Positions 1 to 64,000 of a stretch of 64,000 nt of DNA are shown in pieces; positions within the stretch are counted from its first letter, which is position 1; each line of letters opens with the position of its first letter. The DNA is taken from positions 2,912,001 through 2,976,000 of the forward strand of contig OX485803.1 in assembly GCA_950295325.1 (NCBI GenBank), in the 5' to 3' direction. The translations under genes and the position numbers were made by a program. The notes beneath the pieces were generated by a model. It searched no databases. It saw only the letters and a program-made list of their open reading frames with translations, and was not told the origin of the DNA. Source of the DNA: Polytrichum commune. Its lineage: Eukaryota > Streptophyta > Polytrichopsida > Polytrichales > Polytrichaceae.

Positions 1-222
1 AAGTCAATAATATTGGCGATGGTTGCATTTGACCATTTGCCCCCAACTGGTACATATATAGGTGTTAGAGCAACCCTCTTCTTTCTCTTCGATTTTGGAG
101 CCACAACCGGTTGAGAAGTAACTGATGGCGGGGCTCCAAAAATGACCATTGGGAAGGATGTACCTCCAACGGAGATTGGACTCACATTTGCAAAATTATT
201 ACATCCTTCATGTGACCCAGGC
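1..222 (-). CDS. Coding-like fragment running off the left edge, unrecognised
   Basis: Read on the minus strand, this stretch is open for about 74 codons from position 222 to the window edge with no stop. A TTTAG|CC just upstream could be a splice acceptor. The predicted peptide has a basic, nuclear-localisation-like cluster (PKSKRKKRV), then a hydrophobic/glycine segment (IYVPVGGKWSNATIANII). There is no start codon, so at best it is an internal or terminal exon of a gene continuing to the left. I do not recognise the family; a transposon-derived protein is as likely as a host gene. An open frame of this length can occur by chance. Confidence 0.25.
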
Positions 223-2096
223 TAAACGCTGAAAGGCTCTATCACTCATTGTGGCCACCTATCCTACAAATCCAACGCACTTTCCTACACAAAAATCTAA
301 CTAATTGTCGCCAAGAATTAGTAAAATTGCTAAAACCCTAAAACCTCTAAATTGCGATGTTGATGGGTAGCAACAGTGCATTGGTCGCACTCCGTGTCTT
401 CTGCCCTGTCTATACACGGCAGTAAGAACTTTAAAAAGTGGTAAAAACCTGGTGGTATTTCCGACGCTATAAGTCCAAGTTACCCTAGGCCTTGCTGTAG
501 CGGCAACAATGCAGGCTACTGCCCCATGCCCCGCAACCGTGGGCTCGGCGGCATGCACAACTCCACGTAGCCCCTACCTCTGTGGCGGGGCCTAATTTAT
601 GGACCATGTGCCAAGGCCTTATAGGCATGTATCAGCTATGGTTTTCCCCTTCCTCAGACAAACTCTTCAACTATGGCCTTTCGAGAGCTCATAACTATTT
701 GTGAAACTCTTGACTACAATTTTTCATAACTTTCAACATAGTGGGTACACTACATACCATAGATCTCTCATTTGACAATGATACCCAACATGAATTATCA
801 CACCTCAAGTTCAAAGACCTTTGTGTTAACACTCGATTTTTTAAAGATGGAGGTGCTCCCTTCCAAAGAATCATGAGTTCAATTAAGCCAATTTTGTTCA
901 AGAGAAATTATCTTACAAAGTCACCACTCCGAAGTTGCTCTCTTTCAAAATATGGATTTCCCACCCTATAATTTCACCTAGACTATGATCGTGAACAAAT
1001 GTTTGACATAAGTTGCCCACTCTCTTCTCGAGAGTCAATCAGATGGATAGATAATTACATAAGGGCAAACAAATCATTGTATGTAATCCACACAAAAGAC
1101 TATTTGTTATATTCAATTCCAATTCGAGACTCCTTATCACTCAAGGGTTTCTCACCCTAGAATTTGTCTCAAACACTGGTAATAATTCAACTTCCAATAT
1201 AGTTTATCGAAGCCTCTCTTGAGCGTCAAATAGATGTGTAGACCTTCTCCTTAAGCAAATTATCACAATCATCTACTAATGAAAGAAGATTATCTCACAA
1301 ATAACATGGGCTTCATACTAGACAATGGCCACAATATTCAGATAAAACATTTGTCCATTCATAGTCCTAATTCACACATACCATTAGCATCTCACAACTT
1401 CATAGGCTATATACTCCTTTGATTTACTTAGGAATTTCATACTATGAAATTCCCAGAGACAATGATACTAATTAAGCTCCCAATCAACGTAGTCAACTAC
1501 CTTCCCCAAGAGTCAAGGCAATTGTCTCCCACAAATGTTCTAGGAAAATTGTCACAATCATCCACAACTTAGAAAATCCTTCTTTCACACAACAAGGGCT
1601 TTACACCTTGCAGATTTACTCTAGACTATTGAATTGTTCAAATTTACCACATGTATAAAACATCCACTCTTTTCCTGAATGGGATTTAAATAAATAAATA
1701 ACTCAAAGTCTATCCCCTGATTTTGTTGACTATCGCCTACTCAATTTATATCTCTAGCCTGAGAAGCAAAAGTGTTGTTCTCAAAAGTCAACCTCGTCCA
1801 TGGCGAGATTCTAATTTGTCTCTTTCAATTTCTCACATCGCAATTTGATTTTTCACTAATGTTATGCCAATGGTCAGTATTTCAACTTATAATATTCATT
1901 AATGCTTTTATTACTTAGTAACTAATAATGGTATCATTTTCTCACGAAAATGCAAAGTCTAGTTGAAATTTGAAGTAAATAATCATATTGGAATGGAAAA
2001 AACACTATTGCAACCCGGAAAATTGAATCACAAAGGAAAAAATGGAGAGAAAACTCACAAGAGAGAAGAAACGCTAACTTTATTGGGGTCAACATG
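223..2096. other. Intergenic, no gene seen
   Basis: AT-rich sequence with only short, overlapping open frames of unremarkable composition on both strands. I see no splice-consistent exon chain, no RNA gene and no clear repeat. It ends at the target-site duplication of the large Mutator-like element. Confidence 0.6.
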
Positions 2097-2105
2097 ATTG
2101 AAATG
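2097..2105 (+). repeat. Left 9-bp target-site duplication of MULE-1
   Basis: ATTGAAATG directly abuts the outer end of the left terminal inverted repeat. The identical nine bases follow the right terminal repeat at 13421-13429. Nine-bp duplications are the hallmark of Mutator-superfamily insertion. Confidence 0.95.
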
Positions 2106-2363
2106 GGAGAACGCTATTTCCCATGTAGCGGAGGATAAGGGCGGGAGTTCCGGCCATTGGTGGCCCCCGTCGGACGACGTGGCTGTCCACGTTGGACCCG
2201 CGGTTTCACCCGTCGCGCGGCCCTCGCGGTAACTCCGCCCGACCGTAACTCTGCCTCCCTGTAACACTGCACGCGAACGCGTTCACTCTGAGACACTGTG
2301 CGGACACTAAACACTGGGTGCCTGTGACACTGACTGTGCCCGAGAAATTTTTTTTTGGTGACG
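2106..2363 (+). repeat. Left terminal inverted repeat of MULE-1
   Basis: It matches the reverse complement of 13165-13420 over its full length, with a few substitutions and a small indel near the inner end. It is GC-rich and contains one exact GTGACACTG word at 2324-2332. The inner boundary is a T-run followed by GGTGACG. In MULEs such repeats hold transposase binding sites and promoters; that role is inferred here. Confidence 0.93.
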
Positions 2364-3184
2364 TCATTTATTGCCATTCCTGTGTAGCCATTGTCGTATC
2401 GTTAGGGTTCCAGTGTTTTGCGTGTGTGTGTGTGCAATGGAGTGCCGTGGTCGGAATTTGGGAGCTAGGAGTTTTCCGAAGAGGGTTTCTGGTCGGGTAA
2501 TGATTCGGTGGGATTGCAAATCGCGTTTCGATTCGTTTGTAGAGCACACTGCTGGATCGCCAGCCAACCTAATCGGGTAGATGTTAGAGGTTTAGGCCAT
2601 GAGGGCGCAATGATTACCTCTTCCGACGGAGATGTCATGCCCTGGCATTGGAGAGGTGGCGACGCCTTCATTACCGGCGTTGGACGTCCACACGAGAGCC
2701 GCAAGAATGCATGTAATACTCCACTTGAAAGCCACTATTTGTTGTTGTTTAGGGTTGTATGTACAGCTTCTGTAGCGATGAAGTTTAGCTTGGTTGGGGT
2801 CAGAAAATTGCGTCTTACTAGGTTTTCTGATATTCAAACGCCGAGGAAGACGCAGTTCGGGTTCTGGAGGATTCCTTGGTTTGCGACCCCTCCAACCCTT
2901 CCACCTATTGCTAACGTTCGAGTTATTGGAAGTTCTTCTATACAGTTCATAGATTAGGGTTTAGGCGGCGATTGAATTGCGAAATTGGGGACATCACATC
3001 GTGACGGTGGGGTTTAGGGTTTCGGGTTGAGGAGAAATGCGATATTGGCTCAAAGTGTAGTAGGTATTCATGCGCAATTTTAATGTCCACTCTCTTCCTC
3101 TAATACGAGGCTGGCTTTTGTTCTACATGTTGTTCTCCTTCATTGATTATCCTCTCTCAATCCTCCTACGTGCTGTTCTTGCAG
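2364..3184 (+). other. Leader region of the MULE-1 plus-strand gene
   Basis: This lies between the left terminal repeat and the first recognisable exon. It contains several teloboxes (AGGGTTTAGG-like at about 2954 and 3009) and short open frames with no family resemblance. A first exon or 5' UTR probably lies here, because the exon starting near 3185 lacks its own start codon. I cannot place the transcription start or true ATG. Confidence 0.45.
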
Positions 3185-6100
3185 AGACGGTGTCCTCTAC
3201 GAAGAGGAACACAGGATTTATAGGACGGTTTATTGTCAACCTGGATGTGGGTGTGTGATAGGGTTGAAAAGCAGTTTTCCCGGCATATCATATGTCGAGG
3301 GGGCTTGTCCAAACTGCGGAGCCAGGTCACACGCTTTTAGGCCGGAGAAGATGGCACCCGAGCCCGTGACACTGAAGGTGACAATGTATGGAATTCCCTA
3401 CAATGTCACCTACCCTAGTGAGCAGAGAGTCTCCGACCTGAGGGCAGAGTTTGCGACGATGTGTAAGGGTGCACTTAAACCTTGCGGGAAGCGACGGTTT
3501 TTTGTCTGCATATACTGTGGGCAGAACGATTTCAGCAATAAAATGATGCTCAATCGGCATCGTTTTATTGATGGCTGCCCCGAGGCTACATATCCCGACG
3601 GCAAGAGGGCGTTAATACTACCTTACCCCGATTTCAAACCCGGGGAAGGTAAGCGGGTGGAGGTTTTAGGCAAGAAAAATGGAGGGGGTCCGCCGGTAGA
3701 CGGGAAGACGTCAGGGCTTACAAGTACAGAGTCAGCTCTGGACGGATAAAGTCAGGACACGGGGGGGGGGAAGGTGCAGGAGACGAAGAAGAAGACGGCG
3801 AGGTTTCCGGGAAGGGTGCACACGACGTAGAACATAACCTTCATAGAATTGCTGATGAAACAAGCCTCAAGAAGCTGCTGCCTCCACGAGATCTCTTTTG
3901 TGATGTACTTGCCGATGGAGGGCTACCAAGAACCCTAAAGAATCCGCCTAACAAAGGAAAACAAGGCTCGGGGCCGTCACAGGTAAAGAACGGCGTCCAT
4001 CCGCCACCGCAGGACACTGATCCACATTTTGTAGAGGGGGAAGTGAGACTGAAGAGGCAGGTGGGGGTTGTTGTTGGCAAACAGTCTGTTCCAGACATTC
4101 TCTTAAACGGAAAACGTAGCAAACGAAAGGTTGGGACCTGCTTAGAAGAAGTGCCCGCTCTAGGAGCGAGGGTCAAGCGGCAGGCTCACTCGAGTATGCG
4201 GAAGTCCGGTCATAGGGGTTCAGATGTTGCCCATGACGTTGACAACGTGTCTGGAGTTGCGATGAAGACTGCTGCGAAGAAGACGGCAGCCAAAGTCACA
4301 TGGCGTGACACTGAAATTGGGGCGCAGGCAGGCGGAGACGCGGCTGCAGGTGGAAGAGAACCGGATGTACGTAGGGTTCATGTAGCGAAGAGGAAAATGG
4401 ATCAGCGCGATGACGCAGACGGGTTTCACATGTCAGTCTGGGATGGACCAAGTAACAAACAACCTAGGATTGAAGAAGGTGTCAACCGTGGCAATGAAGA
4501 CGTGAGCACCATGCTAAATCACCTTGAACTCATTAAGGAGAGGGCCATTTCCACACTTCGGGAAAGATTTTACTTAAGACGTACATGTATTTGTCGTAGG
4601 GCATCTATTCAGAGTAGACTCCCTCTGTTTCTTTTAAGTACGGAGAATGGACCTCACACATGTGTCAAGCAGGTGGTTTGTGACAGGGTTTGCCCTTCTC
4701 CGATGGATGATGCTCTGCGGGTGGATGCCGATAGAGGTGGCACTACTCCGGAAATACAGTGTCACGACACAGACGGCAATTTTAGTGACTATGATATGCC
4801 TCCCTGTGAGCTAAACCAATACCCGCCTCCATCTCCGACGCTCACGGAGGGTGCAGTGGCGTCCATGTATGTGTGGACGGACGCATCCGTCTTTATTGCC
4901 GAGATGAGGGAATATTGGGCAGAAGGTAAGGGTGCGATCAGGCCTTTCTGTTTTGGCAGTGCAATCGAGGGGAGGTTGAGAGCTAGAGCAAAAGCGTTGG
5001 AGACGTTGGAGGATGCGTACGTCGAAAAACACTGCAAAGCACAAGAGGATTTATGGATGGATACCATCGAGCCTACATGTCCCTCAAAGCCTCCGATGCC
5101 CGCATTGTATCACCTTAAGGAGTATGAAAATTCCGTCGCTCTCCCGTGGACATGGGACTGTCAGAGCGGGGACGACTTCGTTAGGAACTGGGAGAATACG
5201 GTACAAACGGACGAGTTCAAAGACAAACTCATGCGCTGTGCGTACTGGTGGATACGGCGAAAGGTTTGTGTCACTATTCCCGAAACATTCTACAGGTTGT
5301 TTTCTTTTAATTGCGGAGACATGTCATAGAAGTACAGTAGAAATTTAGGGTTGTGACACTGTGACACTGAATTCGCCTATGTTTAACTGGATGCGTTCCT
5401 CTCCCACAGGGTGATAAGAAGGCGCCCCTGCCTGCAGACCTCGTCGAGAGTGTCACGAACACTATCGATAACCTTGTGCAATGCGTCGAGAACGGGGTTC
5501 CGTATGAGGACCTACAAACCCTAAAGGCGTACATTCAGTGGACCACTGACCATGCAGCCTTCGAGGCCGAGCTCCGTAGTTACCGAGATAGAGTGCAGGT
5601 TGCACACGAGGAGGAGGTGCGGAAGGCACGTGCTGACTTCAAACAGAGGAATGGTCTGCTCACCGAGCAAGTGTTGTGGGATTGGTGCCCCGTTTTCCGT
5701 GTTCTAAGGACGTTCGAAGAAATTTTGCATGGACTCCCTCCATTTCCTTGGCGTCACAACAGTGAGAGTGCTAACCATGCTCCTGGCATTTAGAAATTGC
5801 ATAGCATTATCCGTGTTTATTTCCCGTATCCACATTTATTTTTTCATTGCTGATATTGGAAACTGTGTGTGACTCGTTTTCAGTGGCAGAGGCAAAGGAT
5901 GTCCGCAACGTGCTTCGCGAGACTCGTGTATCGCGGAACCCGCCCCCGCCACTTGCGTACGTGTTTCGGGTCCTGTTTCGTACCACGTACGGATTGTTCA
6001 GGCACTTATGTTGTCCCAACTACGGACTCACGGCTGAGGAATTGCGGAGAGAATGTCAGGTTCGCATCAATGTCAAACGCTCGTTGTCAACATTTCTGGC

Positions 6101-8207
6101 GGAGGGACCTTACCAATTCTCCGGTGTACGGCATGGCTTCGGAGAAGATTTTCGGCAACGGGTTCAGGCGGAGGTGGACCATATATGTAACGGGGCGGGA
6201 GAGGATATAGTCCAAGAAGTTATGGCGTGGGTCCACACCGTTCAACTACGAGCACTGCAGGAGCACGCTGTGTGCCACCCGATGCAGTTCATTGGGGCTT
6301 GGACAACTACTGCCCATGCCCACTGGGAGGAGCAGGCTCAACATTGGCAAGTGGCACTACGAACCCGCGAGGACCATGACTTAGGGTGGGTTCTGTCCGG
6401 ATTTACTCCAGCCTGGAATCCTGGCATCGCGGCAGTAAGGTTGCGTATCCAGGAAACCGTAGAGGGGATTAGGGAAACAATGTCTTTGGAAGACAGAGCT
6501 CATTGGGAGATATGTGCGAAGGATTTCAGCCGGGATCCTTGTCTGCGTCACCCTTCTCAAATGGGCAGTACTTGTGAGGACACGGCTATGGGAGGTGACG
6601 GTAGTCTCAAAACAAAAGACGTAGAGGCGGAGGATGATACCGGATTAGGGACGGTTGAGAAAAACTCCGAGATAGAACAACACCCTGTCGCTAAAGATGC
6701 TGGAAACACTGTGAAAGTTGACGTTATTTCACGTGGGAATGCAGGAGTTCCCACAATCAAGTATGAAGGGCTGCCTAGACACGACATTGTTGGTGTTCAA
6801 GAGCAGGAGACAATACTCTCTCCTTGCCCGCCAGACAATAGTCCCGTGACAGAGGATGATAAGGATCTCAACGTAAATGAGCATGGCGGTCCAGTGTTTC
6901 CCGATATTAACTCTATACTTGCTAATGAAGCCCACGATTCCCCGCCTACAGATGCGTTGATTACACTTAGCCAGTTTGAGAATACTGTGCACTCAGGTGT
7001 GGACATGAATCTGGAAGGGGCGTCGTTCTCGCAGGACCCCAGTTTTGTGCATTGGGTTAAGGCTGGTGTCGATGATCCACTGCGGACGCCTACCCGGGGA
7101 ATCTCGATTGTCACAGCCCAGGACACCACGTCTGTGGAGGGGGCTGACAACGACAGCACCTGCCATAACCTCCGTGACAAATTCGAACAAGTGGAGGAAT
7201 TGGAGGCTGTGACGCACCTGGTCAGCTTGTCCCAGGGTACAGATCGCGACGTAAGGGAGACGTCGAAGCCGTTGGTGCTCGAGAATCCTACTCCGACTCC
7301 TGGGGACATCACTGCAGAGCCGTATCAAGTGAACCGTGGTCAAATTGTTCGATCTTACAGGTTGGTGACGTGGGCGTCATGACATTAGCGCAAGCCTACA
7401 ACTACCTGCACGTGGAAGATCACATGCAAAGTCTACCTGGGTGTCAAGGGAGGAGGGACAACGCACGTGAGGTCATATTCTTCAACGAGAAGGGCAAAGA
7501 AATCGGGGTTAAATTCTCAACCATCCGAAGTTTAAAGCTTGTAAGGACACGTTTGGGTAACGACATTGTCGATTTGGTCATGTCTAGGTTGTACTTTCAG
7601 TACCCAGCCCGAACAAGGCACGAGATCCTGTTCCTGTTGTCTAGAGTGAGCTCGTGCAAGGGTTTAGGGTTTAGGGTGAGGGTTTAGTTCCTGTTGTCTA
7701 GAGTGAGCTCGTGCTGTTGTCTAGGGGAGTGCAAACATACGAGGTCGCGGTAGTGCAGCAAGACGTATGTCATCAATCCGGGAATTATGAGTGTGGTCAT
7801 CACACTGTAAGAAATGCACTAATGTATCTAAAGGTAATGCGCATTGTCACTTGTTTCAAATTATAACCTGTTTTATCTTATGCTCTATGTGGAATGTTTT
7901 CAAAGTTGTGACATTGTAGTGTCACAATGTCTTACAACTGGGTGACTGAGTTACTGACAGTTTTGTCCGGCTGGACTTGTAGTTCCGTGGGATGGACCGG
8001 AAGGACGGGGAGGTAATCATGCGGCAGAAGATAATGGAGGCGTTCAAAACTAAAGACACCAACCTAGAGATTCTCGCTTTGATAGCAAAGGAACTAGATG
8101 CAGGACGTCGGGACACACGGTACAAGGCTCCTTTCAGCATTCCTGACAAGGACATGACTTCTGAACCCGACGTTGAGAGCGACGTCCTCATATTAGACTC
8201 CGAATAG
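3185..8207 (+). CDS. MULE-1 zinc-finger / Ulp1-like (C48) protein, multi-exon, probably damaged
   Basis: Phase-consistent exons are about 3185-3648, 3732-5263, 5410-5761, 5884-7250, 7361 to about 7650, about 7722-7833 and 7983-8207, with GT-AG borders (e.g. GAC|gtaagg at 7251, ttacag|GTT at 7361). The start codon is not located; the first in-frame ATG is at 3351. The N-terminus has CxxxCxC plus CPNC motifs and a C-x2-C-x13-H-x5-C finger (about 3511-3577). The middle is long, charged and unrecognised. Near 7540 the peptide LGNDIVDLVMSRLY resembles the start of Ulp1 peptidases, and QSGNYECGHHTV (about 7780) resembles their catalytic Q/C region. The His and Asp segment that should lie between is missing. 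The tail ends DVLILDSE. The first intron (83 bp) and the 7650-7722 junction are uncertain. Confidence 0.7.
7361..7833 (+). other. Ulp1/C48 protease-like region, interrupted
   Basis: The two ends of a C48 fold are visible. RSLKLVRTRLGNDIVDLVM fits the helix and LND-type motif that opens the domain. QDVCHQSGNYECGHHTVRN fits the oxyanion Gln and nucleophile Cys with the following helix. Ulp1 peptidases normally have about 60-100 residues between these with an HW and a D motif. Here the gap contains only a duplicated 27-bp segment (7631-7657 and 7688-7714) around a telomere-like run, with a stop in at least one frame. The catalytic triad therefore looks incomplete unless another exon supplies it. 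Confidence 0.6.
7658..7687 (+). repeat. Short interstitial telomere-like repeat
   Basis: About 30 bp made of GGGTTTAGGGTTTAGGG followed by GTGAGGGTTTAG, i.e. plant telomere units with one variant. It sits between two copies of the same 27-bp coding segment. It is far too short to be a chromosome end. Confidence 0.8.
8181..8204 (+). other. SUMO-interaction-like motif at the C-terminus
   Basis: The last eight codons before the TAG at 8205-8207 read DVLILDSE. A short run of aliphatic residues (V-L-I-L) flanked by acidic residues and a serine is the usual composition of a SUMO-interaction motif. It fits a protein with a Ulp1-like (SUMO-protease) domain. This is composition only, and such motifs occur by chance. 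Confidence 0.4.
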
Positions 8208-9664
8208 GAATGAACTGTTTTAAGAATGTACAAGTAGGATGCTCTTTGTAATTTCCCCTTTCAGGGAGATAGATATATTCATTCGGATTTCAGGACGTAC
8301 ATCTAAATCGTGGTGAAATCCGTGGTGAAATCCACGGTTGTAGTGAGGTAGTGTCACAGTGTAACAGATGCGGATTTCATAACCCAAAATATAGGAAAGG
8401 ATACTACACGGTGACATTAAAGTTCGCCAATACATTGTACGATTGATTGATTGCCGCAAGGGCGGAAATACAATGGGCATATGCCAAACCGACGGTCCAA
8501 TGACCTCGACATAAGTAGAGACCAATATGACATTAATTTCCACTATAACAGCTGAGATTGTGCAATTCTTCGTCCCCAAGCGCACCATAGTACTCCTTCC
8601 ACATGAACACAACGTCGTCAGAACCATGTTCCACTCCAACTCCTGAAATATCATCAGGTTTATGAGAGGCGCCCACGGGTAGATCACTCTACGGCATTTT
8701 TGTGCACCACGTGCGGCTGGGGGTTTTTTGTTTTGGGGCTATTTACCTTCAAGGGTTGAATTAAAGCCTCCCTATAATTACTTAAATTTCAAAAATGGCC
8801 CATTTGTTTGCACCCTTCCATTACTTATATTGTCCAAGTCACTGTAATTTTTTGTACTCTATATTCCTTTTAAGTAATTTTGGACAGACGGAAATCCCAA
8901 TTATCATCCAACCCCGTGAGTCCTAAACCCATTTACATACCATACTAAACATACCTTCTAGGATCCTTATCTTCAGCCCCTATATTAATTTTACGAAAAA
9001 ATAATGGCCCATGTTTTATGTCCATCTAACTTACTTATAATGGGATTGTCTACATTTAATGGCCCTTTCATTATTTGGAATTCCTTTATAATTTTTATTT
9101 CAAATGATTTTAATCCTCTCTATATTATGCCGCACGTCGTTTTTAAAATGCACTAAGTGATCTACCCGTGGAGGCGCCACCACCGTGACGGAGCAACCCA
9201 TTACCATCCGAGGTAGCATCCTCCGCATTTCCACGCTGAGTACAGTCCAAGCACGATCTCCTCCTCTGTGACACTGGGGTACATCCGCACCTACGACAGG
9301 GAGGTCGACATCCTTCAGCCCTAACTATTCGGTCGTCACGTCCAGACGCCATGCTTAGACGGCATATACAAATCACCGAGATCAACAATACTGCACTACC
9401 AAAGAGAATGACAATCACCCATCCCTGTAAGTCAAAAACAACCAACACTACCATCGTGCACATGCTGTGCGAAAGTCCTATCGAAAACTCCTATCTCTAG
9501 ACAAGCACTAAGGTATCTTGCGGGGAGACAAGACGTGCAAACAGACAAGACGGAACTAATAAATCCGTAGGAGGCGGTAAAGGGTTTAGGGTTCAAAGTT
9601 TAGGGATTGGGGCGCGCAAGAACCTTAGTCTGATATCCAGATTGGGTTTTCCGGCGGGTATAGC
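8208..9664. other. Central intergenic zone of MULE-1 between convergent genes
   Basis: No convincing exon on either strand; it should hold both transcript 3' ends. It is AT-rich between 8750 and 9140. It contains TAGTGTCAC at 8349, GTGACACTG at 9268 and telobox-like GGGTTTAGGGTTC near 9583. A short inverted match links TCTACGGCATTTTTGTGCAC (about 8690) and TAAAATGCACTAAGTGATC (about 9145), flanking the AT-rich tract, so a small inserted sequence is possible there. Confidence 0.55.
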
Positions 9665-11209
9665 CTATAGACGGCGTGCCATAGAAGACTTTGGCCGCTC
9701 CAAGAAGTCCTTATACCGTCCAAGTTTGAATCCTTTCCCATCGTTTACGGGGGAGAAGTGCGGGGATTTGGCCATGGGATGCACAGTTCCCGAATTCATC
9801 TCTGCTTTCAGCGTTCTCAGTCGACCCAATGTCTGGTTAAGGTCCGCTATCAAATGTTGCATCATCACTTGGTCACCATCAACCTCCTCGTGCAGTAAAA
9901 TAATCTGTTGTCGCAGAGTCTCGGCTAGGTCAGGTTGTGCACGCCTAGCCGGTGTAGCCCTTGGCAAGGACATGGGCGTTGGCGCCTGTGACGCTGGCGC
10001 GGGTTCAACACGCCTAGGTGTTAACAGTTGTTGCAATCCCCCGTTTACATTGCCAGCTAATCTGCCACAAAATCTCGCAATTGTTCCCTCAGCCATCTCC
10101 AGGTGCATCATCATGACGACCTTGATGTGGTGTTTACACATATTTCCGCGCTGAGCCCACACGCAATTGCAAACCCCCCACTCAGAACCAGGATTGTGGA
10201 CAGTGTACCGCAGATGCCGATGTTTAGTTGACGTCACCAATGCCACGTCTCCATCTTTCGAAGGTAGTGCCACGTCGTCATCCGGGATACTTCTCGCTTT
10301 CAGGATGGAGTTTACAATAGAATCCTACATTTTCTTATTGTCCACAAATCCCTTCTGTTTCCTTAGATCCTTGTACCAGTAGTGATCAAGAACGTCCTCC
10401 GTAAGTGCCGTAATACACCAGTCGACTCTCCGCCCTGTCATCTTGCTACGCTCTGATTTCAAGATCGACTTTGCAAATCCGTGGTAACCCTCTATAGCAA
10501 CATTAGTGTCTTGCCCACAGTAGTCTAAGTTTCGGAAACCGACCACCCACATGTGCACCTTGTCCAACCACTGCATCTTCATATATTCCCATAACTCCTC
10601 CTCTTCCGGATATCGTTTCTGCAACTCCTCTATTCGTTTGACTGCCCATTCCCTGCCTTCGTGACCCTCTGGTGCACTTCGGTCGTACATTATTAATCCT
10701 AGCTCTTTCAAGATAGCAGCCCGCCGCTCCTGATTCGATATTTTGTAATAGCAATTCTTTTGCCAAGCCCGTCGAACGTGCCAAAGGCACAGAAATATCG
10801 CCGTATTGGGCCACGTGACACTGCCACCAATGTGTCCGAATTAGTGTCACCGTTGCAAATCAATCATGTTGTGTTTAAGTGGAGACAGAGATGGACAAGA
10901 CGCAGTCAACCTAGTACAGTAAACTACAATGATTGCAGTTAGGAAACCGAAATAGCAGATGGCATAACAAACATTCGTATGAATATACTAACTTTATTGC
11001 ATTAATCTCCCCCTGAGCGCAATCCATGATAAAAGCAGCGGGCTTCCAATCTGGTTTTTCGGCAATCATTCTCGAATTCAACGCATTCATCCAAGGTGTG
11101 AGGTCCTTCTCGGCACATCGCGAAGTTAGGATAAACGCCACCGGAACACCGTTATGCCACTCGTCGAACACCATTAGCGTGTACAGAGGGAACTGTAAGA
11201 ACACAAAGA

Positions 11210-11240
<31 letters not shown>

Positions 11241-12987
11241 CAATGTCACAGTGTAGAGTAGTGCCACATTTGACTAATTGAACTCAAAAATTGTCTAATA
11301 CAAACCTTTTTCTCGTTCGTTCCGAATGTGGCGTCAACCGATATACCACTGCGGTGACCATGCTTGAGCATCATCTCCTTTTGCCATAGCGTTTGTATGC
11401 CTATGGTGAACGGCATGTTCACTCCTGTCAATTCACCGGGCACCGATATGGGCTTCTCATTGTTCGACTCGGTGTAGTAGAACACCTTGTCACTATTTCT
11501 CTGGACCCACATGCGCACTGATTGTGCATCGTTCTTGTGTAGCATGTAACTTTCCTGTGCCAACTTCCCTGATATGTTCCGAATATCCTTAGTGGTCAGT
11601 AACAGATCTCGGGTAATCTCTTTCCCCTCCGCTTGGTACTGCTTTAGAAGGTCCAAATGCTTCTTCATAATTTGGTTCGATGTGTCCTTCCGTCTAAGGC
11701 ACTCCTCAACAAACGATCGGATTTCAGGGGACAAATGAGCTGAAAACGCACTACGGTCTCCTACCTTCATGCCACCATGCACCACTAACCCATCACAGTT
11801 TACATGTTTTTCCTGAATGATGCAAATCTCAGAGACGTGAGAGAGGTGAAGGAATGTCTTAACCGTGAACTGAGCGAGGCAACCCCTCTTTACAGAAGCC
11901 CCCCGTTTCTTTTTTGAATCTCTTTGTAGCCTGGAACGATTTTTTACAGTCTGCACTGCTTCCTTTACGTCAACCCCGACGCCCTCGGTTTGTGCTGTAT
12001 CCGGATTAAGAACCTCCCCTATTGCCTCCTCCCCACAAGCACATGTACTCCCGTGGGCTGATGAAGGGCAGTTAGAGCCCATGCCAGTGTCACAGATGAC
12101 AGACAAAATAGGGCGTTTGTTTATAGTCTTCGTGGAAATGTCGATGCCTGTGACACTGACCATTGGCGCTGCACTGTCACTGCCTGCTGGCTCCGGCAAG
12201 AGTTTCTTCCTTGGCTATCGTTTCTTAACAATCTTAGCCGGTTCAGGTAAGGGATCATCTATGCTAGGAAGCTCATTGAGATCAGGGATACTCAATGTCA
12301 CGCCGCCAATTGATTTAAACTTCCGCGGGGGTTTCCTCCCATTCGGACCTTTTGCCCGCTTGGCTCTAGCTTTCCTAGTGGGAGCCAATACGTTGCCCTC
12401 CGGGACTGCATCGGGAGCACGTGGTTTCTTTTTAGGTTTCGGCAAGAGATCCTCCGTAATCGGTTTAACAACGCGGCTGTAATCTTGAGGCCCATATTCG
12501 CATTTGTACCTACATAGATTCAAACATCCCGCTTTTAGATTTTGTAGCTATGGAGGGCATGCTCTATTACGTACGATGCTTCCAGCAGTTAAATCCAGCG
12601 TTATGAACAAACTTGCACATACCTGACAACATTTAACGCTGTGCGAGGCCCCACCCTAAACTGACTCGACCCCCTATTCTCCTTATTCGCTCGGAACTTA
12701 CACTGCGCTCCCTCTCTCCCACACTGCATCCCTTCAATGAAGTCTTGAACCCTATTAGTGGGGATGTAACATTGTTGTACAACATGTGATTTCTTGTGTT
12801 CACCACGAGGGGGACGATACACTACATCCCATCTCAAATCGCGAGGCCCAAGAATGCCAGGGGGCTGACTTTGGACACGTTCCTCAATGCCTAGTAACTG
12901 GAGCCTGTGAATATCGTACTGACTAATGTCTACATTGTCTACAAACTGATCTTCAAAACACTTCGACTCATCTACAGGTGTCTCCAT
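9665..12987 (-). CDS. MULE transposase (MURA-like), four exons, with two in-frame TAG codons
   Basis: Exons 12987-12623, 12509-11306, 11192-10993 and 10820-9665 join in phase with GT-AG borders to 975 codons, and the start is the ATG at 12987. Zinc-binding-like Cys/His motifs occupy the first ~320 residues (e.g. YKCEYGPQDY). The DDE triad is D514 (SVDATFGTN), D580 (IMDCAQGEINAI) and E700 (NVAIEGYHGF), with the MULE C/H motif CLWHVRRAW at 601-609. A SWIM finger follows: CNC at 807-809 and CKH at 818-820. The tail (about 835-890) looks coiled-coil. The product should cut and paste the element by binding its terminal repeats. Codons 220 (12217-12215) and 755 (10327-10325) are TAG in an otherwise open frame, so as sequenced the full protein needs read-through. 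Intron 2 carries a (TA)n tract. Confidence 0.9.
11207..11238. repeat. (TA)n microsatellite in transposase intron 2
   Basis: A continuous TATATA tract just upstream (in the minus-strand sense) of the acceptor cttacag at 11193. It is followed on the plus strand by the near-motif CAATGTCACAGTG. Confidence 0.9.
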
Positions 12988-13164
12988 GGTGCCCTTCAGA
13001 ACTCGCTAGAATTGAAAACGCAACCTAATCAAAATGCACGATCTACTTTGCAACACAATTGTTTGCCAAAATGCTCTAAACCTAAGTGGGAAGAAGATGA
13101 ACTCAAACCCTAGATCGAAACAACGATAGTCGTAGTGACATTGAACACGGATGATAGTTTCTTT

Positions 13165-13420
13165 CGTCACCAAAAAAAAAATTTCTCGGGCACGGTCAGT
13201 GTCGCGGAGGGCAGTGTCACAGACACCCAGTGTCTCAGAGTGAACGCGTTCGCGTGCAGTGTTACAGGGAGGCAGAGTTACGGTCGGGCGGAGTTACCGC
13301 GAGGGCCGCGCGACGGGTGAAACCGCGGGTCCGATGTGGACAACCATGTCGTCCGACGGGGGCCGCCAATGGCCGGAACTCCCGCCCTTATCCTCCGCTA
13401 CATGGGAAATAGCGTTCTCC
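13165..13420 (-). repeat. Right terminal inverted repeat of MULE-1
   Basis: This is the reverse complement of the left repeat, with roughly 95% identity by eye and differences concentrated in the inner 50 bp. It contains CAGTGTCAC at 13212-13220. The transposase start codon lies about 180 bp inside this repeat, consistent with the repeat serving as its promoter. Confidence 0.93.
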
Positions 13421-13429
13421 ATTGAAATG
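13421..13429 (+). repeat. Right 9-bp target-site duplication of MULE-1
   Basis: ATTGAAATG, identical to 2097-2105, immediately after the terminal GCGTTCTCC. Confidence 0.95.
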
Positions 13430-15244
13430 TCCGTTCAACCCACCCTTGGTATTATGTCCACTGGACATAATATCAGTATTGCATGACTACTAATCCCTCT
13501 TGGGGTGGGCTTATAATAACCAAGGTAACCAAAGTGACCATGGGGACTGAGTGGCTGGATGACCTTTGTATTGTTGGGGTTAGTGTGGTTGTGTTGTTGT
13601 AGGGGTATATGATCACTTTCCTTCGTGAGGTGGTCGCGGGGAGCTCCATTGGGAACTTTGGGAACCCTCTAGGAACCTTCAAAATCCCACACAAATGCTC
13701 TCATACAACCGGATGAATAATCAACCCCTTCATCTTGCAAACATTGATTTTGATCCACTAAAATTTCATTCATCGAAAGTGTTTTTTCGGGTTGCCCGAG
13801 AAGTTTCGTAGACTGTAGGATAGGGCGCTGTGAATGAATGGCTTGGATGTGGTCTGACCACGAAACCACACCCTCCATTCATAGCGCCTCAGTGACATGG
13901 CCAACCATGTGGATATAGATGCAACAACTATCATCAATGGCTTGAATTGTAAAAACATGGAATTCCCATTCTACCTTATTCCCTGCAAGTTGAAATCATC
14001 CATAAGGTGGGGGTGCCAATTTCCGTCCAAATTTCAGATGTGCCTAGTTGGGATGCTCAAACTATTTTTTTTTATAAATTTTGAGCGCTCCGCAAAGCTG
14101 GTGCAAGAGCAACTATGAAAAAATCAAAATTTTCTAGCATGTTGATGATTTCCTACAAATTTTTAAAGGAAACCTTGTAGAGTGACCAACACTCGCACAT
14201 AGGGTACGTGGTATATCCACAGGGTGGATTTCTAAAACTGACCGCTGGCAACCAATGAAATGTTGGCAGCGCTGTGAACGGTAAAAACACCTTGATAGGT
14301 GCTTTTGTAAACCTAGGTAAAAGCACCTAGATAGGTGCTTCCGACCATAGGGGTCGACTTTAGGACCCGCACGGAAATTGCCACCCCTACCTTAATGGCT
14401 TGCATGCTTTGAAACCAGTGCCATCCACCAATTAAAACAAGGAGAAGCGCCAAAACGAGAAGACACGCCTCAACCTCAGAAGTTTTCAATTACATTAATC
14501 CACATCGATACAAACGCACGCCAATCAAAATTCGAGCTCCAAAAATGGCAACATAGACATGAAATTGGTCATGTTGAATTTAGGGTTTAAGGAAGTGTGA
14601 AAAGGAAGTAGCGAAGTTTCTTCGTACCTCCATGACAAGCGTGCACAATGGCCCAGAAAAGAGATGTGACGTGGTCTTGCTCGAGGGCATGATTCCTGTA
14701 GTGTACATGAAGCCTTCTCCTAAAAACAATGACAAAAACACTTTGGGCACCCTAGATCTTCCGGTGACATCGAATTCATAGCACAAAGAAAACTAACAGT
14801 TTCACCTTCACTAATGTTCCACACGCGCTATTAACCAACCCTTACTAAATTAGACAATCAATATAGTTAACATGATAGGTCGATTTTACATAATAAACAC
14901 GGATAGGTAATGAAGTATAATGATCCCCACCAATGGTTGGTGGGGAAAAACTGATGTCTAGTTCATTATCAACCGATGGATTTCCCCTCATGGCCAGTCC
15001 AAATTTCCAACCATCGGATGGCGATCTGACTGTAATTTCAATCCTCCGGCAATTAGCCGATGGACCAGAAAATGTCCCGGAAATGTAGCCGATTCTTCTT
15101 GTGAGTTACTGGATTTTAGCTGGAAGAAGTATTCAAATACTGGCCGATACCCGGGAAATGGTAACCGATACCCTCCGGGTCATGAGCATGGGTATTTGAG
15201 TGCAGACATGTATCGAGGGATGCAGGTCAGGGCTTCGAAGATGA
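13430..15244. other. Intergenic with small palindromes
   Basis: No recognisable gene. Two small foldbacks stand out. TAGGTGCTTTT and AAAAGCACCTA (14296-14329) run into a second TAGGTGCTT palindrome ending at 14340. CCCCACCAA-TGG-TTGGTGGGG at 14925-14945 is a perfect 9-bp stem. They may be ends of small degraded transposons; I could not pair them into an element. Confidence 0.5.
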
Positions 15245-15553
15245 ATGGCAACTTGCTCCGCGGCAGCGCCTCCATCCTCCGCTGCTAAGTGCCAATGTGT
15301 GAGTACTGCAACATGTGAAAGGGCGTTTTCTGTTCAAAATACTATTAAACAAAAACTTCGTAATCAAATGTCTACATCTAACTTAGAAAGTATGATGCGT
15401 GTTGCTATAGAAGGCCCAAACAATGATTTTGATGACATTCTAACAAGTGCTCTAGATCTTTGGAAGGATGTTGCTAAGTTTCGCTATTTGTATAGCAATC
15501 CAGAGCGCTATTTGTCTGGGGCATCTGATGATGCACTTAAGGAAGTACCCTAA
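15245..15553 (+). pseudogene. hAT transposase C-terminal remnant
   Basis: The frame contains STATCERAFSVQNTIKQKLR followed by NQMSTSNLESMMRVAI. This is the conserved C-terminal dimerisation segment of hAT-superfamily transposases (ST-x2-CER-x-FS, then IK and LRN). Only the last ~100 residues of a normally 600-800 aa protein are present, starting from an ATG that probably is not native. I find no matching N-terminal domain just upstream. It is a relic or a domesticated fragment; relic is more likely. Confidence 0.75.
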
Positions 15554-16640
15554 ACCTTAAACTTTTTGAAGTACCGTATGCAACCTTTCCATGACCAAAT
15601 CCAATTGCTTCTATGAAGAATTGGGGGACCCTTGGCCTTCAAGCGATGAAGGCATTGCTAGGTTCAATTCCTGCCAAGGATATTAACTCTTCAAATTTAA
15701 AGTTTTGAACATGCCTTTCTTTTCGCTTATTCAAGATTTTGTACTAAGAAATGATTTCTAATAACTTTTCATACATTTTTTAAACAATTAGTGCCGATAT
15801 GAATTCCAATTAATTAGATATTGACCAATGAAAATATGAAAATATAGGCAATTGGCTGATTGATTTTACAAAAGACCGGCTCTTGCTGATGTAAATTGGA
15901 AAAAATCCGACCCTTCATAGCAACTACCGGCACACTAATGCATGGAAAAGGGTCCCACCTATTCAAGGCCACATGACATCTTCCAAGTTCTCAAAGTTGT
16001 CTAAGACCAAAACAGCAAGAATGACACAGCAAGGCGAAGGAACGCCCATAAACAATTCCAAAACACACACTAACCGAAGAAGTAACCTAAAGCTCAACTT
16101 ACACACTGAGAGAAGACTTGCCACTCTTGATCATCGATTGAGTGTTTGCGAGAGGAGATCGATTTAAACTTTGAAAGAGTCTCCACTGTCGAGGCTTGAA
16201 AGAGGTTTGAAGGGAAGGGAAGGAAGGTGGCCACCGCTTTGTCACCTTGTTTTAAGTGTAAGTAAAAATGATGACACAACGGATGTTGAGTTGAGTCGGA
16301 AGAAGGAGAAGAAGAAGAACGAAATCATCAGTATCATTTCAAGGCGCGTGTCATAACCTAAATTGAATAGCAAGCCACTTGAATGCCGTAACTTGTTGCG
16401 TGCGAAGAAGAGGAGAAGAAGAAGATCAGGAATGGCGTTGTGTGAGAGGAGGGGGTTTGTCGGTTTGAGGGAGTAAGTTATACCCGTCTTTTCGGAATTG
16501 TGGAGTGATTGTGGATTCATTGCGGTTCTGGGCGGCTGGCAGGCATGAGAGTAGAAGAAGCATACGAACGAAAGATTTGTGCGTGTGAGATCGATCGATA
16601 GATCAATCTTGGCATCTGGAGAGTTTCTGTACGGGAGGAG
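15554..16640. other. Intergenic, no gene seen
   Basis: AT-rich to 15.96 kb, then purine-rich short ORFs with no family match. No splice-consistent structure. Confidence 0.5.
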
Positions 16641-16646
16641 GTTATT

Positions 16647-16800
16647 GTGCGTTTCAGTGACGTGAGTGGTGGATGCGAGTAAAATTTGAAAAATGCGAGT
16701 GAAATTTCACTGAAACGCACGTCACTGACGTGACTGAAATGCGACGTAAAATTTGAAAAATTCAGTGATGCGAGTAAAATTTGAAAAATGCAATGCGCAA
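16647..16800. repeat. Cluster of short direct and inverted repeats
   Basis: GTGCGTTTCAGTGA (about 16647) is answered by TCACTGAAACGCAC (about 16709). The word GCGAGTAAAATTTGAAAAAT recurs (about 16675 and 16769), with a shorter form at about 16744. The arrangement forms a small imperfect foldback with a duplicated arm. Confidence 0.6.
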
Positions 16801-16829
16801 GGGAGGGAGGGAGTGTGTATGTGTGTGTT

Positions 16830-18150
16830 ATAATTGGAGTTTTGGCGTCTTGATTGGTGGAAGTGAGCGCTTTGGAGATTGAAGAAGGCGGATTGCAAAT
16901 TTCCTTTCGGGCCAAGGCAAAAGAGGCAGGCAAGTGTGGTGAGGAAAGACGCGGGAGGGAGAACTTTTGTGTGTGTGTGTGTGTTGATGTTTTAGCACCT
17001 TGATCGAGTGGTGGAATTGAGCACATCGAAAGTTGAGGAAGGCGGATTACGAAGTTACTTGCGGGCCAAGGCGGGAGAGGAGGAGAGGAAGGTTAGGAAA
17101 GATGCACGAGGGAGGGATTGTGTGCGCGTTAACTGGAGTTTGGGTGTCTTGATGGAGTGGTGAATTTGAGCGCATTGAAGGTTGAGGAGGGCAGATTGCA
17201 CAGTTCCTTGCGGGCCAAGGCGGTTGAGGGCAGGCCAGCAAGCGAGCAATTAAGGTTAGTAAAGGCGCACGTGGGATTTTGTGTTAATGTGAGTTTTGGC
17301 ATCTTGGTTGGTTGGTGTAAGGTAATAATGCATTGGAGCTTTAAAAGGCCTAATTCCAAAATTCAGGCCAATGCGGGAGGGGAGGCAAGTAAGATCAAGA
17401 AAAACGCACGAGCGATTTTGTGTTAATGTGAGTTTTGATGTCTTGGTTGATTGGTGTAAGCTAACGCATTGGAGCTTTAAAAGGCGTATTCTGGAATCCA
17501 GGCCAATGCGGGAGAGGAGGCAAGTAAGATGGGAAAGACGCGTGAGCGATTTTGAGTTTATTTGAGTTTTGGCTTCTTGTTTGATTTGTGGGAGAAAATG
17601 CATGAGTTTCAGAATGCTTAATTTCGAAAGGCATTCCATGGCGGAAGAGGCATGCAAGTAAGATTAGGAAATTAGTACGAGGGGGTTTGTGTGTTTTTGT
17701 GAATTTTGGCGTCTTGGTTGATTTGTGTAAATTATTGCATCATAAGCTTTAGAGGGCCTGATTTTGAAAGAAATCCATGGCGGTGGTGAGAGACGCAGTC
17801 CAGTGAGGTTAGGCAAGACATGCGAGGGATTGTGTATTTATGCGACTCTTGGTGTCTTGGTTGGCTTGTGTAAGCCGATGCATGAGAGGTTTAGAAGGTC
17901 TTATTCTGGGAGCCAAGACCAAGGTGGAGAGGTAAACAAGCAAGCATAGGAAAGGCAAGCAAGGGATTCTATGTATTGTGGTTATCTTTGTTGAGTGGTG
18001 CAAGGCAATGCATCAAAGTTTCAGATGGCCATAATTTGGAAGGCAATCCAATGTGGGCGCTTAAGGTTATTGAAAACATGTGAGTCACTGTACATGTAAG
18101 TTAGAGGTTTCTTGGTTGAGTGGTGCAAGCCGATGCATCAGAGCTATATT
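16830..18150 (+). repeat. Tandem array of ~140-bp units, about ten copies
   Basis: The anchor GAGTTTTGGCGTCTTG...TTG/GTGG recurs at about 16837, 16990, 17137, 17289, 17430, 17566, 17700, 17843, 17980 and 18105, giving periods of about 125-155 bp. Each unit also has GCATTGGAG/GCATGAG, a GGCCAA(GG)CGGGAGAGG-type block and an (A)AG(AC)GC(A)CGAG block. Copies diverge gradually along the array. Long minus-strand open frames here are by-products of the repeat. It abuts the region upstream of the SRA gene. Confidence 0.85.
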
Positions 18151-18186
18151 GATGTTTTCTCATTTTTTTCTCTCCTAATTTTCTAG

Positions 18187-18327
18187 GGTTTCCAAGCTCT
18201 GTGAAGCTTCCCATGCTGCCAAGGCAGGTAGACCTACTGTGTTTGCCCACCATGGTTTGCCACTCGGTCCAATTCCTCCATCTTTGCCTCCTCTTTCCAA
18301 TGTAAAACTTTCTGTTGCCTTCAAGGT
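18187..18327 (+). other. Possible upstream exon of the SRA-domain gene
   Basis: After ttttctag, an open stretch encodes SKLCEASHAAKAGRPTVFAH and a proline/leucine-rich segment, ending at CAAG|gttggt. Acceptor and donor are both plausible. I cannot connect it in phase to the exon at 19360, so it may be a 5' exon of that gene, an exon of another transcript, or a relic. Between 18328 and 19359 I see only fragments. Confidence 0.3.
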
Positions 18328-19359
18328 TGGTATTTTTAAAATGTTGGATTGGTTTGAATTCGAATTATTTGTACTGATGTAGGTAGGATGAGGTACAGTA
18401 GTGCTTACATCAACCCAGAGGTCGCATGGATCGTTGCAAACATTTGCAATCTACCTCGAACCAATTGATTATAAAGTTTTGTATGTTCCGTCAGTGAGTG
18501 ATTTTGTTCATAAACATATCGGATTGATTTCTTGAGAAGGTTGTGATCACTGTTCAACACCTTTGTTGCACATCAACATCTCACATGGTTTTGTGCCAAA
18601 TGTAGACCAAAAGCTCTACATCTAGTTTCCTTCGCAATGTGATGAGATATGAGTCTGTTATTTTGCAACTACATACATAACTTGAGAGTCGGAATGTCTT
18701 TAGGGTTGGATATTGACCGATCACAAGAACATACCCTATTTTCTGTGGCAATCAGGTACAAGGGTCCAACCTACATGGAAGATTATCTTTTGAGCATTGA
18801 GTATTGCATAGTGGACTAAAGAAGTATTGATTATTGAGTCTCACTTGCTTATATAAAAAAGCTTAGATATTCAATTTTTGAGATATTGTTGCAATCTGCA
18901 TGTGGCAAATTCTGTTTTGGTCTTAGCTACATGTCTCGGCTACACAATGTCTTGTTATTTCAAGTAGATCAGATGTGGTGCAGTTTAATATTGCCATTGG
19001 AGGAAAACTCTTCTAGAAGACACAATGCATGTCACCACTAATAATAAGGGTACTCCGATTGTTTTTGTAAGGTAGGGATGTGATGGTGTTCACTCTTCCT
19101 TGATTTTGCTGATTGACAATGCCATTGATTTCTGGCCTTAACTGATGATATTGGGGTTAAGGTTATCAAGGCTGTTAGGATATATGGACACGTCCTTCAT
19201 GGTTCCACTGGGTCTCCAAATTTGGTTTATCCAGTCAAGGTGTAGGATGAGTTATTTGTGGATCTAGGCTTGGAGGCTTCTTCAGTTGATGAATATAGAA
19301 AAGGCAGGAGATGCTTTAATGAGTTTTAGCACTTTAGCGTCTCTATAATTTGGTTTTTC

Positions 19360-22300
19360 TTGTGGATGTGCACTTATGCAGAACAACCTTGGCAAGGGGT
19401 ATCAGGACAAAGTCCAACAGTTCGTGTACATTGCTGGAGCATAAATTTTCCAACAACTTTTCTTGATTTTTCATGGGTCGTTATGGATAAGAGGTTCCAT
19501 TACGGACTCCAGATGGCAATTGTGAGAAAGCAGTACCTAAATAAGTGTCGGATTGCACATGGTTCACCTCCTCCAGGCAATAATATAGCACATGTCCACA
19601 GAGGAGGATTTTCTGACAATATCAATGATGGGGTAGCTGAGAGGAAAGAACATAACTTCGAAGGCAATCCTAGGCCAGGTTTGGTTCAGGTGAAGGAAGA
19701 AGAGATTCGGAATGTGATCTCACTCTCATGTTTGGGTAATCCTGACCCTACACAACCATTTGGTGCAAGTCAAGGCAGGAAAAGGGATGCCAATGATGGA
19801 GTTTCAAAGTCAAGGGCGCAATCTGAGAATACATACCCAGATGCCTCAGGGATGGTGGACCAATTGGGGAGCTCGCCCCATGCAGATAGTTTGCTACATC
19901 GTCCTAAGGTGGAAAATCGTCTTGATTTTGCATTAGAGAAATACAAGACTGAGGTTTCTATGCATCCACCTCAAAATGAATCTGAGTTTTCAATGCTCAA
20001 TTTCCAACAACAATGTCAAGTAGATTTGTCTAGGAGCACCTCCTTAAAGAGGAAAGGAGTTCCCATTGTGGCATTAGATTTAGAAGAGGTCCAAAGGGTG
20101 AAGAGACCCAAAACAAAGTCTAAAAATCTTGAGGTTAAGACCACAGATCTTAGTAATCTTTTGGATGATTTATCAAAAGATCTTGATGTTGATGGCCTTG
20201 AAGATGGCCACAACGACCGTGATGAAAAGTATGCCTGGGATACATTGTGGGGAGATTCTTCAATGAGGGCTGAGAGGGGCTCCATTGAAGGCTTACCTAG
20301 GCCGTGTGAAATCCAAATGGAGGACACAAATGTAGACCCTGTGGGGAATGCAAATTGTGTTGCTCGCGAAATCCAGGTAGAGAACACAAATTCAACTCCA
20401 ATGGATCATAAAATATGCGCAGTGATATGTTTAAATATGGACAATGATGATGGTAACATGGCTTTGTGTGATTGGCACATTGACAACTCCCAAAGAAGTA
20501 GAAGAAGTAAAGAAGTAGAAAAACTGGAGATTGAGAATGACAGTAATCTCATGCACACCAACATGGATGCAGAGGAAACCAAAGAAGAAATTTGTGTAGT
20601 CTCATCAATAACTGCATCTGGAAGATTCATGCATGCAAAGCCACCAATGGCTTCACCTTTAGCAAATGTTTCTTTGCTTGGAAATCTTGCAACATCTCCA
20701 CCTAGGTCAAGAGTTAACTTAGAGGGCATGAATGGTAGGGCAGGTTCCTCGCTGCCTATAAAATACCCTTGTGACCAAGTCCAACTATTGAGGACTACAT
20801 ATGGTCATGGAATTTATGGTTCTGATCCAATTGCGTGTGAAACTTCTCAGTGTGCCAAGCCATCTTCAACAGATATTCCTCCACATGAAAATCCTCCAGG
20901 ATGTATTCATGGGTCAGGTTTTGTGTTACATGGGGAAAATGGACTAAATGTTGTAGGTCCACAACTTAATGTACAAACTCCAAACGAGCAAGTCTATCTA
21001 TCTAGGGATGCATTTGGTGATGGAGTTTCTTATTCTAGTGAGCCTGGACCAAGCAATGTCGACAATTGCTGTCCTCATTCAAGAATTCCAAATCAGAGTG
21101 TACGTCGCTTGACATCGAATAACAAGACTAAGAAGACCTCCAAACTCAAACAATGGCGAAGAGAGCATTTTAAAGAACAACTGTGGAAGAGGCATTCAGT
21201 TGAGGAGTTGAAGAGACGAGAAAGTGTTGGTAAGTATTCACTTGCAAGACCTCCCTCAAGCAGTTGCTTTAGCAACTATTTACATTCCTATTTCCTAGTC
21301 CTTACATTAGCCTCTGATTTCAAGTACATGATACAAATCTCGATTTGTCTTCTTCATCAAAATCGTTTCTCATCATTTACTCATGTTTAGTCCAAGCGCT
21401 GAAAGATTCAATCCCTTTGTTTGTTGTGGTAGAGGTCAAGGAATATCTTGGCCTTTTTTTGTTTTTGTGATTGATTAGGCAATTTGTGATGCTAAAGCTT
21501 CCCAAATAGAATCACTAGCTGGTCCAACATTATTGATTGTTTGTGAGTTCTGGATCACACAGCAAATGCACATGTTTGTTTGGAGCTTCTTATGATTTGA
21601 AAATTTGGATATTTGTGCATATCTGGAATAACTTGTTGTGTGGCTGTCTTTGAACTGAAGTAACTATTTTAAAATAAGTCTTTCAATTGGTGTGAGGTGC
21701 ATATTTTGAATTGCAGGGAAAGTGCAGGGGTCACCTACTATGAAGGGAACTGTAAGGCATACCATGCACTCTTCTCCAAGTATCCCTTCACCTTCACTGC
21801 TTGGTAAGTGACTAAAGTTCCTCACTGCACACAAGGGTTGATATTATTGAGCATATTTTTCCACTTGGCATTAAGATTGGTGATTGTTGCAAAAGTAACC
21901 ATGCAACCTATTTCTACCTAAAAATGTTATGGCACTACATAGTTGTGGGTTAAGGATGAGGATTACATGTTTTTATGAAGGTACGAGTCCACAAAATTAA
22001 CTTGTATCCAGATTATGTACTTGTCAGAATTCTTTTGCATAGAAAGATTTTTGTAACCTCCATCAGCTCTAGGTCTTAACTTTTGGAAGGTGGTTTAGGT
22101 AGATAACTAACTTATGAGAAATAGTTGTAGGCATGTGTGAAGTTAACAGTCCCTGTAGGCTTTGACTTCTATGTTATATACTTGCTATTCCATGTTTGCT
22201 CTCGTGTTGCTCTAGTGAACATTTATGGGGTTCCTCATAGAAACTCCTCCAACAAGGAGATGGGTGAAAAAGTGGTCTCAAGGATGTTCTTGTGTTTGTT

Positions 22301-24916
22301 GAATAATATGTACCATGGTTTTAGTGTTGATAGTTTGACTTCCTTCCTTCCTATCAGGTACTTCAAAAACACAAGCCAGTCCTGGTCTGAGTGGGGCTCA
22401 ACGTAGCAAACCTACACTTGTACCTTCCCAGAGTGGTAAGAATTTTGTCTCATCAATGGTCTTGTTTTGTGTGGTATTGGTTTCATTGATTCATGTTTTG
22501 TGGCCCTAGCTATAAAGCATAGATCAAAATCATTCCATGCTACCAATTTGGAGCCATTCCTGATATGAATAATACCCTTGGATTTCTTAACTTAATTATT
22601 AGTAATTGATTTTCTACTATATGGCCATGGGCATGATGGTTGGATGCATTTCTCATGTATGCATGAGAAGTGCACTAGACATTCATTGTCTAGGGTTTGT
22701 GATCAAAGGAGCTAGTTACCTACAACATGAGTTTAGGACTACTGCACTGCAACTTGAGTTTTCTACCTATTATTGCAAAGAGCAATCTTACCTTGTTGTC
22801 ATTTGCAATATCCAAAGATGTTTGGAAATGACAGGAGAGTTGCCCTATTGCAGGTTTGTATTTGGTTTTGTTATTCTGCCAACTTTGATCACATGTGTCT
22901 TCTCAAGACAATAATGTTTCTCTGATGGAAAGGGGCCTCTGGATGTCTTAAGATTAAGAACCTAAATGCAGTGCGTCAGATTAAACCTTTTTTTTCTTCT
23001 ATATGTGTGGCAGACAATGCAAAGAAGAGTTCACAACGCCAAGGATCGAAAAACATACGGGATTGTCCTATTCATGGTATTGTGGATTGTATATGCCAAC
23101 CAAAGAACTAGTTGTCCTCCAACAGCAGGGCCGCTCATTGCTCTGTGTGTAATCTTATTTTTGATGATTGCAATATGCTTAATTTCAATGCAATCAGGTC
23201 ATGTTTCAAGAGAGGAAGTTTGGGGTAAATATTCATCAAATAGGTCCGACATGTTCAAATCTCTTCTTATCCACACTCCATGATAACTTATAGAGTAATT
23301 TTCTCAATGCACAAGTTTCCATTGAATGTTTTCACTATTTTGTTGTTCTATTGTGTCCTTCCCTACTTAGAATACAAGGCTTCTACTTACCCTAGATGTG
23401 ATTCACTCATTTTGTGCAGGTGTTGCCAAAGTTGAATCAATTTTGGAGGGCCACAAGAACCTTGGACCTGTGAAGAATGAAATCAATACCTCGCATGTGA
23501 AAACCATTAGATCTGTGAACAAAGAAAACAATCAACTGTCTTTGGTCAAACCGGTTTATGGTAGTTTGCCATCCCTTTTGCATTTTCTGCTACAGTTCAT
23601 TGTAGGTCCTTGTCATCATTGAAAATGCCCAATTTGGCAGTTGGCCTGACAAATTTGAATACTTGTGTACTTCACATCCACTAATTTGTCTTCACTTTAT
23701 GCAGTTTGTTTTTTGCATTCTATCTAGTATATGAGTTTGTGTCTATCCTGCACATTATCCTCTTGCAGATACTACAATCAGTACACCTAGAGATGCTGTT
23801 ACACGAACATTGGAATCATATGATTACCACGTTCGGGTTGCTTCATTGAAGTTGCAAGAAGAACGTCGAGAACCGGCTCAACAAGGGCGAGGGGCTGGCC
23901 GCTTTCCAGCACAAATGCGAGGGACTGGCCACTCTCCAGCACCATCGTCCCATCGTCCAGACATTCAAGCCTACACTGCTGTAAGGGATGCACATGAAGA
24001 TGTCCACCGGCAGGTTGTTTTCGGTGACGTTCCAGGTGTTGAGATTGGTGACAGGTATAAGTTTCGGCACCGGATGGCAGTTGTGGGCCTGCACCACTTA
24101 CCAAATTGTGGGATTGCATTTGGTTCACCTCCTCCAGACAACATCTCACTCGCGTCGGCGGTTGTCTATGTACCCAAAGGAGGGTATGCTGACAATGTTG
24201 ATAATGGCCATGAAGTCATCTACACAGGTATTCTCCTCATCCTCAATGCACTGGTGCAGCATATAAGCCCTACACATGTTTTCAACCAGAAAGCCTACAT
24301 GTGCAATGTAGAAAAACTTTCATGCATGTATTCAATTCTCACATGCTCATATTGCACATGTGGTCCTCCTTTGGGTGTTCCTCTTTAATACCTTTGAATG
24401 TCAATCTAAACTTACTGCAATCACATTTTTTACAACAGGGTTTAAGTTAATTCTTCACGATTATTATTAACTCTGTGACTCACTGTAGGTCAAGGAGGGC
24501 GTGCGGATCGGACTCAAGGAGCGCCTTTTATCGAACACCAAAAGGCAGAGAAAGGCAATAAAGCCTTGTTGATGAACATCGACCGGGATGTGCCTGTTCG
24601 AATGATCCGTGCTCATATGGATATGACACGGGCTAGCCACAACAAGACCTTGGGCTACACTTATGACGGTTTGTACAAAGTTGAAAGTTATAAGTATGAA
24701 TTAGGTGTTGGTGGCTTTAACGTGTACAAGTTCCTCCTTAGAAGATTAGATCATCAACCCCCCATTCCTCCCTGCATTCAGGGATGCACAACACATCCTT
24801 GGAATGATGGCGAAGGTGTTCTTACACCCTTGCCACTTCAAGCGGTATCTCCAAAATATGAGGTCCAACAGTTACTTGGAGAAGCAGAGGACAATGATTT
24901 AGAGCATGGAATATAG
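19360..24916 (+). CDS. YDG/SRA-domain protein without a SET domain (eight exons)
   Basis: Exons 19360-21229, 21717-21803, 22358-22435, 23014-23076, 23198-23224, 23420-23560, 23769-24227 and 24489-24916 join in phase to about 1050 aa. The start is uncertain: ATG 19360 or 19483, or an upstream exon ending before the acceptor at 19381. The C-terminus is a clear SRA domain: GDVPGVEIGDRYKFRHRM, GGYADNVDNGHEVIYTGQGG, YDGLYKVESY and a final KFLLRRLDHQPP. SRA domains of SUVH and UHRF/VIM proteins bind methylated cytosine; no SET, pre-SET, PHD or RING follows before the stop. The long first exon is polar and low-complexity with basic patches (VKRPKTKSK) suggesting nuclear location. It opens with a 33-residue segment resembling half an SRA domain (MDKRFHYG...AHGSPPPGN). 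Role inferred: chromatin reader or regulator; it could also be a truncated SUVH relative. Confidence 0.75.
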
Positions 24917-27573
24917 GTGCGCTGCTACATGCAGGGCTTTTTTAAGCTGATACTTGCTCATCCACACCTGAAGAATTTGTGAACAAAAAGGTGGTTCACT
25001 GAGGGTGCCTTTAGAAGTGGTTGGGAAGTACTCTGGAAGCGCGAGTGAACCAGACATACAATATATCTGTCATGGGTGCTTACGGGTGAATATTGTTTAA
25101 TTCATTTTCTTCCATACATTGATGTTGTATCATGTACTTGTCATGAGCAAGGTATCTAAAGATTTCTAGTATTTTGGGCTACTCAGTTGAGCATCCACAC
25201 TAGATTCCATGTTTATTATTGAATGTTCTTTGAAGAATCTTCTATATTTTGTTTAGTTTACAGATCTTCTTGTGTAGTTTCCCCTCTTTCAAATTCTGAT
25301 TTACCCTCAGCTTGTCCTATTATGTGATGACTCACTTGATCCAATTTGCTAACGCACTTAAAAAATTGTTTTACTACAAACTGTTGTGACTTGGTGTTAT
25401 GACCAAATAATGCAAGTGTTACAGATGATACTACTCCAATGTTAGAATGCAACCGAGATGTTTCTCTTTGTATATATGCTTTGATATCAAGCAAACTTGA
25501 ATTGCAAATGGCCAGTACCGTAGAGGGCTCTCTATTCAGACACAAAATAATTGTTTTCCCCTCAAATTTTGCCATGTGTCATGCTCACAATCGTCAAGAC
25601 CCACTTGTATCCCATGTGGAAACTACATTCTGTCACATGTACAGATGAAATAGAGAGCCCTCTACGATACTCCAAGAGACAACAAGGATCAAACAGTTGG
25701 GTCAATTTAAAAATTGGGATTTTGATACAAAGGCTTGCAATGGACTCCATAAACCTTTCACTAAAGTAGCTTTGGAATTTACATTGTGCTATGTCATCTA
25801 CATGAAATTTAATTCTTACCCTTGAAGAATCATTGATTGCAATCCAGTGAAATACAAACAATTTTCCATTGTGTGATCAATATGTTTGGATTAAGTACTG
25901 CTTGTGTTCTCTGTATCCATTGCTCACCATTGTGCACAAGACAAGCTTCAACCTCTTTCCTTTAAACTCTGGATTCGCAATTTATGTCTGGAGCTAATGT
26001 AGTCCTTGATGTTTGTCACAACACCTACTTCATGCCATTGCAAAATCATTGCCGCGTGTGGCACCTCAAATCATAGACTTGCCATTGAAATCCGCCAGTC
26101 TTTGACTATCCCAATCCCTACAAGATATTAGATGATGTCATTTTTTCTCTTCCAATCTAGGTGAAGATGAGGCACACTTTGTGATGGAGCATTGCCTCTA
26201 CAATTTCATTTGAGATATATTTTTGCATGTGATTAATGTTGTACAAGGCAGTCTCAAATCTTTCTTCCAATTAGACCATCAAGTTGATATTAGCTGCTAT
26301 CTCACAGAGACCACTGCCCAATATTACTTTAGGGAATTAGCTTTTTTCGATGTACTCTTTTGGCTTCCCAGACTTTTAAATCAATATCATTTCAATTCGT
26401 TGCACACAAGACAACCTTCTGCAAATTCAGATTTGAATCGGGTGGACTCTCTGAAATTCTCTTATGTGAAAGGAGAGATGCAGATAGATTACCTTCTACA
26501 AATAAATTTGGCTGCTTAACTTGTTGCTCCTATTGTTGCAGTTGACGTTGTGGATAAGCATATATTCTATGTTAGGAAGAGCACTTCTCTGTTAGGAAGG
26601 GCAGAAATATAGTAAGGTAGATGTGCCTAACTTGAACTCTTCTCTCTTTCCACCCACTTCTAGTAAGACATGAAACACACAATTAGTGCAAGATGAGCAA
26701 CAAATTTAAATCATGCATGAATTCATTTGCCTCATAATTTTTGGAGTTCATAACATCATCAAAGTGAAGATTCTCATGCTCATTCATTGGTCATCAGTGT
26801 CCGGGGAGATTTTTGGGCATAATCGGTCAAAATCCTAGCGTTTCCAAGTCCAACCGGTTACATGTTGTGATCTTTTTGTTTTCTTTATTAATGTGAAGAA
26901 TATTCCACACATTTCTCTAAAACGATTGGTAATTATTTTGAAGTCTTGAACTTCAACCGGTTATTTCATAAACTCAACCGGTTCATTTGTATTTAGCGGT
27001 CAGTTCTCCCCATTCATTGGTGGTCACATAGGCCACTCCAATTATGGTCATCGTCCTAAGACCGAAGGGTGGTCTCTGGAATAGGCCAAACTTTGGCAAT
27101 GAACCAGAACCGGCCACATATGGCGTTTGTAACTTGCTCTTCAAGGGGAGTCCAAATGCAAGTGACTGTTGACGTAAAGTGGTCTCTAAAATAAGTCAAA
27201 GTTTGGTCTAGGTTGGAAAGCCGACCATAATTGGCTACTTGTGCAAGAAATTACTAGGGAAGAGCATACTTGCAACTAGCCACTTGTTCAGATGTAGATT
27301 GCACTTGTAGTCTCTTGACACCTCGACCCTTCACATTCCAAGAAGTGAGTCACTTGGGAGAGAGGGAAATATCATAGTATACCTCACATCCATCCAACTA
27401 AAGATTTGACCTCCTATGGGTTTGTTGCCGATTCATCTCAAATGACCTCAAGTACACCAATTGGGGGTCTTTCAAGGAAATTCCGGTGTCAAATTAACTA
27501 CAACATGTAACCTTCGGACTGCATACTATTTCAAGGCTTTTATATTTGATGAATGAGAGGTACACTCACACAC
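24917..27573. other. Intergenic downstream of the SRA gene
   Basis: No gene recognised. A 20-bp inverted pair (CCGTAGAGGGCTCTCTATT at about 25517 and AATAGAGAGCCCTCTACG at about 25649) could form a stem with a ~110-base loop. Several ACCGGTT words occur between 26840 and 26990. Confidence 0.5.
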
Positions 27574-27581
27574 AATAATTC

Positions 27582-27922
27582 CACGGGGAGGTCACTCCAT
27601 TGTCAAGTTGAAAACCACGTGCAAACAAAAAAAATCTACTTTTTCTAAGTTGCATCAAAAAAATGGGTCAAACTTTTATCAAAAAAATTTATGAGTACAT
27701 ACCGTTTCTAACTAGAATGACGCAGAATTGAACTAAAACAATTACTAGAAAAAATGGAGATGACTAAAAATTTCAAAAAAATATACAAAAGATATTATCA
27801 ATGGATATGTATATATAGAAAAAATATCATAATTTTTAAAATGATCTATGGGATATAATATAGGGGTAGCAAACTCTGTTCGCACGTGGTTTTCAACTTG
27901 ACAATAGAGTGACCTCCCCGTG
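27582..27922. mobile_element. hAT-like MITE, 341 bp
   Basis: Terminal inverted repeats of about 45 bp begin CACGGGGAGGTCACTC and continue to ...GAAAACCACGTGC. The direct flanks are an 8-bp duplication AATAATTC (27574-27581 and 27923-27930). Eight-bp duplications and a CA start fit non-autonomous hAT elements. The interior is AT-rich and non-coding. Confidence 0.85.
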
Positions 27923-27930
27923 AATAATTC

Positions 27931-29568
27931 CCTCTCTCCATTCAATTGCTCATCCTTGGCAAAGTTCAAGATTTTGTACATTGATATGCAATTAGGTTAT
28001 CTTCGCAAATAGGTTGTGTTTTTTTACATGCAAATTACCTTGGGTCAAGACCAAATCACAAATACTTATAACATCTTTTATGAATTAGTTTAGAAACCAA
28101 AGTAAGAAAGCATGGGGAAATCTAACTGCACATATCAGAGTCTTTGTCTAAGCTATGTGGACTTTAAGTGGTCATTCTTACTTAATTGGACACCTATATT
28201 TCCCCGGGGGGGGGGGTGCATTTCTTCATTTGGAAACCTAAATGACATGTGTGGGTTCACTATGAAAATAAATTCCCTATATATGAGAAGTTTATGTATA
28301 AAAAAAATGTATATGTAGTAATGGCATGCTAGAAAATGGACTCATGTATATATATACTAAAATTTTCAATTTAACGTGATAAATGCCTACACTAAAATAT
28401 ACAAAGTATAAACCACGAGTTCTATATGCCTTTATCACATGTAAAAGTCCATGTTCACTTTCTAATGAGAAAGTTATTGAACATTTTTTCATCCATAGCA
28501 TGTAAGTCAATGATTGCATCAACCAAACAAAGACAAGAGCACAATAACTTAGCCACAATCCGGAGAGCAAAACTCAAAGAAGCCCATGAGCACCCCAAGA
28601 GCCTCTAGCTTGTCCCATAGCCCAAATGCAAACCCTAACAAGAATGGACAAAGGAACCATTGAGGACTAATGCCATATGACAACAAAGGATGAAATTTGA
28701 AGTGGATGAAACTAACACATCTAATTTTAAGATCTTCTCTAAAGCTTAGGGCCCCCTTTTGTACATCCACCTTACATTTAAAATTCTTAATAGGCTTTGT
28801 AAACATACACATTGGAGAAAACCCTCCCTCATTTATACTATGTACGCTAAAGCCTCAAACAATACCCTTCCTTACGCTCATCTTAGTTTGTAAGTGGTAT
28901 GAAGAGTCCACCCTCTGGGTATATTTTAGTGGTGAATGGCAAACCATGTAGTAAAAAATGGACACTAGATAACATGTGTTACAATGAGATTTTTCACTTT
29001 GAATTCTTGTAACCTCAACATTTGAACTCCAATTCTGAAAGTTGAGACTCAAACCATCTTTGTGGTCCATGATTGCTGATTGGATGAGATAACTCCCTAG
29101 CCAATAATCACTATGTTTGTTAATTGGAGACTTTGGAAAGTCTCAAAATAAACTTCACCCATAGTTTGGGATGCAATATTTTGAACATGGGGAACATTGG
29201 TAATGAACTTTCTACATAATCATGCATGAGGAATATATATATATATATATGTCTAAATGTAGTAAATATCTATATCATTACCAAAACCTGCACTAAACTC
29301 GATATCGGACTTGAATTCCTTGATTAGTCTCCAAATCATGAAAAAGTCTCCAATTAGCAAATATAGTGATAATACAACAACATGAATCATCTATGGAGTT
29401 GGACGTGCCCACAACAAGGCCATATACCCTAACCTAACTTATCAACTCATGGTAGACCATGAAGTTGTTAACAACCACGACTTCAAAAACTCCTTAATAT
29501 AAGAACATTGCATAAATTGAACTTCCATTTATCTCAAATTTTAACTTACCTTTCAACCAATAACTTTT
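27931..29568. other. Intergenic, no gene seen
   Basis: AT-rich, with a G-run at about 28205-28216 and an AT microsatellite at about 29234-29252. The short ORFs show no family resemblance. Confidence 0.5.
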
Positions 29569-31180
29569 GAAGGTGGGGACTCACATTCACTGAGGCATTG
29601 TGAATGAAGCATGTGTGGTCGAGATCAAGGTGGTCTTGAGCCGTTGATGCACCAGACCTCATCCAACGGCGACATAGTGATGCGGTGGCATCGGAGGGCC
29701 AGGTCCAGAGACAACATGACAATTGAGCAGGCATGCAACGACACTCTACGAACATGTGACTGCGGTGGTGCAGCGGAAGGAGCAAAGGAGATTACATCAA
29801 GCAAGTAGGCACCAGATCAAGCAAAGGGTTGATTGAGAAGCATGTCTTGCAGTTAACACCACCAGTTTCACCAAGCTTATCTGCAATTGAAATCTTCAAA
29901 AAGAGGAAACTCGGTGCAAGTGGTTGAGGTAGTGAAGATGGAGAAGGAGGTGTTGCGATCTGCGTTTGAAGTGGACCAAAAGGGCTTTATGTCAATGGAC
30001 GAGCGACACTGTGAGATGCTCGGCCTAGGCAACAAACACACGACGTTGGAGGGTTAGTGGTGTCATTTTCTTGTTCGTGACGAAATTGGGACAAATAAGA
30101 AAGTTATGGGCTGAAATAATCGTGAAGTTTAGGGCACCAATCAAATAGACTCTAGCAAATTCATCCATGTAGATCTTCATGTGAGTCTAGCGGTGCCCAA
30201 ATCCTGTATTGTTGACACAAACATCAAAATGTGTCACTGCTGCCGAATGCTCGTGCTCCAACTTGCATGGAGATTACTTAGCATCATTGATATTTGGCAC
30301 CACGGTTTTAGAATTTGCACCTAAAATGCCAAGAGAATGGCAACCCATGTATTAAATGCGAAGTCCATGCAAAGTTCATTAGCCATTTAGAGTTGAGCAC
30401 ACTTCAGTATATCGTTCATTGGCTACAGACCACCTGCATATGATGTCAATCTTTTGTGATTTTCCAATACTCTCCTTGGAGTTATTTTTTTTGATTTTAT
30501 GTTCATGTATGCATAGTGTTCCCTGGTATTCTATGTGGTAGCGCTGCAAAATCCTTTGTGGAAACCACTACAAAAGATATTCTTAAACGGGTTGCAGAAT
30601 CAAATTGGTGTTTGCACGACAACAGTAAAGGATGTTGGAGATGGTCGATCAGTACCTGAAAACTCTTCCATTGCACTCCAAAAAACGGATGTATTTACAC
30701 TAAATTCCAATGAAAGCAACATCCACTACGCTGCTTGTAAAGCTCGTCCATCGACATGAAGCCCTTCAGGTCCACATCGAGCGTAGATGCAACACCTCCT
30801 TCTCCATCTTCACTACTTCGACCACTTGCACCGAGTTTCCTCTTTCTGAAGATTTCAATTGCAGATGAGCTTGATGAAGTTGGTGGTGTTAATTTCAAGA
30901 CACGTTTCTCAATCAAACCCTTTGCTTGATCCGGTGTCTACTTGCTTGATGCAATCCCTTTGCTCCTTCCACTACACTACTGCACTACTCGCAGAGTGTC
31001 GTTGCTTGCCTGCTCAGTTGTCATGTTGTCCGTGAATTCCACCTTCCAATGGCACTGCATCATTATGGTGCCGTTGGATGAGGTCTAGTGCGTCAACGGC
31101 CCAGGCACGCCTTGCCCGCAACCGCACTGGCCTCATTCACAGTGCCTCAATGACGCGGCTCAAACGCTCATTTGAAGCCA
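29569..31180. repeat. Inverted-arm structure (foldback-like), ~480-bp arms
   Basis: The left arm (about 29569-30050) and right arm (about 30720-31180) are imperfect reverse complements, sharing for instance CCGTTGGATGAGGTCTGG-type, GTTGTCATGTTGTC-type and GATGGAGAAGGAGGTGTTGC-type blocks. The outer edges read GAAGGTGG / CCACCTT. The ~670-bp spacer is different sequence. No clear target-site duplication is visible. It may be a foldback or a MULE-like element with long decayed arms, or a segmental inverted duplication. A weak coding look in the arms (FRKRKLGASG) is not assignable. Confidence 0.7.
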
Positions 31181-32953
31181 CCTTATGGACTTTAATTCAA
31201 AAGCTTTTGGTGTAGAATTCAACATCAATCCAAGATACAAACAATTTGCTAGCTTGAAGCTTTAGCTCAATTGAATTTGAGAAAATGAGGAGATCACTAA
31301 CTAGATTTGAAGTTTAGTTTTTTTGTTGACACCATGAATGTCAAACAAAGAATTGTTCAACAAATCTAAGGTGATTAGTGAAACCTATGGGGTGCACATA
31401 ATATTGCCATATGGGTGCACAAAAAGGGCATTCTACTCATCAAATTAATTTAGGGATGATATGGGATTAAAGTGGGATGATTTGTTGGTTTGTATGGGGG
31501 CATTGGGTTGTCGCAATCCAAGATGGAGGCTTTGACAATATTTTTGACAAACAAAGCTAGAACTAAATCTAGAAGAGGTAATGGCCCTCAATGACTAAGG
31601 CAACGCTATTGATCCAAGATTGGGTTTAATACTTCGCCGTTCCTTTCAAATGTAAGGCATCTCCTCTATTAACATCAAGAATGGTGTTTGTGGATATTAA
31701 GAACATCCAACATCATCAAGGGTGTATGTGAAGTTTAGGAGCTACCAATGAATGCATTGACATTAACAGAAGCCTTGTCAGGTGTAGTCCAAGCTACATA
31801 CCCCAACATAGACCTAGAATGAGGTTATGTGATTACTTGAGCTTGCCAAAGTTGTTGACAAAAAAACTTTTCAAATGGTCAATCACATACATTATAATCT
31901 CAATGCTAATGAGGATTTTGTGATATCTTTTACTTCCAAGTTCATTACATGCTTTATTGACATTTATTTACATGTTTTCGGTTTCACTTCGGGAATGAAA
32001 TCCTAGTCAGTTGCTTCTTTACTAAGGGGCAATAAACATATATATTTAGAATTTTGGGCCTTCAAGGTGAAGTGCACTCAATATGGGATTTGTGGACAAG
32101 TGGCCTTCAAGAATGCAAGGGCGGTTCATTTTTTAAAACGGGCGGGGCAGGCAAAAATTGTCGGTCAAGATTTTTTTTTAAATATAAAATAAAATAAAAT
32201 TGGTAGGACTACCCGTGGGTGCCAGATCGTTGACCCTAGCCTTAACACCCCCTTCCCCCCACGATGGGGTCATTGCTCGACCGGCTAGGACCCGCCCAAA
32301 TGGCATGAGCTCTAGCCCCAGCCAACCAAGTGTTGTCCTCTAGCTCTTTAAACTAACACCATTTCCAAAAGCGATTATTAAAATATTTTCCTCCCCCACA
32401 TTAGCTAGACCTATAGAATGTTTAGTGGTTGCAAGCCCACTCCACTTGTAACTGTGCAGCCACTCAATGCAATGACTTCCATTTCAACAAATTCTCAATC
32501 AATCAGACCACATCAGACTTGACTCCATTTAGAGCCATTTTGAAACCAAATTTGACTCCAATCTTGAGTCCACAAGTAGGTCCGTTAAGGGTTAAGGAGT
32601 CATTTTAATTCCAAGTTTCTTGGACCCGGACACAGACCCTAATGTAAACCCACCTTAATAAGTAAAGTAGACTTGCTTTATCTAGTTACATATTTTAATT
32701 GGACACCTATATTTAAGTGATTTGTAGTTAGGTGTGGATTCATTAACGGATACCAAGAAGAATAACGTTTAAAAGAATTAAACTACATGCTCAAAACATG
32801 ACAACCATTCTAGATTCAATAATCAACATAATTGGGGAGGACCTTATATGACCATTTAATGAGCGCAAGAATCTCCACTTTGATAATGAAGAAGATATTT
32901 AAAGGAGCTCCAAAAAGAATGAGGAAAGCTGCTAATGCCTCAATTTGGATATG
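31181..32953. other. Intergenic, no gene seen
   Basis: AT-rich with short frames only. A C-rich patch (32225-32300) lies between AT-rich blocks. No exon chain or repeat pair recognised. Confidence 0.5.
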
Positions 32954-33176
32954 CTACAGTGATTATCCCAATTAGTGTGTGTTATTATTTAGAGTTACGT
33001 AGTACTACAACTATTTGATGAGGATGTAATATTTTACCAAACAAAGCTATTTATGGTCTACAATGTCCCAAAAACCTATCAAACTTACATTAGGAAAAAT
33101 CGAACTCCTGAGTACGATTTTATTGCACTGTGTAACTCTGAATAGTAACATACACGAATTGGATAATTAGTGTAGC
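32954..33176. mobile_element. MITE family A, copy 1 (upstream of FNR)
   Basis: This ~223-bp unit has ~45-bp imperfect inverted ends (GATTATCCCAATTAGTG...GAGTTACG and the reverse, GTAACTCTGAATAGTAACAT). A second copy in the same orientation lies at 40686-40909, and a third partial end may lie near 58896. Target duplication unclear. It ends about 520 bp before the FNR start codon, so it may lie within the promoter. Confidence 0.75.
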
Positions 33177-33696
33177 TATCTCGTACTAATCATGTGTTTC
33201 ATATCCTAGGAGAAGTGAGGTAGTTGGAAAATATAACCATTTAAGGCCCATGTACCTTAGAAGCACATCCTGAATCCAAAGCAGCCAAAATACCCAAAGG
33301 CCAAGTGAGAGAACCCAGATGGGAACGTGAGGGGAACGCTGCATGCAGCCCAAGAGCCGTGAGCCGAAAGGAGATAAGGGGGCTTGGAAGACTGTGATAC
33401 GGCCCACAAATTCCAGTGGCCCTGCGCTGCTGCCTGCACTACCTTTCCCTTTCGCTCGCCACCTGCCTGTTTCGCTGCCGGATCACCCGTTGCCGCCGGT
33501 CGACTACGCCATGCCCACGCGAGTCCCCCGCCGGGGCACCGGCTGCAGCCCGTCGCCACCATCATCTTCCTCAAAAAGACTACGTCCACAGCAAGGCCTC
33601 GCTCTGACTCCACGATTGCATCACATTGCCTTTCGCATTGTTGCAAACTGCTGGCATCCTGCTCCTGCTTCCGTCCCCTGAGTCTACTCGGCAGCC
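33177..33696 (+). promoter_or_regulatory. FNR promoter / 5' UTR region
   Basis: This is the interval between MITE copy 1 and the FNR start codon. It switches from AT-rich to strongly C-rich (33410-33690), as is common for leaders of highly expressed plant nuclear genes. I could not fix a TATA box or transcription start. Long open frames here are compositional. Confidence 0.45.
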
Positions 33697-38978
<5,282 letters not shown>

Positions 38979-40685
38979 GGAAACCAATCCTTCCCAATAT
39001 CCCTTTGGCACTGCACTTGGGGCCTTTGTCAGTTGGCATCCCTCACTTGGGCACCAACGCAGCTGGTGCTATCTGTAAATTATACTAGAGGTTTAAGCCG
39101 ATGAAGGCTGAAGGCCGAGTAATTCTTTGTTGTAAAAGGGGGGTTTGTGCACTATCCTCAGCACTTGGAAAGTAAATTTGTTGACAAGTCTTCGCTTTTT
39201 TCTGCAAGTGTTCCCAGTCACATACTAACGTGTAATTCTCTTAGACCTTTCTAAATATTCCTTGGATGCATGTCCAGAAAGAGAGATGATTTGCAAATTG
39301 AGTCCCATGCAAGTCATTACAGTGGATATCAGTGCTATGCCAGCAACGAGCTGGAAGCTAATTTTAACTCAATCCGACTCGCAGGTTATTGGCCAGAGAT
39401 CCTTTTATACCTGGTTATTCTTGATTGATAACTGGATAATGGTGTTGACGAGCTTGAAAGAACAAACTCCTAGATTTCTCAGCACCATTCTGACATGTAT
39501 ATATCACACATCTCATCAACTTGGCTGTTCGCTTCAACTTGAAGCGAAAGTGGTAGGCATGCAATCAGGTCTACAATTGTTGAGTACATACATATGGTGT
39601 TGCAATTCTGTAGCAGATATAGATGTACACGTTCCTTGGGCAATTAGAACTGCAAGTACACGGCAAGATTTGAAATGGAAGTTGAAGCTTATCTTGACGT
39701 GGGATATGTACTCACTGTGATGAGGTGGGAGCTGTTCACAGTGATGTTGTATTTTGTTGACAATTTCCCAGATCATTTAATTGCTGAACTTTATATAACT
39801 GAATTCTTCCTTCTTGTCAAGTAAGTGGTGGTGAAATATGCCAATATGATTAACCAAATGTATCCCCTTGGTATCCAGTAATTATCGACACTGTGCAGGT
39901 ATTGGTTCTGTGGAAGATATTAAATATTGGAGGATGGAGAATTCTGATGTGCGCTTGAGTGGACAGGTGATGCCTTGTCTTTGTACCACCCTTATTTGTT
40001 TTCCACTTACGGTTTTGAGATGGCAGTTAATCAGGTCTAAGTAGCTTATTCACTGAGCATTGTTTTTTCATGAAGTGAGTCATTATCATAAGATTTTGAG
40101 CATATTATGATCTCCACCTAATTGATTCTTTGTATCCAAAATAATGTGTAATGAGAAGTAATGTGCTGTCACATGTTTGTTAGGTTTTGAATGTCAGGAC
40201 AAACTTCATATCAGTACTTTTCTACACTAGGCATCCACTTTGTGGTAAGCAAAAGCAGAGTTTCCACTTCATGCATGAGTGACTTGGAGGTGTCGATGGT
40301 ACTTATGTCTGCAGACTTAGGGGTGGTGAGTCATTGATGGTAATCATGACTAGTGAGATGTGGTCGGACTATCTTGTCCACCCCAACTTCAATCTACATC
40401 AATCTAGTCTACGTCAATTATTGCGACCACCAATTAATTGGCAGCATCACATTGAATGTGCAGTCCTTATCGTTGTATTGTAGGTAACTTGTATGCAGGG
40501 GTGGCTGACAAACTGCAATGCAGTGAGACATCCATGTGATTCACGCCAGATATCAAATGAAATCAGTGCTTAGGGTTATGAGAATGTGCTCCTATGGGGT
40601 AAGCACCGGTTCCGTCTTACAAACACATCCCCCAATGGAGCAATTGTGTTGTTCCATTTTGAGGCAGGCGATTGTTATTAACTAC
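38979..40685. other. FNR 3' UTR and downstream intergenic
   Basis: The first ~200 bp after the stop are probably the 3' UTR; no canonical AATAAA is obvious. A 152-codon open frame at 39262-39720 has no ATG at its start and no family resemblance, so I do not call it. No other gene is seen to 40685. Confidence 0.5.
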
Positions 40686-40909
40686 GTTGATTATCCCAAT
40701 TAGTGCATGTTACTAATCAGAGTTATGCAGTGCCATAAGTTTTTAATAGGAATGTAATATTTTACCAGCAAAGTCATTTACATTCTATATGTTCAAACAA
40801 ACCTAATAGTATTGAACTTTGGTTAGTAAAAATTGAACTCCTGAGTAAGAGGTTATTGTACTGCATAACTCCGAATAGTAACATGCACTAATTGGGATAA
40901 GCAGTGTAG
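40686..40909. mobile_element. MITE family A, copy 2 (downstream of FNR)
   Basis: It matches 32954-33176 in the same orientation, including both inverted ends (TTGATTATCCCAATTAGTGC and ATGCACTAATTGGGATAAGC) and internal words such as ATGTAATATTTTACCA and GAACTCCTGAGTA. Confidence 0.75.
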
Positions 40910-42167
40910 TACATCATGTGAGTGTCTGAGACAAACCGAGTCTGGATGACAGTCACATCTGAATCTTCACGCCTGGCATTTAGGCAGTTTGCACAATTTT
41001 AAACTGATAGCAAACTGCACCTTCATGATGCTAACCATATAATAGTATTAGTTATGGGCATTGGTATCACAGCTGACATCATGACCTAATACTTTTATAA
41101 GAAGATTCGTTACTGACATAGCTCGTGAAGTAGTATGGGCCCAATTTCAACTTCAGTGTTTGGGATATGTTTCTGTGGTCATCCCAAATGTAAATTTTAA
41201 TGCTAGGGCGCAAGGACCAAGAGTTTGGGGACTACTGTAGTGTATGGAATATATTAAGTCATGAAGTTATTAATGGTCTGACTATTTGGGATAAGAGGTT
41301 ACTTTGGAATTACATTCTCGAACAGAGTACCAGAGTACAACATAATTGTGGTGATGGAGTACAGCATTCTCTAATAAGACTGGGTAAACATCTAGAAAAC
41401 TCTGTTGATACTATATCCCATGTCCTATTCCAAATACAATGGAGTAGATTACAAACCAATAGTTGAAAACCCTGGTCCATGTACAGGAACAGGAATTGAG
41501 CGGAATAAAGCACTGTTGAAACAACTTCAGCCAAGGTACATGCCCTATTTGTGAGCACTCCCAATTCAATACAAATAATTTTGGCTTTTTGTATTGGATC
41601 TAGAAATTGTTCATTCGGTTAGTAAATTGAGGATCACAAAGTCGCCACTTCAAGTTTCAGATTCAAGAGTTGAGATGGAAGAGTTATAAGAGGTCAAAGT
41701 GAAGATGTCCTTAGCCTTAATTGGGTATTCTATCTAATCTAGACAACTACCCATATATTGAGTACATAGTCCGATCACAGCATAACATGTGTCGATTTAG
41801 TATCCACTCCTTATGTACAAGTGTTCCCATAGAGTAGCACTCAAATACCGTTAATTAATTAAGAGTGTCCACAAAAGACCCAGATATTATAAACTCTCTA
41901 TCCATGATCAAATCCTCAAGAAATCGAGAGGACAAGGCTTCAAACAGTTGTGTGACGTATGCACATGTCCTGAGTGTGTGCACGCAAGCATCACACATCC
42001 AGGGGATGAAACACCTACCTAGGGCGGTGGTTATTGGGTTTCTCTCTCATCCACTAGTGTCTCGTTCACTCTCATTGGATCACTCCTTTCTTTGATACTT
42101 ATTTTCTCTAGGATCGTCCTTGAAAATCCTGTGGGCTCATGCTAAGTAATTACCAATATTTGGCTGA
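40910..42167. other. Intergenic, no gene seen
   Basis: Short frames only. No recognisable domain, RNA gene or repeat pair. Confidence 0.5.
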
Positions 42168-42639
42168 AGGGGCGCTTCACACTATGGCGGAAGGTGGAGA
42201 GGCCGTCGATTTCCACCAATCAAGTTGCAAGAAACCAAGAGTTCGGCCTCTCGACGTTTCACGCTATGGTCAAACTCCAAAGGCCATCGCAATTTAAAAT
42301 GATTACTTTTTGAAGAAGGCGACGGACTCTCGAAGGAAGTTTGGGTCGGATGGGAATGGAAACCCAAACTATGGTCGAGAGGCCGTCGGTTTTTTCTCAT
42401 TAAAAAATCAATCATTGACAAGATCTTGGCCGTTGGATTGAAGGGGTTATTTTGAGCAAGGTAAAGTGGGATGCTCCTTTGGGCTTGGCCTTTGGAGGCT
42501 TCACACTATGCCCGGCTGAAGGCTCCACTTACTATATTTTAATGGTTATTTTCAGCTCATTTCTTTGGACTCTCAACAAAGTTTGGCCACTCAATCCCAC
42601 GGCCTCTCGACTTCGACACCCATAGTGTGAAGCAGCCCT
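42168..42639 (+). mobile_element. MITE family B, copy 1 (Tourist-like?)
   Basis: This ~470-bp unit has inverted ends GGGGCGCTTCACACTATGG / CATAGTGTGAAGCAGCCC and internal GGCCTCTCGAC words. A second copy lies in opposite orientation at 59554-60055. The flanks are TGA and TAA, so a 3-bp duplication is only approximate here. A sub-terminal TTCACACTATG copy at about 42509 suggests internal rearrangement. Confidence 0.8.
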
Positions 42640-43527
42640 AATCCTACAATCACCTAGCCTAACCACTCATTAGTTTCATGATCTAGGTTGATTGAAGAGA
42701 AGTATTATATTGTACATACACATGTATGGTTATGAGATAACCATGCTGACATAGAGTCTGATGGGATATTAAACACTTGTGATATCTTACGTATACCTAC
42801 ATTTCAATCTAGATTTGGGGCTATTGGATGTCAAAGGGCTTGAGCTCTCCACTCCCTTGGACATCTTTTCCTAAAATGCCTCCTCACCTTGATTATAAAT
42901 AAATAAACAAACAAATTTAACTTCGGCACTTTTGTTTGTAGTGACGTGAATGGGAGTTTGTTCTTCCTAACTTTGATCATGTTTTATCAAGCTTCAAAGT
43001 AGGGATACTTCCTTCCTCTTTTTTGGAAAGGTGGGTTCTGTTTGAATAGTATGTGTACCAAGGTGACGGGGCGATGTGTTGTTAGTCTTGGGGGTTTTTT
43101 TTTTTGTGGGGGGGGGGGGGGGGGTGGGGGATTTTGGGGGGCCATTGAGGGGGTCCATTAGTGTTCGGTTGTTGTCTAGTTTTCTTTTGTTGAGTATTAA
43201 GTGTGTGAGATATTTGATGGTTGTTCGGCGGATGTGTTTCATGAGTTTTTTAGTTTCGCTTGGGGGTATTTAAAGGTTTCCTAGTGTTTCTAACGAGTGT
43301 TTGTGGATGGCACCTCATATTCCGGCCGTGATGGTGATGAGGAGGTTGACCTTCCATACTGTAGTTTTAGTGTTTGGATGAAGGGATTGTATTTGTTGGA
43401 TGAATGGGAATAGGTGAATTCTATGAGTTATATGGTTTTTAGGGGGGTTTGGTGCATGGGTGGTTAGCTACTGATTGAGGTGCCAAGGATACATAGGATG
43501 TCTAGGCTCAGTTAGGTTGTGGATGTG
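42640..43527. other. Intergenic with G/T-rich low-complexity tract
   Basis: No gene. A strongly strand-biased G/T tract (about 43085-43160) includes a near-continuous run of about 16 G. The open frames across it are compositional. Confidence 0.55.
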
Positions 43528-43596
43528 CATATGTAGGGAGCAGACATGAACAAGAAAGGCAGTGTCCGAGCGCTACATGTCCGCTCCCTACATATG
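43528..43596. repeat. Hairpin with 21-bp arms and 27-base loop
   Basis: CATATGTAGGGAGCAGACATG (43528-43548) pairs with 43576-43596 over 21 positions with a single mismatch. The loop is 43549-43575. The arm length is that of plant small RNAs. It lies at the 5' edge of a hAT pseudogene. Confidence 0.85.
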
Positions 43597-44030
43597 TTCT
43601 CAACGTCAAATGGGCTTAAAGGAAGGCATGCAAATTTCAAGAAACGTAAGTTGAATACGAAATGGTTATATGCCTTCTACGAGGTGAATATCGCCATTAG
43701 TATTGTCTACCATCCCACGTTGACGCCGTGAAGGCAACCAACGAGGCAAGAATTTTATATGAACCACAAGTCTATCATGCAATGTCTAAAAATTTACATG
43801 CATGGTACAATATCCAAAAATTATTGGAATTAAAGACGAAATCATCTATCCACAAATATGACTACAGTATTGGTTTGGACGGATGGAAGAATGTTGTCCA
43901 TCGGCCTTTGATAAGCGTCATGTGAATTTTTCCGACAAGTTACATGTTTCTTGGTTTTGTCGACACGATCAATAGCACAAATCATGTTGACTACATCCCC
44001 ACCGAGGTCAACATATATATATATATATAT
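43553..44030 (+). pseudogene. hAT-type (DUF659-like) transposase relic
   Basis: Two adjacent open segments in different frames, separated by a stop near 43731, resemble the DUF659 region of BED/hAT transposases. They are NIAISIVYHPTLTP, then YEPQVYHAMSKNL and YSIGLDGWKNVVHRPLI, which corresponds to the SDGWTD...RPLINF motif, followed by TSYMFLGFVDTINSTNHVDY. Frame breaks and the substitution in the DGW context show decay. No matching C-terminal segment is seen nearby. Confidence 0.65.
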
Positions 44031-47000
44031 ATATTGTCCAAGAGATCCCAAAATTTGCTATCCAAATGTGCTATTACAATACGACGACCATGAAAAATAT
44101 GGTTTGTAATATTAGCCATGAATGACCACACATTTATTGGCAACAATGTGTAGTGTATTGTTTAAACTTCTTGTTAAAGGATTAGTGAAAACGATTGTGG
44201 GAGAAAGATGTTGTAAACATGGTGAAGGACATTGTGGGCATGGTGAGGCTTAAAATTTAATATGATCATTTATAAGTATTAAAGTATTTTGAGATAAAGA
44301 GAATAGAATCAAGTTTTTAAGCTACCTCATGGAAACATTTATAACTTCATGTCAAAAACTAACAATGGGAAAATATTTTTTGGACTACAAAAACAACCTA
44401 AAGATCTACTAATGGACATAAGATTTGTAAAAAAATGATAACTCAGGCAAGTTGTGGTGAAGCTACAAAGTTAGGTATATTGAAATCAAGATTGTCCAAC
44501 GGGAACACTCATAACTCCTTAACAAAAATTAGATTTCCAGAGGTCTAATTGCAAATGAAAGAAGATTTTATGGCCTAACCATAATTCTAAATTGTGTAGA
44601 GAATAGATTTGAGAACAATACATGACAAACTTTTGAAGTTGGTGGTCTTCAACAAGATGGTTTTCAAAATAGTGTCACGGTAATATCTATAACTTCTAAT
44701 AATAAAAAATAGATTGCTACACAATTAACTTTTATGAGAGCAAGACTTCAAGATCGATCTACATACTGAATATAAAATATACAATGAATACCCCTAGAAA
44801 TAAATGGTGGCAAGCTTCAAAATTCAATTGTTTTTATCAGGCTCAAGATCATTGACTAGTCAAACATCTTCTAGAAACTAAGCATCATCTTCTAATTAAA
44901 ATAGATTGAATAATTTGATGTAGAAATTTTATTTATTTAAAAATAAATATCACATCACTTTCTCTTACACAATACTAACCTACAATATCATTCAAATTCC
45001 AACAAGAAAATAAAAACTACATTGCATCTCCTTGTTCAAGGTTAAGAGATACTTGCAAATAATGTGGGAGATGATGGAGTAGAGGAGCAAGCCTCTAGAG
45101 CTCCGAGTCCAAAATTAGAAAATCAAAATTAGAAAAATAAGAGAAGAAAAAATTGAAGATGAAACTTGGTTCTAAATGGTTGCTTCGAGCAGTGGGGATG
45201 ATCAATTTCCTTTACTTGCGCCTCACCACGTCCTGTTTGATTCAATGTATCTTCGTTTACTGCACGCTTGCTTTGCATACCCGTTCAAAAACTAAGCCCC
45301 ATTGATTTTCATCCAATAAATTCATCCGTCCTTGACTTTGTAATGTTGAAAGACACTTGTCAAGATAAATCATATTTCATTGAGGTGTATCTTACTAGGT
45401 TAAATGGTATATATAAAACTTCACTAGCCAACTTAATTTAACCCCACTATTTTAATCATTTTGGCATGTAATCACCTTGAACTTTCAAAATCACATTTGT
45501 ATCTAAAGACACCTATAATTATGCAACCAACCTCAATATTTAATTTTTAATTACTACAATATAGAGATAATTTGATCAAAGAATCAATTGATCCCTTTAC
45601 ACCCATTACAAAAATAGATGATGTTCAAAATAATTATACTAGATGATGTGAAGTCAAATTTCCAGTGGAAAATTGATAGTTTGTATGAACGTACTTAAAT
45701 TCATTTAGATTGTATTTTGGTATTTTTAGGGCCATGAAATAATAAAATAGCATATAATAATATTATTAAAGAAAATAGCATTTGTCAAGAATTTGCTTTG
45801 TGTGGATCAAATTCAACAAGGTGGCGTACTTTCTAATTTAGAGTAGTGTGAAAGCTAGAGTATGGTGTTTAGATTATTACAGTTTGCAAAGTGGGAAGAG
45901 ATGTTTTGTCTAGGATATCATAGATCTCATGAGTATTTGAATATAAATTTTATAGCGTGCATATTGCACACACATGTAAATACATGTGTGTGTGTGTGTC
46001 AAAGTTTGATTATTTATTTTTAGATAATAATAAAAAGATATATTTTGATGTCATTGCTATTACTCTACATCAATATAGTAGTCATTAAAGTTCATGGGCC
46101 CATAATATTAATGTTGTGTTGTATAGGATGACAATCTTGTTATTGGAGTCCCAATGTTCTTCCCAGTGTTCCCCATGTTGTCTAATATTATCCCCTTGCA
46201 CATTGTTGGCAATAAGACTTCATAGCTCATGTATAAACATAATTAATTTGAGACTTCCAAAAATTTCAGTTTGACCTAATATGGTGTTTAATTGAACATG
46301 TGTTTAGCAGGTCTAGCCAATCAAACACCCATTTTTCTTTGCCCCCCTTCATGCATCAATTGATATTGTAAGGAGAAAACCAAAAATCACATGGCACATG
46401 GTTGTTGGAGTGGCACTCCTTCAATCATATGTCTGTTAGCGTGGGTGTGCCATGCGTACCCTCACATACTTTTGGCCTTGCAAAGATGTCATATATTAGC
46501 TCGCATTGTTTGACATTTTTCCTTGGACGGATGTGGCAATTGTGCAATATGAAATTGGGTTTTAGGGCATATACACTCCAACACACAAGTAAAGTATATC
46601 ACATCATTGTCAATAGCCTTCATAACCTCCCCTATGCATAATACGTGCATCTGTCAACCTGGGGGCGTGTTATCTAGCGACCAGTGAGCGAGGCAAAATA
46701 TTTGATAATAAACCCACTGGTATCCTATAACCGTGGTATTTTGGCGCGCAAAATAACAATTTTAGGGTTCATTAAAAAGAAGGGCGAGGAGGATAAACAA
46801 CATGGATGCTAGATTGTGTGTAGTGAGAAATGAGCATTGAGTAGTGGACAATGAGAAGAAAAAAAAACAATATGTACACGACTATGAGCATATATATATA
46901 TATACACAAATTATCATAGTTGTATTGCATAGCCTATGACATCCTGATAATGATTATCATTGATATCATAATATGAACAATTAACCAATTAACCAATTTT

Positions 47001-47780
47001 TTTCCCAAATGATACTTAATTATGTAATAAGTTAATGATACAACACAAAGATAGAGAGTGGAAAGAATATAGAGTTGGACACAAAACATGTGTAACTCCA
47101 AGATATAGCATAAGTGAAAACATATTAAAGAAATGATATCAATAATGAAACCTTCCGTTTCAACAATTGAATACGTGCTAACAAAAAATTAACCATCATC
47201 ATAACTTTTCTTGATGGAAATTGAACATGATTGGGCCTCTAGCTCAATGAAATCTACAATTCTTCAATCATAATATTTAGTTTGTCTATGCATTGAAGAG
47301 AAGGTTGAGTAGCAAGAACGAAAGCCATAGTCTCAGCATAGATAGGTAGGCCTCTTCAATATTTGCATCTTCAGGATAAAATACCAACAAAACACTATCA
47401 TGATGAGGATCTTGCATACAAAATTATTATTATTATTATTATTTCTCTTATCAAAATTTGCATTCCAAAAAGGTATTGAAGAAGAAGGTATTGACACTTC
47501 AGGCACAGTAAACCCCTTCGGGATATTTGTAATAACTAAATCAACTAATGTTGTTACTTTCTTAACACCTTCAAAGTAAAATATGCGATTTGCACCAACC
47601 TATGCAATAAAAAATACAACCCATGTAAGTTCAATAGATTATTGAGCACCAAAGTAAAAAACAAAATTTCATCGATTATTCAATATATGACTTAAAAGAT
47701 TCGCTAACAAAATACCTTTGTACGAAATGCGTTGATGTCGTGAAAAGATTAAAGGCAAGTTTTGGGTTTCTCTTTCACAT
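44031..47780. other. AT-rich intergenic with microsatellites
   Basis: No gene recognised in 3.7 kb. It contains (GT)n near 45988, (TA)n near 46890 and (ATT)n near 47426. The (TA)n at 44011-44032 marks its left edge. Confidence 0.55.
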
Positions 47781-48017
47781 TCAAATTGAGCTCAAACGAA
47801 TTATTATCAACACATTGTATAATTTGAGGAGCTTTAGCCTTGATTTTAAAGAAAAGAAAGGCTCCAAAATGGTAAGAAGAACATGATTGGTATGTAATGG
47901 AGTTGTAGGTTGAAGGACCTTAATTTTCTTGCAAGAAGGCTCACCACTTATAATGTCATTGTCTTTAGATTGTTCAGGGACTTCGATATGTCTTTTCCTC
48001 TTTCTTTTTGTGGGCAC
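47781..48017 (-). other. Short ORF with basic N-terminus, unrecognised
   Basis: A 78-codon minus-strand frame begins with ATG and a basic cluster (MPTKRKRKRHIEV), then an acidic/polar stretch and CKKIKVL. The later half is hydrophobic. It could be the N-terminal exon of a degraded transposon or nuclear protein; I find no partner exons. Confidence 0.25.
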
Positions 48018-51000
48018 TCTACATGAGAATTATTCTTCAAATGTGAATGGGATAAACATGAGTTTAAAATTGTTATGCAATTCCAATTCGAAACGTGAAA
48101 ATTTATTTTTTAAACAATTCATTTTTATCCACATTCATTCCAATGGACCTCATCCCAATGTTTGCATATTTCGGGATTGAACATGAAAATTCCCGAGTAA
48201 ACATCCTTAAAACTATCAAAGAAGGATGATAACTTGTCCAAATCATTAAAAAGGACTAACACACGCTCAAAGTATCTGTAAAAAAATTAAAAAATTAAAG
48301 AGTTGTAAAATTTGAGAAAATATTAAACATGAACAATACAATATAAAGTGGATACATGTAAAAAACCTACTTCATAGTTTGAAGTCCACTAGGCTAGTTA
48401 TCAAAAGTTTTCTCATTGTATCATCACTTAACTTGAACATGTTGAAAAATGTTGTTTCCTAACAAGTCAACCTCCAAGAGTTAATATAATCAATAAAAGC
48501 TTGCAAATGTTCGATTTTATTTGGAATCACCTTGATGGTAATGTTTATTTCAAAAATATTGGAATCATAAAGAAAAAAAAAGAGAAAAAAAAAGAAAAAA
48601 CCTCTTTAGCCAACTGTTGTAAAAACAATGTGTGAAATAAGAAGAAAATATCGAAGAAAGGGGCATTCATGGTTCGGGTACTACTTTTGGGTGTCTAACA
48701 GAAAAAGGACTTTTTTGGATAACTTCACATGCTTGGTATGCTTGGATTTGTATTGTGAAGCATATTTTGGATCATACCTACCATTCATACTCCATATTGA
48801 GTACACCGACAAAGTTAATTTAGAAGGAATAGGGTCATCTAAGATATCATTTTGATTCCTTAAAGGACATTTAGGAGTGTTGTCATAATTGTTCACCTTA
48901 GGATCAAGGAATGAAAAGGACAACAAGAATTAGTCGAAACAATCCCAAATTTTTTCCTCACAATCATCATTCAAGTGTGTACCAATAGAACCAAAAATGC
49001 ATTCAATACCAATTGCCCAACTTTACATGTGGCACCAAACATGGCCAAAAATACATATGTACACGGCCACACGTAAAAGGAACGTCTAGTATAAGAATTG
49101 GACAAAAACAATTGTATGAATGGACACATGACACTTATGCCAAGGTACCAAGATGCAAAACAGGAAATAATTGACCACCAATGCACACCTAAATAACAAA
49201 AAATGCCATTGATGTCGCCAAATTGTCAATTTTCATTTTGGATTCATGCTGCTCTGGAAATCCCGTCACCTTCCCGCTGACGCTTATCCGAGAAGATCCC
49301 GGCCATTGGTTCTCCCCGATTTTTTGGTAATTAATAAAAATACCCTAAACGTACCCAAATATTGCGAAGTCCTTAAGTCCTTTGTCCCAAAAGTAGTACC
49401 TCAATCGTGAATGGACCGAGAAACATAATACAAAACAATGTTTAGAATAATAATAAAGAATATACGTGTAGAATTTTTTTAAACTTGACTCTAAAATATT
49501 TTTGTGTAAAGAAATATTGAAAGCTATCTAAATTCATTTTCATTTTCTTTATCCTCGGTATTCTAGTTTATTTCACAAATCTTTATATTCCTCAATGTTT
49601 ATGCTAAATCAACAACATGCTTTTGTAATCATTTCCATTGTCTTCTTCTTCTTAAATGAGTATTACTTTCTTAATATTCTTCCTCATGCATTTGTGGTGT
49701 TAAAATCAAAACGCTACACAACCCACATTTTATCACACTCACATGATGTTTGATGAATAATCCTACATATGAGTGTTGAATTTGATGTACGTCTTGTTCC
49801 ATTATATTAAGTAAAATGCATATTTAAAATTACTTTGACATCATATAATTTTCTTGTTATTTTAGTGATTTACAACCCATCCCGTATTTTTAGGTCCAAA
49901 GTTCCTAGTATGAAGGGCCAAAACGTGAGGGGTTGATTGATCAAACTATGTCCCAAGCAACCACTTAAACATCAAATTCAAGGGTTAAGGTTAGGGTTGG
50001 GGTGGATATGTGCCTCTATTTTTTTTTTGGCAAATATTATAGTGGTTTTTCATTTCTTTCCACACATAATCTTTGCCATGTATTGTCTTTTTATATATTG
50101 CTGGTGTTTGTAGGTTGTCATGCTCGCCCTTATAATACATCCCACTAATAATGATATTGATTCAATTTTTCTTTAAAATTTGGATCTACAAATAAGTTTT
50201 GGGGTTTTTTTGCGTTGTTTTTTCATGTTATGGCCATGTTCAACATTTTATGTATTTTTATTTTATTTTTATTCAAATATATTGACCCCTACTACCAAAT
50301 CAAATAGTGGTTCAATTACATACTCCAATGTCTCTCTGTTTCCCTTTACTTCCTCATGGCTATCATCAGGGCTTATGAATCATTTGTGCCCTTCACTTTG
50401 TCTATTGAGGATCATAGTCATATTTTTGGATTTTGGGTCCATTATCATTAAAAGTTATAGGCCTTGTGGATACCGTCAAGATAGAATCTAGTAATAATCT
50501 TGTTTTTCTACTCTTGAATTCGGATGATAATGTTTGTCATGTTGTCAATCTTTTTAATACATCGTCCTTTCCTTTTAGAACTAGAATTCCTACTTCACCT
50601 TTGGTATCTACATATGTTCATAAAATCCCTCGCAATGCACTATGCATGAAATTACCTCGCCATGAATCTCCTTCTTCCCGTCCACCTCTTCATCTTTTTT
50701 AAGCTTGCAGATTGTGGATGCATTGAAATTGACAAAGTCTTGGAGAGAGGGCTAAATCTAATCTTACTACAATTGATTTTGATACTATACATGTGCGTGA
50801 CGTCAAGTACTTGCCAACTTCTTTTGATTTGATGATTTATATGTGTTGCCCACAATGCCTATGGGTGTTCTTAATGCGTATGGTTGTTCTATGATGGCAT
50901 GGACAAGATATGTGATGGCCACCCTCGGTACACAACAAAAACAACAAATATCTAAAATAATTTTAAACTCTCTTTCAAGCATTCTTTGTGTATTGGTCAT

Positions 51001-51703
51001 TTGTAGTGCATAAACAAATGTTGATATTATATGTATCAAACTAAAGGTATATCCAACTGTACTAAATGGATTGGATTGACTCCTATCTTATTTTTGTGGG
51101 AGATCTTACCCCAAAAAAACGAAGATTTGGAATGTAAGATATCTCAATCTACACTAATGTGTATTGCGTTATGCCATGTTCTCATAATATGTGTCGGCTC
51201 CACATCTCTTGAGATGTTGAGGCCCTATATACATTTCAATATTCATGAACACCGTGTGTTAAATTGTACATGCCATGAGTCACTAGATATGACTTACCAA
51301 TGTATTGTCAATGAGGTCATGAAAACATCCACTGCTAAGAACTATGCAATAGTAATGGGAGTAAACAAACAATTTCTTACATATTATCTCCTCAAATTTC
51401 CATCAAATGATTAAGGACATCATTTGGTTGGTTCATCTTTGGAGGTCATTCTGATTAAATTTAGTACTCTTGCCTCTACAAATTATTGTAATTTTGTATC
51501 GGGCTCCAAGTGTTTTGTTTGTAGTGGAACGTGCACAATAGATAGTATCATGATGCTCAAAGGCCATTCAGGTTTCAAGTATGTCCATGACAACATATTC
51601 TTGGGGCAGTCCAAAGATAAAGTATTTGTACTCAAAATGTCAGTATATCTTTCAAGAAGTGGTGCAAATCTTGTTAAGCGTATGCATGTTGGCTGAAAAT
51701 TTC
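48018..51703. other. AT-rich intergenic, possible degraded minus-strand coding (48.6-49.2 kb)
   Basis: Between about 48630 and 49190 the minus strand has two longish frames in different registers (LDPKVNNYDNTPKCPLRNQN and a hydrophobic one) that read like a decayed protein. I cannot name a family. The rest is AT-rich with no gene. A telobox-like GGTTAGGGTTGGGG lies at about 49989. Confidence 0.4.
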
Positions 51704-51974
51704 CTCGGGGGGTTCACTGGCAAAAATCGTAGAATAACGTGCGATAAAAAATAGGGTCTAATATATTCATTGTAGATAAATTTTGTAAAAAACTTACATA
51801 TAATATAGGGGGTTTTAAAATAGTGAAAAAGGATTACATGTAAAATACCATCACACCTTTATTTTGAAAAATACCATACCTTATAATCTATTCTGCAAGG
51901 TAAATAGCCCCCCAATAAATAGGTCCCGAACGCACGTGTATACAAAATATAAGAGGGAGTGAACCCCCTGAGAA
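51704..51974. mobile_element. Small MITE related in ends to the 27.6-kb element
   Basis: Inverted ends CTCGGGGGGTTCACT (51704) and AGTGAACCCCCTGAG (51974) enclose ~240 bp of AT-rich DNA. The ends resemble the CACGGGGAGGTCACTC ends of 27582-27922. The flanks (AAAATTTC / AAAAATTA) are not an exact duplication. Confidence 0.65.
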
Positions 51975-54960
51975 AAATTAATGGAAAATGTTTGACCACG
52001 TCAAACATTTGAAGGACTAGACCACCCTAATGTGTCATGTGTACAATAGCAAGTATTGTAAGGTATTAACCACTATTTGTTGTGACATGCAATTTGAAGG
52101 TGGCACAACTCATGATTTCTTCTCAAAGTTCTCAAAATTATGTCATGAAAGAGAATGAGAATGTGAATTTGAAGGGTTTTATGCAGATAGTGTACATGCC
52201 AATTGAATGTAGCCATAAAGATATATGATGAAGGTGATCTAAGTCTGCCAATGGTAGGTCACGAGCGCACTTGTCTATTCCATGGATCGCAAAGTTTGGC
52301 TAAGGTTATACAAAAGTACATCAAAGCATCTCTGCAATTTTAACACAAACATCTATGCAAGGACTGCGAGGATGCAAAAACGATAGATGAAGCCGAACCT
52401 AAATATTATGTCATTCGTTTATGTTGGTTGTCATCTAGAGTTGCCACATAAGAAGGCATTCTCGAGCTCTTTGAGTGGTTGGGCTTTTGGTACTTTCATT
52501 AAGGCAATGGGGTGGTCATACGATCCTTGTAAGTGCATCACCATTGTACATTTTGCAATATTCTCTAATTTTGAGTATCAACGATATATACAATCTATTA
52601 TAATTTATATAATATTTGTAGGATATGATTATGGATGAATGTGCAAAAATGCCAACGTGTAACCTTGCAAAAAATGTGTACAACAAGTAGCTCCAACAAT
52701 CCGAAAATAAGATGACTTGTTTGTACGAAACGATAGTGGATGATTTGATATGTGCATTCATGTAGAATACAAATTACATGTGGTGGTTGAAAGGTGGTTC
52801 TGCTGGTAAAGGCCTTGATTTTGCGTGCTTAAGATTGAAGGTTGTTGCCAAGTGTGGAGATCCAAAGCTATTGGCAGATGCCACGAAGTCTTGCCTAGGG
52901 GTGGAACTACTAAATTTTTAACATGTACCCTAAAACCATTAATATTTACTAAATTTGGTAGATTTTACTACTCATTGCTCATGTCTTAGCTTCCCTCTCA
53001 AGTTTCTTCTTTGTTGATCCAAAATATCAATCCATGACTTGTGCACCTAGGTATGATATTCATAGACTCTATCAAAAGCTTCGATGCTCCAATGTGTGTT
53101 GCAGCCTTCAATTTCAAAGGCGTTTCGTCAAGTCATTTAGCTAATGAACCACCTTCACACCAAGACTATTAATTTGTGGTTTGCATGAATGCTCGAATCA
53201 TGTCATCAATGGTGGCTTCGTAAAGACATCTCATCGTGATCCCGTATTGTTTAAGCCACTCGTCGTGCACTACCTATGCAAAGTTGCGTGATGACATCTC
53301 AACATGTTGATCCCCCCGTTATTTTTTGCTCACCGACCTAGATACGAGCCTATCATGTTCACCACGTCCATCTTCATTCTTTCGTATTTTAGACTTGTAC
53401 CCTACTATAACCTCCTTGGGTCCAAAATGTTGCCCTCCATTTATCAACACCACCACATGAGTCTCACGCAACACATCCATTGTCATTGAAAATTTAGAAA
53501 ATGCATACTCGCTATCAAAGATTTCCAAAACTTCCAACGACAAAGGATGTGTTGCTGAGACTCATATGCTTGTAGTGAAAAGGATCACTTGATATTGGAG
53601 TTTCTTTGGTCTTAAACCCTACTACAAACCCACCCTAAGTTTACACTGAAGCATGTACTCCTTAAGGTAGAAATACCATAACCCGTTAACCACCCTCTAG
53701 CCGTGCACTAGACCACCATCATAATGGTGAAGTGCCATTTCCAAAACCTATCATGGCTCAGTGGCAACCTCAATGCGTGTACACTTAGTGTAGCCAATGA
53801 AAGTCAAGTGTTAATGTACTCATGAGGTAACCGATTTAGGCGATGTTCTGTATGGAAATGTGGATTACCGTGTTCGGTGTAGGGAGAATCTAGTGAACGA
53901 GTAGGGCTTTGGACAACTTTCCACTTTGAAAAATTGTAGCATTTTTTGTATGACGCAAAAAAAATATGAAACAAGTTGCATTCTTCATGAATCCTTCTCG
54001 TCTATCTTGGAAAATTCTCTCATGATTGTCAGACCAGATCTTCAATGTGAATCACCTTATTTTGACAGGTTATGGTATTTCTACCTTACTACAACACTGA
54101 AGGGAAACGCACTTCAAAGAGGAAGGTGGATTGGTATGCACCTTCGAATGTTAAACACCTCATGCGCGCATTCATTCGAAAGACCAGCTGCGAAGGCCAC
54201 AATCGCATCAATCAAGGAATCCGCACATGCCAATAAATTTCTTCCTAAGATACACTATGATGGCCGTATTTAAGGACCAGTTTCACCCCATGTGACTCCT
54301 CTGGAAATCTAATAATCAGTTATGGACATTCAACAGCGTGCACAAGAAACCATTGATGACTTGCTTGTGTGATCATATTCCTTCATTCCGTGTCTTCACA
54401 TCGTACACACGGGCTTTAACTTATTTCTATCACCTTGCCAGCTTGCTGGGCCTGAAGAGGTCAGAGCCCGTGGTGTGTTTCATTTGTGTTTTGGGAACAA
54501 GGGATTGTTAATTTGGTTTAGGTTAAGATATAAGGGCCTCTTTCCAAACATATCAAGAGCTGTGGTCATGAAATCCTAAGGGCCTTAAACAATCATCCAA
54601 AGGTTGTACTGTGGGAAATAGAAATTCAATTTGCAGTTGATGGGTCCCCAAGCTTTGTGTCAAGTGGAAGTGGATCATGTTGAGGGGCCACAACAAATGT
54701 TTGGGTTCGAGTCCCCACCATCACAATATCAGTTTCTTAGGAGCCATGGTAACTCATTTGATTGTCATGAACATCCGGCAGATTATGAAACATTATCTAC
54801 TCGTTGTCATATAAAATGTCATGCAAATTCTTCATCCATTCAAATTTCTTTGGTCCCTCGAAGCTGCAAGGTCTAGTATAACTTGGACCATCTTCAACTT
54901 CTTGACCAATCACATAATTTGTATATGATGGGTCAAGGGCCCTCATGCTCTAATGTACTG
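51975..54960. other. Intergenic, no gene seen
   Basis: Several 60-115-codon frames exist but none shows a recognisable domain or consistent splicing. They may be decayed transposon coding sequence. Confidence 0.45.
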
Positions 54961-54970
54961 TGATCCGATA

Positions 54971-55008
54971 CAGATAGATGGATGGATGGATGGATGGATG
55001 GATGGATA
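54971..55008. repeat. (GGAT)n microsatellite
   Basis: About nine tandem GATG/GGAT tetranucleotides, the first of them a GATA variant. Confidence 0.95.
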
Positions 55009-55919
55009 TTTCAACTATGATGTCAAAAAACAAAAGAATTTGGCTTCCAACTTAAGCTTATAAGGTTATGAGTTAGTATGATATTGATTGTATTACATGT
55101 GGAACACAAGAATAAGCTAGTATTTGAATTGGTTCATATTTAAATATTGTCCAATTTAATTTTCACAAAACATTTGTTGCATTTTTTGCATTTGTGTGAT
55201 CCTGTATAGCGCTCACTTCCACGTAGAATTAAAAACACATCACTTGAAAATGAAAGCATTTTGTTTTAAAATCATTGTGAGTCATTTCATTGCAATGAAA
55301 ACATATATTTGTCATAACATTACTCAACAACAAACCATTGCACTGTAGGACCATGAATTTTGTGAACAGTGTATGCCTCTTTTATGTTGGGTCACTATTA
55401 CAAATTGATCAATACTCATCATGTAGTTGTTCATTATGCAATACTCTACAACATCATGTCACCTACCATGCAACAATTTGGCGTACCAATAATATTATCG
55501 TTGTTTCGTATTAAAATTTGGTTATGCATTGTCATTGGGATATTGCATGTTGGGGCCCCACGTGCAATTGGCCACCAATTGGCCAAGGTAGCACCTATGC
55601 CAAACTAGCAGTAATGACCCGGTGGCAAATGGACTGGGAATGTTGATAGTTACAAGACCCTCACTTTACACTCCCCTCTTAGAAAGGAAGCGGAAGTGAG
55701 GGTCTTAGTGATTTTGTTTTTGTTTAAGATGTTATTAAATCCTTTGGCATCCAAAGCGGATGTTCATAAAATTACCAAGCAAGTACATGATGGCCTCTTT
55801 CCAAAGAAAAAGGTTACGAAATAAAAAATATGATAACTTAGAGTTACTTGTCAAAAAGTTCACATTAAAGTTTGAGTGCTACCCATAAATGGGGAATCCC
55901 AAAATCAAAGACTATTTAT
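55009..55919. other. Intergenic, no gene seen
   Basis: AT-rich. Short frames without domain resemblance. Confidence 0.5.
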
Positions 55920-57080
55920 GCTCATGCAATACCCGGTCCCACAAGACATAGCCAGAGAGTTGTGTGATGTTATGTTTGAATAAGACTCATGTTTACCTCA
56001 ATTTGTATGGGGCTAGAATGCCAATAATACCAAGGACTCTGCTCCAAAGATGGAGCTTGTAAAAGGAGTGAAGTCTAGCTACACGAGTACTAATTTTATT
56101 GGTACATCTCACAGAAATAAAAGGAGATTGATTATTGCACATGTGATACATGGTCCCATGAAATGCAACTAGAGAGCTTTGTAATGGTTATGTTTGAATA
56201 GGACTCACGTTTCCCTCACTCCTCATGGGCCTAATATGCCAATGTAACCAAGGATTCTAATGCAAAGGCAGAGCCAGTCCAGTAAAAGGAGTGAAGTCTA
56301 GTTACACGAGTACTAATTTTATTGGTACATCTCACATAAATAAAAGGAGATTATTGCACACGTGATTAGTGGTGCATTTCTTTTTTGATTTATTGTAAAA
56401 CACACATTTCAAAAATGCATTTTAAAATACTCAACAAATTTTGAGGCATTTTTTAATGTTTTTATTATAAACTCACTGCTATAGTCAATCCAAGTCAGTA
56501 GGGCAAATATAGACATGCTCAACTTCGTCAATTGTTCCATATTACCATATAGCATTAGTACATTCAAACTCAATGGCAGTGTCTGAGCCTTGAGTGTTGC
56601 CACACGCACTGACAAATACTCAAATACATAGCGCACCACATGGCACACCGGACAAGTCATAAATGATGGTTTGCATTCGCAATGACTTCATTCTTGGATC
56701 AATACTTGGGCAGAGAAGAGCTCGAAGAACTAATTTTAAAAGAGGGGAATGTTTTCGATAACGATTTGCCATAAAAGACCTCACAAATTGATGCCTTTTC
56801 AATGATTTTCAATGTCTTAAAAAACATTTCAAAATTGTTAAAAAAAACATTTCATAATGCCGCCTCCGACCTCTAGAATAAAAAATAAAAATGCAACACT
56901 ACACACGTGATACATGGTCCCACGAAATGCAGCCAGAGAGAGAGCTCTGTAATGGCTATGTTTGAATAAGGCTCACGTTTCCCTCACTCCTCATGGGCCT
57001 AATGTGCCAATGTGACCAAGGACTCTGGTGCAAAGGCAGGCAGAGCCAGTCCAGTCCAGTAAAAGGAGTGTAGCTGCATG
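55920..57080 (+). repeat. ~225-bp repeat in three direct copies
   Basis: The copies are at about 55920-56145, 56146-56370 and 56900-57080. Each holds ATACATGGTCCCA-type, CAGAGAGCTxTGTAATGG, TATGTTTGAATA, CTCATGGGCCTAATATGCC and AGTAAAAGGAGTG words. The first two are tandem and share a tail TACTAATTTTATTGGTACAT. The third is separated by ~530 bp of other sequence and is truncated at its end. Confidence 0.85.
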
Positions 57081-59553
57081 GGCGCTCGTGGTTTTGTGAC
57101 GGGTACACTACTACTTCGCAGTAAAAACACTCCATGATGGCGGGTGTAGCCTTAGCCTTTTCGTTTGTTTCTCTTGGATATGGCTTTACATATATATCCC
57201 CTTACGAATGATGATAATAAATATATCCGCATGCTGGGCCCCATTGGTGGACACAAATCCGGGCAATCAAGAGGCACTCAAGCATAGTGGAGTTCACGGA
57301 GGCCAATGGGCGCGTGCCAACTAGACTTGTTCACGACCCCATCCAATCTCCTTGGCCATGTGAAAAGGTGTACTTTGAGGTAACCCCCGATGTCCGATAT
57401 GTTAGAGGAATTTGTGCATGAGAAGGGAGCACATGGACGTGGCAAAGGCAACCATTCCGGGCCTCGAGTGTCACATGGCCCGATGCATGGCCACATGAGC
57501 CGCATGTGGTGAAGTTTGAAAGCCCCCCGCGAAACTACATTCGTTGCCAATGAATAAATTCGGTGCGGTCGTAAGGCACGCGTGTCGGGTGTTGTTGTTG
57601 GGTCCGTTTCTCATGTTCCCCAACTTCGATCGATTAGAGCTAACCAATGTTGAAATCTTGTGTTGCATTAGCAAATCTATGATGAAACATCTGCAACAAC
57701 CGGATTGAAAATCGGACCTCCCCTTGTTTAGTTATGGTTATATCGGAAGTGTGTGGTTGCTGATTCCTTAACTAGATACATGGGTCCTCCCAATAGCGTT
57801 CATTATTGAGTGTAGAGCAGTTCTTGATATTTGAAAATATAGTCTAAACTCTTTTAAACATGTGTCTTTATGATCTTTGATCCTCACCAAACCACATACC
57901 AATCTAATGAAGGGGTCTAATTGAGAAACAAGCCACTTAAGACCCATCTACCTTGTGTGTCAAGGTGGGAGTCATCATCGCAGGGGTCTTGATGCAAGAA
58001 AAAGGTTGAATTGAGATGAGGGCACTGGAAATGGAGGGAAAACCCCATTATTTTTATTGGTCGTTGCGTTCATTTAGCCATTTGGATCACATGAAGGAAA
58101 TGCAGGCTTGGACGTGAACTTGAACCAACATGTGTATAGTTTCATGTAGCGTGTAGGGAAAATGATTTCTCCACAAAAATCATATGCTTGAGAATGGAAG
58201 GCACATAGCCGCCAAGTAGGTTAGACGCTTGAGAAACATAAGGTGGTTGTCTACACACATGTAAGAGAACACCCTTTTTTTTAGAAGACTTCCAAGTTCT
58301 GTTTTGCACTATATCGTTTATGTTGTTTAATGCCACGTACATTACTAGTAGTGGTCCACGCCGGACACTGGCTCGGTGACTATATCATTCATAAAAAATG
58401 CATTGGGATTTTAAATAACAATACAATGGATATTGGCGTATGAATTATGAGAATGGTGATGAAAATGGATGAGGCCGTGATTTGGATCAATTACTCATCT
58501 CGTACTATTTGCATGGCTAATGTCCTAGGAGAGATGGGCTAATAAAAAAAGGGAAATAAACAACAAAAGGAGAAAAAAAAATCATCTACCTTACCCTACA
58601 ATTTCTAACCTATTACATCAATTCAACCATATGAGTCCCAAACACAACAAATTCCAAACAACTTCTTTTAATATGTGGAAATATAAATAAGGCCAACATA
58701 GCATGCGAGGCTCTAGATGTAACTTGCTTAAAGCTTAAGAAGGTCCACTTCGGAGACCCTATGTGGAAAGTTCAAAAACCCTTTATAAGTAAAATTCACT
58801 ACTATTGCATGGGAGAGGCGAGGTTGTATGGATAATATACAACACAAATGACTTTACTTCATGAAAGCTTACATTCTTAGCAAAAAAATTACAGCATTGT
58901 GTAACTCCAAATAGTAAGTGACACTAAATACCATAAACTTAAACATAACAAAACTATTAAATAACTCGAAGTTGGGTCTGCCCATTTGGTCTGGTGGGTT
59001 TAAGATAGAGGTTGATGGTTGTGGAATCTAAGCTTTTGCAGTTGCATTTGTGTAAATTGTGGCATCAAAGAATTCTTAGAGCCCGGGGTTTTTTATGTCT
59101 AGTCTTTGGGTTCAGTGCGGATGAAGGAGCTTAAGTGCCTAAAGTTTCAAATACATATGCTCGTTTGGTGTGGAGGGTTCAAGATATACAGTGTGGGATT
59201 TGAGTGTTTGCAGTTGCATTTGTGTAGACCGTAGCATTAGGGTTTCTTTAGGGTTTTGAGTTTAAAGGCTTGGGTTAAGTGCGGATTAGGGAGGGGTATC
59301 GCCTATTCATTGGGGATTTGTCCTGAGAGTTTTGAGAGTTTTGAATCAGGGATGTTTAATGCCTAGTTTTTCCATACACATCTAAATCAATTTAACGCCT
59401 AGTTTGTGGGATTGCCTTGCCCTTTGCCAGGTGGAGAATAAATGAACCCCACATTCTCCCAATGAACTCTATAGGGTCTTATCCACTTGCAGCCCGCCAT
59501 GTGACTGAACTAGGGCTTTGCCTGGTTTGGAGGTCCTTAAGGCAACTATTTAA
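57081..59553. other. Intergenic, no gene seen
   Basis: Short frames only. A piece near 58896 (TTGTGTAACTCCAAATAGTAA) resembles the end of MITE family A. Confidence 0.45.
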
Positions 59554-59790
59554 GAGCCCCTTCACACTATGGCCGTCCAAGTCGAGAGGCCATGGGATTG
59601 GTTGGCCAAATTTTGTTGAGAGTCCAAAGAATTGGGTTGCAAATATCCAATACAATATGGGAATTGGAGCCTTCGGTCAAGCATAGTGTGAAGTTTCCAA
59701 AGGCCAAGTCCAAAGTGTAAACCTAAGAAGAGCATCCCACTTTATTCCTTGCCCAAAATAAGCCCTCCAATTTAATAGCCAAGATATTGT

Positions 59791-59827
<37 letters not shown>

Positions 59828-60055
59828 CAACCTCTCGACCATACTTTGGGTTTCCATTCATGTCTGACCCAAACTTCCTTCGAGAGTCCGCCGTCTTGGT
59901 CAAAAAGTATTGCCATGCAAGCATTCTGGAGAGTCACGGCCTTTGGACTATGGCCTCTAGTGTGAAGGGTTGAGAGGCCGAATTCTTGGTTTCGTGCAAT
60001 CAGATTGGTGGAAATCAACGGCCTCTCGACCTTTGGCCATAGTGTGAAGCGGCCT
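59554..60055 (-). mobile_element. MITE family B, copy 2 (Tourist-like?)
   Basis: The ends are GAGCCCCTTCACACTATGG and CCATAGTGTGAAGCGGCCT, with direct TAA on both sides (59551-59553 and 60056-60058). A 3-bp TAA/TTA duplication is typical of Tourist/PIF-Harbinger MITEs. The interior is related to 42168-42639 in reverse and carries a (TA)n tract at about 59796-59824. Confidence 0.8.
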
Positions 60056-60128
60056 TAAGTGGCAAGGTGCAACTCTAGTTCAAGCACGTGTGGTGGTTTC
60101 ATTATAATCAACAACTTGGTGGCTTATG

Positions 60129-60137
60129 ATTGTATTC
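60129..60137 (+). repeat. Left 9-bp target-site duplication of MULE-2
   Basis: ATTGTATTC, repeated exactly at 63143-63151 just outside the opposite terminus. Confidence 0.93.
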
Positions 60138-60293
60138 GGATCTCCGTATTTTAGTGCTACGAGCGTTGGTAGGACGCCTCCCGCGGCCAATGTTCATGCT
60201 CGGGCAGCCCGTTCCTGTCCTCCCGTCCCGACCCGACCCGTCTTACCTGCCCGACTTGGCCTTCCGCCTGTCCAGCTGTTCACTCGTTTGTCC

Positions 60294-60987
60294 CAGGGTT
60301 GTCTATTGTGTCGTGACGGAGGCTAATCCCGACATAATGTCATGGCGTCACGACACGTATCTGTCACGACATTATGCCGGATGCCATCTTTATCTTGACG
60401 AACTTGAATTTTACCATATTTTTTTGTGTAATTACATTACCCCAATTAGGACACGTAGGATTTACGATGTCCACGTATGGTGCCATGTCAGCAAAGTAGA
60501 GGTAAAGTGGGAAAAAAATTACTAGCGCCCGTCCCCCCCCCCCGTTCCCCCCGCTCCCTACGTTCCCCTCCCCCATCTGGCACCCCATCCGGCCCTCATC
60601 CGGCCTCCATCCGCCCCCCCCCCCCCCTAATCCGAACCCGGCCCCCATCCGACCCCATCCGGCCCTCCATCCGGCGTTCCCCCCATCCGCTCCGTTCCCC
60701 TCCCCCACACACCCTCATTTGTCATATTTTACTACTTTGATTTTAACAGAATGATAAACACAAAGGCAAAATGATTTACCTGGCAAGGGAAATATGCACA
60801 TCCACGTCGGATTTTTTTGCCACATTGGATGCCACCTTGGCAAGAAGGTAAGTATTTTACCCACCCTACTAGCTTCCCCCTAGTATGACCCTACGTGGAC
60901 CCTATTATGTCGTGACGGAGGGGTCCGCCTCGACACGACACGTCATGACGTCATGACGGTGGCAGGACGTCGCGATAGACAACCTTG
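60294..60987. mobile_element. hAT-type non-autonomous element nested in MULE-2
   Basis: The termini are CAGGGTTGTCTATTGTG and its imperfect complement ...CGATAGACAACCTTG. The exact 8-bp duplication GTTTGTCC is at 60286-60293 and 60988-60995. An 8-bp duplication and a CAGGG start are hAT hallmarks. Excising one duplication copy plus the element restores the alignment of the two MULE-2 arms, which confirms the boundaries. The interior has GTCGTGACG-type repeats near both ends and a C-rich tract at 60530-60710; no coding region. Confidence 0.92.
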
Positions 60988-61201
60988 GTTTGTCCAGTTG
61001 TTCACGTGTCTGTCCATCCGTCATATCCGTCTCCACCACTACCCCACACCGAACCCGAGCTCCGTCATTCTTCCTTACTCACGCCACTAGACAGCTCCGG
61101 AGCGAGTGAGGAAGTGAGGAAGTTGGAGAAAGATTGTTGCATTACTAGTTTAGGGTTTGGAAGAGTTGTAACTTTTATCGATGTTGTCTTAGTCGCCTGC
61201 C

Positions 61202-61420
61202 ATGGAGGTGGACATTGTGGATCTGGGAGGGAAATGTGTCTCTTTCGAAGAAGGGTTTGATTTTGTAATAGAGGAGGCCACGGAAGATCTACAGGACGGA
61301 CATGGTTTAGTTTCAGATTTGGAAATTCTTCCGTCATTCTTCTGTCATTCTTCCTTGCTCACGCCACTGGACAGCTTCGGAGCGAGTGAGGAAGCTGGAG
61401 AAAGGCTGTTGCATTGCTAA
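61202..61420 (+). other. ORF start embedded in left MULE-2 inverted repeat
   Basis: ATG at 61202 opens MEVDIVDLGGKCVSFEEGFD, an acidic N-terminus repeated at 61474 and, inverted, at 62791. The frame runs to 61420 through the junction with the internal duplication. No family recognised; probably the N-terminus of a protein of the autonomous parent element. Confidence 0.5.
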
Positions 61421-61473
61421 TTTAGGATTTGGAAGAGTTGTAACTTTGATCGACATTGTCCTAGTCGATCGCC

Positions 61474-61656
61474 ATGGAGGTGGACATTGTGGATCTGGGA
61501 TGGAAATGTGTCTCTTTCGAAGAAGGATTTGATTTTGTCATAGAGGAGGCCACGGAAGATTTACATGACGGACAGGGTTTAGTTTTAGATCTGGAAATTC
61601 CTACAGGTACAATTGTCCACAAGGACACCAATACGTGCTTGAAAGCTGGTGCATAA
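61474..61656 (+). other. Duplicated MULE-2 ORF start, 60 aa
   Basis: This direct tandem copy of the preceding segment has the same opening (MEVDIVDLGWKCVSFEEGFD) and diverges after LDLEIP to a stop at 61656. It may be followed by an intron (CCTACAG|gtacaa just after the conserved block). Confidence 0.5.
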
Positions 61657-62632
61657 GAAATGTTTAGGGTGCGGGATGTAACTCTTGAAAATGTGCGGGC
61701 GAGGTTGCAGATCCCACCCCCTGGGTCCTTTGACAGGACATACATTTTTTGGGAGGAGAAAATCAACCAAGGATGGGGTAGGATCAACCCTAGATGCTAG
61801 GACAGTGGAAAAACAAAATAGTACAAAGGCACCTCTTGTTCCACCTTTAGTTGTCCAGTTGTTTCTACAGCCTCTGACTCTGATACAAGCTGTCCTAAAA
61901 GTCTTACAGGGCAACCACTCCCAATAGGACAGACAAAGCAGAGGATGGCAAGTAGATTGCAAGCCAATCTAACTTCTAAGCGAGGATGCCAATAAAATTT
62001 TGTGGCGAAGCAACTGTATATGGACAACACTTTATGTGAAATTCAGTACTATAAAATTAACCATTTCAACAAGGTTGGACATGCCTGTCATGAGAGTTTA
62101 AATTATGTTAGGACAACACTGAAAACAATGGATGTTGTATAAATTAATATATGACATTGATAGGATACATTACAATGTTACTGAATTCAATTGCCGAAGT
62201 TTCACTTACATTCAAAATTCAACAAACAATGATACTTTATTGAAAATTGGTAGGGACCAATGTATCAATACTCATGTGTCCGAAGTGGACATGTAATGGT
62301 TCTCACCTATCATAATTGTGTCCTATTATGATTCAACCTTACATTGGTTCTACCTTGTCTTATTATAACATCCCACACTATTATTCTAAAAAATAACACT
62401 AAACTCCACAACGTTATCAATGATTGCATTGCATTCATCTTCCACCACTAAAATTTGTGTCATTTGACGCGTCCAACCACAGGACACGAAGATCATCCTC
62501 TTTGTCCATAGCCAACATATCCAAGCAGGCGTTCCAGAAACAAGCTCTCATCCAGGACGAGGCCTCAGCCTGCATGGCCTCAAACCCATTGCATGTCCTC
62601 ATAACTTCCAGATCGGAAACTAGCATGTACAA

Positions 62633-62791
62633 TCACATGTCCTCATAATCGTCCATCCTGGAAGGAATTTCCAGATCTGAAACTAAACCCTGTCCGTCCA
62701 GTAGATCTTCCGTGGCCTCCTCTATTACAAAATCAAACCCTTCTTCGAAAGACACACATTTCCCTCCCAGATCCACAATGTCCACCTCCAT
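62633..62791 (-). other. ORF start embedded in right MULE-2 inverted repeat, 52 aa
   Basis: The minus-strand ATG at 62791 gives the same N-terminus (MEVDIVDLGGKCVSFEEGFD...VSDLEIPSRMDD) and stops at 62633. Just inside, a partly repeated VSDLE segment continues as another open frame (62435-62632, acidic/aromatic), so a short frameshift may have broken a longer ORF. Confidence 0.5.
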
Positions 62792-63142
62792 GGCGGGTGA
62801 CTAAGACAACATCGATAAAAGTTACAACTCTTCCAAACCCTAAACTAGCAATGCAACAACCTTTCTCCAACTTCCTCACTTGTTCCAGAGCTGTCTAGTG
62901 GCGTGAGCAAAGAAGAATGACGGAGCTCGGGTTCGGCGTGGGGTAGTGGTGGAGACGGATATGACGGATGGACAGACGCGTGAATAGCTGGACAAGCGGA
63001 AGGCCGCGTCGGCAGGATGGAGGACACGGGCAGGTAAGACGGGTCGGGTCGGGACGGGAGGACAGGAACGGGCTGCCCGAGCATGAACGCTGCCCGCGGG
63101 AGGCGTCCTACAAACGCTCGTAGCATTAAAATACGGAGATCC

Positions 63143-63151
63143 ATTGTATTC
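63143..63151 (+). repeat. Right 9-bp target-site duplication of MULE-2
   Basis: ATTGTATTC, identical to 60129-60137. Confidence 0.93.
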
Positions 63152-64000
63152 TAGTTGTTACTAAAGTTTTAATGTGTGGGAGGGGCATGTTTTTTTTCCC
63201 CGTGGCTGGAACCATCTTCCAGTCATAGACAAAAAGCGGCGCTCCTCCATGTACAAGAGATTGATGAATGAAGTAAACTAGATGCTTAGATGCCAAGTAG
63301 TTTCACATCTATGAATTGTTAACATGACACTATTTACAGTATGATATTTAGCGTAGCATGTTGGAGTGCTTGAGATAATAATTATACAATTATGTATGCA
63401 AGAGGGATTTACTATTGAGCATATTCATGGCAAATGTCACATGCTTAGAATTTTGTATAGAAGAGGGGAAGATATCATTGAGATTACTAATGATGAGTGT
63501 CATGAATTTAAACTTATGGTTGACTTGGTCACCATGAAGGGGTATCATTAGGGAGGTGTTGTACAAAATTATACTTAGCCTATTCATATTGTCAAAGAAA
63601 AAGATATAGGTGTATGGTCTTAAAGGCCTTCCTAGAAATGTAATAGTATGGTAGGGCCATAAGATAATTATCTCAAAGACCAAACACATGGCTGACAAAT
63701 ATGAAAAAAATTGCACTTAAGGGGTTACAATGGAAAATTATGGATTAGTGTTGGTGGATGTTTGGTGTTGGGACCGGATATGAACCATGTATCCTGAGGG
63801 TAGGGGGAATCCTTCCTATGTATTTTGATGGTATCAAAGAGGTGTTGCTAGTGAATAGGCTTATAATGTAAGCGATCACTTAATTGTAAACTTAGACATT
63901 GTCATTGTGTTGGCTTATATGACATATAGCTTGCGTACGGATACCTATGAACCTCACCCAAAGGATGAGAAATCTTTAACAACTTTAGAAGTGTAAATTA
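63152..64000. other. Intergenic at right edge
   Basis: AT-rich. A 61-codon plus-strand frame at 63366-63551 (HGKCHMLRILYRRGEDIIEI) has a protein-like composition but no recognisable family, and its start is not an ATG. Nothing else is supported. Confidence 0.4.

Follow-up and report, generated by a model that had tools for sequence, protein, structure and literature searches.

Architecture of MULE-1 and distribution of its word

The window, that is, the whole stretch of 64 kb analysed here, carries the element MULE-1 at positions 2106–13420, bounded by terminal inverted repeats (TIRs), with a perfect 9 bp target-site duplication, ATTGAAATG, on either side (2097–2105 and 13421–13429). The left TIR (2106–2356, plus strand) and the right TIR (13173–13420, minus strand) comprise 193 bp arms at 97% identity and an inner 31 bp arm. 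Between them lie two convergent genes. The MULE transposase gene is found on the minus strand, in several frames within 9665–13005, and the frames at 12215–12547 and 10325–10840 end in stops, with the next frame starting directly after. The MULE transposase profile PF10551 matches at 10911–11273 (E 2.8e-4), its 21.7 bits falling short of the 27.6 that Pfam sets as cut-off, and the same profile exceeds its cut-off in a group-B relative described below (L018; 28.3 bits, E 2.4e-6). The assignment to MULEs draws on this transposase domain and, in MULE-1 and two further insertions (m2 and m3, below), on the long TIRs and the 9 bp target-site duplication.

The second gene, called here gene 2, is located on the plus strand. 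Its N-terminal frame (3147–3749) encodes a Cx2C...HxC zinc finger at about 3471–3671 and is weakly matched by the Pfam profile zf-C2H2_11 (E 0.0089). The later frames extend over 3653–7863 (3653–5329, 5371–5793, 5805–7382, 7178–7687, and 7702–7863), and in this copy the Ulp1-like C terminus of gene 2 is present only as pieces. The frames of both genes are interrupted, giving MULE-1 a decayed look, and, since transposase frames end in stops, this copy is probably inactive.

A 9 bp word, CAGTGTCAC, is dispersed throughout the element. The window contains 11 exact copies, every one within 2324–13220 of MULE-1 and none in the other 52.7 kb, compared with 0.61 expected per 64 kb; in 100 dinucleotide shuffles the maximum was 4, and none of the 100 reached 11. 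Within MULE-1 itself, the order-2 Markov expectation is 0.1. The variant TAGTGTCAC occurs three times inside the element (at 7917, 8349, and 10842), and outside it the window holds two copies of TAGTGTCAC (44670 and 58918) and one of TAGTGTCAT (63324). An earlier, sequence-only reading of this DNA had reported 11 and three copies of the two forms in MULE-1, against about 0.1 expected for one 9-mer; both the counts and the expectation are reproduced, and the excess holds against dinucleotide shuffles. Simple ATATATATA aside, CAGTGTCAC is the most frequent 9-mer of MULE-1. The top 8-mer of the element reaches a −log10 P of 17.3, compared with a maximum of 6.6 among 100 order-2 simulations and with scores of 5.1, 4.1, 5.4, 5.6, and 9.2 for the top 8-mers of five 10 kb control chunks of the window (13421–63420); in the chunk scoring 9.2 the top word is AATGCAAC, different from that of MULE-1.

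Written as YAGTGTCAC, the word has 14 sites in MULE-1, two of them in the TIRs, six in reading frames, and six in introns, UTRs, or spacers, as assigned with coding intervals set by hand. Each TIR carries one word (at 2324 in the left and 13212 in the right repeat), and the left TIR also contains four ACACT(G/A) relatives in degenerate form, their cores lying at 2264, 2293, 2304, and 2311. The N-terminal frame of gene 2 includes a word at 3366, and CAGTGTCAC is also found in gene 2 frames at 4305–4313 (minus strand) and 4757–4765 (plus strand). Two head-to-tail words on the minus strand, 5353–5361 and 5361–5369, have one base in common and lie outside the gene 2 reading frames. TAGTGTCAC is present in an intron or spacer at 7917–7925 (plus strand), and the intergenic spacer of the two genes accommodates TAGTGTCAC at 8349–8357 (plus strand) and CAGTGTCAC at 9268–9276 (minus strand). 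In the transposase frames, CAGTGTCAC is located at 10815–10823 (minus strand, near a possible intron border), 12085–12093 (plus strand), and 12150–12158 (minus strand), and TAGTGTCAC adjoins a frame at 10842–10850 (plus strand). This placement, on both strands, in both TIRs, and in exons and introns, with the overlapping pair at 5353–5369, agrees with the previous description.

Relatives of MULE-1 and group-specific words

The genome searched comprises 408 Mb, of which about 406 Mb is in seven contigs. One of its Lhcb proteins matches the PDB chains 8htu_U and 7xqp_a, both from Physcomitrium, with 480 and 478 bits, compared with 447 bits for the next chain of this kind; a longer chain, 9vfj_2, reaches 548 bits when two stretches are summed. 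On these grounds the host is tentatively placed among the bryophytes, probably the mosses. A search with the TIRs located a second insertion, m2 (C1:41940290–41951107), 98.6% like MULE-1, and a diverged insertion, m3 (C1:72870222–72881039), with 58% aligned identity to MULE-1 (m1); each lies between the two copies of a perfect 9 bp duplication of its own. The number of CAGTGTCAC copies is 12 in m2 and 17 in m3. The third relative, C5, represented by locus L005 with gene 2 and locus L006 with the transposase, has 13 copies in 18 kb, and, with its two genes about 29 kb apart, C5 may not be one element.

Comparison of m1 with m3 shows that five of the 14 MULE-1 sites, including those at 4757 and 10815, are represented by the identical 9-mer at the aligned position in m3, where the local identity alone predicts 0.18 (P 3.8e-7), in a test that rests on one MAFFT alignment, which identical words can attract. 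Two further sites are still YAGTGTCAC in m3, namely the one at 2324, which is split by an alignment gap, and the one at 4305, where a change of C to T yields TAGTGTCAC. In turn, m1 lacks the word at the positions aligned with 12 of the 19 m3 sites. Taken together, these numbers indicate that sites have been kept, and also gained or lost.

The tolerance of individual bases was assessed from a one-mismatch table pooled over group A, as defined below, which includes 41 copies of CAGTGTCAC compared with 0.34 expected. The commoner substitutions are G3 to A (14), C7 to T (11), C1 to T (9), and A8 to T (5), followed by G3 to C (4), G3 to T (3), and C1 to G (2), and the remaining 20 of the 27 single substitutions have zero or one copy each, corresponding to the profile YARTGTY(A/T)C. 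Such a narrow, position-specific tolerance is as for a putative protein-binding site. An EM motif finder ended in a palindrome for group A and drifted towards background for groups B, C, and D, and the one-mismatch table was kept instead. From the pooled substitution tables, L024 was dropped for group B, and L013 and L015 for group A2.

At least 124 transposase matches are present in the genome. Loci with transposase relatives of falling similarity were fetched, and over-represented 8-mers were tabulated for each. The groups were set by transposase identity, without a tree; the identity of the sampled transposases to that of MULE-1 is 55–64% in A2, 48–50% in B, 36–39% in C, and 34% in D. The words are YARTGTYAC in group A, CATGTTAC/ATGTTACA in B, GAAKGACA and GAAGGACA/GAATGACA in C, and GTAGTGCA in D, which consists of one element. 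For groups B, C, and D, as well as for L013, L014, and L015, each locus is a fixed segment surrounding the transposase rather than a bounded element.

The resulting word-by-group matrix is close to diagonal, with little crossover. YAGTGTCAC is observed 14, 19, and 17 times in three group-A elements (0.2 expected in each), 0, 0, 2, 1, and 0 times in five B loci, and 0, 0, and 1 times in three C loci. The corresponding counts for CATGTTAC are 14, 10, 10, 15, and 8 in B, 0, 0, and 1 in A, and 1, 0, and 0 in C, and those for GAAGGACA are 10, 11, and 9 in C, 1, 3, and 2 in A, and 4, 0, 0, 1, and 0 in B. In the single group-D locus, L028, GTAGTGCA is found nine times (0.34 expected). The crossover cases are GAAGGACA in L016 (4 compared with 0.5 expected) and YAGTGTCAC in L024 (2 compared with 0.1). 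The matrix leaves out m2, as well as L017 (96% like L016) and C4b (like C4a), and L005 and L006 were trimmed by eye for both the matrix and the substitution table. The B and C words were picked on L016–L020, and five loci were fetched afterwards. Three of these (L024, L025, and L026) fit the word of group B and one (L027) that of group C; L028 has a word of its own and, being without its expected group word, was set apart as group D. In L019, L024, L027, and C4a, the group word is outranked by tandem-repeat, telomere-like, or other words.

Roughly one word is found per kb (range 0.8 to 1.8), on both strands and partly in short tandem arrays with repeats of 25 bp (three in m3), 31 bp (three in L016), 21 bp (four in L019), 29 bp (L018), and 14 bp (C4a and L014); no common helical spacing was seen by eye among these five values. 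Across the genome, 36 of 56 paired B words have a match to group-B gene 2 no more than 6 kb away, compared with 0.14 expected, in a count that includes some pairs overlapping in one array and uses a hand-typed list of gene 2 matches. The sequence-only reading had suggested that the word may serve MULE-1 in self-recognition. That its relatives share the word and that other MULE groups have other words is in keeping with this proposal; the word is, though, not private to MULE-1.

Gene 2 and its predicted domains

In groups A–D, gene 2 is convergent with the transposase gene and located on the opposite strand. A gene 2 relative is found within 9 kb of at least 36 of the 44 group-B transposase matches, always on the opposite strand and in 35 cases convergent, and within 9 kb of at least 51 of the 64 C/D matches, again always on the opposite strand and convergent in 51, as counted with all 124 transposase rows and a hand-typed part of the gene 2 matches, strongest first. 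Among the matches listed, no same-strand gene 2 is present within 9 kb of a B or C/D transposase, and B-type gene 2 is nearby in two of the 12 cases in the 52–65% identity bin.

The Cx2C...HxC zinc finger with which gene 2 starts has invariant R, C, C, K, H, R, and C residues, followed by an invariant YP, in six sequences from four groups. The identity of the fingers is 74–77% within group A and 25–32% between groups. Single zinc fingers normally read 3–4 bp, which speaks against this finger as the reader of an 8–9 bp word. Homology of gene 2 between the groups is weak but present, with E-values that apply to small frame sets. Exon 4 of group A matches group B with E 1.7e-5 at best, and the Ulp1-like part of group A matches group C with E 3.6e-5 to 0.007 (1939 frames in both cases). 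Among the frames of three loci, the third exon matches C and D (E 3e-6 and 8e-9) and the finger part matches B and D (E 5e-4 and 7e-5); the C finger was missed by the homology search with the finger part in the same set.

The C terminus of gene 2, as read in copies from groups A, C, and D, is a predicted Ulp1/C48-type domain. The Ulp1 profile PF02902 is above its cut-off in three group-C loci (L019, L020, and L027) and below it in the group-D locus (16.9 compared with 20.7 bits), a profile comparison matched the C terminus to an Ulp1-like SUMO protease (E 1e-5), and the His, Asp, Gln, and Cys columns show no variation among four C/D sequences. For group A, an equivalent C-terminal stretch is present in the C5 copy, with a weak PF02902 match (E 0.036); a phmmer search of the PDB with this Ulp1-like frame matched no protease. 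The AlphaFold model of the group-C Ulp1-like region is poor (pLDDT 42), and its best Foldseek match, the NEDD8 protease SENP8 (E 8e-5), was used only alongside the residue columns, PF02902, and the profile evidence. The model of a 717 aa gene 2 is also poor (pLDDT 33). The product with a zinc finger and an Ulp1-like domain named in the sequence-only reading can thus be recognized, the finger in gene 2 and the Ulp1-like domain in those copies whose C terminus was read.

Candidate readers of the words and comparison with known systems

The chances seem to us evenly balanced that the MULE-1 set recognizes itself in the manner of VANC but by means of another reader, an element-encoded protein that binds the group word and is most likely the zinc-finger product of gene 2. 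The reading of many words along the element would then mark all of it as self. The Ulp1-like part, or partners of the protein, would strip SUMO, or a comparable modifier, off the silencing proteins at the element, which would thereby be kept expressed, an anti-silencing step that is suggested by analogy with VANC only. We infer from the sequences that the gene 2 protein may bind the word and, from the analogy, that it could counter silencing.

We consider it unlikely that the word is bound by the transposase instead, being spread along the element to serve transposition or to keep the element from inserting into itself, with gene 2 unrelated to the word. In its favor, words are present in both TIRs of MULE-1. 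Against it, maize MURA binds TIR sites, whereas in MULE-1 only two of the 14 sites are in the TIRs and the other 12 are spread over both strands, six of them in reading frames. The A2 elements are consistent with a role of the transposase, and speak against a strict tie between the word and gene 2, as they keep the word with a transposase and with gene 2 undetected in homology searches. Three of the five sampled A2 loci carry YAGTGTYAC in number (9 copies in C4a, 11 in C6a, and 8 in L014, compared with 3 in L013 and 1 in L015), although C4a and L014 share their array spacing and so are not independent; C4a, C6a, and L014 each carry both YAGTGTCAC and YAGTGTTAC. Moreover, the divergence of the transposase matches the words no less closely than that of gene 2 does, because the groups were defined by transposase identity.

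It appears decidedly improbable that the reader is a DNA-binding protein of the host, be it a transcriptional activator exploited by the elements or a repressor recognizing them. Telomere-like words are of the kind read by host proteins, and one of them, AACCCTAA, is enriched in MULE-1 as well (9 copies compared with 0.33 expected). This word is, however, enriched alike in A, A2, C, and D elements, whereas the group words differ, and since they differ within one nucleus, a host protein would be needed for each group. Also in favor of a host factor is the occurrence of the MULE-1 word in repeated non-coding sequence with no detected similarity to MULE-1. Pairs of AGTGTCAC separated by 5 to 35 bases are found at 791 places in the genome, compared with 5 for the reversed pattern, and among the matches listed (100 of the 791, all on C1), 77 by hand count have one spacing of 17 bp. 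The pairs with this spacing belong to a repeated non-coding sequence, seen at four places (L032–L035) as about 0.3–0.55 kb, and the copies checked have inverted ends with TAGTGTCAC or a close form; for L032 and L033, no DNA similarity to MULE-1 or m3 was detected. This repeat may follow the elements in using their reader, it may point to a host factor, or it may be a product of chance. A follower that uses VANC6, AT9TSD1, has been reported (PMC5735166).

Words arising without any reader, as side effects of local duplication, of gene conversion, or of biased mutation, would suit the tandem arrays in m3, L016, L019, L018, C4a, and L014, but this is very improbable with MULE-1 sites dispersed on both strands, tolerated substitutions that are position-specific, and some sites that outlast their surroundings.

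Returning to self-recognition by an element-encoded reader, we can tentatively speculate, as something possible rather than probable, that bryophyte MULEs run word-and-reader systems independent of, or older than, the DUF1985 VANCs, in which the zinc finger heading an Ulp1-like protein changes its reading residues along with the word dispersed in its element, the word being exploited as well by elements lacking the gene and by short, unrelated repeats of non-coding DNA. To our knowledge, VANC-type anti-silencing has been described from eudicots only. If the proposal is true, four groups with four words and four finger versions in one genome would mean that word-reader self-recognition is older or arose more than once. 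This fourfold natural series of word and finger within a single genome is what would make the system important, providing natural swaps for studying a change of reading and, possibly, sequence-addressed tools for plant chromatin. The system may help the elements escape silencing.

A literature search covering titles and the openings of abstracts found no report of such words in bryophyte MULEs. Among known systems, KAONASHI and ULP-like genes are carried by plant MULEs, and the MULE-1 group resembles them in carrying an Ulp1-type protease gene; group-specific words are not known to us for these elements. Maize MuDR, with convergent mudrA and mudrB, long TIRs, and a 9 bp target duplication, is similar in having two convergent genes between long TIRs and a target duplication of the same length, and we know of no dispersed word in it.

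The closest parallel in the words themselves is provided by Arabidopsis VANDAL21 and VANDAL6 with their anti-silencing proteins VANC21 and VANC6, in which, as published (PMC5735166, PMC10398659), a short word is accumulated in each family, often in tandem, and related families have different words (YAGTATTAY and AGTTGTCC/AGTTGTAC). At 0–3 copies per locus, the VANC words show no enrichment here, and the A2 variant YAGTGTTAC is one base apart from the VANC-type YAGTATTAC, possibly by chance. Unlike VANC, gene 2 combines a zinc finger with an Ulp1-like domain, and the host is apparently a bryophyte; unlike VANC21 sites, described as non-coding, six of the 14 MULE-1 sites lie in reading frames, as delimited by the hand-set intervals. 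The DUF1985 profile (PF09331) had no match in the gene 2 frames scanned, and a DUF1985 search found none in the genome, but none in control genomes either. As DUF1985 was not found in the scanned frames and the sites are not confined to non-coding DNA, the MULE-1 group is set apart from VANDAL/VANC. In its cis part, nevertheless, the group works like VANDAL/VANC, with a family-specific short word accumulated in the element, including some tandem arrays.

Telomere-like words and a direct repeat in MULE-1

Telomere-like GGGTTTAGGG stretches are found in the Mutator-like element MULE-1 at window positions 3010-3032, 7660-7682, and 9582-9604, and the element as a whole contains nine copies of AACCCTAA versus 0.33 expected. 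Words related to AACCCTAA are also enriched in other elements of the MULE groups A (which includes MULE-1), A2, C, and D. Gene 2 of MULE-1 carries a 40 bp direct repeat with a spacing of 57 bp (window 7630-7726), with which the break in the Ulp1-like frames coincides.

Words outside MULE-1

The paired MULE-1 word has 791 matches in the whole genome. The four places examined (L032-L035) represent a non-coding repeat, the inverted ends of which bear TAGTGTCAC with a spacing of 17 bp.

A different word, AATGCAAC, is present in 10 copies, on both strands, within a 9 kb stretch of the window (53975-62850), the expectation being 0.58 per 10 kb chunk. None of the MULE proteins compared with this stretch matched it. 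A pair of inverted repeats lies nearby, at 60990-61332 and 62660-62995.

Light-harvesting frames

Elsewhere in the searched genome (G000), a light-harvesting (Lhcb) cluster on contig C5 (1751760-1846160) comprises 14 frames, all of equal score, with additional groups of lower-scoring matches on contigs C2 and C4.
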